DNA of 64,000 nucleotides, from positions 1-64,000 of the forward strand of contig NZ_SULI01000008.1 in NCBI RefSeq assembly GCF_005518135.1. The letters run 5' to 3'. Shown piece by piece: positions 1-64,000 of the stretch. Under the pieces are notes generated by a model. That model did not search any database, had not been told where the DNA came from, and saw only the letters and a list, made by a program, of their open reading frames with translations. Source of the stretch: Shimia litoralis (GTDB taxonomy: Bacteria; Pseudomonadota; Alphaproteobacteria; Rhodobacterales; Rhodobacteraceae). The stretch's first letter is position 1. Every line of letters begins with the position of its first letter. The position numbers and the translations under genes are program-made.

Positions 1-58
1 ACATAAACCAGATGCATCTTAGCCAAGCCGCAAACCTGTCCTAAAAAGCAGGACCACT
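1..58. mobile_element. Unidentified sequence interrupting the IS6 remnant, possibly the end of another insertion sequence
   Basis: Similarity of the adjacent minus-strand transposase fragment stops abruptly near position 60. The sequence beyond it contains a short inverted repeat, GTCCT at 38-42 and AGGAC at 50-54, around an A-rich loop. This could be the terminus of a second insertion element that landed inside the IS6 gene, but too little of it lies in the window to identify it. Confidence 0.25.
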
Positions 59-361
59 TCAGTCGATCGCGCGCCAAAGCCAGTGCTTCTTGCCACGGAT
101 CGTGATCACGACTTCGTCCATATGCCACTTGTCGTTCGGTCGCGGTCGATCCCGACGGATGCAATCTGAAAAGTGTCGACCAAAACGATTGACTCAGAGC
201 CGGACCGTTTCCCGGCTGACAATCACACCCCGCGCAGCCAACAGGTCTTCAACTTCAGCCGTGCTCAGGGCTAACCGGTGGTACGCCCAGACCGCGTAAG
301 CAATGACCTCTCGAGGATAACGGAAGCCCTTTAGGCGCGACATATCGGTTGGAGTATTCAT
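59..361 (-). pseudogene. IS6-family transposase, N-terminal fragment (pseudogene)
   Basis: Reading the minus strand from the ATG at 361 gives an N-terminus typical of IS6-family transposases: a helix-turn-helix part (YPREVIAYAVWAYHRLALS, then EVEDLLAARG) followed by the first catalytic Asp in KWHMDEVVITIRGKKHWLWRAID. Codon 56 is a TGA (194-196) where the family normally has Trp. The frame ends at a second stop (59-61), well before the other DDE residues. The gene is therefore dead twice over and probably cut by another element at its 3' side. It marks the left edge of the catabolic island. Confidence 0.75.
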
Positions 362-469
362 CAGAGGGCGATAGCCAAATCAAACGCGATAAACAACTTG
401 GCAATGCCACCGTTTTGTTGATCTGTCTGGCATCCGCCAGCATCTAGCCCCGTTTTTCCTCTGAAAACG

Positions 470-1327
470 CTATCGCTTAGACTTGTCTTGAAATGCGATC
501 ATGATCAGAGCCAGAAGCGACGAGCCGATCATCAGCAACAATGAAACCGCATTTAGCAATGGGGTTGATCCTTCCTTCAACCGATCAAACATCGCGATTG
601 TCAGTGGGGCATCTGATCCAACTAACATCAGGGTCGTGTTAAAATTTTCAAAGCTCATCAGAAATGCCACGACAAAAGCCCCGATCAATGCCGGGCGAAG
701 AAAGGGTAAAGTGACCGTTCGTATCGCAGTAAGCTGACTTGCACCCAGATTGAGCGCCGCCTCCTCCAGAGTTCTGTCAAACTTCTGTAGGCGGGCTCCC
801 ACGACCAGCGTTGCAATAGTCGTGATAAAGGAAAACTGTCCGAGCACCACGAGCCAAAGACCGGGCCGCAATATTTCTAAGTCGATTTGGTAAGCGTCCC
901 ATACTTCGTTGGCCACGCGGCTTGAGAATACTAGAATGGAAATCCCCAATACAATTCCCGGAATAACAAGCGGCAACAACATCAGGACGTATAGAAGGCT
1001 TTGCCCCCGAAAGTTGTATCGATTGAAGAGAAATGCATTCGAGAGACCGACACAGACCGACAAGGCAGACACAAGGAATGCGACAAAAACTGAGGTGCCA
1101 ATCGCACGCAAGATAGAGCGTTCGTGAAACACACCTATCATTGGCCGTTCTACTCCAAAGAACCAGTTCCAGGTAAAACCCTCCCATGGGAGAGAAGGAA
1201 ATTGACCGTCGTTGAATGCAAAAACGGCTACAACCACCAAAGGCAGGGCCAAAAATACAAAGAACAAGGCCACATACGTGCCATACGCGAAGGTCAGCAA
1301 TCGCGGTTGCGGGATTGACGGTATCAA
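470..1327 (-). CDS. ABC transporter permease, PotC-like (polyamine/opine-type importer)
   Basis: Inner-membrane permease of a spermidine/putrescine-type ABC importer, 285 residues. It has about six hydrophobic segments and the EAA-type loop that contacts the ATPase near residue 190 (EEAALNLGASQLTAIRTVTLP). It is the last gene of a four-gene transporter set: binding protein, ATPase, PotB-like permease, then this gene, starting 13 bases after the previous stop. PotBC permease pairs are heterodimers, so this should work with the gene at 1341-2198. The substrate cannot be read from the permease. The neighbouring gamma-glutamyl ligase and dehydrogenases suggest an amine or amino alcohol rather than only polyamines. 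No convincing terminator follows. Confidence 0.9.
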   Translation of the reverse strand: MIPSIPQPRLLTFAYGTYVALFFVFLALPLVVVAVFAFNDGQFPSLPWEGFTWNWFFGVERPMIGVFHERSILRAIGTSVFVAFLVSALSVCVGLSNAFLFNRYNFRGQSLLYVLMLLPLVIPGIVLGISILVFSSRVANEVWDAYQIDLEILRPGLWLVVLGQFSFITTIATLVVGARLQKFDRTLEEAALNLGASQLTAIRTVTLPFLRPALIGAFVVAFLMSFENFNTTLMLVGSDAPLTIAMFDRLKEGSTPLLNAVSLLLMIGSSLLALIMIAFQDKSKR

Positions 1328-1340
1328 TTCATGTCTCCCA

Positions 1341-2198
1341 TCACCCCATGGTCTTTTCTAAAGATTGCCCGGTCAGTTTTAACATGCCCCAGACGATAAC
1401 AGAGGAAAGCATCAGCAATAAAAAGCCAAAGGCAGCACCAAGCTCCCAATTAAAGCGGACAATGAACTGTGAGTAGATCAATTCGGTAAACCAAAGGCTT
1501 TCCTTTCCGCCCAGCATTGTCGGTGTCAGATAATTGCCTAGGCTCAGCATAAATACCACAATGCATCCCGAGACGATCCCCGGCATCGCATGCGGAACAA
1601 TGATCTCTCTCAGCACACTGAGCCCATTTCCGCCAAGGTCATATCCTGCTTCGACAACCTCATCCGGCAAGCTCTCCAACGTCGTTACCAATGGCACGAC
1701 CATGAACAGCATGGATGTATAGACAAGTCCCACCATAATGGCCCCATCGTTGTAGAGCATCTCAACGGGACCGCTCGCCAGCCCGACAAACTGCAATATG
1801 TTCGAAAAGACACCGGTTTCTCGAAGCAGGATCATCCAGCCAAATGTCCGGACAAGTTCGGACACCCAGAAGGGCACGAGACATAAGAGAAACAAGGCAG
1901 ATTGCATCCGTCCCTTGATCATCTTGGCGATGTAGTAGGACACAGGAAAGGCGATCAAAAGCGTAATGAGTGTCGCAACAATGGACATCATCGCAGTACG
2001 GAGAAACGTCCAAAGATACAGCGGTTCGTTGAAAAATGTCAGGTAGTTGGCCAGACTGGTTTGGTATTGCCCAACGCCAATCCGTTCACGGAGCGACACC
2101 AGAAAGACATCGACCTGGGGGATGAATATCAAAAGTGCCAGCCACAAAAGCAGGGGCGTTAGTAACAAAGCCAATCCAAGTTTTGATTCCGTGCGCAT
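1341..2198 (-). CDS. ABC transporter permease, PotB/PotH-like
   Basis: Second inner-membrane permease of the importer, 285 residues, with a hydrophobic N-terminal helix, about six membrane segments and an EAA loop (EVVEAGYDLGGNGLSVLREI) around residue 185. Its ATG follows the ATPase stop directly (TAAATG), so translation is probably coupled. The order of the set (binding protein, ATPase, two permeases) is common for PotDABC-like importers in alphaproteobacteria. Together with the PotC-like protein it should form the membrane channel energised by the ATPase at 2199-3299. Confidence 0.9.
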   Translation of the reverse strand: MRTESKLGLALLLTPLLLWLALLIFIPQVDVFLVSLRERIGVGQYQTSLANYLTFFNEPLYLWTFLRTAMMSIVATLITLLIAFPVSYYIAKMIKGRMQSALFLLCLVPFWVSELVRTFGWMILLRETGVFSNILQFVGLASGPVEMLYNDGAIMVGLVYTSMLFMVVPLVTTLESLPDEVVEAGYDLGGNGLSVLREIIVPHAMPGIVSGCIVVFMLSLGNYLTPTMLGGKESLWFTELIYSQFIVRFNWELGAAFGFLLLMLSSVIVWGMLKLTGQSLEKTMG

Positions 2199-3299
2199 TT
2201 AAACTGTTCCAGCCGCGAAACAATTGCCTTGATCGCTTGACCAGCCAATATGAACGTCAGACCCTTTGTTCAAAGAAGCAAATTCGCCAGACTGAGGAAG
2301 ATTAACTTCGATCTCGTCTTGGAGCCCCTCCCCGCGGACAAGAACGCGACTTGCGGCACCATTGAACAGCAAAGATGTGACCTGACCGGAAATTTGGTTG
2401 TCAAAAACTGCCAGATCATCTTTTGAATGGGCAATCCGAATAGCTTCGGGGCGTACAAACATGTCCGCTTGTTCACCCAATGCCAATGGGCGCCCGTGAG
2501 TGGCGCCGCGCAGCATCATGCCACTCTCGGTTTGCAACTCTATGTTCTGTCCGTCCTTTTTAGAAATACGTCCACGCCACCGGTTCGTATCGCCGACAAA
2601 CCCGGCGACAAATGCAGTGTCGGGGCGATAGTACAGCTCGCGTGCTGACCCCATTTGCTCAAACCGCCCGTTGTTCATGACCGCAATATTGTCGGACATC
2701 ACAAGTGCTTCGGATTGGTCATGCGTGATATAGACAAAGGTCGTATCAAACGCTGATTGAAGGGATTTGAGTTCAATTTTCATATGTTCGCGCAGCTTAA
2801 GATCAAGCGCACCAAGGGGTTCATCTAACAAGAGCACATCAGGTTCGAGCACCATACAGCGCGCGATCGCAACACGTTGTTTCTGTCCACCAGAAAGCTC
2901 GTCAACCTTGCGCAGGCCAATTCCGGGAAGGCCAATGCGTTCCAGCGCCTCGCCAACCTTTTGGTCTATTTCGGTTTTCGGCAGACCTGCACGGCGCAAC
3001 CCATAGCCGATATTGTCGGCAATGTTCATCATCGGAAAAAGCGCAAGATGCTGGAAAACCATGTTCACCGGACGCTTGTTCGGTGCGACGCTTAGAACCG
3101 ACTTTCCTTTGATTTGAATATCGCCTTCAGAGGGCTCGAGAAAGCCAGCGATCATCCGCATAATGGTCGTTTTGCCACAACCTGATGGCCCTAGGATGGA
3201 AAAGAAAGACCCGGGTGGTACTGAAAAGGAAACGCTGTCTACCGCAGCCGTATCCCCAAACCGTTTCGTCAGATGTGTGCATTCAAGATCAGGTGTCAT
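2199..3299 (-). CDS. ABC transporter ATP-binding protein, PotA-like
   Basis: Cytoplasmic ATPase of the polyamine-type importer, 366 residues from the ATG at 3299. Visible motifs are Walker A (GPSGCGKTT), the signature LSGGQKQRVAIARCM, Walker B with LLLDEPLGALD, and a C-terminal TOBE-like region from about residue 280. An in-frame ATG at 3350 would add 17 residues, but it lies inside a stem-loop only 12 bases after the binding-protein stop, and the added residues are unlike the family. The homologous start MTPDLECTHLTKRFG is therefore preferred. The ribosome-binding site is weak, so the ATPase may be made at lower level than the binding protein. Confidence 0.9.
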   Translation of the reverse strand: MTPDLECTHLTKRFGDTAAVDSVSFSVPPGSFFSILGPSGCGKTTIMRMIAGFLEPSEGDIQIKGKSVLSVAPNKRPVNMVFQHLALFPMMNIADNIGYGLRRAGLPKTEIDQKVGEALERIGLPGIGLRKVDELSGGQKQRVAIARCMVLEPDVLLLDEPLGALDLKLREHMKIELKSLQSAFDTTFVYITHDQSEALVMSDNIAVMNNGRFEQMGSARELYYRPDTAFVAGFVGDTNRWRGRISKKDGQNIELQTESGMMLRGATHGRPLALGEQADMFVRPEAIRIAHSKDDLAVFDNQISGQVTSLLFNGAASRVLVRGEGLQDEIEVNLPQSGEFASLNKGSDVHIGWSSDQGNCFAAGTV

Positions 3300-3321
3300 G
3301 GTCGACTTCTTAATTTGAGAA

Positions 3322-3348
3322 GGGCACCCACCTAGAAAGTGGATGCCC
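3322..3348 (-). promoter_or_regulatory. Intergenic stem-loop between binding-protein and ATPase genes
   Basis: On the minus-strand RNA, GGGCAUCCAC and GUGGGUGCCC pair over 10 bases with one G-U, closing a 7-base loop. There is no U-run after it, so it is not a canonical terminator. The position just after the binding-protein gene is where such hairpins protect upstream mRNA or attenuate downstream genes, giving excess binding protein. Confidence 0.6.
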
Positions 3349-3362
3349 ATATTTGCTTTGAC

Positions 3363-4433
3363 TTACTTAGCCGCTTTTACGCGATCCAGAACGCCACCTT
3401 CGATTGCCTCAAGACCGGCAGGCACAGGTGGGTACCATTTGATGTTGTCGATCGCTGCCTGTGGAAAGCTGTTTTGGTACTTGGCTTTCAGGTCAGCTGC
3501 TGCAAATTCATCGGCGCCTTGTGACGCTGTGAAGTTGCCTGCTGCTGCTGTGATCATTGCCGCGACTTCGGGCTGCATCACAAAGTTGATCCAAGCATAG
3601 GCTGCATCATCTGCTTTGCCTTTTGCGGGCAGGACAAATGTGTCAACCCAACCCAAGGCACCAGAAGCGGGTGCAACAAAGGTGATATCGGGCTTATCAG
3701 CATTCAGCTTCCATCCACCTGTATCCCAAGCCATGGATGCCACAACTTCGCCTGACCGCAACAAGCCCATCAATTCGTCACCGCCGCCCCAGTACGTTTT
3801 AACGCCTGGTTTGCATTCAATCAGTTTGGCTTCGACCTGTGACATGACATCTGCATAAGCTGCCTCATCACCATAGGCTGCAAACGGGTCCAGTCCCATT
3901 GAGAATGCAAAACCGATCAAAGTAGGTCGCTTGAGGCGATAAGATACTTTGCCCGCGACATCTGCGCTACACAGGTCTGTATAATCTTTCACCATTGGGG
4001 CCATTGCCGTGTCGACAACCAACCCGCTGGTGCCCCAGACGTGTGGAACGCCATAAACATCACCACCAACCGTCGTGTTGCCTTTTGTCGCTTCCATCAT
4101 GGACGGAATGAACAGAGCGGCGTCAATTTTCGACATGTCCATCGGCTTGTAAATGCCAAATTCTTCCTGAGGGCCTGCAATCCGGTCTTGGCTTGGTTGT
4201 GCCAGATCGAAACCGCCACCACCAGTTGCACGCAACTTGGCGATCATTTCTTCGTTGTTGGATTTGGTGACTTCCACTGTGTGGCCTGTTTCAGCTTCGA
4301 ATTTGGCCACCACATCTTCGGGGGCATATCCACCCCAAGTCAAAAGCCGGAGCGTGTCCGCATGTGCCGCAGAGCCGCCGGCCAGTAGTGCAAAGGTTAC
4401 TGAAGCCGAGAGTGCTATAGAATGTTTTTTCAT
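3363..4433 (-). CDS. Periplasmic substrate-binding protein of polyamine-type ABC importer (PotD-like)
   Basis: Periplasmic solute receptor, 356 residues, with a Sec signal peptide (MKKHSIALSASVTFALLAGGSAAHA). The mature protein opens with DTLRLLTWGGYAPEDVV, typical of the PotD/PotF family (type 2 periplasmic binding fold). It starts the ABC set, followed by ATPase and two permeases. A gap of about 257 bases separates it from the upstream alcohol dehydrogenase, so it may have its own promoter. Family members bind polyamines, opines, GABA-like or other cationic small molecules. The ligand here is inferred from context as the amine handled by the neighbouring ligase and dehydrogenases, not read from binding residues. 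Confidence 0.88.
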   Translation of the reverse strand: MKKHSIALSASVTFALLAGGSAAHADTLRLLTWGGYAPEDVVAKFEAETGHTVEVTKSNNEEMIAKLRATGGGGFDLAQPSQDRIAGPQEEFGIYKPMDMSKIDAALFIPSMMEATKGNTTVGGDVYGVPHVWGTSGLVVDTAMAPMVKDYTDLCSADVAGKVSYRLKRPTLIGFAFSMGLDPFAAYGDEAAYADVMSQVEAKLIECKPGVKTYWGGGDELMGLLRSGEVVASMAWDTGGWKLNADKPDITFVAPASGALGWVDTFVLPAKGKADDAAYAWINFVMQPEVAAMITAAAGNFTASQGADEFAAADLKAKYQNSFPQAAIDNIKWYPPVPAGLEAIEGGVLDRVKAAK

Positions 4434-4690
4434 TGTTCGTGTCCCTGTTGAAGACCAATTTAGTTGAGTAAGCGGTCAGCCTGATAGTGTTGTGCTCATT
4501 AGTCAAATTTTCAGAGCATTAAGAACTCTGACAAAAGAGCTGCGTTAAGCGGACTGACGAACGCGCTCGACGCAAATTTTTTCCCGTTTCTGAGACAGGG
4601 CTTAACCGGGAACAGTGCACGTTTTGTGACAATGGTCAGGTTCAAACTGTCTGGATTCATAAATTGTTGGAGGGCTCCTTTGCCATCACG
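4434..4690 (-). promoter_or_regulatory. Leader region of the ABC importer genes
   Basis: A 257-base gap between the alcohol dehydrogenase stop and the binding-protein start, inside a run of genes otherwise spaced by a few bases to about 60 bases. It has no credible reading frame. It is the most likely place for a second promoter serving the importer genes, but I could not assign -35 and -10 boxes with confidence. Confidence 0.3.
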
Positions 4691-5836
4691 TTAGACGATT
4701 TGCAGCAATAACTTGCGCGTGTTCTCTTCGGTCATCTCGATTGGGTTGCCACCGGTGCTGGGGTCAATCAACGCGCCCCGAACGATCCGATCAATATCTG
4801 GGGATGAGACGCCGAGTTCTGTCAAGGATTTTGGAATGTTCAGTGATGCATTCAAATGATCGACGTAGTCGCAAAAACCGTCAAACCCATCTTGAATGCC
4901 CAGATAGTTTGCCGCTTGGCTAAACAGGTCTTCGATCGCAGGTCTATTAAATTGCAATACTGCGGGCATGCAAACCGCGTTCGTTGTCCCGTGATGGGTG
5001 TGATAGATCGCACCAATCGGATGGGACAACGCGTGGATTGCGCCTAAACCTTTTTGGAACGCGGTTGCGCCCATGGCGGCGGCAGACATCATATGTGCCC
5101 GTGCCTCCAGATCCGTTCCATCAGCATAAGCCCGTGGAAGGTATTCTTTGACCAGACGCATTCCTTCGAGTGCCATACCCTGTGACATCGGATGGTAGTG
5201 CGGAGAGCTAAAGGCCTCAACGCAATGGGCAAATGCATCAAGCCCGGTGCCAGCCGTGATAAATCCGGGCATCCCAACAGTCAGTTCTGGGTCACAGATC
5301 ACGACGGATGGCAGGAATTTGGGGTGAAAAATGATCTTCTTTTCTTCGGTCTCAGAATTTGTAATGACCGAGGCACGCCCCACCTCAGACCCTGTGCCAG
5401 CAGTCGTTGGAACAGCCACGATTGGAGCAATCGCATCCGCGTCGGCGCGCGTCCACCAATCTCCGATATCTTCGAAATCCCACAGCGGGCGGGTTTGCCC
5501 CGCAAGAAAGGCCACCAGTTTTCCCAGATCAAGACCTGACCCTCCGCCAAATGCCACAACGCCATCGTGACCACCTTCATTGAAGGCGCGAACACCGGCA
5601 GCTGCGTTCTTTTCGTTTGGGTTGGGATCAACATCAGCAAAGATCGCGCGGCCAAGCCCCGCGTTTTCCAGCAAATCCAAGGTGCGGGTTGTGATATCCA
5701 TATTGGCCAGACCACGATCCGTCACCAGCAACGGTTTTTTGATACCGGCAGCAGCACAAGCATCAGCAATTTCAGAGATGCGTCCGGCCCCGAAACGAAC
5801 AGAAGTAGGGTAGGACCAATTTGCAGTAAGTGACAT
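4691..5836 (-). CDS. Iron-containing alcohol dehydrogenase
   Basis: NAD-dependent group III alcohol dehydrogenase, 381 residues, the usual family length. The nucleotide-binding GGGSGLDLGK motif is near residue 97. Candidate metal ligands are in GTGLDAFAHCVEA and in the His-rich LSHPIGAIYHTHHGTTNA (residues about 195-290). It would oxidise a primary alcohol to an aldehyde in the cytoplasm. The aldehyde dehydrogenase gene ends four bases upstream of its start, so the two enzymes should act in sequence. In the putrescine gamma-glutamyl pathway this step is done by an amine oxidase (PuuB). Having an alcohol dehydrogenase instead suggests that the far end of the glutamylated substrate is a hydroxyl group. 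Confidence 0.9.
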   Translation of the reverse strand: MSLTANWSYPTSVRFGAGRISEIADACAAAGIKKPLLVTDRGLANMDITTRTLDLLENAGLGRAIFADVDPNPNEKNAAAGVRAFNEGGHDGVVAFGGGSGLDLGKLVAFLAGQTRPLWDFEDIGDWWTRADADAIAPIVAVPTTAGTGSEVGRASVITNSETEEKKIIFHPKFLPSVVICDPELTVGMPGFITAGTGLDAFAHCVEAFSSPHYHPMSQGMALEGMRLVKEYLPRAYADGTDLEARAHMMSAAAMGATAFQKGLGAIHALSHPIGAIYHTHHGTTNAVCMPAVLQFNRPAIEDLFSQAANYLGIQDGFDGFCDYVDHLNASLNIPKSLTELGVSSPDIDRIVRGALIDPSTGGNPIEMTEENTRKLLLQIV

Positions 5837-5840
5837 AAGA

Positions 5841-7214
5841 TCAGGCCTTTTTTAGGTGGTAGGATTTGGGACGGGTAAGGTTGTGATAGCCAATGACTGA
5901 CAGCCCACCTCCGCGCCCAGTGTTTTTACATCCGGTCCAGCACAAAGCAGGATCAAGGTAGTCTGCCCTGTTCATAAAGACGGTACCAGTATCGATTTGA
6001 TCCGCAATAGTTTCGGCGCGCGTGGGGTCTTGCGTCCAAAGGGAGGCGGTCAGGCCAAAATCACTATCGTTCATAAGGCGAATAGCCTCCGCATCACTTT
6101 TGACCGACATGATGCCAACCACAGGACCAAAGCTTTCTTCGCGCATCACGCGCATATTGTGGGACACGTTGGTCAAAATCTGGGGCATCAGATAGGCGCC
6201 GCTGTCTTGTGGGAAATCCGATGGTTTGATGTGAGCGATGGCACCCGCGGCTACCGCCTCTTGCACTTGCGAGCGCACCTCGTCGGCAAACCTGACATGC
6301 GCCATTGGCCCCAAGGTCGTTTCCATATCCAGCGGATTGCCAAGCTTATAGCCATTTACGATTGAAACGGCCTTCTCAACAAAGGCATCAAACAGGGTTT
6401 CATGCACATAAATTCGTTCAATCCCGCAACAGCATTGACCTGAGTTGAACATTGCACCGTCAATCAGCGTGTCGACCGCCGCATCCAGATTGGCATCTTC
6501 CATGACATAGCCCGGATCTTTGCCACCAAGTTCAAGACCAAGCCCAGTGAACGTGCCACTTGCAGCCGCTTCCATGGCCTTGCCGCCACCCACCGATCCT
6601 GTGAAATTCACAAATCCAAAGGATCGGGCCGCAATCAAATCCGAAGTGGTTTGATGATCAAGGAATACGTTCTGGAAAACATCCTTGGGAACACCGGCGG
6701 CGTGGAACGCTGCGGCCATTCGCTCACCGACCACGGGGGTCTGTGACGCATGTTTCAACATAACTGCATTGCCCGAGATCAAGGCCGGAGCCACTGTGTT
6801 GATCGCCGTCATATAGGGATAATTCCATGGGGCGACCACTAGGATCAAACCATGCGGAACACGCTTTATCACTCGACGAAATGCATCACTGTCCTCGATC
6901 TCAATAGGAGCAAGAGCATCCTGCGCGATTTCGGCCATGTAGCTGGCGCGTTCATTGAAGCCACCAAACTCACCACCATAGCGAACCGGGCGCCCCATCT
7001 GCCAAGCGATCTCAGGCACGATTTCGTCGTTCAGTTCACCAACACGCGCAACGCTTGCCTGTACCAGTTCGATCCGCTCTTGCAGCGGTCGCGCTGCCCA
7101 TTCAGCCTGCGCCAGTTGGGCTTTTTCCACCGCATCTTGCGCCTGAGCAAGGGTGAGGGTCTCTCGTTCTGCGTAAACGGAACCATCAATTGGTGAGATA
7201 CATCTGATTGTCAT
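5841..7214 (-). CDS. NAD(P)-dependent aldehyde dehydrogenase
   Basis: Aldehyde dehydrogenase superfamily, 457 residues. The oxyanion Asn lies in PWNYPY (N131), the general base Glu in LGLELGGKDPG (E228), and the nucleophile in FNSGQCCCGIERIYV (C262 by alignment with GQxC). Length matches the succinate-semialdehyde/gamma-glutamyl-aldehyde type. It sits between the ligase (gap of 3 bases) and the alcohol dehydrogenase (gap of 4 bases), so one mRNA is likely. It should convert the aldehyde made by the alcohol dehydrogenase to the acid, the role PuuC plays in the putrescine pathway. The three adjacent Cys residues are a little unusual. Confidence 0.9.
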   Translation of the reverse strand: MTIRCISPIDGSVYAERETLTLAQAQDAVEKAQLAQAEWAARPLQERIELVQASVARVGELNDEIVPEIAWQMGRPVRYGGEFGGFNERASYMAEIAQDALAPIEIEDSDAFRRVIKRVPHGLILVVAPWNYPYMTAINTVAPALISGNAVMLKHASQTPVVGERMAAAFHAAGVPKDVFQNVFLDHQTTSDLIAARSFGFVNFTGSVGGGKAMEAAASGTFTGLGLELGGKDPGYVMEDANLDAAVDTLIDGAMFNSGQCCCGIERIYVHETLFDAFVEKAVSIVNGYKLGNPLDMETTLGPMAHVRFADEVRSQVQEAVAAGAIAHIKPSDFPQDSGAYLMPQILTNVSHNMRVMREESFGPVVGIMSVKSDAEAIRLMNDSDFGLTASLWTQDPTRAETIADQIDTGTVFMNRADYLDPALCWTGCKNTGRGGGLSVIGYHNLTRPKSYHLKKA

Positions 7215-7217
7215 GGA

Positions 7218-8582
7218 CTAGGCCCTTTCAAAGCCACGTGCGATTTCCCAATCGGTCACCACACGGTCAAATTCTTCTTGTTCCCATTCTGCAGCACGCG
7301 TGTAGTGATCGACAACATCGTCGCCCATTACGTCGCGCAAGAAAGCTGAATTGCGGAGTGTTTCTGTCGCGCGTCGCAGGGTCTGTGGAATATCCTGTGC
7401 CTTGGCGTCTTCGTAGACGTCCCCGGTGGTCGGAGGGGACAGTTCCATTTCGTCTTCAATTCCCTTGATGCCTGCGGCGAGCATGGCCGCTTGTGCCAAA
7501 TACGGATTGAGGTCTGACCCACCAATGCGGCATTCGACGCGTACCCCTTTGGTGCCATCGCCACACAGACGGAACCCTGCGGTGCGATTGTCTACGGACC
7601 ACACGGTCTTGGTCGGGGCAAAGGTCCCTTTGGAAAAGCGCTTGTAGCTGTTGACATAAGGGGCAAGAAAATATGTGTAATCTGGCGAAAAGGCGATCAA
7701 TCCCGCCATATAGTGGCGCATCAGTTTGGATTGGCACAGCTTTTCGGATGGATCATAAAATACGGGCTGTCCGTCTTTCCAAAGGGATTGATGCACATGC
7801 GAAGAAGACCCCACGCGATCCTGATGCCATTTAGGCAGAAATGTCGCTGCGTGGCCGTTCTGCCATGCGATTTCTTTGATGGCATGTTTGGCAATCGAGT
7901 GGTGATCGGCGCAATTTAGGGCGCTATCATACCGGATGTTCAGCTCTTCTTGGCCTGACTCGGCCTCGCCTTTGGTGTTCTCAATGGGCAAACCCGCTGC
8001 AAAGAGATGGTTGCGGATCGGCCGCATCACGTTCTCTTCTTTGGTGGTTTGAAAAATGTGATAATCTTCGTTGTACCCACTGATGGGTTCCAGATTTCGA
8101 AAGCCCTCTTTGCGGATCTCGTCAAAGCTCTTTTCGAACAGGAAAAACTCCAGTTCGGTCGCCATTTTTGCCTCAAACCCCAATGCCTCAAGACGTTCGA
8201 TTTGCTTTTTCAAAATGGCACGGGGCGAATGGGAAATAGGTTCATGTGTGTGGTGATCCAGAATATCGCAAAGCACCATGACCGTCCCATCAAGCCATGG
8301 AATAGGGCGGATTGTTCCAAGATCTGGCTTCATCACGTAATCGCCATAGCCGGATTGCCAACTGGTTGAAGCATAGCCATCTGGCGTTGCCATTTCCAAA
8401 TCGGTGGCAAGCAAGTAGTTGCAGCAATGCGTCTCATTATAAGACGTCTCAACGAAGTTGGCTGCGTGGAAACGTTTGCCCATCAAGCGGCCTTGCATAT
8501 CCACAAAGCAGACCAAAACGGTATCAATCGCTCCTTCTGAGACGCGGGATTTAAGGTCATCAAAACTCAGGGTGCCAGGCAT
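7218..8582 (-). CDS. Glutamine synthetase-like gamma-glutamylamide ligase (PuuA/GlnA-like)
   Basis: Glutamine-synthetase fold enzyme, 454 residues from the ATG at 8582, expected to join glutamate to an amine with ATP. Visible features are an N-terminal beta-grasp part, metal-site glutamates (ATELEFFLF, then KGEAESGQEELNIRYD), HVHQSLWKDG, and the C-terminal block YKRFSKGTFAPTKTVWSVDN plus ECRIGGSDLNPY. These match the PuuA/GlnT-like branch rather than housekeeping GlnA: the adenylylation-loop Tyr motif is absent. An extension to 8711 would overlap the TRAP binding-protein gene and the strong hairpin, so the shorter start is chosen. Followed at once by aldehyde and alcohol dehydrogenases. The substrate is inferred to be an amine, perhaps an amino alcohol. 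Confidence 0.82.
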   Translation of the reverse strand: MPGTLSFDDLKSRVSEGAIDTVLVCFVDMQGRLMGKRFHAANFVETSYNETHCCNYLLATDLEMATPDGYASTSWQSGYGDYVMKPDLGTIRPIPWLDGTVMVLCDILDHHTHEPISHSPRAILKKQIERLEALGFEAKMATELEFFLFEKSFDEIRKEGFRNLEPISGYNEDYHIFQTTKEENVMRPIRNHLFAAGLPIENTKGEAESGQEELNIRYDSALNCADHHSIAKHAIKEIAWQNGHAATFLPKWHQDRVGSSSHVHQSLWKDGQPVFYDPSEKLCQSKLMRHYMAGLIAFSPDYTYFLAPYVNSYKRFSKGTFAPTKTVWSVDNRTAGFRLCGDGTKGVRVECRIGGSDLNPYLAQAAMLAAGIKGIEDEMELSPPTTGDVYEDAKAQDIPQTLRRATETLRNSAFLRDVMGDDVVDHYTRAAEWEQEEFDRVVTDWEIARGFERA

Positions 8583-8607
8583 GTCATGTCCACTTGCAAA
8601 AGATGTG

Positions 8608-8636
8608 TGCGGGGGCAGAGAAAATCTGCCCCCGCA
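8608..8636 (-). promoter_or_regulatory. Perfect stem-loop after the TRAP binding-protein gene
   Basis: TGCGGGGGCAGA (8608-8619) and TCTGCCCCCGCA (8625-8636) pair perfectly over 12 bases around GAAAA. It begins five bases after the binding-protein stop (leftward) and lies about 25 bases before the ligase ATG. No clean U-run follows, so partial termination or mRNA protection seems likelier than full stop. Confidence 0.75.
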
Positions 8637-8640
8637 GGAT

Positions 8641-9675
8641 TTAGCCGTAACGGTAAGGTCGGCCAGCCTTAACCATATCGGCATTATACTTCTTGATAAT
8701 GTCGACCACACGGCGTTTTACTTCCGATTCAGCCGCGATCTCTTCCCAGAATTCAAACGCCTTGGCCTCAACTGTGGCCCATTCGTCGTCAGGAATAGAT
8801 GTCAGTTCCATCTTGGGACCATTCACACGCAGATCCGCTTCTCCACCCCAATACCACCACTGACGATAGTAGTGCGACTGGTCACAGCACACACGGAACA
8901 GTGTTTGCAGGTCTTCTGGCAGTTCGTTCCAACGATCCATGTTGGCATAAAACGACCCAGCCCATGCACCCGAAATGTTGTTGGTCAGGAAGTAGTTCGT
9001 TACGTCAGCCCAGCCGACGGTGTAATCTTCGGTAATACCTGACCAGGCAATGCCATCCAGTTCTCCGGTTTGCATGGCGACTTCAATGTCTTCCCAAGGC
9101 AGGTTTACCGGAATCACACCAAACTGGCTTAGGAAACGACCCGCTGTGGGGAAGGTAAAGACGCGTTTGCCTTTAAGATCGGCAAGGCTGCGGATCGGGT
9201 CTTTGGTGGCAAAGTGGCAAGGATCCCAAGACCCGGCACTGATGTGCTTTACACCAACTTTTGAGTATTCCTCATCCCAGATTTCGTTCAGGCCGTATTG
9301 GTTGAACAGTACCGGCACATCCAGTGAGTAACGCGATGCAAAAGGGAAGTATCCGCCAAACACGGTGACTTCAGTTGGCGACGCCATTGAGTCATCATCT
9401 GATTGAACAGCATCAATTGTGCCACGCTGCATCGCCTGAAACAGCTCGCCCGTAGGCACAAGCTGATCGGCAAAGAACAGTTCGATCTGCATGCGATCAC
9501 CAGCGATCTTGTTGAACATTTCAACGGCAGGCACGATCACGTGCTCTGCCAGTGCCGCACCTGCATAGGTCTGCATGCGCCACTTGATTGTGCTTTGGGC
9601 CAACGCTGGGGCTGCGAGCGCGGCAGCTGGGGCTGCGGCTGCGGCACCTTGAATAAACTTACGTCTAGTAGTCAT
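8641..9675 (-). CDS. TRAP transporter solute receptor (DctP family)
   Basis: Periplasmic receptor of a tripartite ATP-independent transporter, 344 residues. The N-terminus MTTRRKFIQGAAAAAPAAALAAPALAQ carries a twin-arginine-like RRKFI and an AxA-type cleavage site, so export is probably by Tat. The mature part begins IKWRMQTYAGAAL, characteristic of the mannitol/2-oxoacid-type TRAP receptors, and keeps the WSGITEDYTVGW region. It follows the large permease gene by about 47 bases and precedes a strong stem-loop, which may raise its level relative to downstream enzymes. The ligand is unknown. Members of this branch bind organic acids or lactate-like compounds, so it may not carry the same molecule as the ABC importer. 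Confidence 0.9.
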   Translation of the reverse strand: MTTRRKFIQGAAAAAPAAALAAPALAQSTIKWRMQTYAGAALAEHVIVPAVEMFNKIAGDRMQIELFFADQLVPTGELFQAMQRGTIDAVQSDDDSMASPTEVTVFGGYFPFASRYSLDVPVLFNQYGLNEIWDEEYSKVGVKHISAGSWDPCHFATKDPIRSLADLKGKRVFTFPTAGRFLSQFGVIPVNLPWEDIEVAMQTGELDGIAWSGITEDYTVGWADVTNYFLTNNISGAWAGSFYANMDRWNELPEDLQTLFRVCCDQSHYYRQWWYWGGEADLRVNGPKMELTSIPDDEWATVEAKAFEFWEEIAAESEVKRRVVDIIKKYNADMVKAGRPYRYG

Positions 9676-9722
9676 TTCTCTCTCCGTTGTTGTTAATACT
9701 GCCGCATTTTCCTGCGGTTCTT

Positions 9723-11051
9723 TTAGGGTTTGTTGTAAACGTAATCAGGGAGCCACGTGGCAATGCCCGGGAACACCATGACCAGGACAAGCGCCAGCAC
9801 CATCACCATCACAAATGGTGTGATCGAGGCGTAAATATCGCGCAGAGTAATTTCCGGCGGCGCCATGGCTCTCATCAGGAACAGATTGTAACCGAAGGGC
9901 GGAGTCATATAGGCGATCTGCGTTGTGATCGTGTAGAGCACACCATACCAAATCAAATCAAAGCCTAGCTCTCCGACCAGTGGGACATATAGAGGCGCGA
10001 CAATCACCAACATCGCGGTGTCATCCAGAAACGTGCCCATCAAAATAAAGCTGAGCTGCATGAGGATAAGGATCATCCAAGGGCTCAGGTTCAACCGTTC
10101 GGTAAACAGGTTTTCGATGGCTTTCACCGCACCTAAGCCATCGAACACAGCCCCAAATGCCAGTGCAGCCAGAATGATCCACATGAACATACAAGTGATG
10201 CCAAGCGTTTTGCGGACGGAATTCTCAAAGACTTCCCGGGTCATGCGTCGCTTGACGACTGCGGCTACAAAGGCCGCCAATGCCCCGATAGCCGAGCTTT
10301 CAACAAGTGACGTCCAGCCGTTTACAAACGGGATCATCATGGTTGCGAAAATGATGATCGGCAAAAGGCCCGCTCGCAACAGCCGAAGCTTTTCAGCCCG
10401 TGGAATGTCGCGTTCTTCTTTGGACAAGACCGGCCCAAGATCTGGGTTCACGCGGCAGCGGACGACGATGTAGAGAATGAACAACCCCGCCATCATTAAT
10501 CCCGGCAACACACCAGCCAACCAGAGTTGGCCAACCGGTTGACGCGCGATCATCGCATAAAGCACCAAGACCACCGAAGGCGGCACAAGAATGCCCAGAC
10601 TGGATCCGGCTTGAATAACACCCGTCACCATTCGTTTGTCGTACCCGCGCTTTAACAGTTCAGGCAGCGCAATAGTTGACCCAATGGCCATTCCCGCCAC
10701 ACTAAGACCATTCATCGCCGAAATCAGAACCATCAATCCGATGGTGCCGATCGCAAGCCCACCACGCAGCCCTCCCATCCAGACATGGAACATCTTGTAC
10801 AGATCATCAGCAATTTTGCTTTCAGACAGCACATAGCCCATGAAAATAAACATAGGCAGCGTTAGCAACGGGTACCATTTCATTAGCTTCATTGCGGCCG
10901 AAAACCCAAGATCATATCCGCCTTTGTCCCCCCACAACACCAAAGCGGCGACAACGGCAACAAAGCCGATCGCACCAAACACGCGCTGCCCCGTTAAAAG
11001 CATCAGCATCATGGACGAAAACATCAGAGTGGCGATCATTTCATAGGACAT
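9723..11051 (-). CDS. TRAP transporter large permease (DctM family)
   Basis: Large membrane subunit, 442 residues and about 12 hydrophobic segments, which carries the ion-coupled transport pathway. The segment GLSVAGMAIGSTIALPELLKRGYDKRM and the late GTFLDDTAMLVIVAPLYVPL match the DctM family. Its ATG overlaps the stop of the small permease gene by one base (TGATG), so translation is coupled. With the small permease and the receptor downstream it forms a complete QMP set in the order Q-M-P. It should sit in the inner membrane and use a sodium or proton gradient. Confidence 0.92.
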   Translation of the reverse strand: MSYEMIATLMFSSMMLMLLTGQRVFGAIGFVAVVAALVLWGDKGGYDLGFSAAMKLMKWYPLLTLPMFIFMGYVLSESKIADDLYKMFHVWMGGLRGGLAIGTIGLMVLISAMNGLSVAGMAIGSTIALPELLKRGYDKRMVTGVIQAGSSLGILVPPSVVLVLYAMIARQPVGQLWLAGVLPGLMMAGLFILYIVVRCRVNPDLGPVLSKEERDIPRAEKLRLLRAGLLPIIIFATMMIPFVNGWTSLVESSAIGALAAFVAAVVKRRMTREVFENSVRKTLGITCMFMWIILAALAFGAVFDGLGAVKAIENLFTERLNLSPWMILILMQLSFILMGTFLDDTAMLVIVAPLYVPLVGELGFDLIWYGVLYTITTQIAYMTPPFGYNLFLMRAMAPPEITLRDIYASITPFVMVMVLALVLVMVFPGIATWLPDYVYNKP

Positions 11052-11608
11052 CAGATGTCTTCACCCTTCAGACGCAAGACGTCTTTTAAAAACTCTGAAA
11101 AACACTGCAAGATCATTAGAAACATGCCGACAATCATCAGAGCCTTGATCGGCCAAATATAAGGTCGCCACGCGGTCGGCGAACGCTCTAGACGCCCGAC
11201 TTCTTCAGTCCCGATCAAAATGCCAGCTAGAAAAGATGTCGGCTCTGATCCCCAATATCCCAGCGAATAGGCGGTCGAGCTAATCCCGCCATACAGCAAA
11301 ACACACAGGTAAAAGATCAACAGAAGAACCGTGACCAGATCAAACCAGGCCTTTTTGCGGGTGCTCCATTCGCCATAAAGCAAATCCATCCGCACATTTG
11401 TCCCCATCTGGATCGAATAGGGACCGCCCAGAATGTAGTACGCAACCATCACGAACTGGGCCATTTCCAGTGTCCACAAGGATGGCAGGAAAAAGGTTTT
11501 GCTGATCGAGGACCAAAGCAAAATACCCATCAGGACAAAGATGCCATACATCGCGATCCGTCCGATCCGAAGGTTTACGGCATCAACGGCCCCTATGTAT
11601 CCGTGCAT
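11051..11608 (-). CDS. TRAP transporter small permease (DctQ family)
   Basis: Small membrane subunit with four hydrophobic segments, 185 residues from the ATG at 11608 or 189 from the ATG at 11620. The start at 11608 forms a TGATG overlap with the upstream hydrolase stop, the same junction this gene makes with the large permease, so I prefer it. MELAQFV-like region (LEMAQFVMVAYYILGGPYSIQ) and TNVRMDLLYGEWS are family hallmarks. It bridges the receptor and large permease in TRAP systems. Confidence 0.88.
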   Translation of the reverse strand: MHGYIGAVDAVNLRIGRIAMYGIFVLMGILLWSSISKTFFLPSLWTLEMAQFVMVAYYILGGPYSIQMGTNVRMDLLYGEWSTRKKAWFDLVTVLLLIFYLCVLLYGGISSTAYSLGYWGSEPTSFLAGILIGTEEVGRLERSPTAWRPYIWPIKALMIVGMFLMILQCFSEFLKDVLRLKGEDI

Positions 11609-12387
11609 CAAACCACGCATTCAACGGAACCTTGTGCATTTAGCGAAGCAAACGCAGCGACAATCCATCCGGCAAGCATATCCGCCATCCGGATCTGCTC
11701 GGCGTCTGTCCGAATGAGATCATTTCGGATCTCAAGCATCACATTGAAATGGTCGTCTGGTATTGCATGCTCAATCAACGTATGGGTCACGCCATGCTCG
11801 GGCCCATAGGGCTGATTGCGCCGAACGTTTGCCTGCGTGTGATCGGCCGCCAACGCCAGCATTGCGTCCGCCAGACGAGTATCCGTGTCATGCAACACGC
11901 CAATTTCGACGGCACGTTGCTGACCATGATACACAGGCGTAAAACTATGAATTGTTACGATGACCGGGTTTGCTGTCTTCGCTATTTTGCTTTTCAAGGC
12001 ACGCTGAAACGGCTCGTAGTAAGCTTGAACTCTATGGTTTCGCTCCGCGAAGCTTAGCCCCAAATTGCCGGGAATATCAATAATTTCGCTGCGGGCTGGC
12101 ATCGCATCCGGCGCAGTTGGCGGGCGGTTACAATCATAAACCAATCGCGAAACACCACTGGCAACCAAAGACGCATCCAAGTTGTCAGCAAGACGTTGAG
12201 CCACTGCCAAAGCGCCGGGATCCCAAGCCACATGGCTTTTGCAAAGCTCATCCTGCAAACCCAGGCTGTTAAACTCTGCCGGAATAAACGACGATGCATG
12301 TTCGCACACCAATAGAACCGACGACAACCCAACGGGGTTTATCGTTTGAGTATACTCATCTGAAATTTCTCGATTGCTGTCGATCAT
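11608..12387 (-). CDS. N-formylglutamate amidohydrolase-family hydrolase (HutG-like)
   Basis: Metal-dependent amidohydrolase of the N-formylglutamate deformylase family, 259 residues from the ATG at 12387, which has a strong GAGGGGG ribosome-binding site. Conserved pieces are LLVCEHASSFIPAEF near the N-terminus, VYDCNRPP, VTIHSFTPVYHGQ and LEIRNDLI, which carry the likely metal and substrate residues. Known members release formate from N-formylglutamate in histidine breakdown, but no other hut genes are here. As first gene of the island it may instead split an N-acyl or gamma-glutamyl amide, the place PuuD holds in the putrescine route. That role is an inference. Confidence 0.82.
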   Translation of the reverse strand: MIDSNREISDEYTQTINPVGLSSVLLVCEHASSFIPAEFNSLGLQDELCKSHVAWDPGALAVAQRLADNLDASLVASGVSRLVYDCNRPPTAPDAMPARSEIIDIPGNLGLSFAERNHRVQAYYEPFQRALKSKIAKTANPVIVTIHSFTPVYHGQQRAVEIGVLHDTDTRLADAMLALAADHTQANVRRNQPYGPEHGVTHTLIEHAIPDDHFNVMLEIRNDLIRTDAEQIRMADMLAGWIVAAFASLNAQGSVECVV

Positions 12388-12503
12388 CGCACCCCCTCGA
12401 GACGTAAACTTCTGTCGCGAGGTAGATTCTGTCAACAAAATTCTGTATTATTTATTTCAGAGCTTTTAGGTTTGTAAAATTATAGATCAGAATGGAGCCT
12501 TTC
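12388..12503. promoter_or_regulatory. Divergent promoter region between island operon and RpiR regulator
   Basis: This 116-base AT-rich gap must hold the leftward island promoter and the rightward regulator promoter. TTCTGT occurs three times in the same orientation at 12410, 12427 and 12441. A TTGACA lies on the minus strand at 12435-12430, without a convincing -10. The repeats are candidate RpiR operator half-sites. Confidence 0.4.
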
Positions 12504-13376
12504 ATGTCGAACTCAGAGCAAACTATTTCTGATCGCATTCAACAGAAACTGGATGATCTGACCCGCGCGGAACGCCAGTTGGCCCATTCAATATTGGAAA
12601 ACTACCCTGCATCTGGTCTGGGCCCCCTGACCGCGCTGGCAAAAGACGCAAATGTCTCAGCGCCTACCGTCGCCAGAATGGTTCAGAAGCTGGGCTACAA
12701 AGGATACTCCGAATTCCAAGCCGAGTTGCGCGAAGAGTTAAAAGCAAAAGCCAAAGACCCGATCGCCAAGCACGATGCCTGGGCCGAGGGCGTTCCTTCA
12801 GAGCATATGCTGAACCGTTTCACTGATGCGGTGATCGACAATATCCGCCACACTTTGGGACATATCGACCCAGAATTGTTTGATCTGGCGTGCAGCATGG
12901 TCGCCGCGCCCAAGAGCCGAATGTACATTGTGGGTGGGCGGATCACGCACACTCTTGCCGAATACCTGTTCCTCCATATGCAGGTCATCCGACCAGAAGT
13001 GGTTCACATTCAATCCACATCGAACGCTTGGCCGCATTATCTTTTGGATGTCAAAGAAGGTGACGTCTTTGTCATCTTTGACATGCGACGATATGAAAAC
13101 AACACTCTAAAGCTGGCCGAGATGGCCCACAAAAAGGGCGCAAAACTGATCCTGTTTACAGACCAGTGGCGCTCGCCAATTCATCGTTTGGCGGACATCA
13201 GCTTTAGCAGCAGGATTGTGGTTCCCTCTGCCTGGGATTCCGCCGCTTCCACGCTCCTTTTGGTTGAGACGATGATTTCAACAGTTCAAAACCTGTGCTG
13301 GGGTGACACAAAAGATCGGGCTGAAGAGTTGGAGAAAATGTTCGATCAGACACGGCTGTTTCGAAAATTCACGTAA
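12504..13376 (+). CDS. RpiR/MurR-family transcriptional regulator
   Basis: Transcription factor of 290 residues from the ATG at 12504, which has GGAG seven bases upstream; an ATG at 12492 overlaps that site and is less likely. The N-terminal RpiR helix-turn-helix (SDRIQQKLDDLTRAERQLAHSI, then APTVARMVQKLGYKGYSEFQ) covers residues about 10-80. The C-terminal SIS domain contains MYIVGGRITHTLAEYL and VFVIFDMRRYENN. SIS domains in this family bind phosphosugars or other small phosphorylated or acidic ligands. It is divergent from the island operon by 116 bases, so it most probably controls that operon and itself. Confidence 0.88.
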   Translation: MSNSEQTISDRIQQKLDDLTRAERQLAHSILENYPASGLGPLTALAKDANVSAPTVARMVQKLGYKGYSEFQAELREELKAKAKDPIAKHDAWAEGVPSEHMLNRFTDAVIDNIRHTLGHIDPELFDLACSMVAAPKSRMYIVGGRITHTLAEYLFLHMQVIRPEVVHIQSTSNAWPHYLLDVKEGDVFVIFDMRRYENNTLKLAEMAHKKGAKLILFTDQWRSPIHRLADISFSSRIVVPSAWDSAASTLLLVETMISTVQNLCWGDTKDRAEELEKMFDQTRLFRKFT

Positions 13377-13431
13377 CGACACGTGGGGGAGGTTCGGAAA
13401 ATGGTGGTGTCAGACAAATTCTAACCAGCTT

Positions 13432-14166
13432 CTACAAGGCCAACATGACTGTCCTTAATGCCGCGCAAAGACCACGCCACTCAGCGAGAGCAGCTGTGCG
13501 GTTCAGCTTGAAATGGCATCTTTTCGAAAGGCTGCGGTCCTGATTAAAGTGATTGAAAATGGACGCGTGGACGGAGACGAATTTCTGGAAACTTCGCATC
13601 CGGCGAAAGCGGTGCATGCCCCTCTCTCGCCTTCGGAAAGGTAGATGGGAATTCTCAGCACGGTTATTCTTCCAACGGCCAGTTTCTAGCCTGACCGCAT
13701 TCCCGAAAACTTTCATTGCGGCACCATAGGAACGCAATTTGTCGGTCACGATGACTTCCGGTTGTCCATACCGCTTCATCGCTTTCTTCATAAATTTAAA
13801 GGCTGCGACCTTATCCCGGCGCTTAGTGACGAAACTTTCTAGCACCTCACCTTCGTGATCAACGGCCCGCCATAGGTAATGCCGTTCGCCGTTAATCTTT
13901 ACAAAAACCTCATCAAGATGCCATCGCCAGTTCGAGTAACACCGCATCCGGTCGATCCGTTTTCGACGGATTTCAGATGCAAACAACGGACCAAATCTGT
14001 TCCACCAAAATCGGATAGTTTCATGGTTCACGTCAATACCGCGTTCATAGCACCAAAACAGCCCGCGCTTGTCGCCAATCCAATGTATCTTTTGACTGTA
14101 GTCCCGAAACCTATGATCGAAAATTGGTTTCTCCGAAAACAGCTGGCGAAGGCCATGGCCTGCCAA
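13432..14166 (-). mobile_element. IS6-family transposase, N-terminal part apparently degraded
   Basis: The region from residue about 40 onward is a good IS6-family transposase: RGIDVNHETIRFWWNRFG, first Asp in WRWHLDEVFVKINGERHY, second Asp in VTDKLRSYGAA, and Glu in NNRAENSHLPFRRRER, so the DDE triad is intact. The first 40 residues do not show the usual FPLSLRNVEDLL-like helix-turn-helix, which suggests a frameshift or replacement at the 5' end. I could not find convincing terminal inverted repeats. It lies on the same strand as the left-edge IS6 fragment but belongs to a different subgroup, so the two are not copies of one element. Confidence 0.75.
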
Positions 14167-14597
14167 AGCCCGACCAATGACGCTCTCCCATACATATCCT
14201 AGATGGGGAGGGCGTTTGGATGGCGACGACGGACACCAAAAGCTGACTTTAGCTGCGATATAGCAATCTGGAAGTTTGGGCTCAAAGCCGCCTTGCGGCG
14301 GCGCGGCAGCATATCTGCAGCAAAATTGCGTGTGGCCTCAGCTGGCCAATGGCCGGTGCCAACCCCGAAGCCGTCATTGATCGAGCGCGCGGCGAATGGC
14401 CGGAACGAGCCCATAATGACCGATGCTGCATCTTGCACAAAGAGCAGCGAAGCACCGAATACAGACATTGGTCCCGGAAAAGCCGACCCTAAGCTGCAGC
14501 TGACCGATGCTTGATTTCGCCGCGGCGTGGCTTACCAGACCGATTTTGGCTGCGATGCAGAAAGCACTCCGCAACCAGTTCGTCGAGCGACAGGTGC
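14167..14597. repeat. Gene-free stretch with degenerate intergenic repeat sequence
   Basis: About 430 bases between the transposase and the photolyase. Short reading frames occur on both strands but look like antisense shadows with no family features. The phrases TTTAGCTGCGATATAGCAATCTGG (near 14250) and TTTTGGCTGCGATGCAGAAAG (near 14540) resemble each other and recall dispersed intergenic repeats of Rhodobacterales. No promoter or RNA gene was recognised. Confidence 0.35.
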
Positions 14598-16130
14598 TTA
14601 TACAATCTCACCCGTGTCCAACCGAGCCAGCCAATCCGTCGCGTCATCAACTATTTTTTTTCGTTGGCCTACGTCGCGCTTGTCCCAACTCCGATAAATA
14701 ACGGCCATCCTCGGATTGTTTAGAAATCGGTCCCGATGGCGTTCGATGAAGTGCCAGTAGAGAAGATTGAAAGGGCAAGCCCGCGCGCCCGTCTTGGTCC
14801 TAACGTCATACTGGCAGCCCGTACAATAGTCGGACATCTTGGAAATGTAGTTGCCCGATGAAACATACGGCTTGGATGCGACCAACCCGTCGTCTGCATA
14901 CTGGCTCATCCCAATAGTGTTGGGCGCTTCGACCCATTCGAACGCATCGACATATACGGAAAGATACCATTCGTGCACCTCCCCGGGATCAAGGCCGGCA
15001 AGCAGGGCAAAATTGCCAATAACCATCAGTCTTTGGATGTGGTGCGCGTAGCCGTGTTCCCGGGTCTGCCCCACAACCTCGTCAACACAGTGCATGTGTG
15101 TTTCGCCCCCCCAGAAGAAAGCAGGGAGCGGACGACTGTGGTCGAGCATATTTCGGGACGTGTAGTCCGGGCCTTCGAAAAAGTAGATGCCCCGCACATA
15201 TTCGCGCCATCCAATTATCTGCCTGATGAATCCTTCGGCCGCATTCAGAGGTGCCTTACCTGCACGCCAGGCCGCCTCGGCCCGCAGGCAAACTTCCATT
15301 GGAAGCAAAAGACCAAGGTTGAGATATGGCGAGATGACCGCATGCCAAAGCCACGGGTCGCCCATGACCATGGCGTCCTGATAGTCACCAAATGACGGAA
15401 GAGTATGGGATATGAAGTGGTCCAGAACCTCAAGTGCCTGTTCCCGATCCGTCGCGAACTCGAAGGGGTGCAATTGCCCGAAATTCCCTGCGAAACGATC
15501 CTTGACGAGGTCAAGCACCTCGGCAACAACAGCATCGGGTGGAAAACCAGGCGGTTTAGGAGGGCGGGCGTCTTCTGGTGCAGGCTTGCGGTTCTGGTTG
15601 TCATAGTTCCATTTGCCACCGGCTGGTGCGTTTCCGTCCATCAGCAATCCTGTCTTGCGGCGGACATCCCGATAGAACCACTCCATTCGAAGGTGCTTGC
15701 GGCCTTTTGCCCAGTCGGCGAAATCCTTGGGCGAAGTGACAAAGCGGTCATCGGGTAGCTGGCGCATGACGAGTGGCAGATCGTTCAGCGCGGCGATCAG
15801 CCGCCATTCTCCGGGCGTCGTGGCGATAACTTCCTCGACAGCAAACTCCGAAGCACGGCGGACAAGCTCTCCGGGAATTGAGCCTGTGTTGGCCTCATCG
15901 TCGAGCCTGCTATAGGCGACTGTCCAGCCGTCTTCTCTCAGGGCCATCGCAAATCTGCGCATCGCGGCCAGAACCAGCGCGATTTTCTTGGGATGATGCG
16001 GGACGTACGTGGCCTCGGTCATGACTTCGGCCATGATAACCACGTCACGTTCTTTATCAGCCATTCGCAGCGAAGAGATGTCAGTGCTGAGTTGATCACC
16101 AAGCACCAGGATGAGACGCGGCTTCACCAT
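14598..16130 (-). CDS. 4Fe-4S cryptochrome/photolyase (PhrB-type, probable (6-4) photolyase)
   Basis: Bacterial FeS-BCP photolyase of 510 residues from the ATG at 16130, which overlaps the SDR stop (ATGGTGA). The N-terminus LILVLGDQLSTDISSL is diagnostic for this group. Four cysteines at 348, 436, 439 and 452 (HMHCVDE, DYCTGCQYD, ARACPFN) reproduce the spacing of the cluster ligands in Agrobacterium PhrB (350, 438, 441, 454). The FAD-binding C-terminal half includes GWREYVRGIYF and AHHIQRLMVIGNF. Characterised members repair (6-4) photoproducts with blue light and bind a lumazine antenna. It is the last gene of a three-gene unit divergent from a second photolyase. Confidence 0.92.
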   Translation of the reverse strand: MVKPRLILVLGDQLSTDISSLRMADKERDVVIMAEVMTEATYVPHHPKKIALVLAAMRRFAMALREDGWTVAYSRLDDEANTGSIPGELVRRASEFAVEEVIATTPGEWRLIAALNDLPLVMRQLPDDRFVTSPKDFADWAKGRKHLRMEWFYRDVRRKTGLLMDGNAPAGGKWNYDNQNRKPAPEDARPPKPPGFPPDAVVAEVLDLVKDRFAGNFGQLHPFEFATDREQALEVLDHFISHTLPSFGDYQDAMVMGDPWLWHAVISPYLNLGLLLPMEVCLRAEAAWRAGKAPLNAAEGFIRQIIGWREYVRGIYFFEGPDYTSRNMLDHSRPLPAFFWGGETHMHCVDEVVGQTREHGYAHHIQRLMVIGNFALLAGLDPGEVHEWYLSVYVDAFEWVEAPNTIGMSQYADDGLVASKPYVSSGNYISKMSDYCTGCQYDVRTKTGARACPFNLLYWHFIERHRDRFLNNPRMAVIYRSWDKRDVGQRKKIVDDATDWLARLDTGEIV

Positions 16131-16789
16131 GGGACGGGTTTCCCCGCCCAATCGAAAAAGCCACCGTTGTCGGCTGGAGTCAGCTGATCAAGAACCGCAA
16201 CAAGGTTTGCGGCCGCCTCGTTTGGCGTCACTTTTGCATGCCCAGAGTAAGCCTTGGAGAAGGGCGTCTCTACGGTGCCCGGATGCAAAGACACTACAAT
16301 GGCCTGTTTGCGCTTTCTCGAGATCTCGATAGCCGCCGTGCGCACGATCTGATTGGCTGCAGCCTTGGACGCGCGGTAGCTGTACCACCCCCCAAGGTGG
16401 TTATCACCGATCGACCCGACACGGGCAGTGAGAACTCCCACCACGCATTGTGCGTCTTGCGGCAAAAGCCGAGGCAGGTGTTTCAAAACCAACGCAGGGC
16501 CAATGGCATTCACCGCCAAGACGCGCGCTAAGTTTTCTGCCTCAATCTCTGCAAGCGACTTCTCGGGGCGTGCGCCCTCGGGGGCCAGAATTCCGCTGGC
16601 AATCAAGACCGTGTCGAAAGGTCCTCGCAACACGCTCATGGCCCTCTCGACGCTGGTGGGATCAGTTAGATCCAATCCGTCGCCTGCGCGCGACAGCCGC
16701 GTCACCTCGGAACCATATGTTGCGAGAGCCGCGGAAAGCGCCGTGCCAATCCCACCCGAGGCCCCTATGACAAGTGCGCGGCGCGTCAT
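16124..16789 (-). CDS. Short-chain dehydrogenase/reductase family protein
   Basis: Classical SDR of 221 residues with the Rossmann glycine motif VIGASGGIGTAL at residue about 7, NAIGPALV near the active-site Asn, and catalytic WYSYRASKAAANQ (YxxxK). The substrate is unknown. It overlaps the DUF2256 gene upstream by four bases (ATGA) and the photolyase downstream by seven bases, so the three are surely co-transcribed. The same SDR commonly accompanies photolyase genes in marine bacteria. A role in making or recycling a cofactor is possible but not shown by the sequence. Confidence 0.88.
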   Translation of the reverse strand: MTRRALVIGASGGIGTALSAALATYGSEVTRLSRAGDGLDLTDPTSVERAMSVLRGPFDTVLIASGILAPEGARPEKSLAEIEAENLARVLAVNAIGPALVLKHLPRLLPQDAQCVVGVLTARVGSIGDNHLGGWYSYRASKAAANQIVRTAAIEISRKRKQAIVVSLHPGTVETPFSKAYSGHAKVTPNEAAANLVAVLDQLTPADNGGFFDWAGKPVPW

Positions 16790-16929
16790 CCCGACCTCAC
16801 CTTGCGCGACCTGCGACAGCGCTCAGAACAATACCGTACGTCGCTCCATGATCGAGGCCATTTCCCAATCCACGAAAACGGCCGACAACTCACCGGACAG
16901 GTTTTGAATGGCAACTCGCTTTTCCGCAC
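16786..16929 (-). CDS. DUF2256 small zinc-ribbon-like protein
   Basis: A 47-residue protein read from a GTG at 16929, preceded by a purine-rich AAGGGGTATAGG. The sequence has the DUF2256 pattern: KTCPVSCRPFSWIGKWPRSW then VRYCSERCRRSR, with paired Cys likely to bind zinc. The core CPVC-type motif is slightly altered (CPVSC). An upstream ATG at 16986 would add 19 residues unlike the family. The gene overlaps the SDR start by four bases. DUF2256 genes are repeatedly found next to photolyase genes; their function is not known to me. Confidence 0.8.
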   Translation of the reverse strand: MRKSELPFKTCPVSCRPFSWIGKWPRSWSDVRYCSERCRRSRKVRSG

Positions 16930-17097
16930 GGACCTATACCCCTTATGGCTGAACCCCGAGTGACTTACGGGTTCGCTTAATTTCAATTGTTACGACCCAA
17001 ACCCCGATCAAGATCAAAAACAAGCTCGAACAAGAGTGTTTTTGAACCATCTGCGGGCGGCCTTCGTATTTAAAGACAATCAAGAAAGCGCGTAGAT
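16930..17097. promoter_or_regulatory. Divergent promoter region of two photolyase units
   Basis: A gap of 168 bases separates the leftward DUF2256-SDR-PhrB unit from the rightward photolyase. Both must be driven from here. Boxes could not be assigned with confidence. In related bacteria photolyase genes answer to light and singlet-oxygen stress through alternative sigma factors, so non-housekeeping promoters are possible. Confidence 0.4.
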
Positions 17098-18510
17098 ATG
17101 ACCGAACCAAAACCCATCATCATCTGGTTTCGAAAGGACTTCAGGCTTGCCGATCACAAGGCGCTTTGTGAAGCCAGCAGAAGCGGGCGCCCGATCATTC
17201 CAGTGGTTGTTCTGGATGAGGTTACAGAAACTTTCGGAGCGGCCCCCAAATGGCGCCTGGCCCAAGCGATTGAGCACTTTAACGATCGGCTAAAGGCGGT
17301 TGGATCAAGGCTGATCTTGCGTCGCGGAACCGTCGCAGACGAACTGCTTGCCCTGGCACAGGAAACCGGTGCGGGGGACATCTGGTGGACGCGGGCCTAT
17401 GATCCTGACGCGATTATGCGTGACACCAAGGTCAAATCAAGCCTGAAAGAAGCGGGGATTGGAGCCGAAAGCTGGCCCGGCCACCTTTTGTTCGAACCCT
17501 GGGCCGTGACGACCAAGCAGGGCGGATTCTTCAAGGTCTACAGCCCGATGTGGCGTGCCGTAAAAGACCTGGATGTCGCGCCGCCTGACCCCGCGCCACT
17601 ACGCCTTATGGCGCCCCAGAAGTGGCCGGACTCTGATCGACTTTCGGGCTGGGCGCTCGACAAGAGTATGGATCGGGGGGCAAAGGTCTTGGCCCGACAT
17701 GCAAACGTTGGCGAATCCGCAGCCCATGCACGCCTTGCCAACTTCCTGAGCGGGTCAATCGGTGCCTACAAGGAGCGTCGCGACTACCCGGCGCAAAACG
17801 CAACCTCCCGCCTGTCTGAAAATTTGGCCTGGGGTGAGATCGGCCCGCGTACGGTCTGGCATGCTGGACTGCGTGCGCATCTGGAAGGTCAAAGAGGGGC
17901 AGAGCATTTCCTGAAAGAACTGGTATGGCGCGAATTTGCATATCATCTGGCCTTTCACACCCCCGAGATCACTCACAAGAACTGGAGATCGGAATGGGAC
18001 GCCTTCCCCTGGTCGGACCATGAGGACGAAAAAGTTCTGCGATGGAAACAGGGGCGGACGGGTGTTCCCCTCGTCGATGCAGCCATGCGGGAGATGTACG
18101 TCACCGGCCACATGCACAATCGCGGCCGCATGATTGTTGGATCCTATCTCACCAAACACATGCTCAAGCATTGGCGTATTGGACAGAAGTGGTTCGAAGA
18201 ATGCCTGATTGACTGGGACCCCGCGGCGAATGCGATGGGATGGCAATGGGTTGCGGGGAGCGGCCCGGATGCCGCGCCCTATTTCCGCATTTTCAACCCG
18301 GAAACACAGGCCCAGAAATTCGACGCCGAGCAGACGTACATTCAAAGATTTGTCGCCGAACGCGCGCCGGACCCCGGTCCAGAGGCTTTGGCGTTTTTCG
18401 ACGCCTGCCCGCGTGCGTGGGGGCTGTCGCCGGATGATCCTCACCCGACCCCGATCGTTGGACTTGCCGAAGGGCGGCAGCGGGCTCTTGCAGCTTATGA
18501 AGCCCGTTGA
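17098..18510 (+). CDS. phrA: Deoxyribodipyrimidine photo-lyase, class I (CPD photolyase)
   Basis: FAD-dependent photolyase of 470 residues, the normal family length. The N-terminal antenna domain opens with IIIWFRKDFRLADHKAL. The FAD domain contains FLKELVWREFAYHLAFHTPE, GRTGVPLVDAAMREMYVTGHMHNRGRMIVGSYLTKH and the late WDPAANAMGWQWVAGSGPDAAPYFRIFNP, all hallmarks of class I CPD photolyases. It would reverse cyclobutane pyrimidine dimers using blue light. The gene is divergent from the 4Fe-4S photolyase unit, so the cell appears to carry both repair chemistries side by side. A DCC-family protein gene follows after 56 bases. Confidence 0.93.
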   Translation: MTEPKPIIIWFRKDFRLADHKALCEASRSGRPIIPVVVLDEVTETFGAAPKWRLAQAIEHFNDRLKAVGSRLILRRGTVADELLALAQETGAGDIWWTRAYDPDAIMRDTKVKSSLKEAGIGAESWPGHLLFEPWAVTTKQGGFFKVYSPMWRAVKDLDVAPPDPAPLRLMAPQKWPDSDRLSGWALDKSMDRGAKVLARHANVGESAAHARLANFLSGSIGAYKERRDYPAQNATSRLSENLAWGEIGPRTVWHAGLRAHLEGQRGAEHFLKELVWREFAYHLAFHTPEITHKNWRSEWDAFPWSDHEDEKVLRWKQGRTGVPLVDAAMREMYVTGHMHNRGRMIVGSYLTKHMLKHWRIGQKWFEECLIDWDPAANAMGWQWVAGSGPDAAPYFRIFNPETQAQKFDAEQTYIQRFVAERAPDPGPEALAFFDACPRAWGLSPDDPHPTPIVGLAEGRQRALAAYEAR

Positions 18511-18566
18511 TCCTTGCAACAGGCCACGCGTTCAATTCAGTTTCTCGATGATGAAATGAGAGCAAA

Positions 18567-19025
18567 ATGCAGAAAACAAAAGAACACGTCGTTGTGAGGC
18601 CTATAACAGCTCAGGGCAGCACGGGAGATGCTGTGCCCAGCATCTACTATGATGGCTCCTGCCCTCTTTGCACCGCCGAGATCAATCACTATGCGTCCAG
18701 GATTGGCAGGAGCAAACTGCAACTGGTCGATGTTTCGATGGAAGGTGCCGACCTGAAGTCCGACCTTGGGGTCGAAGACGCCATGAGCCGGTTTCATGTT
18801 CGCAAACCGGACGGGGAACTTCTTTCCGGGGCAAAAGCCTTTGTTGAAGTCTGGCGGTTGGCGCCGGGTTGGACATGGGCTGCCCGATTGGCAAGTATCC
18901 CAGGTGTGCTGCCCATAATGGAGGTGTCGTATAGGGGTTTTCTTGTGGTCCGCCCGGCAATCTCGGCGCTTGCAACGGTCCTTGGCGTTCAAGCCGCAAA
19001 GCGGACCTTGATGACAATTTACTGA
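18567..19025 (+). CDS. DCC-family (DUF393) putative thiol-disulfide oxidoreductase
   Basis: A 152-residue protein of the DUF393 family, named for the DxxCxxC motif seen here as YYDGSCPLCTAEINHY near residue 32. The arrangement resembles a thioredoxin-like CxxC redox site. The C-terminal half has hydrophobic helices (WTWAARLASIPGVLPIMEVSYRGFLV). It follows the CPD photolyase by 56 bases on the same strand and is probably co-expressed. DUF393 proteins are often seen near photolyases, where a redox role in flavin protection or stress is conceivable but unproven. Confidence 0.82.
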   Translation: MQKTKEHVVVRPITAQGSTGDAVPSIYYDGSCPLCTAEINHYASRIGRSKLQLVDVSMEGADLKSDLGVEDAMSRFHVRKPDGELLSGAKAFVEVWRLAPGWTWAARLASIPGVLPIMEVSYRGFLVVRPAISALATVLGVQAAKRTLMTIY

Positions 19026-19923
19026 ACGGCAGCTTGGTCCGCAGTGCGGCCCTCTGGCCAACAAAGATGCTGCACGATGTGTCGAACGGCTGTTTCGGGG
19101 AATCTGCAACGCAGCGCTTGGACATCTGACCAACGGCGCCTTTGGGCCGCGAGCCACAATTTTGTTGGTCGCATCTTAATGTATGTCGAGTGAAATCACT
19201 TCCAAGTTCGAGGCGACATTTCAAACCACAGAATTCATCTATAATGCTGAAATTTATGATGTATTCCCATTCTTGGAAGATGAAACTGAACTTGGCGTCG
19301 CTTTTCCAAGTTAATGGCGTGTATTTGGGATATTCGGCCCGTAAGGATGATCTTTGAAACCTAATTCGCCTTTGTTTTAAAGGGGTTTTTATGGTGGCGC
19401 GAAGTTTGCAAATATCTCTATTCCGAAAAACGTCAAATGCAACATAATGACTATTACTCGCCGATTTGCAAAACAGCTAGCGATCCTGTGATCGAGGGAA
19501 TGGATGTGCTTGAAGTTCCAATTTTATTGGCGGTTTGCTGCACATAACCGACCTTGGTGCGCAAAGAAGCATGTGGGCTGCGGTCTGTAAGGGCTTGAAC
19601 GGCCGCTTTTACCTGGTTGGCGCGGATTTCTTCGCGGCTGCAGTAAACTTCCGCTTTCCGCCCTAGTTACCAGCTGACCATGTCTGCACTAGGCAGACAC
19701 CAGTCATTGATCACCTGAGGTCACACGCAATTTCGCTGCAGGTGTGCTGCCGCAAGGTGGCTTTGGGCCCACCTTGACCGATGCTGTGATGCGAGCGAAC
19801 GGCGGTTTTCGATCATTGGATAAGATCGTGGCGAATTCTGGCTAGGGCTGTGACACTTCACTTCAGAAAACGAGTCAATCTCTAGGCTAGGATAACCTCG
19901 AAAACAGGTCTCTGCGTCGTACG
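19026..19923. other. Roughly 0.9 kb without a recognisable gene
   Basis: No family-like reading frame was found on either strand. The part from about 19550 to 19850 has phrases such as CTTCCGCTTTCCGCCC and AGCTGACCATGTCTGCACTAGGCAGAC that look like degenerate intergenic repeat. The part near 19200-19370 is AT-rich and carries the short frame listed separately. The stretch lies between a repair unit and a Crp-family gene and looks like old gene debris. Confidence 0.4.
19183..19314 (+). pseudogene. Short 43-residue reading frame, possibly a gene remnant
   Basis: The ATG at 19183 opens a 43-residue frame ending VFPFLEDETELGVAFPS. It is acidic and has a protein-like composition, unlike the shadows around it. 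No ribosome-binding site is clear and no family was recognised. It may be a leftover of a larger gene. Confidence 0.2.
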
Positions 19924-20625
19924 CTAGTTTTTTTGCAGTGACGCAATCTCTAGTCGTCTCCGGTCAACAACGTCTATCCGATTGTACCGGGTCAATATTG
20001 CTCCAGAGTCTACCAAAGACGTCAGTGCTCTTCTCACACTGGACTTTGATATCCCTAAGGTGGCGGTTAGATCGTTTTGACGCACCTCGATAGCTGTGCC
20101 AATACTGGACAGTCTCAACAATTGGCGGGCCAAACGCGCTTCGGGTGGAAGCGACTGGAGCTCTCCGACAAACGTCATTAATGCTAGGATTTGTTGAATT
20201 GTAAGAGAGTAGAACTCCGGCCAAAACTCTGGGTTCTCCTTGACAAATCTTCGCAAGGCCTTGGACGGGACATAGTAGATTTCACTGTCCACAGCGGCCA
20301 CCAGATTGAACGGGCGCGGCATGTCCGGCAACAACGATCCATGTCCTAACCATCCGCCCGGTGGCATGCGGAACGTCACCAGGCTCTCCATACCTTCCGG
20401 TGCAAATTCGAGGTCCACTGCTCCGACACCGATGCCGTACATGCCATCTGTGTCATCACCGTCATGAAACAACGATGCACCGGCAGGAACTTCCAGCCAA
20501 CGCCCGTTATCGACGAACCAGGCCCGAAGAGCCCCCGAACATTGTGACAACCACCCGATACGATCGAGAGGGTCTGCTTCATGGTCAAGGGTCTTCTTTG
20601 ATTTTGTCATCTGTACCAAGATCAC
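19924..20625 (-). CDS. Crp/Fnr-family transcriptional regulator
   Basis: Regulator of 233 residues from a GTG at 20625, or 228 from an ATG at 20610; the start is uncertain. The N-terminal cyclic-nucleotide-binding-like fold includes VPAGASLFHDGDDTDGMYGIGVGAVDLEF and PPGGWLGHGSLL. The C-terminal winged helix contains VRQNDLTATLGISKSSVRRALTSLVDSGAI. No Cys cluster of FNR type is present, and the arginine that binds cAMP in Crp is not obvious. It is divergent from the arylsulfatase by 266 bases, so it may control that gene. Confidence 0.85.
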   Translation of the reverse strand: MILVQMTKSKKTLDHEADPLDRIGWLSQCSGALRAWFVDNGRWLEVPAGASLFHDGDDTDGMYGIGVGAVDLEFAPEGMESLVTFRMPPGGWLGHGSLLPDMPRPFNLVAAVDSEIYYVPSKALRRFVKENPEFWPEFYSLTIQQILALMTFVGELQSLPPEARLARQLLRLSSIGTAIEVRQNDLTATLGISKSSVRRALTSLVDSGAILTRYNRIDVVDRRRLEIASLQKN

Positions 20626-20891
20626 TCGCTATTTCGATCGGATCTATCCTTGTTAGGTCTTAACTACTCCAAAAGGACATACGCTTCCAGATTTCTCAAA
20701 TCGGTACACTCAGCTTTCCCTCGACTATGGCCGGACGGCGAAGAAAAGATGAGTTCGGCTAATTCTAACAATAGTTTCATTTGGACACTTCTCATGCGTC
20801 GACAACTCTATAATGGCCCTCAAATCGCGAGGATCATTCCCGACTCTCGCATGGCACACGTTGGCGTTGTTAATTTTACTGGAGCAGATAA

Positions 20892-23246
20892 ATGATTGCT
20901 AGATTGCTGGTGGCGGGGCTGACCTCCGCGATAATGTGCGGAATGGTAAGTGCGCAGGGCGTTAACCCTCCCATGGACGGTTCCGTATTGCCGATTCCGC
21001 AGGCTCCATTTGAAGGCGTTATTGAACGCACGTTCGAAGGTTCACAACAGGATTATCCGCAACCATTATCTGCTCCTGAAACCGCGCCAAACATCGTCTT
21101 GATCTTGATTGACGATCTCGGTTTTGGCCAGCCAGGCACTTTCGGAGGGCCGGTCCCGACGCCCGCGTTGGATGCGTTGGCAGACGTCGGCCTGCGCTTT
21201 ACTCGGATGCACACCACGGCAGTGTGCTCTCCGACGCGCGCGGCCTTGCTGACCGGTCGCAACCACCATCAGACGGGCTTTGGTTCGATCACTGAACTTG
21301 CCTCCGGGTATCCTGGGTACAACAGCATCTGGCCACGAGAAACAGCAAGTATCGCCGAAATCCTCAAAGGAAATGGTTACTCCACCTCGGCCTTCGGAAA
21401 GTGGCACAATACGCCCGCCTGGGAAACGACACCGATTGGTCCGTTTGAGCGTTGGCCAAACGGTCTCGGTTTCGAATATTGGTACGGCTTTCATGGCGGC
21501 GAGACCAGCCAATGGGAACCGCGGCTGTTCCGTAACACAGTGCCGGTGGAACCTTCAAAACGACCGGACGAAGGATACCACCTGACCGTCGACCTCGTTG
21601 ATGAAGCCATCGGCTGGGTAAACCAGCAGCAATCCATCGCACCAGATAGACCGTACTTTATGTATTTTGCACCGGGGGCTGTGCATGCACCGTTGCATGT
21701 CGGACCAGAGTGGGCCGATAAATTCGCAGGTCAATTTGATCAGGGGTGGGACAAAGTTCGCGAAGAAACATTGGCGCGACAGAAATCCTTGGGCGTCATT
21801 CCCGCGAATACAGACCTGACACTCAGACCTTCTGAAATCGAAGCGTGGGATGGCCTCGATGCCAATGCTCAGAAGGTGTATTCTCGGCATCAGGAAGTGT
21901 TCGCGGGTTTCGTGGCACAAACCGACCACGAGATTGGTCGATTGCTGAACGCCATCAAGGCAATGCCAGATGCGGACAATACGCTGATTATCCTGATCGC
22001 GGGTGACAATGGTCCCAGTGCCGAAGGAACCATCACCGGAACGATGAACAATACAATGACACTGAACGGATTGCCCGACTCTGTTGAAAATCAGCTACCG
22101 CTGATAGATAAGATCGGTCAACCGGGCTATGATAATCACTATCCTGTTGGCTGGGCTTGGGCAGGTGCTGCGCCCTTTCAGTGGATGAAACGCGTGCCAT
22201 CGCATTTTGGCGGTACTCGCAATGGAGCGGTCATCTCTTGGCCTGCAGGGATTGCGGCAAAAGGCGAAATCCGGGATCAGTTTCATCATGTCATAGATGT
22301 CGCCCCGACAATTTTGGAGGCTGCCGGGATCAAGGAACCGGAAGAGGTCAACGGCACAACTCAGGTTCCAATGGCAGGGGCAAGCATGGCATACAGCTTT
22401 GATGATGCCGAAGCGCCCGGGACCCGTACAACGCAGTATTTTGAAACCGGAGGACACCGCGCCATCTACCATGATGGCTGGGTTGCTTCGTCATTTCATG
22501 GCGCACCATGGATTCTGACCGGTTCAATCGGTTTTGATGATAAAGACTGGACACTTTACAATATCGAAAAGGACTTCAGCCAAGCCAACGACATTTCGGA
22601 TGAAAATCCCGAAAAGCTGGCCGAACTTCAGGCTCTTTTTGAAGAAGAGGCCGCAAAGTACAGTGTTTTCCCGCTTGATGATCGATTTATTGAACGCGCC
22701 AACGACCCCGAGCAGCCGTCCTTGGCAAAGGGCCAGACCCGCTTTGAATACAAATCGGGAACCAGCCGTATACCTGAAGGCGCATCCCCGCCGGTATATT
22801 TGCGCTCGCACCAGATCACTGCTGAGATCACTGTGCCAGTAGGCGGCGCGACGAGTGTGATTATCGCGAGTGGGGGGAGTTCCGCTGGCTACACATTGTA
22901 TCTGGACGATGGCCTGCCGGTCTATGAGTACAACTTCTTTGGCTTGAAACGCTATCGCTTGGCAGGCACCGAGCGCTTGCCCGAAGGCACTCATACAATC
23001 GTTTTTGAGTATCAGCAGCAGCCACTTAAGGACAAGCGGATTGTCGGAGGCGCTGCAACACTCAGCGTGAACGGTGTGGACGTCGCAAGGGGTGACATTG
23101 ACAAGGTGGTTCCGGGTGCCTTCTCAACGACTGAAACGATGGACATTGGTTCTGATCTTGGTGCCACGGTATCGCTGGCATACGAAGAGTCCGCGCCGTT
23201 TGCATCTACCGGATCAATCGAAAGCGTAGTTGTAACCGTTGAATAG
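20892..23246 (+). CDS. Arylsulfatase (formylglycine-dependent sulfatase)
   Basis: Exported type I sulfatase of 784 residues with a signal peptide (MIARLLVAGLTSAIMCGMVSAQ). It shows the metal-binding Asp pair in LILIDDLGFG (74-75) and the formylglycine signature CSPTRAALLTGR with Cys112 to be oxidised. Later blocks are FGKWHNTP, FMYFAPGAVHAPLH and LIAGDNGPSAEG. Length and C-terminal extension match the large arylsulfatases of the Pseudomonas AtsA-like group. It should release sulfate from sulfate esters in the periplasm. GGAG lies eight bases upstream of the ATG. The maturase for the Cys is not in this window. The downstream outer-membrane protein gene is wrecked. Confidence 0.92.
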   Translation: MIARLLVAGLTSAIMCGMVSAQGVNPPMDGSVLPIPQAPFEGVIERTFEGSQQDYPQPLSAPETAPNIVLILIDDLGFGQPGTFGGPVPTPALDALADVGLRFTRMHTTAVCSPTRAALLTGRNHHQTGFGSITELASGYPGYNSIWPRETASIAEILKGNGYSTSAFGKWHNTPAWETTPIGPFERWPNGLGFEYWYGFHGGETSQWEPRLFRNTVPVEPSKRPDEGYHLTVDLVDEAIGWVNQQQSIAPDRPYFMYFAPGAVHAPLHVGPEWADKFAGQFDQGWDKVREETLARQKSLGVIPANTDLTLRPSEIEAWDGLDANAQKVYSRHQEVFAGFVAQTDHEIGRLLNAIKAMPDADNTLIILIAGDNGPSAEGTITGTMNNTMTLNGLPDSVENQLPLIDKIGQPGYDNHYPVGWAWAGAAPFQWMKRVPSHFGGTRNGAVISWPAGIAAKGEIRDQFHHVIDVAPTILEAAGIKEPEEVNGTTQVPMAGASMAYSFDDAEAPGTRTTQYFETGGHRAIYHDGWVASSFHGAPWILTGSIGFDDKDWTLYNIEKDFSQANDISDENPEKLAELQALFEEEAAKYSVFPLDDRFIERANDPEQPSLAKGQTRFEYKSGTSRIPEGASPPVYLRSHQITAEITVPVGGATSVIIASGGSSAGYTLYLDDGLPVYEYNFFGLKRYRLAGTERLPEGTHTIVFEYQQQPLKDKRIVGGAATLSVNGVDVARGDIDKVVPGAFSTTETMDIGSDLGATVSLAYEESAPFASTGSIESVVVTVE

Positions 23247-23352
23247 GTTTCTTGTGCAATGCCAAGGCCGTGACGCAAGGGTCGAAAATCAACCAAACCC
23301 GCCTTTACCCACAAGAGTGGTCTCAATTCGGCACAGGGAGTTCGACGAATAC

Positions 23353-24150
23353 ATGAGAAAGATTCAATCTGATAAAAGCCTCTCACTCACGCTGGTGAGT
23401 CAGCTGTTCCTTAGCCTGACTTTTTCGTTTGATGCGTTCGCGCAGCGAGATGGTCCACGTGCTTAACAACTCGTTCCCGAAGGCTCGCAATCTGTTTCAC
23501 AGTTTGTGTTTGCAATGCGCGGCAACAACACGCCTAGTGACGGATTTGTTGTTTAAGGTGCTGAAATCGAGACCAACCTTGCGATGACGCAATACTCGCG
23601 AGTCTTCGACATCAACGGGCATCAGGCAGGCGTGCTTCCGATCCTGGGTTACGGAAATGTGTCGGGATATGTTCAACCGACCTGGGGGCGCTGACCAGCG
23701 ATGATTCCGGGCTTGGTGATGTCATGCTTGGGTTTGTATTTGGCCTTTGCTGTGCTCCCGACCTCAGCCCGCAACAATATGTGAAATACGACCCCGGCTT
23801 AGCGGTGGCCTTGTTGGCGAAAGCGACGTTGCCTACTGGTAGTTATGACAGCAACAGGACCCTGAATATGGGGGAAATCGCTGGGCACTCGAACTTGGAA
23901 CTCCGACTATGTATTGTGTCGGTTCATCTTATCTCGCTCCGGCGCTGATCTCCTTTGAAATTATGCCAAAAATGACCCTTTTTCGGATAATACTGATGCT
24001 CCTAGCGCAACAACAAATTTGGAACAGAATCCGTTGTTTTCCATTGCAGGCCATATAACCCGCAACTTTGAGCAGGTCTTCCGGGGATCACGTGATGCTC
24101 TCTACGAATACGGAGGCGAAACCACTGGACCTGTCGCGGTTTGATGCCGC
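23353..24150 (+). pseudogene. Outer-membrane transporter-like protein (phenol MetA-degradation family type), multiply disrupted
   Basis: Fragments in several frames spell one ancestral protein: a signal peptide ending AQRDGPRA, then LVPEGSQSVSQFVFAMRGNN, YSRVFDINGHQAGVLPILG, DDSGLGDVMLGFVFGL, YVKYDPGLAVALLAKATLPT, then DNTDAPSATTNLEQNPLFS and GHITRNFEQVFRGSRDALYEY. Stop codons interrupt it (23464-23466 and around 23553), and frames shift near 23687, 23873 and 23945. The family is a beta-barrel transporter found beside arylsulfatase genes in related bacteria. Decay continues up to the IS3 remnant, which may have removed the 3' end. Confidence 0.7.
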
Positions 24151-24188
24151 TCCTTTGATTGCACTTATTGCAACCAAGGAGATGAACT

Positions 24189-24790
24189 ATGGGACTGAAA
24201 CGGAGGGATGAATTTCGAGCTGATGCGGTGCGGATCGCACTGACCAGCGAGCTTACGCGTAAACAGGTGGCTGACGATCTGGGCGTCGGAATGTCGACGC
24301 TGAACAAATGGATCACGGCGCATGACTGAAGAGTTGAGGGAGATCGGTCTAAAAGTTGGGCATCGCCGTGTTGGACGTTTGATGCGCCAGAACGGCATAT
24401 CTGTGATCAGAACGCGCAAACACAAGGTCACCACAGAGAGCGATCATAAATTCAACATCGCTTCAAACCTGCTGGATCGCAACTTTACGGCCGCTGCGCC
24501 CAACCAGAAATGGGCAGGCGACGTCAGCCATGTCCGGACGCGAGAAGGCTGGTTTTACTTGGCTATCATCCTTGATCTGCAGTCTCGGCGCGTCATTGGT
24601 TGAGCCATGAGCAACCGAATAACGCGACTTGGCGAGACCCGGTGCTGAACATGGCCACAGCCCTCCGGACGCCGCCCAAAGGCTGCATCCACCATTCGGA
24701 TCGCGGGTCGCCATTCAGCACCGGGGCGGAAAAGTCTGGCCGCTTTCTAACGAAAATTGGCCTAAACGAGCACTTGGGGCGGCATTAAAG
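24189..24790 (+). mobile_element. IS3-family element remnant with fused, broken orfA/orfB
   Basis: The frame from 24189 gives an IS3 orfA N-terminus (RRDEFRADAVRIALTSELTRKQVADDLGVGMSTLNKWIT). It stops at 24329, half the normal length. The orfB frame begins inside the integrase part at MTEELREIGLKVGHRRVGRLMRQNGIS and runs through FTAAAPNQKWAGDVSHV and LAIILDLQSRRVIG. It meets a TGA (24601-24603) in place of Trp, then shifts frame before GCIHHSDRGSPFS. The leucine-zipper end of orfA and the first third of orfB are missing, so an internal deletion of a few hundred bases fused the two. The element is inactive. Confidence 0.8.
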
Positions 24791-24889
24791 CGGGACAGGT
24801 CCAGCTCTTGTTGTCGCGGTTGCGTGTGGCACCAATTTGTTTTTCAGGCGGGACGCTCGGAATTTCGCACGAGGCTTAAGCAAGCCAAC

Positions 24890-26317
24890 TTACATCAGGG
24901 CAGATTTTTTGTTTTTCAGATGACGCGATATAAGTCGCTTTTGACGGTGCCTGTCTGGAATGTAGCGTGCGGTTCTCTTGTAAGAGGTCTGTAATCTAAG
25001 CTCTGGAAAAAGTGTGGTGACTTCTTTGAAGGCGTCAGGGGTGAGGGCCTTTGCGGCCTCGCAGCCAAGATACAGGCTCTCGGTTTTTGCCCCTTCGGCA
25101 TAGAGAAGCTCATGCTCGTCGAACAGAAGATGGATGTACTCGACCTCTTGCGCTTGGGTGTCGATGAAAATCCCGGGAAGCGCGGTCAACCGGATGGCCG
25201 CAATCAGGACTTCGTTTGCGCCAAACATGCGTTCGGCAACTTTGGAGGTCACAAACATTCTGTGTTGTCGGGATACGACAAGATCCCGCGTGGGCAATTG
25301 ATGTCCCAAAGATTGGGCGACAATGCGAATGGGTAACAGATTTGGCTCTTGCTCTAGGTCTTGCTTGTTCAAACGACGGCGGCCGATCCAGCGAATTTCC
25401 TGCGGTCCATTGTCAACTGTTTGCACCAGATCTCCAACCTTCAGGTGCTCTACACAGATTGGCCCGTTGGGTGTTGAAATTTCTGTTCCCGCCGTGAAGC
25501 AGGGGATAAGGCCATCCTCGAACGCGACAATCCCGACGTCCTCGTTGACGTGCCCCATCTCGGTATTGGCAGATTGCTCTTCTTCGACAAACACGCCAAC
25601 ATTGCTGTTGGATTGGCTGTTGATGACAACGGTTGCGGTGTCACCCCCATTGATTGTCTGGGTCTCGGCTAACACAACGCTGTTGGTGAACGTATCGCCA
25701 AGCCCAAGCACATCGACGTTTTCATCAACGCCGCCAACGGATTGTGCTGTGCCAGAGGTGCTGTCGCCACCGGCCTGAATGGCAATCCAGCCGATTGTTT
25801 CGGCAGAGTGAACGCCGTCTTGGGCCTCTTCTTCTTGTAGGGTGAGGTCAAAACCGGATGATGTGATGTTGCTTGGGTCACTGTCGACGGCGGTTGTGTC
25901 ATTTTCCGACATCACCGAGGTCAACACGACGGGGGGATCGGTAAAACCGCCGTTAAACGTTGCGCTGCCACCTGTATTTTGGCCGCTGCTGGAAACCGAA
26001 CTGGTTCCTGCCTCAATGATGCGTCCATCGGGAAGTGTGTGCACACCTTCTTCGACAGCGAGCCAGTTGATGGTCTCGGTCGCTGGATGCGCGCCGTCGT
26101 GATATTCCCATTCTTCGATAATAAAGGTGAAAGAGGTCGTGTCGCCATTGCCGTCCAACGTTTCATCAATGATGCGCAACACAAATTGGTTGCCACCGTT
26201 GTTTGTCGCGCTCAATGCAAAAACGGGATTGGTCAATGCTTCGGCCAAGTTGACCGTGATCGGAGCATTCTCCGTCGGAGAATTGGTCGTGATGCTGCCT
26301 GCTTCGCCAACAGCCAT
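24890..26317 (-). CDS. Hint-domain protein with repeated beta-rich N-terminal modules
   Basis: A 475-residue acidic protein. The C-terminal 200 residues are a Hint domain of the type common in Rhodobacterales: CFTAGTEISTPNGPICVEHLKVGDLV, IRWIGRR, then LVVSRQHRMFV and HLLFDEHELLYAEG. The N-terminal part holds three related modules with a shared ending: ETINWLAVEEGVHTLP, AETIGWIAIQAGGDST and VNEDVGIVAFEDG. They resemble H-type lectin-like or adhesin modules. No signal peptide is seen, as in many type I secreted RTX-like proteins. Probably secreted or surface-exposed. Hint folds can self-cleave, but splicing residues at a C-terminal junction are not evident. Confidence 0.75.
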   Translation of the reverse strand: MAVGEAGSITTNSPTENAPITVNLAEALTNPVFALSATNNGGNQFVLRIIDETLDGNGDTTSFTFIIEEWEYHDGAHPATETINWLAVEEGVHTLPDGRIIEAGTSSVSSSGQNTGGSATFNGGFTDPPVVLTSVMSENDTTAVDSDPSNITSSGFDLTLQEEEAQDGVHSAETIGWIAIQAGGDSTSGTAQSVGGVDENVDVLGLGDTFTNSVVLAETQTINGGDTATVVINSQSNSNVGVFVEEEQSANTEMGHVNEDVGIVAFEDGLIPCFTAGTEISTPNGPICVEHLKVGDLVQTVDNGPQEIRWIGRRRLNKQDLEQEPNLLPIRIVAQSLGHQLPTRDLVVSRQHRMFVTSKVAERMFGANEVLIAAIRLTALPGIFIDTQAQEVEYIHLLFDEHELLYAEGAKTESLYLGCEAAKALTPDAFKEVTTLFPELRLQTSYKRTARYIPDRHRQKRLISRHLKNKKSALM

Positions 26318-26327
26318 AGTTAAACCC

Positions 26328-26345
26328 GCAAGAGATGTCTCTTGC
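26328..26345 (-). promoter_or_regulatory. Perfect 18-base palindrome upstream of the Hint-protein gene
   Basis: GCAAGAGA, TG, TCTCTTGC: 8-base arms with a 2-base centre, ending 11 bases before the ATG. The tight centre makes an RNA hairpin strained and fits a dimeric repressor site at or near the transcript start. The same position would mask the ribosome-binding site if it folded. Confidence 0.45.
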
Positions 26346-26889
26346 TTGCCTCTTTAATTGATACGGGCGACTGATTTACTGCTCACCCTGCCTCTGATGT
26401 TCGCACTTTAGTGCGTTGTTTTGCCGAAAGCGTATCACGAGAGATCACAAAAATAAATGCGTAAGCTGTGTTCGAGAGTCAGAGAAACAGGGCGTCCAGA
26501 AAAATGTCATGCCAGAGGTATATCACAGCAAAGCCTAAGCCTATCTAAACTACGCCTGGATGTTATCCGGGACAGCAGTGATTTGGTGTTCGTATTCAGG
26601 GCTGTTCTTGAGGCGGGTTTTCCTTTTGGGGTATGGTTTCCACAGAGCCCCAGTCGTGATTGGGTCTGGAAACAAGCATTGTGTCACCAATGCAACAAAC
26701 GTGTTGCGGCAGTCGGGTTTGCCCATATCTGCTGATGCCCCATGGGCAATATGCAACACTGCGCGGTAAAAATGGGATTTGTATGAAAAGCCCCGGCCTA
26801 AATTGATTGCGCTCAAGGCTGAGAAGCTCATACCGACGCAAAATGGCCCCAACTTGTTGCCATTCCATTTTGAACACACGGATATCGAT
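26346..26889. promoter_or_regulatory. Divergent intergenic region, Hint protein / first porin
   Basis: About 540 bases without a supported gene; short frames at 26457-26735 and 26550-26900 lack family features. It must hold the promoters of both flanking genes. No clear boxes or RNA element were recognised. Confidence 0.35.
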
Positions 26890-27984
26890 ATGAACATCAC
26901 GCGTATTGTGACAGCCTCGTTTCTTGCAACGGCTCTCGTGGGGCCGGCGACACTGGTTTCAGCAGAAACAAAGTCATGGGTCTATGGGCACATCAATCTT
27001 GGTGTCGCAAGCGTCAATGACGGCGTTGGTACAAACGCCGAACTGGTGGATAACGGGCACTCGCCAAGCCGCATCGGGTATTGGGTGGAGTCACGTCAAA
27101 AACAGTCGACTTTGCGCTTTAACTTCGAAACAGCGCTGGGGCTGCGGTCTTCGACCAAAGTGAGCCAAACCAATACGCCTGATGCGTGGGATTGGAAGCG
27201 CACCGACATTCGTAAAATCGACCTAAGCTGGGAGATGGATCAATGGGGTACGATTTCGGTAGGGCAGGGCAGTACAGCCGTTGATGGCGTGGTACAGGCT
27301 GATTTGTCGGGCACCTCGTTGGTGACCTATGAATCCGTTGGTGATGCCGCTGCAGGGTATCAGTTCCGCACCTCGGCTGGCGCCCTGTCAGGTATTACGG
27401 TGGGAAGCGCGTCACGATCGTTTGACGGCGCGCGCAAGGGGCGTATTCGGTATGATACACCCGTATTTGGTGGCGGCTTTCAAGTATCAGGATCGTTTGG
27501 ACGTGAAATCCTTAAGGCGGGCGTTGATGATGATTATTACGATCTTGCGCTGACCTATAAGCGCACCCTAGGTGATTTCAAAGTTGACGGGCGCGTCGGA
27601 TATGGTGTCGTGGATCAAAACGGATCTGACGTGAATCTACGTGCTGGGTCCTTTAGTATGTTGCACCAACCTAGTGGGATGAACCTGACTCTTGCGACGG
27701 GCTCAGAAAACGGTGATCGTAATAATTATTACGCCAAAGTTGGGATTATCCGAAACTGGTTTGCGCCGGGCACCACAGCAATGTCGCTGGATATTTTTGA
27801 AGCCGAAGAAAAAGTTTCGGTTGGGGATCGCTCGACAACGGTTGGGTTCGGTGTTGTGCAAAAGTTTGATGCGCAAAAGGTCGAAGCCTATTTCGGGATG
27901 CGCAAATATGATTATGGCGACACCAGCGCGACAGATTATCAGGATGTCTATTCGTATATGATTGGTGCGCGCTGGAAATTTTAA
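26890..27984 (+). CDS. Outer-membrane porin (first of two tandem paralogues)
   Basis: A 364-residue beta-barrel porin from the ATG at 26890, which opens a typical signal peptide (MNITRIVTASFLATALVGPATLVSA). A longer frame from 26779 would put 37 charged residues before it and is rejected. The mature protein starts KSWVYGHINLGVASVNDG and consists of alternating strands. It ends YMIGARWKF, with the C-terminal Phe that the BAM machinery recognises. It is paralogous along its length to the gene at 28122. No strong ribosome-binding site is seen. Substrate selectivity cannot be read. Confidence 0.85.
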   Translation: MNITRIVTASFLATALVGPATLVSAETKSWVYGHINLGVASVNDGVGTNAELVDNGHSPSRIGYWVESRQKQSTLRFNFETALGLRSSTKVSQTNTPDAWDWKRTDIRKIDLSWEMDQWGTISVGQGSTAVDGVVQADLSGTSLVTYESVGDAAAGYQFRTSAGALSGITVGSASRSFDGARKGRIRYDTPVFGGGFQVSGSFGREILKAGVDDDYYDLALTYKRTLGDFKVDGRVGYGVVDQNGSDVNLRAGSFSMLHQPSGMNLTLATGSENGDRNNYYAKVGIIRNWFAPGTTAMSLDIFEAEEKVSVGDRSTTVGFGVVQKFDAQKVEAYFGMRKYDYGDTSATDYQDVYSYMIGARWKF

Positions 27985-28121
27985 GACGCGGAACCGATAG
28001 TAAGAATGCAGAATTGGTTCTGACAACCGGACTCGATCACACCCAAAAACTGTTGCCAGATGCGCGGCACTTCGGGCATCGTTGAGACACGATGGGCGTG
28101 CAGTAGGATAGAGGCGATCAC

Positions 28122-29294
28122 ATGCTGGCAAACAAGATCAAACACGGTGCCGCAATAGCGTGTGCCAGTTTGGTGCTTGGGTCGCCAGCGTGGGCGCAAG
28201 ATCAGTCAAAACCACATAGCTTCCGGTTTTACGGGCATATCAACCCAACGATTCTGTCTGTCGATGATGGGCAGGTCACCACGACCGAAATCGTCGATAA
28301 CGCCAACTCCGGTGGGCGGCTCGGGTTTTGGTATGAACATTCGGTGAATGCCAATACGTTTCGGATCAATGGCGAGATTTCGTTGGGTATTCGAACCTCC
28401 GCCGGGGTCAGCCAACTCTACACGCCACAGTTTATTGAATGGAAAGGTCAGTCCGTACGCAAGTTCGAAGCGATCTGGGATACCGAAAAATTCGGGAGCA
28501 TTTCGCTGGGGCAGGGGAGCATGGGCTCTGACGGGGTGACCGAGTCCGATCTCTCCGGGACGACCTTGGCCAGTTCGGTGGGCATTTCGGATGTGGCGGG
28601 CGGATTTTTCTTTCGCAACCAAGCAGGAAGCTTGTCTTCGGTTCGGATCAAAGATGCGTATCCGACCTTTGATGGCGGGCGATCTCAGCGTTTGCGGTAT
28701 GACAGCCCTGAAATCAACTTTTCGCGGATCGGCAAACTAAAGTTCGCGGCGTCGGTTGGTACTGAATCGATTGACCGCAATGTCACGCTGAATGATGCGC
28801 TGTCGGATGCAGGAATGTTTTATCGCAATCAGCTTGGCAATTTCGTACTTGCCGGCAGTGCTGGTGTGTCGATTGCAGATGTGCCCACCGGAACCGCGCC
28901 GCAGATTGCGGGCTCGTTTAGTGTGCTGCATGCGCCAACCGGGGCCAATATCACCTTTGCCTCGGGCAGTCGCGATGGCGGGGGATCTTATGTATTCTCT
29001 AAAGTCGGATTTCGCGGAAACTGGTTCAACAGCGGCGATACTGCGATCTCGTTTGATGTGTATGACTCTCATGACACCGTTGTGTCGGGGTCGCATGCGC
29101 GGTCTTATGGGATCGGGGTGCTTCAGCATTTGTCACGCCATAACGTGGACATGTTCATCGGCCTTCGGAAATACGAATATGATGGTGGTGGCGCGATCCA
29201 GTATCAGGACATGTATTCTGCTATGATCGGTGTCCGTTGGGTCTTTCGTCGGCTGCAAAACCGGACAATCTTTGAAGGTCTCTGGCAAGAATGA
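28122..29294 (+). CDS. Outer-membrane porin (second tandem paralogue) with C-terminal extension
   Basis: A 390-residue porin with signal peptide ([25 protein letters not shown]) and shared motifs with the preceding gene: [23 protein letters not shown](M/T), [12 protein letters not shown] and a final [15 protein letters not shown]. Where the paralogue ends in F and stops, this one continues for 15 more residues ([15 protein letters not shown]), so the barrel-terminal Phe is not at the C-terminus. The extension looks like loss of an ancestral stop codon. If real, it could impair recognition by BAM. The two genes are separated by 137 bases. Confidence 0.83.
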
Positions 29295-29381
29295 TCGAAA
29301 GACTTGGCTGCATGTTGAAAACCCGCGCAAAGCCCCTTGCACAGTCGGGCCGGGACCAATAGAAGGTCTCAAATTTTGCCC

Positions 29382-29400
29382 GCGCGCGCATTCCGCGCGC
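29382..29400 (+). promoter_or_regulatory. GC-rich hairpin in the trigger-factor leader
   Basis: GCGCGCG (29382-29388) pairs with CGCGCGC (29394-29400) around CATTC, 22 bases before the trigger-factor ATG. It lies in the probable 5' leader and could act as a temperature- or ribosome-sensitive structure. Function not shown. Confidence 0.35.
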
Positions 29401-29421
29401 CGTAACCTATGGGGAACCGAG

Positions 29422-30756
29422 ATGCAGGTCACCGAGACACTGAACGAAGGTCTGAAACGCGGCTATTCGATCACCGTAACAGCCGCAGAGCTGGACGCGA
29501 AAGTGAACGATAAACTGGTTGAAGCTCAGCCAGAAGTCGAAATGAAAGGCTTCCGCAAAGGCAAAGTGCCTATGGCGTTGCTGAAAAAGCAATTTGGCCA
29601 GCGTTTGCTTGGTGAATCGATGCAAGAAGTCATCGATGGTGCCATGAACAAGCATTTTGAAGACAGCGGCGACAAGCCTGCGATGCAGCCAAAAGTCGAA
29701 ATGCAAAACGGCGAAGAGTGGAAAGAAGGCGACGATGTGAACGTCGAGATTTCTTACGAAGCTCTGCCCGTGATTCCCGAAGTTGATCTGAAATCAATCA
29801 GCCTTGAGAAATTGGTTGTCAAAGCTGACGACGCCGAAGTCGAAGAAGCTTTGGGTAATCTTGCTGAAACAGCACAAGACTTCAAAGCACGTCGCAAAGG
29901 GTCCAAAGCGAAAGACGGCGATCAAGTCGTTATGGATTTTGTCGGTGTTGTGGATGGCGAAGCGTTTGAAGGCGGCTCTGCCGAGGACTTCCCTCTGGTG
30001 CTGGGCTCAAACCAATTCATTCCCGGTTTCGAAGAGCAGCTGGTTGGCGTGAAGGTCGAAGAAGTCAAAGACTGTACCGTCACATTCCCAGAAGAGTACC
30101 AAGCTGAGCATCTGGCAGGCAAAGAAGCCGTGTTCACCTGCACAATCAAAGAAGTCAAAGAGCCTGTTGCGGCCGAGATCAATGACGAACTGGCGACCAA
30201 ATTTGGCGCCGAAGATCTTGATGGTCTCAAAGGTCAAATCTCTGAGCGTCTGGAAGCCGAATACGGTGGGGCAGCCCGCGCTGTTATGAAACGCGCATTG
30301 CTTGATCAATTGGACAAGCTGGTCTCGTTTGATCTTCCTCCTTCGTTGGTCGAAGCAGAAGCAGGTCAAATCGCGCACCAACTGTGGCACGATGAAAACC
30401 CTGATGTGCAAGATCATAACCACGACACAATCGAGCCAACCGAAGAGCACACCTCTTTGGCAGAGCGCCGCGTGCGTCTTGGGTTGTTGCTGGCTGAGCT
30501 AGGTCAAAAAGCCGAGGTCGAAGTGACCGATGCGGAAATGTCCCAAGCAATTATGAACCAAGCACGCCAGTACCCTGGCCAAGAACGTCAGTTCTTTGAG
30601 TTCGTTCAGCAAAATGCACAGATGCAGCAGCAAATGCGTGCGCCGATTTTTGAAGACAAAGTTGTCGACTATGTCTTTGAACTGGCGACAGTTGCGGACA
30701 AAGAAGTCAGCAAAGACGATCTGGAAAAAGCCATCGAGGCACTTGACGAAGAATAA
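29422..30756 (+). CDS. tig: Trigger factor, ribosome-associated chaperone and peptidyl-prolyl isomerase
   Basis: A 444-residue trigger factor from the ATG at 29422 ([25 protein letters not shown]). The ribosome-binding signature is [17 protein letters not shown] (near residue 45). An FKBP-type isomerase domain covers about 150-245 ([35 protein letters not shown]). A long helical C-terminal arm follows with acidic, Gln-rich ends. A frame open from 29230 adds 64 residues overlapping the porin end and is rejected. It binds nascent chains at the ribosome exit. A strong terminator follows 30 bases after the stop, so it is probably monocistronic. Confidence 0.95.
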
Positions 30757-30785
30757 TTCCACCCGGAATATTCAGAGTTTTCTGA

Positions 30786-30815
30786 CCCGAAGCCAGAGAT
30801 GGCTTCGGGTTTTTT
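30786..30815 (+). terminator. Intrinsic terminator of tig
   Basis: CCCGAAGCCA (30786-30795) pairs perfectly with TGGCTTCGGG (30800-30809) around GAGA, followed by TTTTTT. Confidence 0.93.
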
Positions 30816-30992
30816 GTATTTAGGAGTTCCGGATTGACGCCAATGTCGCGTCTAGGATCGTCTTAGGGAATAGAGCGCAGATGCGCAGCGATCTGACCTT
30901 TTCCCCGTGAATTTCAAATCTATCTCTGAAACCTTAGCGACAGAGCGCCAATACTGGTATGTGTTGAGTGCGAAGTTCATGGGAGCGAACAG

Positions 30993-31682
30993 ATGAAGAA
31001 TAAACTAATGGCCGAATTTTTCGGCACCTTCTGGCTGGTCTTTGGCGGCTGCGGCAGCGCTGTTTTGGCAGCAGGAGTTGCTGATGTCGGAATCGGATGG
31101 TTGGGTGTGAGCCTTGCATTTGGCCTGACGGTCCTGACGATGGCCTATGCCGTGGGGCATATTTCAGGCGGGCATTTTAATCCTGCGGTGTCGTTGGGGT
31201 TGATGGTAGCGGGGAAGTTTGAAACCAAAAACCTCTTGCCGTATTGGGTTGCACAGGTGTCTGGGGCGATTATAGCCGCATTGGTGTTGTATGTGATTGT
31301 GTCGGGACAGTCCGGTTTTGAAGGCGTCGGAGGCTTTGCCACCAATGGATACGGGGCCGCGTCGCCCGAAGGGTATTCGATGATGTCGGCACTGGTGATC
31401 GAAGTCGTTCTCACCGCGTTCTTCTTGATAATTATCTTGGGCGCGACTTCTTCTGGTGCACCCGCAGGATTTGGCCCCATTGCCATCGGCTTGGGTCTTA
31501 CGTTGATCCACTTGATCTCGATTCCGGTCACCAATACGTCGGTCAATCCGGCGCGCTCCACGGGCGTGGCGTTGTTCGCCGATGGTCCCGCCCTATCTCA
31601 GCTTTGGCTGTTCTGGGTGGCCCCGCTTGTTGGCGCGGCCCTTGGTGGGATTATTTGGAAAATGATGAGCTCAGAAGACTAG
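30993..31682 (+). CDS. aqpZ: Aquaporin Z, water channel
   Basis: Inner-membrane aquaporin of 229 residues. Two NPA boxes are present ([10 protein letters not shown], 63-65, and [10 protein letters not shown], 185-187), the second followed by Arg188 of the selectivity filter. The N-terminus [25 protein letters not shown] is diagnostic of AqpZ. Six membrane helices are evident. Phe or His at filter positions favours water over glycerol, consistent with AqpZ. It stands alone between the tig terminator and a bidirectional terminator shared with the convergent HlyD operon. Confidence 0.94.
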
Positions 31683-31696
31683 CGCGTCTTGCGCAA

Positions 31697-31736
31697 AGAA
31701 AAGGGGCCGCAGATGTAGATCTGCGGCCCCTTTTTT
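31697..31736. terminator. Bidirectional intrinsic terminator, aqpZ / HlyD operon
   Basis: GGGGCCGCAGAT (31703-31714) pairs perfectly with ATCTGCGGCCCC (31719-31730) around GTAG. TTTTTT follows on the plus strand, and AAAGAAAA before the stem gives a U-rich tail on the minus strand. Confidence 0.92.
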
Positions 31737-31753
31737 GTTGGGGATTTTGACAC

Positions 31754-32995
31754 CTAGTGGCCTGTTAGAACCAAGGTTTGAATAGGCAGCAATAGCGACT
31801 GAATGCGCAGGATCATGGCATGCGCGAGCCCTACGGTATCGATCGTATGCAGTGCGATGCGGCTGCCAAACCCAAGCTCTGGATCGGCAAGCTTTTCATG
31901 GTTGTTGGTATACGCATTGGCGATGCAATTGCTGCCGGGGGGCAGGTGGCTTGTTTGCCCTGCATAGAGCGGTTCCATAAAGACCGTCAGCGTACCGGGA
32001 GGGCCGCTGTTTTGGAAATCTATCAGCCGATCAGATGGCCGCATTTGCCCTGCCGCGATCACATCCTGAATTTCTGTGATGACCATAGGAATGATTGTCA
32101 TCGGTGCAGACATACAGGTCATCTCTGCCAACATCCCCGGGTGCAAGACTTGCGAGGAGATTTGACCAAAGCCAGCTTGGAACCGGTTACGCCCGGCGTC
32201 AGAGGGTACGAGGATACCTGCTGGACGTAGGATGGGATTGACATAGTCACCGACGCGCAGGGTGAATTGTTCGATCGTGCCATCGACACCCGCATAGACT
32301 GTCATTTTTGCCAGCTCGGTTTCTGCCTGATCCAGCGCGGCCTCGGCACTGTCTTTCTGCGCCGGGAGCAAGACCTCGATGCGGTTTTGAACCGCTTCTT
32401 TATTTGCGACCGCGGCTTCAATGTCGGCTTCGCGCTCGGCCAGTCTGTTTTGCAATGTCTCTACGTCCCGCGCAGAGACGGCAGAGGAATTTCGGTCGAA
32501 CAGAGTTTGTTTACGCTCGAGCTCGTCCTGTGTTTGGGCAAAGGCGGCCTCTGCGTGGCGCACATTGGCTTCTGCGGCTTCGAGGTCAGCACCAGCGACC
32601 AGCGCCGCAGCGTCGACCTCGACGATCCGGGTCCGTGCGGTGACGGCCGCAGCCTTTTGGCTGGCGCCATCTAGACGAAACAGTGGAACGCCAGAGTTAA
32701 CGTGTTGGCCGTTCTCCACGAAAATCTCTTCGACACGCCCGCCGCCCTCGGACAAGATCGTCACCGTGCGAAAGTTCGACGCCACATGTGTGGTCGACGG
32801 GTGATAATAAAAGATCACCGTGATCAGGCTGACGGTTAGCATGAAGCAAGATGTAATGCCCCAGCGCAGTTCAAACCACATAGTGAACAGCGTCAGCTCG
32901 CGGCCCCAGCGTTTACCTTGTTTAAAGTGACGATACAGATAATCCGGCAGGATGGTGACCATGGAACAGAAAAGAAACTCAAACATCTGCGCCAT
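31754..32995 (-). CDS. HlyD-family membrane fusion protein
   Basis: A 413-residue periplasmic adaptor with an N-terminal cytoplasmic stretch and one membrane helix near residues 48-68 (WGITSCFMLTVSLITVIFYY). A lipoyl-like half follows (ILSEGGGRVEEIFVENGQHVNSGVPLFRLD), then a long coiled-coil hairpin (about 115-235), and a second lipoyl half (VYAGVDGTIEQFTLRVGDYVNP). It is of the EmrA/YibH-like type. It overlaps the upstream small membrane-protein gene by 17 bases. No ABC exporter, MFS pump or outer-membrane channel gene is adjacent, so its partner is elsewhere or the small protein is the partner. Confidence 0.85.
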   Translation of the reverse strand: MAQMFEFLFCSMVTILPDYLYRHFKQGKRWGRELTLFTMWFELRWGITSCFMLTVSLITVIFYYHPSTTHVASNFRTVTILSEGGGRVEEIFVENGQHVNSGVPLFRLDGASQKAAAVTARTRIVEVDAAALVAGADLEAAEANVRHAEAAFAQTQDELERKQTLFDRNSSAVSARDVETLQNRLAEREADIEAAVANKEAVQNRIEVLLPAQKDSAEAALDQAETELAKMTVYAGVDGTIEQFTLRVGDYVNPILRPAGILVPSDAGRNRFQAGFGQISSQVLHPGMLAEMTCMSAPMTIIPMVITEIQDVIAAGQMRPSDRLIDFQNSGPPGTLTVFMEPLYAGQTSHLPPGSNCIANAYTNNHEKLADPELGFGSRIALHTIDTVGLAHAMILRIQSLLLPIQTLVLTGH

Positions 32996-33374
32996 CCTCT
33001 TTTGGGGTGTCGCCAGTGTTCTCAGCGGCTGATTTTTTCAGCGAGTTGGCGATGCTTTCGAGCGGAGTCAGATAGTCGGGCAATTTCACCGCTGCCAAGA
33101 GCAAAGCCAAAACCCAGAAGATGTTGTTGTGTGTAAACAAAGCAATCAAGGCAAGAATTGAAACCAGTTGAAGTTGGGTGCCACTGACGCCATGCGCCAT
33201 CTGTTCAGGCAGAGAATGCAGCCGGAAGTACAGCGTGCCCAGCCCCAAGATTGCCACCACCATGAACATCCCCATCCAGAATGTCATAGGATCATGCCCG
33301 GCGGCATCCGGCATAAAGCTTGGGATGTGATGCGGAGCCATCGGGTGAAGGGTGTTTGGTGGGATGTCGGACAT
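32979..33374 (-). CDS. Small integral membrane protein, partner of the HlyD-like protein
   Basis: A 131-residue protein from the ATG at 33374 (MSDIPPNTLHPMAPHHIPSF). It has three hydrophobic segments: TFWMGMFMVVAILGLGTLYF, LQLVSILALIALF and NIFWVLALLLAAV. The tail is acidic. A longer frame reaching 33713 enters the rplI terminator and is rejected. The overlap with the HlyD gene indicates coupled translation. Two-gene units of this kind are seen in other proteobacteria next to HlyD-like genes; no function is established that I can state. Confidence 0.72.
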   Translation of the reverse strand: MSDIPPNTLHPMAPHHIPSFMPDAAGHDPMTFWMGMFMVVAILGLGTLYFRLHSLPEQMAHGVSGTQLQLVSILALIALFTHNNIFWVLALLLAAVKLPDYLTPLESIANSLKKSAAENTGDTPKEDGADV

Positions 33375-33455
33375 AAACGAGCCTAATACAGGGTGGGCGC
33401 CAAAATCGGGGCCAAGTGAGTGCGAAATTTCTCGGCCAACATATCGGCATGACAG

Positions 33456-33490
33456 ACAAAAGAAAACCGGCACTCTATTGAGTGCCGGTT
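33456..33490 (-). terminator. Intrinsic terminator of the rpsF-rpsR-rplI operon
   Basis: On the minus strand AACCGGCACTC pairs with GAGTGCCGGTT around AATA (33465-33490), followed by TTCTTTTGTC. It lies about 30 bases after the rplI stop. Confidence 0.9.
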
Positions 33491-33519
33491 TCCAATTTCG
33501 TAAAAAGTGCTCAGCAAGC

Positions 33520-34143
33520 TTAGGCTTGAGGCTCTTCCTCTGCAGGGGCTTCTTCGGCCGCTGGTGCGAGTTCGTCGTCATCAGATGCCGCAGCACCGAT
33601 GTCTTCAAACAACTCAGCGATTTCGAATTCTGCTTCTGCTTCTGCTTCTGCAGCCAGCTCCTGGATGGATTTACCAGATGCTTGAAGCTCTGCTTCTTCC
33701 TCGGAACGTGCAACGTTCATAAGGATTTCAACAGAAACCTCTGGGTGCAGTTTGACGGCAACGGCGTGCAGACCCAAGTCTTTGATCGGAGCGATCAAAG
33801 AAACTTGTTTCTTGTCTACCGAGAAACCTTCTGCGGTTGCGACATCAGCCGCATCGCGAGGTGTCACAGACCCGTAAAGCGAACCCGCATCAGATGCGGA
33901 ACGAATCACGATGAACTGTTGGCCATCCAGCTTTTCAGCCAGTGCTTCAGCTTCTGCTTTGGTTTCGAGGTTGCGTGCTTCGAGCTGTGCTTTTTGCGCT
34001 TCGAACGATGCCACGTTGGCAGCCGATGCGGTCAGAGCTTTGCCTTGCGGCAGCAGGAAGTTACGAGCGTAGCCGGCTTTGACGTCGACAACATCGCCCA
34101 TTTGACCAAGCTTGGCCACACGTTCAAGAAGGATAACTTGCAT
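33520..34143 (-). CDS. rplI: 50S ribosomal protein bL9 with acidic C-terminal tail
   Basis: bL9, 207 residues against about 150 in most bacteria. The N-terminal rRNA-binding domain is canonical ([36 protein letters not shown]). The C-terminal domain ends near residue 150, then an Ala/Glu-rich tail of over 50 residues follows ([29 protein letters not shown]). Such tails occur in other Rhodobacterales. It is the last gene of the rpsF-rpsR-rplI operon, 12 bases after rpsR, with a terminator downstream. Confidence 0.95.
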
Positions 34144-34155
34144 ATCAGGATCTCC

Positions 34156-34383
34156 TTACTTCACAGCGTATGGAAGCAGAGCGAGGAAACGAGCGCGTTT
34201 GATGGCGCGCGACAATTCGCGTTGCTTCTTGGCCGAAACGGCAGTGATACGCGAAGGTACAATTTTGCCACGCTCAGAGATGTAGCGTTGCAGCAACTTC
34301 GTGTCTTTATAGTCAATCGCAGGTGCGTTGTCGCCCGAGAAGGGGCAGACTTTACGACGGCGGAAAAATGGTTTTGCAGCCAT
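34156..34383 (-). CDS. rpsR: 30S ribosomal protein bS18
   Basis: A 75-residue bS18 with the family core [62 protein letters not shown]. Its normal partner on the 30S platform is bS6, encoded just upstream (28-base gap). The operon order rpsF-rpsR-rplI is standard. The Cys in VCPFSG is retained. Confidence 0.97.
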
Positions 34384-34411
34384 GACTTAGTGTCCTTTCT
34401 TCAAGCAGAGA

Positions 34412-34765
34412 TCAGCGGCGCTCGCGGCGGTCGCCACGGTCGTCACGTTTTTGCATTTGGACCGAAGGGCCTTCTTTGTGCTCGTCGACCTTGATGGTCA
34501 GAACGCGCATCACGTCATCATGCAAACGCATCAGGCGCTCCATTTCCTGTACGGCTGGTGCAGGTGCATCAGTCTTCAGGAAGGCATAGTGGCCCTTGCG
34601 GTTTTTGTTGATCTTATAGGCCATCGTTTTGACGCCCCAGTATTCGCTTTCTACGACGTTACCGCCATTGTCCGCGAGGACTGTGCCAAAATGTTCGATG
34701 AGGCCTTCGGCTTGCGTGTTGGACAAGTCCTGGCGCGAGATGAAAACATGCTCGTATAGGGGCAT
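34412..34765 (-). CDS. rpsF: 30S ribosomal protein bS6
   Basis: bS6, 117 residues from the ATG at 34765 (MPLYEHVFISRQDLSNTQAEGLI). An ATG at 34780 would add five residues not found in the family. The conserved WGVKTMAYKINKNRKGHYAFL is present. The C-terminal tail is basic and Arg/Asp-rich (KRDDRGDRRERR). First gene of the operon; its promoter should lie in the 266-base gap to the right, where no other gene was found. Confidence 0.96.
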   Translation of the reverse strand: MPLYEHVFISRQDLSNTQAEGLIEHFGTVLADNGGNVVESEYWGVKTMAYKINKNRKGHYAFLKTDAPAPAVQEMERLMRLHDDVMRVLTIKVDEHKEGPSVQMQKRDDRGDRRERR

Positions 34766-35031
34766 GTGCACTCCATTCAATTACAGGCGCATTTCAAAGA
34801 GCAGGGCGATGATCCTTTCGCGCCCCACCCACGAGAGACTGCGCGGTTCAAGTCTTTGCGAAAGGAAGGCGCTGTATAGCGGAAATGCCCCGTCTTGCAA
34901 GGTCTGATTTACAGGCGCTCGGGTCAATTGAAAATCATGGTGTCAGCAATTTTTCCCAACTGTTGCCCCATTCTCGACAGATTCTAGGTCAAAGGTGGGA
35001 ACATGGTTAAAAGACTTGGGAGACGAAGGTC
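34766..35031. promoter_or_regulatory. Divergent intergenic region upstream of rpsF
   Basis: About 266 bases with no supported gene. It should carry the ribosomal operon promoter (leftward) and that of the small membrane protein (rightward). I could not assign boxes or an autoregulatory rpsR-binding structure with confidence. Confidence 0.35.
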
Positions 35032-35526
35032 ATGACGGTCGCAGCGCATACAATGGCAGTTACTTCAAACCGTCATGCACATGGTTTGCCAAAAGGGCAC
35101 TCTATGCCAATCCGTGCCGCGTCGGTTTTGTTCGGCTTTGCGTTTATCTGGGCTGGGGCCGGGCTTTGGCTTGTTCCGGGTCTTGAGCTTGCGCCATCCG
35201 TGTTGCTCACCAAAATGTTTCTATCCATCATGATGGTGACGGCAGGGGTCGGCATGACCCAGATTGCCACTGAGAAACCCCAGTGCGAGTTGCACTTTGA
35301 TGCGCGTCACCGTCAGGTGCATGTTGTTGAAATCAAATCGCGGGGCAATCGCCACGTTGTACAAACCATCAATTACGAGAACATTGCGCGTGTGGATGTG
35401 AGTGATACCGAATTGGTGATGCTCAACGAAGCTGGTAAAATTGTTGTCGAATTGCCCTTGGATGGTCCGCATTCACGTTTGGATGCCATCGCCCATTTGC
35501 GCAGCCAATCGCTTTTCCCTGCTTAA
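35032..35526 (+). CDS. Conserved-looking membrane protein of unknown function
   Basis: A 164-residue protein. After a hydrophilic start there are two hydrophobic helices (ASVLFGFAFIWAGAGLWLVPGLE and VLLTKMFLSIMMVTAGVGM), then a soluble beta-rich part (CELHFDARHRQVHVVEIKSR...). An internal Met at residue 25 (MPIRAASVLF) is a plausible alternative start. I do not recognise the family. The C-terminal part, on the cytoplasmic or periplasmic side, resembles PH-like folds in pattern only. It stands alone between the ribosomal operon and the YceI gene. Confidence 0.65.
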   Translation: MTVAAHTMAVTSNRHAHGLPKGHSMPIRAASVLFGFAFIWAGAGLWLVPGLELAPSVLLTKMFLSIMMVTAGVGMTQIATEKPQCELHFDARHRQVHVVEIKSRGNRHVVQTINYENIARVDVSDTELVMLNEAGKIVVELPLDGPHSRLDAIAHLRSQSLFPA

Positions 35527-35594
35527 TGGTGCGTACATTCACAAGAGTTGTTGAATACTTGTGAGTTGAATTCGCCGCCAAAACCCTCACATTT

Positions 35595-35615
35595 GCGATA
35601 TGATAAACGTATCGC
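35595..35615. promoter_or_regulatory. Inverted repeat upstream of the YceI gene
   Basis: GCGATA (35595-35600) and TATCGC (35610-35615) flank nine bases, extended imperfectly to TTGCGATA and TATCGCGAA. It ends 17 bases before the ATG and could be an operator or leader hairpin. Confidence 0.35.
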
Positions 35616-35632
35616 GAATGGAGATATCCCCG

Positions 35633-36205
35633 ATGAAGACTTCTTTGATTGCCGCAAGCCTTATTGCCGCAGCGTCCATGGCTGCAGCAGATGCAGAAAA
35701 ATATGTCTTGGACCCAAGCCATAGCCAAGTCGTATTTTCTTACGAGCACCTTGGATATTCTACCACCTACGGCATGTTCTCTGGATTTGACGGAGAGATC
35801 ATGTTTGATCAAGAAAATCCCGCAAAGTCTTCTGTAAGTGTCTCGATGCCAGTCATGTCGATGATTACGGGTTGGGAAGAGCGCTTTGGGCACTTTATGT
35901 CCCCAGACTTTTTTGGCGCAACTGATGCAGACATGGTGACATTCACGTCCACCAGCATCGAAGTCACCGGCGAGACTACCGCGAAAATTACGGGTGATCT
36001 GTCGTTGAACGGAATGACCAAGTCTGTGGTCTTGGATGCGGTGATGAACCAAACAGGGACACATCCGATGGCGGGCAAAGAATGGGCTGGCTTTAGTGCC
36101 ACAACCACACTGATGCGCAGTGATTATGGCGTTGAAAAATTCGCGCCCTATGTAAGTGATGAAGTTCAGGTGATGTTGTCGATCGAAGCTATGAAAGCTG
36201 AGTAA
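35633..36205 (+). CDS. YceI-family periplasmic protein
   Basis: A 190-residue exported protein from the ATG at 35633 (signal peptide MKTSLIAASLIAAASMAAADA), with GGAG upstream. The YceI lipocalin-like fold shows YVLDPSHSQVVFSYEHLGYSTTYGMFSGFDG at the start and ITGDLSLNGMTKSVVLDAVMN and SDYGVEKFAPYVSDEVQVMLSIEA at the end. Family members bind isoprenoid quinones or polyprenols in a hydrophobic barrel. The next gene, convergent, fuses a YceI domain to a cytochrome b561, so the two probably belong to one quinone-linked function. A good terminator follows. Confidence 0.9.
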   Translation: MKTSLIAASLIAAASMAAADAEKYVLDPSHSQVVFSYEHLGYSTTYGMFSGFDGEIMFDQENPAKSSVSVSMPVMSMITGWEERFGHFMSPDFFGATDADMVTFTSTSIEVTGETTAKITGDLSLNGMTKSVVLDAVMNQTGTHPMAGKEWAGFSATTTLMRSDYGVEKFAPYVSDEVQVMLSIEAMKAE

Positions 36206-36226
36206 GACCACAGCCTTATTGATGTT

Positions 36227-36264
36227 ATAGGGACCGTCGGCGCAAACCGGCGGTCCCTATTTTT
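36227..36264 (+). terminator. Intrinsic terminator of the YceI gene
   Basis: ATAGGGACCGTCGG (36227-36240) pairs with CCGGCGGTCCCTAT (36247-36260), one G-U, loop CGCAAA, followed by TTTTT. Confidence 0.88.
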
Positions 36265-36279
36265 ATACGAGTTCTGGGT

Positions 36280-37494
36280 TTAGTCTTGGGCTGCGGCGCG
36301 CGTGGCAACCAATGTGACTGCCACCTGCACGCTGTACCCAAGAGATTTTTCGTCGGCCACAGTGTCACCAACAGAAAATGCGCGCCGGTCCAGAGTGGTT
36401 TGCCCCTGCATTGTGGCGCTATTGCCTTCCACGCTTAGGTCAAACGGCATCTTGACGGGCACTGAAACGCCGCGAACGGTAAGGGTGCCGTCGGCGATAT
36501 ATCCGGTGTCTGCGGCAGAAATATCAGCAGAGAAATTTGCGGTCGGATATTCGGAAGCGCGCAAGAAATCTGCGCCCAGTGCTTGGTCGGTGACCGACCC
36601 CAACGTCAAAGATGGAATCGAAATTGTCACGTCTGTGTGGCCATATATTGGTCCGGTGGCCGTTTCATCAAATATGATGGCGGCTGTCCAATCTTGAAAC
36701 GTGCCAACGACGTCCGAGCCAAACTGGTTCACTGAAATTTCAAGCGATCCTGTGTCGACGACCCAGTCGGTAGGGGCTTGGGTGAGAACCGGCGCGGGCT
36801 CGGCGTCATGGCTATGTTTGGGGGTAAATACGCCGGTGAATGTACCAGCCACGAGCGTGGCGGCCCAAATCACCAGTGCCAGAGCCAGTGGCGCGCGGGA
36901 TGGTGTGTCGGGGTGTGCACGCGGCGCAGAGTTTCGTCCGGGCATCATGCGTTGAAGGGTTTGGTCACGATCAATGACGAAATGCTTTAGTGCTCCGGCG
37001 ACATGCGCCAAAATGGATCCTGCTAGCACCAGCATAAAGAGAAAGTGGAGCGATCCCGTCAAATCAGCCAAATGTTCGTTCTTTGGCACAAACGGCAATG
37101 TCTGGCCAAAAGGCCATAATATTGGCGCAAATCCTGTGGTCGCGGCGTGATGGACCCAACCCGTCAACGGAACCAAAAGCATGGAGCCATACAAAAGCCA
37201 GTGCACTGTGTGCGCGCCAAGTGCCTCGAGCTTGTCTTCGGCGTTTAGCAAACCGGGCCGCACTTGGGTCATGGCCCAGAAAATGCGCAACAGGGCCGTC
37301 AGAAAGGCCGCAACACCAACTGTTTTGTGCAAGCTGAACAGCCATGCTTTGTGCGCGAGTTGGTCGCCATCTGCGTAGGGCGCATTTTCAGCCACTAATC
37401 CCAAGGGGAGGGCGGTCAGAATAAGCAGCGCCGTTAGCCAGTGAAACGCTTTGGTCACGCTGCCGTATTGGCTTGGTGAATTTTGAAGGGGCAT
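36280..37494 (-). CDS. Cytochrome b561 fused to a YceI domain
   Basis: A 404-residue fusion from the ATG at 37494, which has GGAG upstream; earlier in-frame ATGs are rejected because the added residues are Cys/Pro-rich junk. Residues 1-185 are a four-helix cytochrome b561 with heme His candidates in TKAFHWLTALL, SLHKTVG, HTVHWLLYG and ILAHVAGALKHF. A further helix follows near 205-225 (LALALVIWAATLVAGTFTGVF). Residues about 240-400 form a YceI barrel (WVVDTGSLEISVNQFGSDVVGTF, TLTVRGVSVPVKMPFDLSVEG). It likely moves electrons between a bound quinone-like ligand and the membrane. Divergent from fabD. Confidence 0.88.
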   Translation of the reverse strand: MPLQNSPSQYGSVTKAFHWLTALLILTALPLGLVAENAPYADGDQLAHKAWLFSLHKTVGVAAFLTALLRIFWAMTQVRPGLLNAEDKLEALGAHTVHWLLYGSMLLVPLTGWVHHAATTGFAPILWPFGQTLPFVPKNEHLADLTGSLHFLFMLVLAGSILAHVAGALKHFVIDRDQTLQRMMPGRNSAPRAHPDTPSRAPLALALVIWAATLVAGTFTGVFTPKHSHDAEPAPVLTQAPTDWVVDTGSLEISVNQFGSDVVGTFQDWTAAIIFDETATGPIYGHTDVTISIPSLTLGSVTDQALGADFLRASEYPTANFSADISAADTGYIADGTLTVRGVSVPVKMPFDLSVEGNSATMQGQTTLDRRAFSVGDTVADEKSLGYSVQVAVTLVATRAAAQD

Positions 37495-37651
37495 CTGCAA
37501 TCTCCAGTGAACAGGTTGTGTCAGAATAGGCGGAAAGGGGGAGGTCGCAAATGGTTCTATCGCACAGGTGCCGTGCAAGAATGCGCAAGGGCGTTGCACG
37601 GGCGCGCACAGCAAGGTATCCCAACGTAAATGTAAAAAGAAGGAGGACCCC

Positions 37652-38590
37652 ATGAGCAGAGCATTCGTATTTCCAGGCCAAGGGGCGCAGACCATCGGAA
37701 TGGGCAAGGCCCTTGCAGACGCGTATCCGGCGGCTAAGGCTGTATTTGACGAAGTTGACGAGGCGCTTGGAGAAAAGCTGAGTGGTCTTATTTGGGATGG
37801 CGAGCAGGATCAACTGACTCTGACGCAAAACGCACAACCTGCCTTGATGGCGACATCATTGGCAGCGATGCGTGCGCTGGAATCAGAAGGCGTAAGCATG
37901 TCTGCGGCATCTTTTGTCGCGGGACATTCGTTGGGTGAATATTCTGCTTTGGCAGCGGCTGGGTCGCTGAGCGTTGCGGATACTGCGCGCTTGTTGCGGA
38001 TACGTGGTTTGGCCATGCAGGCGGCGGTGCCTGTGGGCATGGGGGCCATGGCGGCTTTGTTGGGGTTGGATTTTGCGACAGCCCGGGAAGTTGCAGCAGA
38101 GGCGGCAGACGGCGAGATATGTCAGGCGGCAAATGATAACGACCCCGGACAGGTTGTTGTCTCTGGCCATAAGGGGGCGGTTGAACGCGCGGTTGAACTG
38201 GCAAAGGCAAAAGGGGCCAAGCGCGCCGTATTGTTGCCAGTCAGTGCCCCGTTTCATTGTGCTTTGATGCAGCCTGCCGCCGAAGCGATGGCCGAGGCTC
38301 TTGCTGATGTGGCGTTGCTTGCGCCTGCTGTGCCGGTTTTGGCCAATGTGATTGCAGAGCCGGTTAGCGATCCGGATGCGATACGTGCGCTGCTTGTGGA
38401 TCAGGTCACCGGATCGGTGCGCTGGCGCGAATCGGTGAGCTGGATGTCCGAAAATGGTGTGACCGAGGCTTGGGAAATTGGCGCGGGCAAAGCTCTGTCC
38501 GGTATGATCCGCCGTATTGATCGCGCAATTGCCTGTAAGGCGGTTGGGACCCCAGATGACGTAAAAGCTGCGGCCGAGAGCCTGAGCTAA
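37652..38590 (+). CDS. fabD: Malonyl-CoA:ACP transacylase
   Basis: FabD of 312 residues from the ATG at 37652, preceded by a strong AAGGAGG. The N-terminus AFVFPGQGAQTIGMGKAL and the nucleophile Ser93 in GHSLGEYSALAAAG are diagnostic, with later GAKRAVLLPVSAPFHCALM carrying the catalytic His. It loads malonyl groups onto acyl carrier protein for fatty-acid synthesis. Nine bases separate it from fabG. An upstream in-frame ATG at 37568 lies before the ribosome-binding site and is rejected. Confidence 0.96.
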   Translation: MSRAFVFPGQGAQTIGMGKALADAYPAAKAVFDEVDEALGEKLSGLIWDGEQDQLTLTQNAQPALMATSLAAMRALESEGVSMSAASFVAGHSLGEYSALAAAGSLSVADTARLLRIRGLAMQAAVPVGMGAMAALLGLDFATAREVAAEAADGEICQAANDNDPGQVVVSGHKGAVERAVELAKAKGAKRAVLLPVSAPFHCALMQPAAEAMAEALADVALLAPAVPVLANVIAEPVSDPDAIRALLVDQVTGSVRWRESVSWMSENGVTEAWEIGAGKALSGMIRRIDRAIACKAVGTPDDVKAAAESLS

Positions 38591-38599
38591 GGAGTAGAC

Positions 38600-39337
38600 A
38601 TGTTTGATTTAACGGGAAAAACTGCGCTGGTAACTGGCGCTTCGGGTGGTATCGGTGGCGAAATCGCCAAAGTATTGCATGCTGCGGGGGCCACTGTCGG
38701 TCTGTCGGGTACGCGCGTTGAGCCTTTGGAATCTTTGGCGTCAGAGCTTGGTGAACGCGCGCATGTGTTGCCGTGTAACCTAAGCGATGGTGCCGCAGTT
38801 GATGCGCTGCCCAAGCAGGCGATTGAAGCGATGGGCGCGGTTGATATTTTGGTGAATAACGCTGGAATTACGCGCGACCAGATTTTCATGCGGATGTCGG
38901 ATGACGAATGGCAAAGCGTGTTGGATGTCAATCTCACGTCGACCATGCGATTGTGTCGCGGTGTGATGCGCCCAATGATGAAGGCGCGTTGGGGCCGGAT
39001 CATCAACATCAGTTCGATTGTGGGCGCAACGGGTAACCCGGGTCAGGCCAACTATGCGGCGTCCAAAGCGGGTATGGTCGGGATGACCAAGTCGATTGCC
39101 TATGAGGTGGCGAGTCGGGGAATCACGGCAAATGCTGTTGCGCCCGGATTCATTGCCACCGCGATGACGGACAAGCTGACCGATGATCAAAAATCCAAGA
39201 TCAATGTGCAGATTCCCGCCAACCGCATGGGCAACCCAGAAGAAATTGCTGCTGCTGTGCTCTATTTGGCAAGCCCGGAAGCTGGCTATGTCACTGGCAC
39301 AACGCTTCATGTGAACGGTGGCATGGCAATGTTGTAA
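38600..39337 (+). CDS. fabG: 3-oxoacyl-ACP reductase
   Basis: SDR-fold reductase of 245 residues with GASGGIGGEIAKVL (cofactor motif), NNAGITRDQIFMRM, catalytic Ser in NISSIVGATGNPGQANYAASKAGMVG (YxxxK) and the C-terminal VTGTTLHVNGGMAML. These are typical FabG features. It reduces 3-oxoacyl-ACP with NADPH. GGAG lies just upstream of the ATG, and it shares an mRNA with fabD. Confidence 0.96.
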   Translation: MFDLTGKTALVTGASGGIGGEIAKVLHAAGATVGLSGTRVEPLESLASELGERAHVLPCNLSDGAAVDALPKQAIEAMGAVDILVNNAGITRDQIFMRMSDDEWQSVLDVNLTSTMRLCRGVMRPMMKARWGRIINISSIVGATGNPGQANYAASKAGMVGMTKSIAYEVASRGITANAVAPGFIATAMTDKLTDDQKSKINVQIPANRMGNPEEIAAAVLYLASPEAGYVTGTTLHVNGGMAML

Positions 39338-39345
39338 CCCATGCG

Positions 39346-39378
39346 CCCGCGTTCAATTGCGGGTGGGGGTTGTTTTTG
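39346..39378 (+). terminator. Weak terminator after fabG
   Basis: CCCGC (39346-39350) pairs with GCGGG (39359-39363), extended by CAACCC and GGGTTG, followed by TTTTTG. It is weaker than others here and may let some transcripts read on to acpP. Confidence 0.45.
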
Positions 39379-39407
39379 TGGCTGTAGAGGCCATATTGCG
39401 AAAGCGT

Positions 39408-39435
39408 TTGCCTTGGCATTTCGATGTGGTATAGG
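39408..39435 (+). promoter_or_regulatory. Candidate acpP promoter
   Basis: TTGCCT (39408-39413) and TATAGG (39430-39435) are 16 bases apart, a housekeeping sigma-type match, leaving a leader of about 145 bases before acpP. The assignment is by eye. Confidence 0.4.
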
Positions 39436-39523
39436 CGGCGAGGATTACCGAGGGTTCCTTTTGGGTGCGCTTGGGGATGCCGGGGAACCGGTGCGATAGC
39501 CGCCCTAAGGGGCACAACTAGAG

Positions 39524-39543
39524 ACCTGTCTTTCCCGACAGGT
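39524..39543 (+). promoter_or_regulatory. Stem-loop in the acpP leader
   Basis: ACCTGTC (39524-39530) pairs with GACAGGT (39537-39543), loop TTTCCC, 44 bases before the acpP ATG. No U-run follows. Possibly an mRNA-stabilising element. Confidence 0.35.
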
Positions 39544-39587
39544 TATGATCACAGGGCCGATGGCCCCTGACGAGATGAGGAATTGAC

Positions 39588-39821
39588 ATGAGCGACGTCG
39601 CAGACCGCGTAAAAAAGATCGTTGTAGAGCACCTGGGTGTTGAAGAAGACAAAGTGACTGAAAACGCTTCGTTCATCGACGATCTGGGCGCAGACAGCCT
39701 GGACACTGTAGAACTGGTTATGGCCTTCGAAGAAGAGTTCGGCATCGAAATCCCTGATGACGCAGCCGAAACCATCCAGACTTTTGGCGACGCAGTGAAA
39801 TTCATCACTGAAGCTTCTTAA
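39588..39821 (+). CDS. acpP: Acyl carrier protein
   Basis: A 77-residue, strongly acidic ACP with the phosphopantetheine attachment Ser37 in [28 protein letters not shown]. It carries growing acyl chains for fatty-acid, lipid A and other syntheses. It has its own candidate promoter and a strong terminator, so it is likely made as a short, abundant transcript, as expected for ACP. It sits between fabG and fabF. Confidence 0.98.
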
Positions 39822-39846
39822 GTACGCATCCTTTTGGGTGAATGAG

Positions 39847-39880
39847 AGAGCCTCTGCGGCATCGCAGGGGCTCTTTTTTT
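39847..39880 (+). terminator. Intrinsic terminator of acpP
   Basis: AGAGCCTCTGCG (39847-39858) pairs with CGCAGGGGCTCT (39863-39874), one G-U, loop GCAT, then a run of seven or more T. Confidence 0.93.
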
Positions 39881-40014
39881 GTGTGTTATGCTTGGCTGGG
39901 TCGGTTTCGACGGGCATCAGGTCGTGATCGCGCGTACTTTGGCATGACCATCTGCTGTTACGTTTCTGACCCAAGTGGGACCACTTTTGGCCCTGTCTTG
40001 TCTGGGAGATAACG

Positions 40015-40758
40015 ATGATTGTATATCCAACAATTGAGTTGAAAGACGGAAAATGTGTGTCTTTGACACGTGGACGACTTGAGGAACCTGTCATTTGGCA
40101 TGTGGATGTCGTCAAGACCGCAAAAGACTTTGCTGCGGCTGGGGCCAGTTGGCTTCACATCACCGATCTGGATGCGGTTGCCGGAGATGGCAATAACGAT
40201 ACGCTGATCGAAGAGATTATTCGAACGGCGCCTTTGTCGGTGCAATTGGGCGGCGGGTTTCGAACAAGAGATCGCGTTGAACACTGGATTGAAGCCGGTG
40301 TGGGCCGCGTCGTCATTGGAACCCTTGCCGCTTTGGACCACGAGCTGGTGATGGAGTTGGCGCAGCGGTATCCCGACCAGATCGTATTGGCCGTTGATAT
40401 CTATCAGGGGCAGGTCATGACAGATGGTTGGCGCAACCCGGGCGCATGGGCACCAGAAGATTATGTGAAAGCATATGACAACGTCCCGCTTGCGGGCGTG
40501 ATTGTGACCGACATCGACGCCGATATCGAAGATCAGGATGCGCAGTTGGGGGTGATTTCAAATCTGGCAGCCCATACTCGCCATCCTGTCATTGCGCGGG
40601 GAACCGTCCGCACGGCAGATGACGTTTCGCGTCTCAAGTATGTTGCCAACATTAGCGGTGCAATTGTTGGGCGGGCGTTGTTCTCGAAAGATGTCGACCT
40701 TGGTGAGGTGCTGAAGTTGGCCCAACCTGAGCCAGAAACAGTGGCGAGTTTCTTGTAA
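40015..40758 (+). CDS. HisA-like TIM-barrel protein with altered catalytic residues
   Basis: A 247-residue protein of the HisA/HisF family. Phosphate-binding segments QLGGGFRTRDRVEHWIEAG and GAIVGRALFSKDVDL are kept. The first catalytic Asp of HisA (position 8) is Glu here (YPTIELKDGK), and the canonical TDI.RDGT stretch reads TDIDADIEDQDAQLG, so the second-half active site is reshaped. Asp128 is present. No other his genes are near; instead it lies between acpP and fabF with its own terminator hairpin. A genuine ProFAR isomerase should be encoded elsewhere. This copy probably has a different or lost activity. Confidence 0.78.
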   Translation: MIVYPTIELKDGKCVSLTRGRLEEPVIWHVDVVKTAKDFAAAGASWLHITDLDAVAGDGNNDTLIEEIIRTAPLSVQLGGGFRTRDRVEHWIEAGVGRVVIGTLAALDHELVMELAQRYPDQIVLAVDIYQGQVMTDGWRNPGAWAPEDYVKAYDNVPLAGVIVTDIDADIEDQDAQLGVISNLAAHTRHPVIARGTVRTADDVSRLKYVANISGAIVGRALFSKDVDLGEVLKLAQPEPETVASFL

Positions 40759-40781
40759 GTTTGGTGATCTCACCAGAAATA

Positions 40782-40812
40782 GGTGCCCGAAATCGGGTTT
40801 CGGGCACCCTTT
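40782..40812 (+). terminator. Terminator-like hairpin after the HisA-like gene
   Basis: GGTGCCCGAAA (40782-40792) pairs perfectly with TTTCGGGCACC (40798-40808), loop TCGGG, followed by only CTTT. Confidence 0.7.
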
Positions 40813-40909
40813 GATCTGCGCGGAAGCTGACTGATTGATCGTCATGGACTTGCCCCCATATGCCAAGGCGGGGTATGAGCGGACAAGAACATGAAGAAAG
40901 GGCAGCAAT

Positions 40910-42169
40910 ATGCGTCGAGTGGTCGTAACAGGGCTTGGAATGGTAACCCCGCTAGCAAGCGGAGTCGAAGAAAGCTGGACACGGATTCTGGATGGCCAAT
41001 CTGGCGCTGGCCCGATTACGCGATTTGACCCGGAGCGGGTTGCCACCAAATACGCGTGTGAAGTTCCATATGGAGACGGCACAGACGGCACCTTCAATCC
41101 TGATGACTGGATGGCCCCCAAAGAACGCCGTAAAGTGGATGATTTCATCCTGTACGGCGTGGCGGCTGCGCAGCAGGCGGTGGAAGATTCTGGATGGACG
41201 CCAGAAGCGCAGGACGATTTGGAACGCACAGGGGTGATGATCGGCTCTGGCATTGGCGGGCTGCAATCGATTGAGCAAACCACATTGTTGTTGGCTGAAA
41301 AAGGCCCGCGCCGCGTGTCGCCTTTCTTTATTCCAGGTGCTTTGATCAACTTGATTTCCGGTCAGGTCAGCATCAAGTACGGTTTCAAAGGCCCGAACCA
41401 TGCGGTTGTGACCGCGTGTTCAACCGGCGCGCATGCCATTGGTGATGCGGCGCGTTTGATCGCGAGCGACGATGCGGATGTGATGGTCGCTGGTGGCGCC
41501 GAGGCCGCAATTTGTGAAATCGGCATCGCTGGGTTTAACGCCTGTAAGGCTTTGTCGACGTCCCGCGCCGATGATCCAAAATCAGCAAGCCGTCCGTATG
41601 ACACCGATCGCGACGGGTTTGTGATGGGCGAGGGTGCAGGCATTGTGGTTCTGGAAGAATATGAACACGCCAAAGCCCGTGGTGCAAAAATTTACGCCGA
41701 AGTTCTGGGATATGGATTGTCTGGCGATGCGTATCACATCACCGCACCATCCGAGAGTGGCGAAGGTGGGGAGCGGTCCATGCGGGCAGCCCTCAAGAAA
41801 GCTGGACTAGAGCCAAAAGACATTGATTATATCAATGCACACGGTACATCGACGATGGCAGACACCATCGAGCTTGGCGCGGTTGAGCGGATGATGGGCG
41901 ATGCTGCTGGCAAGGTGACCATGTCGTCAACAAAATCGATGACGGGGCACTTGTTGGGTGCTGCTGGGGCTATCGAGGCGATTTTCTCGATCTTGGCCAT
42001 CCGAGATCAAGTTGCGCCTCCGACGATCAATCTGGACACACCGGCTGTGGACACAGCCGTTGATCTGGCCCCGAACGCCAAAGTCGAGCGCGAAATTAAT
42101 GTGGCATTGTCAAACTCGTTTGGGTTTGGTGGCACGAACGCCTCGGTTCTGTTCGGAAAGGTTGGCTGA
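40910..42169 (+). CDS. fabF: 3-oxoacyl-ACP synthase II
   Basis: KAS II condensing enzyme of 419 residues. The nucleophile is Cys170 in HAVVTACSTGAHAIGDA; the two active-site His lie in NAHGTSTMADTIELG and SMTGHLLGAAGAIEA. The C-terminus NSFGFGGTNASVLFG is characteristic. It elongates acyl-ACP with malonyl-ACP. Its stop overlaps the mltG start by one base (TGATG), a fabF-mltG pairing common in alphaproteobacteria. Confidence 0.97.
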   Translation: MRRVVVTGLGMVTPLASGVEESWTRILDGQSGAGPITRFDPERVATKYACEVPYGDGTDGTFNPDDWMAPKERRKVDDFILYGVAAAQQAVEDSGWTPEAQDDLERTGVMIGSGIGGLQSIEQTTLLLAEKGPRRVSPFFIPGALINLISGQVSIKYGFKGPNHAVVTACSTGAHAIGDAARLIASDDADVMVAGGAEAAICEIGIAGFNACKALSTSRADDPKSASRPYDTDRDGFVMGEGAGIVVLEEYEHAKARGAKIYAEVLGYGLSGDAYHITAPSESGEGGERSMRAALKKAGLEPKDIDYINAHGTSTMADTIELGAVERMMGDAAGKVTMSSTKSMTGHLLGAAGAIEAIFSILAIRDQVAPPTINLDTPAVDTAVDLAPNAKVEREINVALSNSFGFGGTNASVLFGKVG

Positions 42170-43320
42170 TGTGGCGCCATATTGCTTCGAACGCGATCAC
42201 GATGTTGATCGTGGCTGTGTTTATGTTGGGCGCAGTGATTCTTTGGGGCAAATCGCAATACACTGCTGAGGGGCCACTTGCAGCGCCTGTGTGTCTTAAG
42301 GTCGAACGCGGATCAAATATGAACCGCGTGTCGCAGTCATTGGAAGGCATGGGGGCCATTCGCAGTGCCCCCCTGTATCGCATTGGCGCAGATTACACGG
42401 ACAAGAGTGATAAGCTTAAGGCTGGATCCTTTTTGGTGCCTGCCGGGGCTTCGATGGAGCAAATTGCCGATATCGTGACCAAAGGCGGCGCAAGCACCTG
42501 TGGTACTGAAATCGTGTATCGTATTGGCGTGACCCGCCAAGGGGTTCAGGTGCGTGAACTGGATCCGCAGACCAATCGTTTTGCAGAGGTCGCGTCTTTC
42601 AACCCTGCTGAGGGTGAAGCGCCGGCAATCTATCGCGAGATGCGCCAACAAGGTGATACGCGCTATCGGATTTCTGTGGCTGAAGGTGTGACCAGCTGGC
42701 AGGTCGTGGATGCCCTGAGCAAAATCGACCTTTTGAAAGGCGATGTCGAGGTGCCCGCCGAAGGCAGCCTGGCGCCTGATAGCTATGAGGTGCGCGTTGG
42801 CGACACCCGTGCGGATGTCATCCAGAGAATGCAGGACATTCAGTCTGTTTTGATCGCAGCCGCTTGGGAAGGGCGATCCGAGAACACGCCGCTTTCGTCT
42901 CCTGAAGAATTGTTGATTCTTGCGTCGATTATTGAAAAAGAGACGGGTGTTCCCGAAGAACGTCGCATGGTGGCCAGTGTGTTCACCAACCGGCTTGAAA
43001 AGGGCATGAAGCTTCAGACCGACCCGACGGTCATCTATGGCGTGACCAAGGGAGAAGGTGTGCTTGGCCGCGGGTTGCGTCAAAGCGAACTGCGTCGGGA
43101 AACGCCTTGGAACACCTATGTCATTCCGGGCCTTCCTCCAACACCGATTGCCAACCCAGGCAAGGCCAGTCTTGAGGCCGCGGTTCACCCTGAAGATACC
43201 GAGTATGTATTCTTTGTGGCTGATGGTACGGGAGGGCACGCGTTTGCAGCGACGCTGGCCGAGCACAATCGGAATGTCGTGAAATGGCGTAAGATCGAAG
43301 CGGAGCGCGCCAAGCAATAA
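42169..43320 (+). CDS. mltG: Endolytic murein transglycosylase
   Basis: MltG/YceG protein of 383 residues with an N-terminal membrane helix (ITMLIVAVFMLGAVILWG), a LysM-like middle part, and the catalytic region LASIIEKETGVPEERRMVASVFTNRLEKGMKLQTDPTVIYG with the key Glu in EKET. It ends in FVADGTGGHAFAATLAEHNRNV, typical for the family. It cuts nascent glycan strands and limits their length. Coupled to fabF by a one-base overlap; a terminator follows at once. Confidence 0.95.
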   Translation: MWRHIASNAITMLIVAVFMLGAVILWGKSQYTAEGPLAAPVCLKVERGSNMNRVSQSLEGMGAIRSAPLYRIGADYTDKSDKLKAGSFLVPAGASMEQIADIVTKGGASTCGTEIVYRIGVTRQGVQVRELDPQTNRFAEVASFNPAEGEAPAIYREMRQQGDTRYRISVAEGVTSWQVVDALSKIDLLKGDVEVPAEGSLAPDSYEVRVGDTRADVIQRMQDIQSVLIAAAWEGRSENTPLSSPEELLILASIIEKETGVPEERRMVASVFTNRLEKGMKLQTDPTVIYGVTKGEGVLGRGLRQSELRRETPWNTYVIPGLPPTPIANPGKASLEAAVHPEDTEYVFFVADGTGGHAFAATLAEHNRNVVKWRKIEAERAKQ

Positions 43321-43352
43321 GGTATGATCCTTGGATCAATCAGCGATACCAG

Positions 43353-43379
43353 AAGGCGGCACAATGTGTCGCCTTTTTT
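43353..43379 (+). terminator. Intrinsic terminator of fabF-mltG
   Basis: AAGGCGGCAC pairs with GTGTCGCCTT (one G-U) around a short loop, followed by TTTTTT. Confidence 0.88.
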
Positions 43380-43565
43380 GCTGTGTATGTCTGAGTGTCA
43401 TGGCAAAGTTGCCGATGGCCGACCGTGCGGCGCTTTAATCTCATTGTGAAATTGTCGCCCTAAGGTGATCCCGTGCTGGATGACAAGAGGCGGCCTGCAT
43501 CAAGCTGGGTCGCTTTTTATCACTCGTGTGGAGGGGCCACCACCCATGAGAGGCAACGAGCAAAA
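43380..43565 (+). promoter_or_regulatory. Leader and probable promoter region of the GTA operon
   Basis: About 185 bases between the mltG terminator and the first GTA gene. In R. capsulatus the homologous operon is switched on by the phage-like activator GafA and by CtrA. No CtrA-type TTAA-N7-TTAA box was found by eye, and a promoter was not assigned. Confidence 0.4.
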
Positions 43566-43892
43566 ATGAGTATTTTTAATCCGCCGACGGGCGAGTCTCC
43601 GCTGGACCGAGAAGTTGCCCATGTCAGGGGTCTTCTTCTTGGGGTCACCGATGCGTTGTCAGCGCTAAGTGACAAGCTGAGGCATGGCGATGTCAAAGTG
43701 AGCGCCGACACAGGCAAAGTTCTTGCCGAGTTGCGTCACACGATCCGGATGGCGATAGACACGGAGAACCGCTTTGAGGACCGCCGCAAACAGCAAGAGG
43801 GCGTCGCGCACTCTTACAAACTTGAACTCGAAACAGCCCGATCTTCGATCGGGCGCCGTTTGGCTCGCTTGCGCGCCGCAAGCGGTTCGTGA
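43566..43892 (+). CDS. GTA small terminase subunit (RcGTA g1 homologue)
   Basis: A 108-residue protein from the ATG at 43566 (MSIFNPPTGESPLDREVAHV). It is predicted to be almost all helix, with a leucine-rich segment (RGLLLGVTDALSALSDKL) and a basic C-terminus (SSIGRRLARLRAA). By position and length it matches RcGTA g1, the atypical small terminase. It would help the large subunit package about 4 kb of random host DNA. A longer frame from 43473 has no ribosome-binding site. The 3' end overlaps the large terminase frame. Confidence 0.75.
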   Translation: MSIFNPPTGESPLDREVAHVRGLLLGVTDALSALSDKLRHGDVKVSADTGKVLAELRHTIRMAIDTENRFEDRRKQQEGVAHSYKLELETARSSIGRRLARLRAASGS

Positions 43893-45186
43893 CGAGTTTC
43901 TAAATTCTCTGGACGAGGGAGAGCTTTTGGCTCTCCCTTATCTGTTTGATTTTTGGGCGTTCGATCACCAACTGCCGCCTGACGGCGATTGGAAAGCATG
44001 GGTGATCCTTGGAGGACGCGGGGCAGGTAAGACCCGCGCCGGATCCGAGTGGGTGCGTATGATGGTCGAAGGTGATGGGCCGTTAGATGTCGGGAATGCA
44101 CGGCGCGTGGCTTTGGTTGGAGAAACGATCGAACAGGTGCGCGAAGTCATGGTGTTCGGCGATAGTGGGATTTTGGCTTGTTCGCCGCCTGATCGCATGC
44201 CGCGCTATGAGGCAGGGCGCAAACGGCTTGTCTGGCCGAACGGGGCTGTGGCTCAGCTGTTTTCTGCCCACGATCCGGAAGGGTTACGCGGACCGCAATT
44301 TGATGCGGCCTGGGTGGATGAGTTGGCTAAATGGAAGAAAGGCGCGGATGCCTGGGACATGTTGCAATTTGGTTTGCGGCTTGGCGACAATCCTCAGGTG
44401 TGTGTCACAACAACCCCGCGCAATGTTGGGGTTCTAAAGGAATTGCTGGCGCGTGCATCTACTGTGGTGACGCACGCCGCGACTGAGGTGAACAAAGCGT
44501 TTCTGGCAGAGAGTTTCTTGCGTGAAGTGCAGCAAAAATATGCCGGGACGCGTCTGGGGCGCCAAGAGCTTGAGGGCGTGTTGTTGGACGATGTTGAGGG
44601 TGCGTTGTGGACGACGGCCATGCTGGAGCGGCAGCGTAAACAAAACACGCCAGAGCTTGATCGCATTGTCGTGGCGGTTGATCCGCCCGTGACAGGGCAT
44701 GCGGGGTCAGACGAATGCGGCATTCTTGTTGTTGGCGTCAAGATGACTGGCGATATCGGGGATTGGCAAGTCTATGTGCTGGAAGATGCCACTATTCGTG
44801 CCGCAAGCCCCACAGCTTGGGCCCATGTCGCGGTCGCCGCGATGGATAGCTGGAACGCAGATCGGCTTGTGGCTGAGGTCAATCAAGGCGGCGATCTTGT
44901 GGCCGAAGTGATCCGACAGGTCGATCCCAATGTGCCGTACAAAGCAGTGCATGCCGCCCGTGGCAAGGTCGTCAGGGCCGAGCCTGTTGCCGCGCTGTAT
45001 GAACAGGGGCGTGTGTTCCACGTGGGAGATCTGGGCGCGCTGGAAGATCAGATGTGCCAGATGTCATTGCAGGGCTTCCAAGGCAAAGGTAGCCCTGATC
45101 GGGTTGATGCGTTGGTGTGGGCCATTCACGAGCTGGTGATTGAGCCATCTCAAAACTGGCGTCGCCCGCAAGTGCGCGGGTTGTGA
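43774..45186 (+). CDS. GTA large terminase (RcGTA g2 homologue)
   Basis: DNA-packaging ATPase/nuclease. Walker A is WVILGGRGAGKTRAGSEW; Walker B is QFDAAWVDELAKWK; the RNase H-like nuclease acidic residues lie in RIVVAVDPPVTGHAGSDE and in SPDRVDALVWAIHELV. No ATG is available before Walker A. The listed start is a TTG at 43774, with another TTG at 43822, and both overlap the small terminase gene. Family similarity begins clearly at PQAVRDEFLNSLDEGELL. The true start therefore needs N-terminal data. Both ATPase and nuclease centres look intact. Confidence 0.9.
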   Translation: MRTAANSKRASRTLTNLNSKQPDLRSGAVWLACAPQAVRDEFLNSLDEGELLALPYLFDFWAFDHQLPPDGDWKAWVILGGRGAGKTRAGSEWVRMMVEGDGPLDVGNARRVALVGETIEQVREVMVFGDSGILACSPPDRMPRYEAGRKRLVWPNGAVAQLFSAHDPEGLRGPQFDAAWVDELAKWKKGADAWDMLQFGLRLGDNPQVCVTTTPRNVGVLKELLARASTVVTHAATEVNKAFLAESFLREVQQKYAGTRLGRQELEGVLLDDVEGALWTTAMLERQRKQNTPELDRIVVAVDPPVTGHAGSDECGILVVGVKMTGDIGDWQVYVLEDATIRAASPTAWAHVAVAAMDSWNADRLVAEVNQGGDLVAEVIRQVDPNVPYKAVHAARGKVVRAEPVAALYEQGRVFHVGDLGALEDQMCQMSLQGFQGKGSPDRVDALVWAIHELVIEPSQNWRRPQVRGL

Positions 45187-45310
45187 TTTCATTCACCTGA
45201 GCGGCCCACCGCACGGTGGCATGATCGGGAATTAACAAAGTTGTTGGATAACGGGTCTTGTCCAGACGGGCAAAGGTCGAACGGACAGAAACCACGAGGA
45301 GCGGCAGATT

Positions 45311-46516
45311 ATGGTATTTGATTTCTTTCGGCGCGGCACAGCATCAGCACCCGAGCAAAAGGCCAGTGCAGCAGGTCCAGTGGTTGCGTATCATAGTGCA
45401 GGGCGTGTCGCCTGGAGCCCGCGTGATACAGTGTCATTGACGAAAACCGGGTTCACCGGAAATCCCGTTGGATATCGGTCGGTCAAATTGATTGCCGAAA
45501 GTGCTGCTGCGTTGCCATTGGTGCTTCAGGATGGGGAGCAGCGGTTTGAAACTCACCCGTTGCTGAGCCTTTTGACATCTCCAAATCCAGCGCAAGGCAG
45601 AGCGGAGCTCTTTGAATCTTTGTACGGGCAGTTGCTGCTTTCGGGAAATGGTTATGTTGAGGCTGTGGCGGCAGAGACAGGTGTGCCACTCGAGTTACAT
45701 GTTTTGCGGTCAGATCGCATGAGTGTCATTCCGGGCACTGACGGGTGGCCCATTGGCTATGAATACACCGTGAATGGGCGCAAACATCGGTTTGATTTGG
45801 GCAAGGGCGCTGCGATTTGCCATGTGCGAAATTTTCATCCGCAGGATGACCATTACGGATTTTCTCCGATGCAAGCGGCCGCGATGGCGGTGGATGTGCA
45901 CAACTCTGCATCAAGATGGTCCAAAGCATTGTTGGACAACGCCGCGCGCCCGTCCGGTGCGATTGTATATCGCGGCGCAGATGGAAGCGGATCGTTGTCG
46001 AGCGACCAATATGACCGGCTGGTCACTGAAATGGAGTCGCAGCATCAAGGGGCGCGGAATGCGGGGCGGCCAATGTTGCTTGAGGGCGGGCTGGATTGGA
46101 AACCCATGGGTTTTTCACCAAGTGACATGGAGTTTCAGAAAACCAAAGAGGCCGCCGCGCGTGAAATCGCATTGGCCTTTGGGGTGCCGCCGATGCTTCT
46201 GGGGATTCAGGGGGATGCGACTTATGCGAATTATCAGGAAGCCAATCGCGCGTTTTACCGTTTGACGGTGTTGCCGCTGGCGACGCGTGTCGCGGCGGCG
46301 GTGGGGACGTGGTTGTCTGAGTTGAGTGGCGATGATGTTGTGTTGAAGCCTGATTTGGATCAGGTGCCCGCGTTGGCTGCGGAGCGGGATGCACAATGGG
46401 CGCGCGTCCAGTCCGCCGAATTTTTGAGTGAGGCCGAAAAACGAAGATTGCTGGGGTTGCCCGCACGCTCGGATGGCCCGACGGCTGACGGTGCACATGG
46501 TGCTGCGGATGGCTGA
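45311..46516 (+). CDS. GTA portal protein (RcGTA g3, HK97-type)
   Basis: A 401-residue HK97-family portal, the dodecameric ring through which DNA enters the head. Recognisable parts are SVKLIAESAAALPLVLQDG, ELFESLYGQLLLSGNGYVEAV, GFSPMQAAAMAVDVHNSASRW and the clip/stem region LAFGVPPMLLGIQGDATYANYQEANRAFYRLTV. It follows the terminase after 124 bases, preceded by a GAGGAG ribosome site, and its 3' end overlaps g3.5 by eight bases. Confidence 0.92.
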   Translation: MVFDFFRRGTASAPEQKASAAGPVVAYHSAGRVAWSPRDTVSLTKTGFTGNPVGYRSVKLIAESAAALPLVLQDGEQRFETHPLLSLLTSPNPAQGRAELFESLYGQLLLSGNGYVEAVAAETGVPLELHVLRSDRMSVIPGTDGWPIGYEYTVNGRKHRFDLGKGAAICHVRNFHPQDDHYGFSPMQAAAMAVDVHNSASRWSKALLDNAARPSGAIVYRGADGSGSLSSDQYDRLVTEMESQHQGARNAGRPMLLEGGLDWKPMGFSPSDMEFQKTKEAAAREIALAFGVPPMLLGIQGDATYANYQEANRAFYRLTVLPLATRVAAAVGTWLSELSGDDVVLKPDLDQVPALAAERDAQWARVQSAEFLSEAEKRRLLGLPARSDGPTADGAHGAADG

Positions 46517-46736
46517 AAAACGCTATGGATTTGAACAGTTTGACTGTGCGCCGGCACTGCGACTTGAGGCGCACGAGAGGGTGGCGAAACTACATATTGA
46601 TAGTTTGAACCGCCGTTTGGACAAAACAGAAGAAATAATGGAACGCATGGAAAAACGTCTTTGGTTGACCGTCTATGGTGTGGTCGGTGTGATCTTGGCA
46701 CAAGCGTTTCAGGGGCTTTTGAATGCGGCGCCTTGA
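46509..46736 (+). CDS. GTA gene g3.5 homologue, small membrane-anchored protein
   Basis: A 75-residue protein from the ATG at 46509, overlapping the portal stop. The N-terminal half is charged and helical (RLEAHERVAKLHIDSLNRRLDKTEEIMERMEKR). A single membrane helix follows (LWLTVYGVVGVILAQAFQGLL). This layout and its place between portal and protease match g3.5 of Rhodobacterales GTAs. Its role in the particle is unclear; a membrane anchor suggests assembly or release. Confidence 0.8.
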   Translation: MAEKRYGFEQFDCAPALRLEAHERVAKLHIDSLNRRLDKTEEIMERMEKRLWLTVYGVVGVILAQAFQGLLNAAP

Positions 46737-46755
46737 GCGGCGAGAAGGGTGAATT

Positions 46756-47310
46756 ATGGAACATGAAACCGAATTGGAACGCAAGTTTGCGCGCATCGGA
46801 GATGGCCTGAGGTTACAAGACGGCGCTGTGATTGAAGGCTATGCCAGTTTGTTTGATGCCAAAGATCAAGGCGGTGATGTCGTGCAGCAGGGCGCATACC
46901 AAAAGTCATTGCGCGCCCTGTCAGGCGCGGGGCGGGCGGTTAAGATGTTGTGGCAACATGATCCGGCGCAGCCCATCGGAATTTGGGACGAGGTGCGCGA
47001 AGATGGCCTGGGGCTTTGGGTCAAGGGGCGTCTTTTGCAAGATGTCGAAAAGGGCCGCGAGGCAGCGGCGTTGATCGGAGCGGGCGCAATTGATGGTCTG
47101 TCGATTGGATATCGAACGGTACGGGCCAAAAAGGATGACAAGGGCCAGCGGCTCTTGCAGGAACTGGAGCTTTGGGAGGTGTCGCTTGTGACGTTTCCAA
47201 TGCTGCCCAGTGCGCGGGTATCTGCAAAAGGGGACGACCCAAATGCAGATATCTGGCGGGAAATGGCGGCGGCCTTTGAGGGTGCCCGTCAAGAGCTAGG
47301 GCGCGGATAA
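46756..47310 (+). CDS. GTA prohead protease (RcGTA g4, HK97-type)
   Basis: HK97-type serine protease of 184 residues. The fold signature runs IEGYASLFDAKDQGGDVVQQGAYQKSL, with likely catalytic His in KMLWQHDPAQPIG and Ser in IDGLSIGYRTVRA, followed by LLQELELWEVSLVTFPML. It should trim the N-terminal delta region of the capsid protein encoded next. Ribosome site GAAGG precedes the ATG. Confidence 0.92.
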   Translation: MEHETELERKFARIGDGLRLQDGAVIEGYASLFDAKDQGGDVVQQGAYQKSLRALSGAGRAVKMLWQHDPAQPIGIWDEVREDGLGLWVKGRLLQDVEKGREAAALIGAGAIDGLSIGYRTVRAKKDDKGQRLLQELELWEVSLVTFPMLPSARVSAKGDDPNADIWREMAAAFEGARQELGRG

Positions 47311-47345
47311 GCCTTAGTAGCAACTCACACTTTGAGGACAAATGG

Positions 47346-48530
47346 ATGGGTAAGACCGAGACAAGGGCTCGGGCCGGAGAAGCTGTGTCTCCTGCGGCCG
47401 AAGTGAAGTCGGCAATGACGGGTTTTGTAAACGACTTCAGAGACTTCAAGGAAAATCTTAATTCTAGAATGACCAAACAGGAAGAGCGACTGATTATGCT
47501 TGATCGAAAAACACAGACGTTTGCAGCGCGCCCTGCGCTTGCTGGTACATCAGATTTTGAAGCACCGCATCAAAAGGCGTTTAACGCCTATTTGCGCTCA
47601 GGCGAAGATGACGGATTGCGAGGACTTGAATTGGACGGCAAGTCGATGTCGACTGCTGTCAATTCTGACGGTGGGTATCTGGTAGATCCGCAAACAGCGG
47701 ACTCTGTCAAATCGGTATTGAACACAACTGCTTCAATCCGGGCGGTGGCCAATGTGGTCAACGTCGAGGCTGCTTCGTTCGACGTGTTGATTGATTCAAC
47801 AGAGGCAGGCGCAGGTTGGGCAGATGAAACCACCGCAACTGGGGAAACCGGGACACCCCAAATCGAGCGCATCACGATTCCGTTGCACGAGTTGTCGGCG
47901 TTGCCCAAGGCATCGCAGCGCCTGCTGGATGACAGTGCATTTGATATTGAGGGATGGCTTGCAGGTCGTATTGCCGACAAGTTTTCTCGCGCCGAGGCCG
48001 CAGCGTTTGTGAATGGTGATGGCGTTGATAAGCCGAAAGGGTTTCTAAGCCATACTTTTGTCGACAATGATGTTTGGTCTTGGGGCACGCTAGGGTATGT
48101 GCCCTCTGGTCTTGATGGTGGCTTTGATGGTGCCGATGCCATCGTTGACTTGGTCTATGCGTTGGGCGCCGAGTATCGTGCCAACGGGACCTTTGTGATG
48201 AATTCGAAAACGGCTGGGACCGTGCGAAAACTCAAAGATGCGGATGGCCGGTTTTTGTGGTCGGATGGTCTTGGGGCAGGAGAGCCAGCGCGTTTGCTCG
48301 GATATCCCGTGCTGATTGCAGAAGATATGCCTGATATTGCATCAGATGCGGCGGCGATTGCCTTTGGTGACTTTGGTGCAGGGTATACTGTGGCCGAGCG
48401 TCCCGATCTGCGCGTTCTGCGCGACCCCTTTAGCGCGAAACCGCACGTGCTTTTCTATGCTACGAAACGCATTGGTGGGGATGTCAGCGATTTTGCTGCG
48501 ATCAAATTGCTGAAATTCTCGGTCGCCTAA
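47346..48530 (+). CDS. GTA major capsid protein (RcGTA g5, HK97 fold)
   Basis: Capsid protein of 394 residues. The first about 90 residues are charged and helical (a scaffold-like delta domain, including FRDFKENLNSRMTKQEERL) and should be removed by the protease. The HK97-fold part follows: SDGGYLVDPQTADSVKSVLNTTASIRAVANVV, LHELSALPKASQRLLDDSAFDIEGWLAGRIADKFSRAEAAAFVNGDG and GFGDFGAGYTVAERPDLRVLRDP-like end. It builds the small GTA head. Intact, with no internal stop. Confidence 0.94.
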   Translation: MGKTETRARAGEAVSPAAEVKSAMTGFVNDFRDFKENLNSRMTKQEERLIMLDRKTQTFAARPALAGTSDFEAPHQKAFNAYLRSGEDDGLRGLELDGKSMSTAVNSDGGYLVDPQTADSVKSVLNTTASIRAVANVVNVEAASFDVLIDSTEAGAGWADETTATGETGTPQIERITIPLHELSALPKASQRLLDDSAFDIEGWLAGRIADKFSRAEAAAFVNGDGVDKPKGFLSHTFVDNDVWSWGTLGYVPSGLDGGFDGADAIVDLVYALGAEYRANGTFVMNSKTAGTVRKLKDADGRFLWSDGLGAGEPARLLGYPVLIAEDMPDIASDAAAIAFGDFGAGYTVAERPDLRVLRDPFSAKPHVLFYATKRIGGDVSDFAAIKLLKFSVA

Positions 48531-48677
48531 ATCGATCGGGATGACAGAGATGATTTGGATCATCTCTGTCGGGCGTACACCTGTTTTTTTTGCGTTGTCT
48601 GGCTGTCCCCTCCGTTCGAGTGGCGCAAATGGTGTACGCCCGTCCCTGCGGAGGGCCGTATTTATCGGAGTTTTTCC

Positions 48678-49271
48678 ATGATGTTAGTCGAAGAGACCTC
48701 TGTGCCATCCGAGGCGCTACCGGTCGCAGAATTCAAGGCTCACCTGAGGTTGGGAAGCGGGTTTTCCGATGACACCCTGCAGGACGGCGTTTTGGAGAGC
48801 TTTTTGCGGGCGGCCATGGCTGCGATTGAGGCGCGCACTGGCAAGGTGCTGATAACAAGAACGTTTTATTGGTCCTTGATGATGTGGCGTACACCGCAAG
48901 GGCAATCATTGCCGATCGGGCCAGTCGTCGAAATTCAAAGCGTGACGCTTGCGGATCGTTTAGGAGAAGAGGTTGTCGTCGCACCAAGTGCCTATCGGTT
49001 GATACCTGATCAGCAGCGCCCCCAGTTGCGCCCTGTGGCCGGAGATCTGCCCCGCATTCCTAAGCACGGGCAGGTTGGTATTCGAATGGTCTGTGGGTTT
49101 GGCGCAAACTGGAGTGATATTCCTGCAGATTTGCAGCAGGCTGTGTTGTTGCTTGGGGCGCATTATTACGAATATCGCGACGAAACCGCGCTCAGCGGCG
49201 GCTGTATGCCCTTTGGTGTAACAAGTCTGATCGAGCGGTATCGCCCTGTGCGCATGGGGGTGTCGTCATGA
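48678..49271 (+). CDS. GTA head-tail connector (RcGTA g6 homologue)
   Basis: A 197-residue adaptor from the ATG at 48678 with GGAG upstream; a longer frame from 48555 is rejected. Family segments are LPVAEFKAHLRLGSGFSDDTLQDGVLESFLRAAMAAIEARTGK and PADLQQAVLLLGAHYYEYRDE. It should dock under the portal ring. It overlaps g7 by four bases (ATGA). Confidence 0.88.
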   Translation: MMLVEETSVPSEALPVAEFKAHLRLGSGFSDDTLQDGVLESFLRAAMAAIEARTGKVLITRTFYWSLMMWRTPQGQSLPIGPVVEIQSVTLADRLGEEVVVAPSAYRLIPDQQRPQLRPVAGDLPRIPKHGQVGIRMVCGFGANWSDIPADLQQAVLLLGAHYYEYRDETALSGGCMPFGVTSLIERYRPVRMGVSS

Positions 49272-49606
49272 AACGTGTGCATCTCTCGCGAAAATTGGTG
49301 CTGGAGGCACCAGAACGGATGCCAGACAGTGCCGGCGGTTTTGTCCAAAGCTGGGAACCGCAGGGTGTTGTTTGGGCGCAAATGTCTGCACGTACCGGCC
49401 GCACGCGGGATGGCGGGGACGTGTCCTTGGCATCTGTCGGGTATCGGATTGTTGTGCGGGGGGCTGCGCGTGGCACACCCTCTCGACCGGAACCTGGCAT
49501 GCGATTTCGTGAGGGCTTGCGGGTGTTTTCCATTCAGGCTGTTGCCGAGCACGAGCCGAGCGGACGGTATCTGACCTGTTTTGCCCGCGAGGAGGTGTCA
49601 GTATGA
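49268..49606 (+). CDS. GTA head-closure/stopper protein (RcGTA g7 homologue)
   Basis: A 112-residue beta-rich head-closure protein of the SPP1 gp16-like family (LVLEAPERMPDSAGGFVQSWEPQGVVWAQM, GMRFREGLRVFSIQAVAEHEPSGRYLTC). It seals DNA in the head and receives the tail. Overlaps g6 and g8 by four bases each, so it is translated in a chain. Confidence 0.88.
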   Translation: MKRVHLSRKLVLEAPERMPDSAGGFVQSWEPQGVVWAQMSARTGRTRDGGDVSLASVGYRIVVRGAARGTPSRPEPGMRFREGLRVFSIQAVAEHEPSGRYLTCFAREEVSV

Positions 49607-50016
49607 GCTATGCGATCTCTGCGGCCCTTCAGGAAGCTGTTTTTCTACGACTGAGTTCTGATCCGGACATCTCTGCGCTTGTGGGAACCGCCATATATGA
49701 CGCAATTCCAAGCGGATCCGTGCCAGAAACCTATGTCAGTTTAGGGGCGGAAACGGTTTTGGATCGGTCCGATCAAACGGGCACGGGTGCCGAACATCGA
49801 TTGACGATTTCGGTGATCACGAACCAAAGCGGGTTTGCAACCGCCAAAATATTGGCTGGGGCGATCAGCGATCGTTTGCACGACGCCGACCTAGGCTTGC
49901 AACGCGGTCGCTTGGTGTTTCTCAAATTTGATCGTGCTGCTGCCAAGCGGGCAGGCAGTGCCAACCAGCGACGTATTGACATGAGATTTCGCGCGCGCGT
50001 GGAAGACAACGTTTAA
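49603..50016 (+). CDS. GTA tail terminator (RcGTA g8, DUF3168-type)
   Basis: A 137-residue tail-terminator homologue with YAISAALQEAVFLRLSSDPDISALVGTAIYDAIP and TYVSLGAETVLDRSDQTGTGAEHRLTISV, typical of DUF3168 proteins. It should cap the tail tube on the head side and end tube growth. The ATG overlaps the g7 stop (ATGA). Confidence 0.88.
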   Translation: MSYAISAALQEAVFLRLSSDPDISALVGTAIYDAIPSGSVPETYVSLGAETVLDRSDQTGTGAEHRLTISVITNQSGFATAKILAGAISDRLHDADLGLQRGRLVFLKFDRAAAKRAGSANQRRIDMRFRARVEDNV

Positions 50017-50033
50017 CAATCGGAGTGATTACT

Positions 50034-50447
50034 ATGGGTGCTCAAAACGGAAAAGATCTTTTGATTAAGGTGGATTTGACGGGGGATGGCCAGTTCGAAG
50101 CCATCGCGGGCCTGCGGGCGACGCGCGTCAGCTTTAATGCGGAAACGGTGGATGTCACAAGTTTGGAAAGCCAAGGCGGCTGGCGGGAACTTTTGTCTGG
50201 TGCTGGGGTCAAATCCGCATCGATTTCAGGATCAGGTGTGTTCAAAGATGCGAATACGGATGAACGGGCTCGTCAGATATTTTTTGATGGGGAGACACCC
50301 GCATTTCAGGTGATTATTCCCGATTTTGGTGTGGTCGAAGGCGCGTTCCAGGTTTCTGCTCTTGAATATGCGGGCACGCACAACGGCGAAGCCACTTACG
50401 AGCTTTCGATGGCATCGGCAGGTGCTCTGACATTTGTGGCGCTATGA
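50034..50447 (+). CDS. GTA major tail tube protein (RcGTA g9 homologue)
   Basis: A 137-residue tail tube protein from the ATG at 50034, with GGAG upstream; an ATG at 50025 lies too near that site. TP901-1-type features are GAQNGKDLLIKVDLTGDGQFEAIAGLRATRVSFNAETVDVTS and the final YAGTHNGEATYELSMASAGALTFVA. It stacks into hexameric rings forming the tail tube. Confidence 0.9.
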   Translation: MGAQNGKDLLIKVDLTGDGQFEAIAGLRATRVSFNAETVDVTSLESQGGWRELLSGAGVKSASISGSGVFKDANTDERARQIFFDGETPAFQVIIPDFGVVEGAFQVSALEYAGTHNGEATYELSMASAGALTFVAL

Positions 50448-50449
50448 GC

Positions 50450-50773
50450 ATGGCCAATCCATGGGCAGGTGAAGTGAGCCTTGAGATGGATGGCAAATCT
50501 CATGTGCTCAAGTTGACACTTGGCAGCTTGGCCGAACTTGAGGCCGGGTTGGCCAGCGGATCATTGGTCGACTTGGTTCAACGGTTTGAAAGCGGGGGCT
50601 ATTGCACGCGCGATGTCTTGGCGTTGATTGTGGCCGGATTGCGCGGTGGCGGTTGGCAGGGGACTCCAGAGGATATTTTGACTGTTGAAATCACGGGGGG
50701 GGCCATGCAGGCCGCGCGGGTGGCAGCACAGTTGTTGGCGCGGGCATTTTCGGTTCCGGACGTGGCCACATGA
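50450..50773 (+). CDS. GTA gene g10 homologue (probable tail assembly chaperone)
   Basis: A 107-residue protein of the GTA-gp10 family (MANPWAGEVSLEMDGKSHVLKLTLGSLAELEAGL). An ATG six bases upstream (50444) is an equally possible start and would overlap g9 by four bases. Placed between tube protein and tape measure, where phages encode tail assembly chaperones. It overlaps g10.1 by four bases. Confidence 0.82.
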   Translation: MANPWAGEVSLEMDGKSHVLKLTLGSLAELEAGLASGSLVDLVQRFESGGYCTRDVLALIVAGLRGGGWQGTPEDILTVEITGGAMQAARVAAQLLARAFSVPDVAT

Positions 50774-50961
50774 GCACATTTGACTGGCCAGAGCTGATGC
50801 GTGCCGGCTTGCAGGGGCTTCGGCTAAAGCCGCAAGAGTTCTGGGCTCTGACCCCTGCGGAACTGCGTGTGATGCTTGGGCAAGGCGCGTCGTCTGGCGC
50901 GCTGTCCCGGGAAGGGTTTGAAGACCTTCTTGCGGCATTTCCGGATAAGAGGAAGGAATAG
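50770..50961 (+). CDS. GTA gene g10.1 homologue (phage tail assembly chaperone type)
   Basis: A 63-residue protein (FDWPELMRAGLQGLRLKPQEFWALTPAELRVMLG) with the WxLTPxEL pattern of small phage chaperones adjoining the tape measure gene. It begins inside the g10 stop (ATGA), an arrangement that recalls the G/GT chaperone pair of lambda but without a visible frameshift site. Confidence 0.82.
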   Translation: MSTFDWPELMRAGLQGLRLKPQEFWALTPAELRVMLGQGASSGALSREGFEDLLAAFPDKRKE

Positions 50962-50964
50962 AAC

Positions 50965-51624
50965 ATGGCTGAAGGTGACGGCATTGCCGAGTTTGAAGCT
51001 CAGGTTGACGCGCTTGAGGTGACGCTGGGTCAAACAACCAGTGTAGCGGCGAATTTTGATACCGAATTGCGTAGCGTGCGTCAGTCTTTGAGCGCAACGG
51101 GGCAGGATGTCAAAACGCTAGAGAAAGGCCTGAGCAGGGGCTTGCGCAGGGCTTTTGATGGTGTGGTCTTCGACGGGCAGAAGCTGTCGGATGCGCTTGA
51201 AGATGTTGCCCGATCTTTGATGAATACGGCTTATAATGCGGCTCTTAAACCGGTGACGGATCAGGTAGGCGGCGTGATCGCGAACGGGATCGGAACCTTG
51301 GTGCAAGGAATTATGCCATTCGAAAAGGGCGGAAGCTTTGCGCAGGGACGTGTCATGCCGTTTGCGAACGGTGGGGTTGTTTCGGGGCCGACCATATTCC
51401 CGATGCGGGGTGGCACAGGGCTTATGGGGGAGGCAGGCCCCGAGGCCATTATGCCGCTTGGCCGTGGCGCAGACGGCAAGCTTGGCGTGCGTGCATCTGG
51501 TGGCGGCCCTGTGAACATCGTCATGAATATTTCAACGCCTGATGCGGCGAGCTTCCGCAGATCTCAAGGTCAGATTGCCGCGCAAATGGGGCGCGCAATT
51601 GGACGTGGTCAACGCAACCGATAA
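50965..51624 (+). CDS. GTA tape measure protein (RcGTA g11 homologue)
   Basis: A 219-residue protein. The N-terminal half is helical (ALEVTLGQTTSVAANFDTELRSVRQSL, then LSDALEDVARSLMNTAYNAALKPV). The Gly-rich end has the phage signature FEKGGSFAQGRVMPFANGGVVSGPTIFPMRGGTGLMGEAGPEAIMPLGRG. It is very short for a tape measure, in line with the short GTA tail. Starts three bases after g10.1. Confidence 0.88.
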   Translation: MAEGDGIAEFEAQVDALEVTLGQTTSVAANFDTELRSVRQSLSATGQDVKTLEKGLSRGLRRAFDGVVFDGQKLSDALEDVARSLMNTAYNAALKPVTDQVGGVIANGIGTLVQGIMPFEKGGSFAQGRVMPFANGGVVSGPTIFPMRGGTGLMGEAGPEAIMPLGRGADGKLGVRASGGGPVNIVMNISTPDAASFRRSQGQIAAQMGRAIGRGQRNR

Positions 51625-51642
51625 ACACAAAGGAGATGTCGC

Positions 51643-52275
51643 ATGGCATTTCACGAGGTACGCTTTCCAGCCAGTCTTAGTTTTGGATCGGTCGGAGGAC
51701 CGGAACGGCACACAGATGTCGTGACATTGGCCAATGGATATGAAGAGCGCAACACCGCATGGGCGCACTCGCGGCGTCGATACGATGCCGGGGTTGGCAT
51801 GCGGTCACTGGATGATATCGAGACACTCATTGCATTTTTCGAGGCTCGTCGCGGTCAGCTGTTTGGGTTTCGGTGGAAGGATTGGTCAGACTACAAAACC
51901 TGTAAGGCGTCGTCCGAGGTGGGGTATCGTGACCAAGTCGTTGCGCTTGGTGATGGGGTAACGACGCGGTTTTCTCTTCAGAAAATGTATTTGTCCGGTG
52001 AACAACGGTATGAGCGTCCGATTTCCAAGCCAGTTTTGGGAAGTGTGCGCGTGGGGGTTGAGGGCGATGAAATGCAAGAAGGTGTTCATTTCGACGTAGA
52101 TACCGCGCGCGGACTTATTGTGTTTGCGCATGCTCCGGATGCCGGGCGGCAAATCACGGCAGGTTTCGAATTTGACGTTCCTGTGCGGTTTGACACAGAT
52201 CGTATTCTGACAAGTGTCGCCAGCTTTCAAGCCGGGGATGTCCCAAATGTGCCGGTGGTGGAGGTCAGAGTCTGA
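51643..52275 (+). CDS. GTA distal tail protein (RcGTA g12, DUF2460-type)
   Basis: A 210-residue DUF2460 protein (FHEVRFPASLSFGSVGGPERHTDVVTLANGYEERNTAWAHSRRRYDAGVGMRSLDDIETLIAFFEARRGQLFGFRWKDWSDYK). It forms the ring at the end of the tail tube to which the hub attaches. Its stop overlaps the g13 start by one base (TGATG). Confidence 0.92.
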   Translation: MAFHEVRFPASLSFGSVGGPERHTDVVTLANGYEERNTAWAHSRRRYDAGVGMRSLDDIETLIAFFEARRGQLFGFRWKDWSDYKTCKASSEVGYRDQVVALGDGVTTRFSLQKMYLSGEQRYERPISKPVLGSVRVGVEGDEMQEGVHFDVDTARGLIVFAHAPDAGRQITAGFEFDVPVRFDTDRILTSVASFQAGDVPNVPVVEVRV

Positions 52276-53159
52276 TGGGCGTTCAAGCCGCGCTAGAAGC
52301 GCATCTGAAGAGTGGCTTGACCACAGTTGCCCGTTGTTGGGGCATTGAGCGCACGGATGGGTGCAAATTTGGATTTACCGATCATGATCTTGACCTGTCC
52401 TTTGAGGGCCACGTGTTTAAAGCGCAGACGGGTTTGACATCTACTGCATTGGAACAGTCGACGGGTCTGTCGGTCGACAATACAGAAGCGATGGGGGCGC
52501 TCAGTGATGCCAGTGTGAGCGATGCTGATATAGAGGCCGGGCGTTTTGATCAGGCCCAAGTGTTTTGTTGGTTGGTGAATTGGTCCGATGTTTCAGAGCG
52601 GACTTTGATGTTTCGCGGAACAATTGGCGAGCTGCGTCGCGCAGGTGGTGCCTTTCATGCAGAGCTTCGCGGATTGACCGAGGCGCTGAACCGTCCCCTG
52701 GGGCGTGTTTTTCAAAAGCCATGTACCGCCGTTTTGGGCGACAGTTGCTGTGGCTTTGATCTGACGTCTACAGGGTATTCTGATCTGAGACCCGTTGACG
52801 ACGTGTCTGAAAATCGCATTTTTCGATGGAGAAATTTGTCAGGTTTTGCCCCAGGGTGGTTTGAACGCGGGCGTTTGACGGTGCAAAGCGGAGACGCCAA
52901 AGGATTGAAACAAACCATCAAACAAGATCGGATTGAAGGCGAGATACGGATCATTGAACTGTGGGAACCGATACGCGCCAGCATCACGTCCGACGATCAG
53001 GTTCTGCTTGAGGCAGGATGTGATAAGCGCCATACAACTTGCCGCTTCAAGTTTAACAACATTCTGAATTTCCAAGGATTTCCCGATATTCCGGGCGAAG
53101 ATTGGATGATGTCTTATCCACGCCAAGCCGGTGAAAATTCGGGTGGAAGCTTACGATGA
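52275..53159 (+). CDS. GTA tail hub protein (RcGTA g13, phage BR0599 family) with Fe-S-type cysteines
   Basis: A 294-residue hub protein: a DUF2163-like N-terminal part (HLKSGLTTVARCWGIERTDG) and a C-terminal BR0599-like part. Cys150, Cys158/Cys159, Cys249 and Cys256 (KPCTAVLGDSCCGFD; EAGCDKRHTTCRF) reproduce the C-x8-C and C-x6-C spacing of phage lambda gpL, which holds an iron-sulfur cluster. The ending LNFQGFPDIPGEDW is diagnostic. Overlaps g14 by four bases. Confidence 0.92.
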   Translation: MGVQAALEAHLKSGLTTVARCWGIERTDGCKFGFTDHDLDLSFEGHVFKAQTGLTSTALEQSTGLSVDNTEAMGALSDASVSDADIEAGRFDQAQVFCWLVNWSDVSERTLMFRGTIGELRRAGGAFHAELRGLTEALNRPLGRVFQKPCTAVLGDSCCGFDLTSTGYSDLRPVDDVSENRIFRWRNLSGFAPGWFERGRLTVQSGDAKGLKQTIKQDRIEGEIRIIELWEPIRASITSDDQVLLEAGCDKRHTTCRFKFNNILNFQGFPDIPGEDWMMSYPRQAGENSGGSLR

Positions 53160-53593
53160 CCTGTGCTGTGGTTGATATCGCGCGCCATTGGATTGGTACG
53201 CCATATTTGCACCAAAGTGCCTGTCTGGGGGCCGGATGTGATTGTTTGGGTTTGATACGGGGGGTCTGGCGAGAGCTGCTGGGTGCTGAACCTGAACCTG
53301 TCCCCGCATACAGTATGGACTGGTCAGAGCCGCAACAAGACGAGGTCCTGTGGCGCGCAGCTGAACGATGGTTGGTGCCCAAAGATGTGCATGCCGAAGC
53401 AGCCGGTGATGTTTTGCTGTTTCGCATGAGAGACGGCGGCATCGCCAAACATCTTGGGATCACGGCACAAGTTGGTCCGCATGCCAGCTTTATCCACGCA
53501 TACTCGGGGCATTCGGTCACTGAAAGCCCTCTGAGTTATCCGTGGCGTCGCAGAATTGCGGCACGATTTGAATTCCCAAAGGAGAAAATCTAA
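53156..53593 (+). CDS. GTA tail peptidase (RcGTA g14, NlpC/P60 family)
   Basis: A 145-residue NlpC/P60 peptidase. The nucleophile is the second Cys of GAGCDCLGLIRGVWRELLG; the catalytic His is in PHASFIHAYSGHSVTE. It should cut peptidoglycan stem peptides of the recipient as the tail penetrates. The start overlaps g13 by four bases and the stop overlaps g15 by one base. Confidence 0.92.
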   Translation: MTCAVVDIARHWIGTPYLHQSACLGAGCDCLGLIRGVWRELLGAEPEPVPAYSMDWSEPQQDEVLWRAAERWLVPKDVHAEAAGDVLLFRMRDGGIAKHLGITAQVGPHASFIHAYSGHSVTESPLSYPWRRRIAARFEFPKEKI

Positions 53594-56500
53594 TGGCGAC
53601 GCTCTTATTGTCGGCTGCTGGGGCAGCCATTGGTGGTTCACTTGGCGGGACACTTGCTGGGGTCTCTTCGGTTGCGATTGGGCGCTTGGTGGGCGCGACG
53701 CTGGGGCGATCTGTCGATCAGGCCATTATGGGGCAGGGGTCGGAAGTGGTCGACAGTGGTCGCGTGGATCGGTTCCGCATCACGGGAGCCGCAGAAGGCA
53801 GTGCGGTACCGCAACTTTATGGGCGCATGCGTTTGGGTGGACAGGTGATCTGGGCCACGCAATTCACCGAGACGGTTGCCACGTCCGGCGGCGGTAAGGG
53901 GGCCGCGCCACAACCGCAGGTGCGCGAACACAGCTATTCGGTGTCACTGGCGATTGCGCTTTGTGAAGGTGAAATTTCACGTGTCGGGCGGATTTGGGCC
54001 GATGGTGTTGAGATATCCGCGCGTGACCTAAATATGCGGGTCTACAAAGGTGAGCGGGAGCAACTGCCTGATCCGCTTATTGAGGCGGTCGAGGGTACCG
54101 GAAGCGTACCAGCCTATCGTGGAACCGCATATGTCGTCATGGAGAACGTCCAGCTTGCCCAGTTTGGCAACCGCATCCCCCAATTCTCATTCGAAGTTGT
54201 GCGACCAGCCCCGAAGGACCTGGCGGCCTCCGAAGGAGAAATTGCGCATGCGGTGCGGGCCGTGGCGTTGATGCCTGGTACGGGAGAATACGCATTGGCC
54301 ACCACGCCGGTGCATTACTCGAACGGGCCTGGCCAAAACTGGAGCGCGAACGAAAATACACCCTCTGGCGAGACAGATTTTCGCGCGTCGCTTACCGCGA
54401 TGGATGATGAATTGCCAGCGTGTGACGCGGTGTCTTTGGTTGTCAGCTGGTTTGGCAATGATTTGCGATGCGGTACGTGTACAATTCAGCCCAAGGTCGA
54501 GCGTTCAGATACTGAGGGCGTCAATATGCCATGGTCGGTGGCGGGCATGACGCGCAGTGGGGCACAAGAAATTGCACGCGTTGCTGATCGTCCGATTTAC
54601 GGTGGAACCCCGACCGATTTATCGGTGGTTCAAAGTATTCAGAGCATGGCGGCCGCGGGCAAAGAGGTGATGTTCTATCCTTTTGTTTTGATGGATCAAT
54701 TGTCTGAAAATGGTCTTGCCGATCCATGGAGTGAAGCGGGGGATCAGCCCGTGTTGCCGTGGCGTGGTCGTATCACAACGTCCAAGGCGCCAACGCAATC
54801 CGGCACTTCGGACGGAACGCCGCAAGCCGAGAGCGAAGTCGAGGCATTCTTTGGGACGGCGGATGCGTCAGATTTCAATATTTCTGGCGAAACGGTTCAG
54901 TATTCGGGCCCTGCAGAATGGCGGTATCGTCGGTTTATCCTGCATTATGCGGCCTTGTGCAAAGCTGCGGGGGGCGTGTCGGCATTTTGTATCGGGTCTG
55001 AAATGCGAGGCCTGACACAAATTCGCGGATCAGGTGGGCAGTTTATTGCTGTTGAGGCGCTGCGGGATTTGCTTGTGCAGGTGCGCGCGATTCTTGGTCC
55101 TGATACAAAAATTGGCTATGCGGCAGACTGGTCCGAGTATTTTGGCTATCACCCTCAGGATGGAACAGGAGATGTCTATTTTCATCTTGACCCTTTGTGG
55201 GCTGACGAAAACATAGATTTCGTCGGGATTGATAACTATATGCCCCTGTCCGACTGGCGTGATGGCGCAGATCACGCGGATGCACACCAACGCAGCATTT
55301 ACGACATCGACTACTTGCGGGGCAACGTCGCAGGCGGCGAAGGGTATGATTGGTATTACCATTCCCAAGAGGCACGAGAGGCTCAAATCCGAACACCTAT
55401 TCAAGACGGCGCACATGGTGAAGATTGGTTGTTTCGCTATAAAGACATTGCGGGCTGGTGGCGCCATGCGCACCACAACCGCATCAACGGCACGAGGCAA
55501 CAAGAGGCCACTGCGTGGGTTCCCGAGTCTAAACCGGTGTGGTTTACGGAACTTGGCTGTGCGGCGGTAAACAAGGGGACCAATCAGCCCAACAAGTTTC
55601 TCGACACAAAATCGTCTGAAAGTGCGCTGCCTCGGTATTCGGATGGGCGCAGGGATGATGCCATCCAACAGCAATATATTCGGGCGATGACATCGTATTG
55701 GGCGCAAGACGCGCACAATCCTATCTCGGTTCAGTATGGTGCGCCGATGGTCGATATGGCGCGGGCATTTGTCTGGGCTTGGGATGCACGACCATATCCG
55801 CATTTTCCAAACAATCGCGGACTTTGGAGTGACGGGGAGAACTATGCGCGGGGGCATTGGATCAACGGGAGAAGTGGTGCGCGCAGCCTTGCATCGGTGG
55901 TGGCGGAAATCTGCGCGCGTGCGGGGGTGTTGTCGTATGATGTCTCTGGGTTGCACGGGGTTGTACGCGGCTATGCTGTTGATGATATCAGCGATGCGCG
56001 GGCCAGTTTGCAGCCATTGATGTTACAACATGGGTTTGATGCGATTGAACGGGATGGCACGCTTGGCTTCGCGATGCGAGATGGATCGAATGTCAGAGAA
56101 TTGGCGCTCGAGACGCTGGCGATCTCTGCTGAACTTGAAGGCGATATTGAAAAGACACGTGGTGCAGACGCTGAAACGGCTGGGCGCGTGCGGGTTCAGT
56201 TTGTTCAAGCTGATGGTGACTTTCAAACCCTTAGCGAAGAAGCCATCTTGCCGGATGAGGCCACGCATGCCGTTGCCACAAGTCAACTTCCATTGTCTAT
56301 CACGCGTGTTGAAGGCAGACAGGTTGCTGAACGTTGGCTGGCAGAAGCAAGATTGGCACGCGAAGGTGTGCGCCTGGCCTTGCCGCCATCAAATTGCGGG
56401 ATCGGAGCAGGGGATACTGTTTCATTGCCGGAACAGGGGGGGCGTGGGCTGTATCGCGTGGATCGTGTGGAGCAGGGTCCACATCAAATGCTCGAGGCGG

Positions 56501-57510
56501 TCCGTATTGAACCTACAGTCTATGAACCTGCAGGATATGATGACGACCTTGTGTCGCTAAAGCCCTTCGTGCCACCTGTACCGGTTTTGCCTCAGTTTAT
56601 GGATCTGCCGTTGTTGACGGGGGACGAAATACCTCATGCACCACATCTGGCAATTTCGGCAAAACCCTGGCCTGGTAGTGTGGCAGTATATGATGCGTAC
56701 GACGATTCCGGGTATCGGCTTAATCAGGTGGTGACAGCCCGCGCCACACTTGGTCATACGCAGACGCAAATGGTCGCGGCACAAGCCGGTCGGTGGGACT
56801 TAGGAGATGCCCTACAAGTCAAGCTTGTGTCAGGCGCGTTCGAGAGCATCAGCCAAGACGCGGTGCTTGCTGGTGGGAACCTTGTCGCCATCGGCGATGG
56901 AAGTGCAGAGAATTGGGAGCTGTTCCAGTTTCAGGATGCGCAATTGGTTGGACCGGATACGTGGTGGTTGACCCGTCGCTTGCGGGGGCAACTCGGGACC
57001 GATGGCTTGATGCCAGCAGTCTGGCCCGAGGGGTCTGTGGTGGTCTTGATGGAATCCAGCATGAAACAGATCGATCTGGCCAGCTCGACCCGCAACACAG
57101 CACGTCATTTCCGCATAGGTCCGGCCGCGCGCGGGTATGATGATCCGTCATATGTGCACAGGCAAGAGGCATTCCCCGGTGTCGGACTACGGCCCTATAC
57201 GCCTTGTCATCTATCTGCGACGCCCTCGGCCGAAGGTACGGCAATTTCGTGGGTGCGTAGAACGCGGCGTGATGGCGACAGTTGGGACACTCCGGATGTT
57301 CCGCTGAATGAAGAATCCGAAAAATATCTGGTACGGGTGATCCAAAATGGCACTGTGAAACGAGAGGTCACTGCTGTGCAGCCATATTGGACCTATTCTG
57401 CTGCACATCAGGCCCAAGACAATCTGAGCGGCTCATTTCAAGTTCAGGTGGCGCAGATGTCGGCCAGCTTTGGGCCGGGTTTGTTTGCCACACTTAACAT
57501 TGCGGCATAG
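53593..57510 (+). CDS. GTA tail tip/receptor-interacting megaprotein (RcGTA g15 homologue)
   Basis: A 1305-residue protein, full length for this family. The N-terminus has Gly/Ala-rich helices (LLSAAGAAIGGSLGGTLAGVSSVAIG). A middle GTA TIM-barrel-like domain (about 430-730) includes FCIGSEMRGLTQIRG, IGYAADWSEYFGYHP, WADENIDFVGIDNYMPLSDWRDG and ESKPVWFTELGCAAVNKGTNQPNKF. The C-terminal half is phage tail-protein-like. It forms the tip that meets the recipient surface. No frameshift seen over 3.9 kb. Confidence 0.95.
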   Translation: MATLLLSAAGAAIGGSLGGTLAGVSSVAIGRLVGATLGRSVDQAIMGQGSEVVDSGRVDRFRITGAAEGSAVPQLYGRMRLGGQVIWATQFTETVATSGGGKGAAPQPQVREHSYSVSLAIALCEGEISRVGRIWADGVEISARDLNMRVYKGEREQLPDPLIEAVEGTGSVPAYRGTAYVVMENVQLAQFGNRIPQFSFEVVRPAPKDLAASEGEIAHAVRAVALMPGTGEYALATTPVHYSNGPGQNWSANENTPSGETDFRASLTAMDDELPACDAVSLVVSWFGNDLRCGTCTIQPKVERSDTEGVNMPWSVAGMTRSGAQEIARVADRPIYGGTPTDLSVVQSIQSMAAAGKEVMFYPFVLMDQLSENGLADPWSEAGDQPVLPWRGRITTSKAPTQSGTSDGTPQAESEVEAFFGTADASDFNISGETVQYSGPAEWRYRRFILHYAALCKAAGGVSAFCIGSEMRGLTQIRGSGGQFIAVEALRDLLVQVRAILGPDTKIGYAADWSEYFGYHPQDGTGDVYFHLDPLWADENIDFVGIDNYMPLSDWRDGADHADAHQRSIYDIDYLRGNVAGGEGYDWYYHSQEAREAQIRTPIQDGAHGEDWLFRYKDIAGWWRHAHHNRINGTRQQEATAWVPESKPVWFTELGCAAVNKGTNQPNKFLDTKSSESALPRYSDGRRDDAIQQQYIRAMTSYWAQDAHNPISVQYGAPMVDMARAFVWAWDARPYPHFPNNRGLWSDGENYARGHWINGRSGARSLASVVAEICARAGVLSYDVSGLHGVVRGYAVDDISDARASLQPLMLQHGFDAIERDGTLGFAMRDGSNVRELALETLAISAELEGDIEKTRGADAETAGRVRVQFVQADGDFQTLSEEAILPDEATHAVATSQLPLSITRVEGRQVAERWLAEARLAREGVRLALPPSNCGIGAGDTVSLPEQGGRGLYRVDRVEQGPHQMLEAVRIEPTVYEPAGYDDDLVSLKPFVPPVPVLPQFMDLPLLTGDEIPHAPHLAISAKPWPGSVAVYDAYDDSGYRLNQVVTARATLGHTQTQMVAAQAGRWDLGDALQVKLVSGAFESISQDAVLAGGNLVAIGDGSAENWELFQFQDAQLVGPDTWWLTRRLRGQLGTDGLMPAVWPEGSVVVLMESSMKQIDLASSTRNTARHFRIGPAARGYDDPSYVHRQEAFPGVGLRPYTPCHLSATPSAEGTAISWVRRTRRDGDSWDTPDVPLNEESEKYLVRVIQNGTVKREVTAVQPYWTYSAAHQAQDNLSGSFQVQVAQMSASFGPGLFATLNIAA

Positions 57511-57514
57511 CCCC

Positions 57515-57823
57515 ATGCGCCGTGTCATGCATGGAGATATTGTGACGGCTGCGCGCGCGCTGCTGTCGGTACCTAACGAGCAGCGTCGCGCGCTATGTCG
57601 GTGTCTGATCCAAAATGCGGATTTCGCACATCGGTATTTCAAGCGGTTCGGTCGGTCTCACCAGTCTTGGGGGGACGGATCGCTCATGCTAGCGGCCTCG
57701 AAACGGCCATTGGCAGTGGAACCCGATTTTTCGGACAGCACCTATTGCAGATGCGTGGCCATGGTTCTGAACGAGCTTCTTACATGGCGAGACAGGCGCC
57801 AGATCACCCGGATGCGCAGCTAA
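57515..57823 (+). CDS. Small conserved-looking protein downstream of the GTA operon
   Basis: A 102-residue protein from the ATG at 57515, four bases after the g15 stop, or from a second ATG at 57527. Composition is basic and Cys-containing: HGDIVTAARALLSVPNEQRRALCRCLIQNADFAHRYFKRFGRSHQSWGDGSLMLAASKR, then DSTYCRCVAMVLNELL. It resembles a protein seen in the same place in other Rhodobacterales. No function is recognised. Proximity suggests read-through from the GTA operon. Its 3' end overlaps the convergent dksA-like gene by 20 bases. Confidence 0.7.
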   Translation: MRRVMHGDIVTAARALLSVPNEQRRALCRCLIQNADFAHRYFKRFGRSHQSWGDGSLMLAASKRPLAVEPDFSDSTYCRCVAMVLNELLTWRDRRQITRMRS

Positions 57824-58142
57824 TACAAAGCCTGACCGACGGATCAAATTCCAGTCGTTTTCTTGCAATGTCATCTCCGCAGGTGTCGCAATATCCAAAT
57901 TCACCCGCGCTGAGGCGCTCAAGCGCTTTGTGCAACGCCGAGATTGAGGCGTCTCGTCGGGATTGTTGTGCTTTGGCCATTGCCTGAGACTGAAGCGCGT
58001 CCATGCGGCTCAGTCGGCCGACGGATTGCTGGTCAAGTGTCACGATGGCTTGCCCATCGTGGCCCAGCCGGTTTTCTTCTTCCAACGTGGCCAGATGTTG
58101 TTGAATAAGCGATTGAAAATAGAGTCTGTCGTTCACATTCAC
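57804..58142 (-). CDS. DksA/TraR-family C4 zinc-finger protein
   Basis: A 112-residue protein from a GTG at 58142 with GGAAG nine bases upstream; a second GTG at 58136 is possible. A coiled-coil region (QSLIQQHLATLEEENRLGH, MDALQSQAMAKAQQSRRD) is followed by a C4 zinc finger (CDTCGDDIARKRLEFDPSVRLCISC). This is a short TraR/DksA2-like regulator that may bind RNA polymerase in the secondary channel. A longer frame to 58529 runs into the cysE gene and is rejected. Divergent from cysE. Confidence 0.82.
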   Translation of the reverse strand: MNVNDRLYFQSLIQQHLATLEEENRLGHDGQAIVTLDQQSVGRLSRMDALQSQAMAKAQQSRRDASISALHKALERLSAGEFGYCDTCGDDIARKRLEFDPSVRLCISCASG

Positions 58143-58226
58143 GTTGGTGATCTTCCTTTCACAGCTTTGAATTTGCAGCAGAATGCCTATCTGGTGTAGT
58201 CTAAGGTCAACAGAGGATAGACTGCT

Positions 58227-59030
58227 ATGGCTGAAACGCGCGCAAAAATTACCGAAATTGATCCTGTTTGGCAGAGAATCTCTGCTGAAGCAGAGCAGGC
58301 GGTTCGTGATGAACCCATGATGGGTGGGTTGGTGCATGCCTGTGTGCTGCATCACAAAACGTTGGAGCGGGCCTTGTCCTATCGGTTTGCTGCCAAGCTG
58401 TCTTCTAACGAGATGTCGATGGTTATTCTGCGTGATATTGCAGACGAGGCATTCGCATCTGACCCGTCGCTTGCTGAGGCGGCGCGCGCTGATTTGATGG
58501 CGGTGCAGGATCGCGACCCTGCGTGTCACCGATTGTTACAGCCAATTCTGTATTTCAAAGGCTATCAGGCGATGCAGGCATATCGCATTGGGCATTGGCT
58601 TTGGAAACAAGGGCGGTTGGATTTGTCCTATTTCATTCAGATGCGTACATCCGAAATTTTCGGGATCGACATTCATCCGGGTGCACGTATTGGCAAGGGC
58701 ATCATGATTGACCACGCGCATTCCATTGTGATCGGGGAAACTGCGGTGGTGGGCGACAATGTGTCGATGCTGCACTCAGTGACGCTTGGCGGGACCGGAA
58801 AAGAAGAAGAAGACCGTCATCCCAAAATTGGCGATGGTGTGTTGATCGGCGCCGGTGCCAAAGTGTTAGGTAACATCCGCGTCGGCCATTGCAGCCGTAT
58901 TGCGGCAGGGTCGGTCGTGCTGGAAGAAGTGCCGCCCTGTTCCACTGTGGCTGGTGTGCCTGCCAAGATCGTTGGAGAAGCAGGCTGCGATCAACCCGCG
59001 GTTCAAATGGATCAAATCCTGAACCATTAA
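58227..59030 (+). CDS. cysE: Serine O-acetyltransferase
   Basis: CysE of 267 residues. The N-terminal helical domain leads to hexapeptide repeats. The active-site His/Asp region is EIFGIDIHPGARIGKGIMIDHAHSIVIGETAVVGDNVSMLHSVTLGG, and the end is IAAGSVVLEEVPPCSTVAGVPAKIVG. It acetylates serine with acetyl-CoA as the first step of cysteine synthesis and is usually inhibited by cysteine through its C-terminus. Followed by a strong terminator shared with the convergent pdh operon. Confidence 0.95.
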   Translation: MAETRAKITEIDPVWQRISAEAEQAVRDEPMMGGLVHACVLHHKTLERALSYRFAAKLSSNEMSMVILRDIADEAFASDPSLAEAARADLMAVQDRDPACHRLLQPILYFKGYQAMQAYRIGHWLWKQGRLDLSYFIQMRTSEIFGIDIHPGARIGKGIMIDHAHSIVIGETAVVGDNVSMLHSVTLGGTGKEEEDRHPKIGDGVLIGAGAKVLGNIRVGHCSRIAAGSVVLEEVPPCSTVAGVPAKIVGEAGCDQPAVQMDQILNH

Positions 59031-59049
59031 TCGCGACCATCAAGATAGA

Positions 59050-59083
59050 CAAAAAGCCCTGCAGCGTGTTGCAGGGCTTTTTG
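59050..59083. terminator. Bidirectional terminator, cysE / pdhC
   Basis: AAAAAGCCCTGCA (59051-59063) pairs perfectly with TGCAGGGCTTTTT (59070-59082) around GCGTGT; A-runs and T-runs flank both sides. Confidence 0.93.
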
Positions 59084-59091
59084 TTTGGTTG

Positions 59092-60408
59092 TTAGACCAA
59101 CATCGTCAGCGGATTCTCAAGGTTTTCGACAATTGCTTGCAGCAACTGTGCACCCAGTGCACCGTCAATCACGCGGTGATCTACGGATAGGGTCACAGAC
59201 ATCACGGTCGCTGCTTCGAGCGTCCCATCAGACCCGACAACCGGCTTTTTCACGCCAGCCCCAACCGCCAGAATGGCCCCGTGGGGTGGGTTGATGACCG
59301 CATCAAAGTTGTCGATCCCAAACATACCAAGATTGGAAATCGCAAAGCTGCCGCCCTGATATTCGTGCGGTGCAAGCTTGCGATCACGCGCGCGGCCTGC
59401 AAGGTCTTTCATTTCGGCCGAGAGTGCGGACAACGACTTTGTATGTGCGTCCTTGAGGACGGGCGTGAACAGCCCTCCGTCAATGGCCACAGCCACGGCA
59501 ACATCTGATGGCACAAGCCGCAAAATGCGGTCTTTGGCCCAAACCGCATTGGCATCCGGAACCGACTGAAGCGCCAGCGCACAGGCCTTGATGATAAAAT
59601 CATTCACTGACAGTTTGATCTTACGGCTGGCGAGTTGTGCGTTTAGATCACTGCGGAATGCCAACAATGCATCAAGCCGGATGTCACGCCGCAGATAAAA
59701 ATGCGGAATTGATTGCTTGGCTTCGGTCAGGCGTGCGGCGATGGTTTTGCGCATCCCGTCCAGCGGCACTTCGACATAGTCTCGATCTTCATACATCCGC
59801 GCCACGGTTTGCGCATCGGGGCCCATCGCCATTTGCGGGGCCGATTGCGGGGTACTCGGCGGCGGTGTGGGCGTTTGCGATGCACTTGGGGCAGGGGGTG
59901 TTCCCGTCCCTGTCGCTTGGGCGTTTTCCACGTCCGCCTTAACAATGCGCCCACGCGGGCCCGATCCAGAGATCTGGGACAGGTCCAGCCCCCGATCAGC
60001 GGCGATGCGTTTGGCCAGAGGTGACGCAAAAATCCGTGAACCGCTTGCTGCGACAGGCGCAACAGAAGGGGCTGTAGACGTCGACGGAGATGTGACTTGG
60101 GGTGTTTCGGGTGTCGCGCTTTGGGGTGCCGGAGCTGTGGTGGCGGGCACCGCATCCGCGTCTTCGCCTTCTTCTAGAAGAACTGCGATTGGGGCGTTCA
60201 CCTTGACGCCTTCGGTGCCCTCGGCCACCAAGATCGTGCCAATCACACCTTCGTCGACGGCCTCGAATTCCATCGTGGCCTTGTCGGTTTCAATTTCGGC
60301 GATGATGTCACCAGAAGATACCGTATCCCCTGCTTTCACCATCCATTTTGCCAATGTGCCCTCTTCCATTGTGGGCGACAGGGCGGGCATGAGAATTTCA
60401 ATAGCCAT
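59092..60408 (-). CDS. pdhC: Pyruvate dehydrogenase complex E2, dihydrolipoamide acetyltransferase
   Basis: E2 of 438 residues: one lipoyl domain (1-80) with Lys43 in [17 protein letters not shown], a Pro/Ala/Thr linker, a peripheral-subunit-binding domain ([34 protein letters not shown], about 128-165), a second linker, and the catalytic domain ending in [22 protein letters not shown] with the active His/Asp. It transfers acetyl groups to CoA. The gene follows pdhB by 13 bases. Its lipoyl-coding DNA is almost identical to that of pdhB. Confidence 0.95.
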
Positions 60409-60421
60409 TGCATGCGCCTCC

Positions 60422-61789
60422 TTAGCGATAAGTGACTTGTTTCACAGCGGCGATGACGTCGTCTGTGGTGACCAAGGCCAGTTTTTCAAGGTTGGCAGCA
60501 TACGGCATTGGGACGTCTTTGCCGGTACAGTTGATCACCGGCGCGTCTAGATAATCAAACGCCCGTTCCATGATGGTGGCCGACAGGTGATTGCCAATGG
60601 AACCGACAGGCCACCCTTCTTCTACGGTCACACATCGGTTGGTTTTCATGACGGATGCCAGCACCGTGTCATAGTCGATCGGCCGAAGCGTGCGCAGGTC
60701 GATGACGTCGGCTTGAATGCCGTCTTGTGCCAGTTGCTCGGCGGCTTCCAGCGCATATTGCATGCCGATGCCAAAGCTCACGATTGTGACGTCGTCCCCC
60801 TCGCGCCAGACGCGTGCCTTGCCAAATGGCACCGTGAAATCATCCAACTCTGGCACGTCAAACGTGCGGCCGTACAGGATTTCGTTCTCTAGGAAGATGA
60901 CCGGGTTTGGGTCTCGAATGGCCGATTTAAGCAACCCCTTGGCGTCCGACGCACTATAGGGCATCACAACCTTGAGACCGGGAATTTGGGCATACCATGC
61001 GGCATAGTCTTGTGAATGCTGTGCACCCACACGCGCAGCGGCCCCGTTTGGACCGCGAAACACCATCTGTGCGCCCATTTGCCCACCCGACATATACAGT
61101 GTTTTGGCCGCTGAATTGATAATGTGGTCAATGGCTTGCATGGCAAAGTTAAACGTCATGAATTCGACGATGGGTTTCAGACCACCAAACGCGGCCCCAA
61201 CAGCAATTCCTGCAAACCCGTGTTCGGTGATCGGGGTGTCAATCACACGCTTGCTGCCAAATTCATCCAACATGCCTTGGCTGATCTTATAGGCCCCTTG
61301 GTATTCTGCGACCTCTTCGCCCATCAAAAAGACGTCATCATCTGCACGCATTTCTTCAGCCATCGCGTCGCGCAAGGCTTCGCGGACCGTTTGTTGCTTT
61401 AGCGGCGTGCCCTCTGGCCAATCCGGTTCGACAACGATTGATACCGGCGTTGCTGGGGTGGCCACGGGGGCAATAGGTGTCTCGGGTGCGGTTGCGATCT
61501 GTTGCGCAACAGGCGCGTTTGATTGTGGTTCGGCACCAGCTTCTTCGCCATCCTCAAGCAAGGTCGCGATGGCGGTGTTCACAGCCACATGTTCTGTGCC
61601 TTCTGCCACAAGAATATGGCCGATGACGCCGTCATCAACGGCCTCGAACTCCATCGTGGCCTTGTCGGTTTCAATTTCGGCAATGATGTCACCAGAAGAT
61701 ACCGTATCCCCTGCTTTCACCATCCATTTTGCCAATGTGCCTTCTTCCATCGTCGGCGACAGGGCGGGCATCAAAATTTCAATAGCCAT
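60422..61789 (-). CDS. pdhB: Pyruvate dehydrogenase complex E1 beta subunit with N-terminal lipoyl domain
   Basis: E1 beta, 455 residues from the ATG at 61789 ([22 protein letters not shown]); a frame open to 61834 overlaps pdhA and is rejected. Residues 1-80 are an extra lipoyl domain (Lys43), as known for E1 beta of several alphaproteobacteria. The transketolase-like part follows: [55 protein letters not shown] and [24 protein letters not shown]. It forms the thiamine-diphosphate site with E1 alpha. Confidence 0.95.
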
Positions 61790-61812
61790 CTTTCCTAACT
61801 CCTCTGTCTGTC

Positions 61813-62811
61813 TCAGGCGTAAATATCTGTCCACAGCTCTTCGACTGCGGGCAAGGGGCTTTCTTTGGCGAATTCAGCCGAGGCATTGACCACAGCCTTA
61901 ATCTCTTTGTCGATGGCCTTAAGGTCGTCTTCGTTGGCGTGTTTTCCGTCCAGCAACAAGTGGCGCACATGGTCGATCGCGTCGCGTTCTTCGCGCATCT
62001 TTTGAACCTCTTCGCGGGTGCGATACTTGGCGGGGTCCGACATCGAATGCCCCCGATAGCGATAGGTCTTGACCTCGAGGATATACGGGCCTTTGCCCGC
62101 GCGGCAATGCGCGACGGCGCGTTCGCTGGCATCTTTGACGGCGAGAACATCCATGCCATCTACGGCTTCGCCGGGAATACCAAATGCTTCTCCGCGTGTG
62201 TGAATGTCAGGCGTGGAGGTTGATCGTTTCTGGGCGGTTCCCATGGCGTACTGATTGTTTTCAATGACAAAAATCACCGGCAAATCCCAAAGCGCGGCCA
62301 TGTTAAAGGTCTCGTACACCTGACCTTGGTTGGCGGCCCCATCCCCAAAATAGGCAAATGTCACACGGCCATTGTCTTTGTATTTGTCAGAAAAGGCCAA
62401 ACCCGCCCCCAGCGGCACCTGAGCGCCGACAATGCCATGCCCGCCATAGAAATGCGCCTCTTTGCTGAACATATGCATCGACCCCCCCTTACCTTTGGAG
62501 TAGCCGCCTTCGCGTCCGGTCAATTCGGCCATCACCCCGTTGGGGTCCATGCCACAGGCCAGCATATGTCCGTGATCACGATAAGAGGTGATGCGTTTGT
62601 CGCCGTCTTCGGCGGCGGCCTCGAGCCCAACAACGACGGCTTCTTGGCCGATGTAGAGATGGCAAAAGCCCCCTATCAACCCCATGCCATACAATTGTCC
62701 GGCTTTTTCCTCGAACCGCCGGATCAACAACATTTCGCGATAGAACTTAAGCAATTCCTCGCCGGATGTTTTGGTCTTTTTGGCCTTGCTGGCAGGTTTT
62801 CTCGCAGCCAT
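61813..62811 (-). CDS. pdhA: Pyruvate dehydrogenase complex E1 alpha subunit
   Basis: E1 alpha, 332 residues from the ATG at 62811 ([21 protein letters not shown]); an ATG further out at 62874 has no family support. The thiamine-diphosphate motif is [43 protein letters not shown]; the phosphorylation-loop-like [20 protein letters not shown] is present. It decarboxylates pyruvate. First gene of pdhABC; E3 is not in the window. Confidence 0.96.
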
Positions 62812-62934
62812 TCCAAGCCTCCCTGTGGATGAATAGTTTAGCGTTAAACAAAACCTAGCCGATCTCTCGGCCACAGGCGAGCGTAAATATTCCGAAACCT
62901 GCGGATCAAAAATATCAGGATGTCACAAGGGGGG

Positions 62935-63237
62935 TTAGCGAATGACGATCTCATCCGCGCGGATCAGGCCAAGCACATCGCGGGCTTGTTGATCCAACAG
63001 GTCAAGATCAAGAAAATCATCCGACAGGCGCTGGGTCAGGTTTTCCATACGGGCCACGTCTTGCTGCAGGGCCTCAAGCTCTTGGCGCAACTGCGCGCGC
63101 TCGGCGTTGACTTCGATACGGCGGAAAATGCCATAGTCACCCTGTACGGCGGCAAAGGTGAAATATGATGACAACGCGAATGCAATCCCGAAAAACAGGA
63201 ACGCACCAAAGGCCGGTCTTTGTCTGGATGTCGTCAT
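62935..63237 (-). CDS. FtsB/DivIC-type septum formation initiator protein
   Basis: A 100-residue single-pass membrane protein from the ATG at 63237 (MTTSRQRPAFGAFLFFGIAFALSSYFTFAAVQGDYG). The helix is followed by a coiled coil (NAERAQLRQELEALQQDVARMENLTQRLSDDF). The C-terminus LLDQQARDVLGLIRADEIVI matches the family. It should join the divisome with FtsL and FtsQ. Gene order next to pdhA is common in Rhodobacterales. Confidence 0.85.
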   Translation of the reverse strand: MTTSRQRPAFGAFLFFGIAFALSSYFTFAAVQGDYGIFRRIEVNAERAQLRQELEALQQDVARMENLTQRLSDDFLDLDLLDQQARDVLGLIRADEIVIR

Positions 63238-63566
63238 ATCTGCCTCGCCTCGCTCTCTTGTTGGAGCTAAAGCCACTATGTCACACCTGATTCGCTGTGT
63301 GAATCCCAAAAGGGTGAAAAAGGGCGAAAAACCTCATAATTTTGTGGTGTTACAGTGTCTGGCCATAGCGTTCGGGACCAGACACACTTGCCACAAAGTT
63401 ACGCGAGAGAGCTGCGGCGCGCCGCAGCAATATTGGTACGGGTATCTCTCTTGTCGTGCAGCTGCCGCCCTTCACAAGTTCTCGCAAGACCCAAGAACGG
63501 TGCTGTAAATATTAGACATCCAAGGATTGTAACTTCGGGCAACTTTTTCTGGGTAAACGTACGAAA
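63238..63566. other. Intergenic region upstream of ftsB-like gene
   Basis: About 330 bases. One short frame (63355-63573) lacks family features. It contains the ftsB-like promoter, not assigned by eye, and the end of the AraC gene. Nothing else recognised. Confidence 0.35.
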
Positions 63567-64000
63567 TTATTGAGAATACCTTGTCGGTGAGGCCCCAAAA
63601 TACTGCGTGAACGCGCGGGTAAAGTTTCCTGGCTCTCTATATCCCAGAGTATCTGCTACTTCGGCAACAGTGCTGCCTTTCAGCTTTAGCAATTCACAGG
63701 CGCGGTCCATGCGAGCTGCTTTCAGCACCTCGCGGAAATTCGTTCCATAGATGGCAAGTTGGCGTTGGACACTGCGTGGGCCGATATCCATCGCCTGAGC
63801 CAGCCGTTCAAGAGAGACATTGCGATCTGCAACCTGCATGTCGACAACGGCACGAATAGAATGCAGCAGTGTAATTGGGGGTCCCGAACGCTCGCGAACG
63901 ATATCGCCACGGGTGGTCAACATTTTCGGACCGAGTTTGGATCGTCGGGCACCAAGATCAGAGCTGGGTAACACCAAACGTAGTTGCGCACGATTGAAGA
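63567..64000 (-). CDS. AraC-family transcriptional regulator, C-terminal part (runs off the window)
   Basis: The frame is open through the right edge of the window, so the N-terminus is missing. The visible end holds an AraC-type double helix-turn-helix: NVSLERLAQAMDIGPRSVQRQLAIYGTNF and RMDRACELLKLKGSTVAEVADTLGYREPGNFTRAFTQYFGASPTRYSQ. The upstream piece NRAQLRLVLPSSDLGAR resembles the linker after an arabinose-binding-like N-terminal domain. Ligand and targets are unknown. Confidence 0.85.
   Translation of the reverse strand, partial: FNRAQLRLVLPSSDLGARRSKLGPKMLTTRGDIVRERSGPPITLLHSIRAVVDMQVADRNVSLERLAQAMDIGPRSVQRQLAIYGTNFREVLKAARMDRACELLKLKGSTVAEVADTLGYREPGNFTRAFTQYFGASPTRYSQ

What the first reader, a model, noticed from the sequence alone, without database searches (positions are those of the whole stretch)
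470..12387. Candidate gamma-glutamylation pathway for an amino alcohol, with two importers
A GS-like ligase, aldehyde dehydrogenase and iron alcohol dehydrogenase are packed within a few bases, next to a HutG-like hydrolase, a polyamine-type ABC importer and a TRAP transporter. The known putrescine route (PuuA-PuuB-PuuC-PuuD) uses an amine oxidase at step two. Here an alcohol dehydrogenase replaces it. A simple reading is: amino alcohol + glutamate to gamma-glutamyl amide, alcohol to aldehyde to acid, then hydrolysis to an amino acid plus glutamate. For ethanolamine this would yield glycine without a cobalamin lyase. Gene content is seen; the pathway is inferred.
Basis: partly seen in the sequence, partly recalled or inferred. 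Interest (0 to 1): 0.65.

Follow-up and report, generated by a model that had tools for sequence, protein, structure and literature searches.

The report
Known ethanolamine-to-glycine operon with extra importer
A gene cluster, in a relative of marine roseobacters, that very likely imports ethanolamine and turns it into glycine by first tagging it with glutamate; the pathway has already been described in relatives, and only the neighbouring second importer is still unexplained.

Summary
The genes are there as described. Gene families, gene order and transport protein match the ethanolamine operon of Phaeobacter sp. MED193 (RpiR, gamma-glutamylglycine amidohydrolase, EtoVWX TRAP importer, ethanolamine gamma-glutamylase, aldehyde dehydrogenase, Fe-alcohol dehydrogenase; PMC10132767). 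The four enzyme families equal those listed for Chromohalobacter salexigens (PMC9397018). The TRAP binding protein matches PDB 4uab/4xf5 at 628 bits (next 69). Among 66 assessable loci of close ligase relatives, 48 carry all eight genes. No EutB was found in the genome.

What I did not see in the papers is the PotDABC-type ABC importer at 470-4433. It recurs in 10 of 64 relatives' loci, in two orientations. In 198 sampled family genomes it co-occurs with the ligase (26 of 28, against 90 of 170; p = 4e-5) and lies within 10 kb in 11. Its binding protein lacks one acidic residue tied to polyamine binding. I read it as an importer of ethanolamine or a relative; that is unproven.

Side findings: some operons lack the aldehyde dehydrogenase, and this genome has a second ligase-ADH pair beside 2-aminoethylphosphonate genes.

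The parts
12492..13376 (+). RpiR/MurR-family regulator (HTH_6 + SIS), divergent from the operon
   Evidence: found near the ligase in 52 of 66 assessable relatives' loci; RpiR also heads the MED193 operon
11608..12387 (-). FGase-family amidohydrolase, probable gamma-glutamylglycine amidohydrolase (ORF open to TTG at 12438)
   Evidence: PF05013 E 2.7e-38; only PDB match 2odf (Atu2144) E 8.8e-77; 60 of 66 loci
11051..11620 (-). TRAP transporter small permease subunit (EtoV-type)
   Evidence: 54 of 66 loci; not scanned with Pfam
9723..11051 (-). TRAP transporter large permease subunit (EtoW-type)
   Evidence: 54 of 66 loci; not scanned with Pfam
8641..9675 (-). TRAP substrate-binding protein (EtoX-type)
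   Evidence: 4uab/4xf5 628 bits over 318 aa, next 69 bits; Phe where the aligned keto-acid TRAP protein 2hzk has Arg
7218..8582 (-). GS-family ligase, probable gamma-glutamylethanolamide synthetase
   Evidence: 5dm3 765 bits, then 11zs 608 bits, then 186 bits and below; below NCBIfam cut-offs for GlnA, GS III and gamma-glutamylputrescine synthetase
5841..7214 (-). aldehyde dehydrogenase, probable gamma-glutamylacetaldehyde dehydrogenase
   Evidence: PF00171; ELGG and GQCC motifs present
4691..5836 (-). iron-containing alcohol dehydrogenase, probable gamma-glutamylethanolamide dehydrogenase
   Evidence: PF00465; D200, H204, H268, H282 present
3363..4433 (-). PotD-type ABC substrate-binding protein, ligand unknown
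2199..3350 (-). PotA-type ABC ATPase
1341..2198 (-). PotB-type ABC permease
470..1327 (-). PotC-type ABC permease

Best explanation
It is an ethanolamine-utilisation operon of the gamma-glutamylation type. An EtoVWX-type TRAP importer brings ethanolamine in. The GS-family ligase joins it to glutamate with ATP. The Fe-ADH oxidises the alcohol to the aldehyde and the ALDH oxidises that to gamma-glutamylglycine. The FGase-family enzyme hydrolyses this to glycine and glutamate, so glutamate is recycled and no cobalamin lyase is needed. A divergent RpiR protein is the likely regulator. The PotDABC-type ABC cassette downstream is an importer that often travels with the operon, most likely for ethanolamine or a related small amine. 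Shown here: gene content, orthology to the described operon, conserved order, no EutB found, recurrent ABC linkage. Shown by others in related systems: induction on phosphorylethanolamine, EtoX binding of ethanolamine, and the ligase step for the more distant GlnA4. Inferred: every catalytic step in this organism, the RpiR role, and the ABC ligand.
For: TRAP binding protein: 628 bits to 4uab/4xf5, next 69; Phe faces the Arg of 2hzk, and PMC4646407 states that Csal_0678 lacks the selectivity Arg and binds ethanolamine. Ligase: 765 bits to 5dm3. The MED193 operon lists the same genes in the same order, with five PE-induced proteins and EtoX Kd 7.9 uM. The four enzyme Pfams equal those listed for C. 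salexigens. Conservation: full set in 48 of 66; ADH 65, ALDH 60, FGase 60, DctP 54 of 66. No EutB in the genome; the same search found it in 1 of 14 controls, E. coli. A separate Puu-like cluster exists elsewhere. ABC linkage.
Against: No enzyme of this genome has been assayed. In MED193 steps 2-4 rest on induced proteins and family assignment, and EtoX also rose under P starvation alone; in S. coelicolor they are predictions. PMC10132767 says the pathway was demonstrated in C. salexigens and A. tumefaciens, but I could not read that source. Six of 66 assessable loci lack the ALDH, and seven ALDH-less genomes had no ALDH match at E<=1e-100, so that enzyme is replaceable or the route varies. 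No PotD orthologue of 60% or more was seen in 54 of 64 loci, and 17 of 27 fetched stretches around the ABC cassette hold no ligase.
Confidence: 0.9

Rival explanations
1. A putrescine/polyamine gamma-glutamylation route of the Puu type, fed by a polyamine ABC importer.
For: The ligase scores 203 bits against the gamma-glutamylputrescine synthetase model; the ABC binding protein's nearest folds are PotD/PotF polyamine receptors, and the Asp of its GWVDTF motif (D264), which aligns with an Asp of PotF, is kept in 16 of 16 sequences.
Against: 203 bits is far below that model's 650-bit cut-off. No amine oxidase or PuuD-type amidotransferase lies in the cluster, and a Puu-like set (two GS-like genes, an amidotransferase-like, an amino-acid-oxidase-like and an aminotransferase-like gene) lies elsewhere in the genome, though none of its four members scanned with NCBIfam passes a cut-off. 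The acidic position 39 of PotF/PotD is Gly in the window and non-acidic in 16 of 16 sequences.
Confidence: 0.04
2. Same chemistry, but the true substrate is another amino alcohol (N-methylethanolamine, aminopropanol, alaninol).
For: GS-family gamma-glutamyl ligases serve several amines; the isopropylamine (Ipu) route passes through gamma-glutamyl-L-alaninol.
Against: The TRAP protein is very close to the ethanolamine binder, and the MED193 operon responds to phosphorylethanolamine.
Confidence: 0.06
3. The ABC importer is an unrelated neighbour of the ethanolamine operon.
For: No orthologue of 60% or more in 54 of 64 loci; 17 of 27 fetched stretches around the cassette hold no ligase; a 257-bp gap with one promoter-like site precedes it.
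Against: 26 of 28 genomes with the ABC binding protein also have the ligase, against 90 of 170 without (p = 4e-5), and 11 have them within 10 kb in several arrangements. Shared ancestry makes these counts less independent than the p-value implies.
Confidence: 0.4

Closest known systems
Ethanolamine operon of Phaeobacter sp. MED193 (MED193_10021-10056; PMC10132767, passages read)
   Same: Same eight genes in the same listed order: RpiR, GGAH, EtoV, EtoW, EtoX, ETAGA, GAADDH, GETADH.
   Different: No PotDABC cassette is listed with that operon. A PotA/PotD pair (MED193_11419/11424) is listed elsewhere as induced by P starvation; whether it is orthologous to the window's was not tested.
Chromohalobacter salexigens ethanolamine pathway (review PMC9397018 Table 2 and PMC4646407, passages read)
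   Same: PF00120, PF00465, PF00171 and PF05013 enzymes, and an ethanolamine-binding TRAP protein (Csal_0678) without the selectivity Arg.
   Different: The original work (Vetting 2015; San Francisco 2015) was not read, so it is known here only through citing papers.
Streptomyces coelicolor GlnA4 pathway (PMC6529630, passages read)
   Same: Gamma-glutamylethanolamide synthetase as first step; same proposed intermediates and products, with a formylglutamate-amidohydrolase-family enzyme proposed last.
   Different: A short-chain dehydrogenase is annotated in that cluster, and the putative transporter is not a TRAP system in the listing I saw.
Putrescine Puu pathway (PuuA-PuuB-PuuC-PuuD; recalled)
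   Same: Gamma-glutamylation, oxidation, release of glutamate.
   Different: Amine oxidase instead of alcohol dehydrogenase; class I amidotransferase-type hydrolase instead of an FGase.
Isopropylamine Ipu pathway (PMC6776027, passages read)
   Same: GS-family ligase making a gamma-glutamyl amide; a gamma-glutamyl alcohol as intermediate.
   Different: A P450 makes the alcohol, and hydrolysis precedes alcohol oxidation.

Membership tests
Gamma-glutamyl ethanolamine operon (eto type) | GS-family ligase, Fe-ADH, ALDH and FGase together | tested here: met
Gamma-glutamyl ethanolamine operon (eto type) | TRAP binding protein close to the ethanolamine binder | tested here: met
   628 bits to 4uab/4xf5, next 69; that 4uab is Csal_0678 with ethanolamine is recalled, binding by Csal_0678 is from PMC4646407
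Gamma-glutamyl ethanolamine operon (eto type) | Carboxylate-selecting Arg of TRAP receptors absent | tested here: met
   Phe opposite an Arg of 2hzk; equating that Arg with SiaP Arg-147 is from recall
Gamma-glutamyl ethanolamine operon (eto type) | Same gene order with divergent RpiR | tested here: met
Gamma-glutamyl ethanolamine operon (eto type) | Ligase glutamylates ethanolamine; ADH, ALDH and FGase act on the gamma-glutamyl intermediates | not testable with these tools
   needs enzyme assays
Puu putrescine pathway | Ligase passes the gamma-glutamylputrescine synthetase cut-off | tested here: not met
   203 bits against cut-off 650
Puu putrescine pathway | FAD amine oxidase and class I amidotransferase in the cluster | tested here: not met
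   none among the proteins scanned between 470 and 13376; the two TRAP membrane subunits were not scanned
Cobalamin Eut pathway | EutB lyase in the genome | tested here: not met
   no match at E<=0.001; found in 1 of 14 control genomes, E. coli
PotD/PotF polyamine ABC importer | PotD-type fold and gene set | tested here: met
PotD/PotF polyamine ABC importer | Acidic residue at PotF/PotD position 39 | tested here: not met
   Gly in window; non-acidic in 16 of 16 aligned; the role of position 39 is from PDB titles and recall. The later Asp (D264) is kept.

The most novel reading that the evidence does not exclude
The PotDABC-type cassette is a dedicated second input of the ethanolamine route. 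It would import a different ethanolamine-bearing nutrient or an N-methylated ethanolamine, so that the locus collects two lipid-derived amines into one gamma-glutamyl pathway. It would also define a non-polyamine subfamily of PotD-type receptors.
Probability: 0.35. Interest if true: 0.45.

Novelty: new member of a known kind. Interest (0 to 1): 0.22.

Why it matters
PMC10132767 reports that ethanolamine importer genes are abundant and expressed across the ocean, and this type of operon would let bacteria use ethanolamine as glycine without vitamin B12. The pathway itself is described, so the value here is the mapped conservation, a recurrent ABC importer of unknown ligand, and operons that lack the dedicated aldehyde dehydrogenase. 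These are concrete, testable loose ends.

Tried and rejected
Polyamine (Puu) reading: set aside on the synthetase cut-off, the missing oxidase and amidotransferase, and a separate Puu-like cluster. Cobalamin Eut reading: no EutB. True glutamine synthetase: another GS gene of the genome (L001, the best PF00120 match) has a Glu in GFEAP where the window has Phe in GTFAP; that L001 is GlnA and that this Glu is the catalytic flap residue are recalled.

Substrate of the ABC from its neighbours: in 27 fetched stretches no neighbour family beyond the ABC and ethanolamine genes recurred in three or more, except two in the group of about 53% identity (one in 4 of its 5 stretches, the other in 3 of 5), which in L116 are a DAO-type and a GMC-type oxidoreductase. 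Structure prediction and fold search gave polyamine receptors as nearest folds and could not give the ligand. Pho-box search upstream of 33 PotD orthologues: 5 of 33 reached a score seen in 5% or fewer of shuffles, the window's own region did not (all shuffles did as well): inconclusive.

AEP-linked second pair: looked for in the 80 loci and not found. A gene about 48-49% identical to the EamA-like gene of that cluster does lie beside the operon in L056, L064 and L080.
Full report
OBSERVATION. Order of transcription: FGase-family amidohydrolase, TRAP small subunit, TRAP large subunit, TRAP binding protein, GS-family ligase, aldehyde dehydrogenase, Fe-alcohol dehydrogenase, a 257-bp gap, then PotD-, PotA-, PotB- and PotC-type ABC genes. 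A divergent RpiR-family gene (12492-13376, +) flanks it. The two TRAP membrane subunits were placed by conserved order and sequence, not by a Pfam scan. The window is C78:1-64000 of the genome, so nothing beyond its base 1 on that contig can be read.

IDENTITY. The TRAP binding protein matches PDB 4uab/4xf5 at 628 bits over 318 residues, the next chain at 69 bits. In the alignment with the TRAP receptor 2hzk an Arg of that protein faces a Phe in the window. PMC4646407 (passage) states that Csal_0678 of Chromohalobacter salexigens lacks the selectivity Arg and binds ethanolamine; that 4uab is this protein is recalled. The ligase matches 5dm3 at 765 bits and 11zs at 608 bits, then nothing above 186 bits (the query carried three extra codons before the ATG). 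It falls below the NCBIfam cut-offs for GlnA (248 of 429), type III GS (234 of 470) and gamma-glutamylputrescine synthetase (203 of 650). The Fe-ADH has D200, H204, H268 and H282, and the ALDH has ELGG and GQCC motifs (their meaning is recalled).

KNOWN SYSTEM. PMC10132767 (passages) lists the operon of Phaeobacter sp. MED193 as RpiR, gamma-glutamylglycine amidohydrolase, EtoV, EtoW, EtoX, ethanolamine gamma-glutamylase, gamma-glutamylacetaldehyde-amide dehydrogenase, gamma-glutamylethanolamide dehydrogenase: the same genes in the same order. Five of its proteins rose on phosphorylethanolamine (EtoX also under P starvation), and EtoX bound ethanolamine with Kd 7.9 uM. The paper adds that the related genes were demonstrated to work as an ethanolamine pathway in C. 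salexigens and Agrobacterium tumefaciens C58; I could not read that source (one search was my attempt at the 2015 paper, by a DOI from memory). PMC9397018 (passages) lists PF00120, PF00465, PF00171 and PF05013 for C. salexigens, the four enzyme families here. PMC6529630 (passages) reports the first step for S. coelicolor GlnA4 and predicts the rest.

CONSERVATION. Of these, 66 have enough flank to judge. RpiR is present in 52 (identity floor 35%, which drops three at 33-35% seen), FGase in 60, TRAP binding protein in 54, ALDH in 60, ADH in 65, and all eight genes in 48. Twelve of the 66 lack the TRAP genes. Six of the 66 lack the ALDH (L017, L026, L033, L035, L038, L052), and L028, with too little flank to be counted, also lacks it. 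None of these seven genomes has an ALDH match at E<=1e-100 (their completeness is not told). They are scattered over the ADH tree and over the part of the ligase tree that I could see, which suggests repeated loss.

OWN GENOME. No EutB. A Puu-like cluster (two GS-like genes, an amidotransferase-like, an amino-acid-oxidase-like and an aminotransferase-like gene) lies on C45; none of its four members scanned with NCBIfam passes a cut-off. A second ligase-ADH pair, 88% and 87% identical to the window's, lies on C4 next to PhnW, PhnA, PhnY, the (R)-1-hydroxy-2-aminoethylphosphonate ammonia-lyase PbfA and a 2-aminoethylphosphonate ABC binding protein, all five above their cut-offs. This arrangement was not seen in the 80 loci (up to 10 kb of flank), and the genus has only this genome in the collection.

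THE ABC CASSETTE. A PotD orthologue of at least 60% identity lies in 10 of 64 loci with 8 kb or more downstream: six on the operon's strand (one of them, L016, about 7 kb beyond the ligase) and four convergent. L079 has PotC and PotB cut off by its edge, so 10 is a lower bound. In 198 genomes sampled from the family the PotD-type protein occurs in 28 (23 at 75% identity or more, five at 53%) and the ligase in 116. Both occur in 26; Fisher p = 4.2e-5, odds ratio 11.6; 11 lie within 10 kb, one of them from the 53% group. Arrangements differ: same strand after the ADH in four, convergent in four, behind RpiR in two, divergent from a ligase in one. The two data sets overlap (L031/G067 and L055/G192 have identical ligases), and shared ancestry means the p-value overstates independence. 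Of 27 fetched stretches around the cassette, 17 hold no ligase. The binding protein has the PotD fold (model pLDDT 88.9; nearest folds are polyamine receptors), but the acidic residue of the first WxxY motif is Gly, and non-acidic in the 16 sequences I aligned, while a later Asp (D264) is kept in all 16. The most likely reading is an importer of ethanolamine or a related amine.

VERDICT. A new member of a known kind of operon. The specialist interest lies in the loose ends: the ABC ligand, the ALDH-less operons, and the extra ligase-ADH pair beside aminophosphonate genes. On whether the ABC link is in print I can only say that searches (listings; only 38 asked for ABC importers) and the passages I read did not show it.

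Noticed in passing
L098 (G000:C4:1-20000), 4617-7227: Second ligase-ADH pair (88% and 87% identical to the window's, no ALDH, TRAP or FGase beside it) next to an EamA-like gene (named from sequence; no Pfam match at 1e-10) and 2-aminoethylphosphonate genes PhnW, PhnY, PhnA and PbfA. It might act on an amino-alcohol phosphonate or simply be a relocated ethanolamine copy.
   Followed up: partly
L017, L026, L028, L033, L035, L038, L052: Ligase followed directly by ADH with the ALDH missing; no ALDH match at E<=1e-100 in these seven genomes; scattered in the trees, so probably several losses.
   Followed up: partly
L027:3750-13895: A phosphonate-type importer (binding protein PF12974; ATPase and permeases named from sequence) and HAD hydrolases directly upstream of ligase-ALDH-ADH in an Amylibacter MAG with no TRAP or FGase nearby: perhaps uptake of phosphoethanolamine, dephosphorylation, then the same route.
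   Followed up: partly
L018, L021, L025, L032, L035, L039, L059, L063, L083 and others: The TRAP binding protein in the same operon slot falls into two groups, about 77-96% and about 61-64% identical to the window's.
   Followed up: no
L041, L043, L045, L058, L064, L074: FGase lies directly beside the ligase and the TRAP genes are missing; L064 has a distant (29-44%) PotDABC set downstream, suggesting importer exchange.
   Followed up: no
window 13432-14166 and 14598-16151: An apparent IS-type transposase gene and a photolyase-like gene just beyond RpiR (named from sequence only, not scanned).
   Followed up: no
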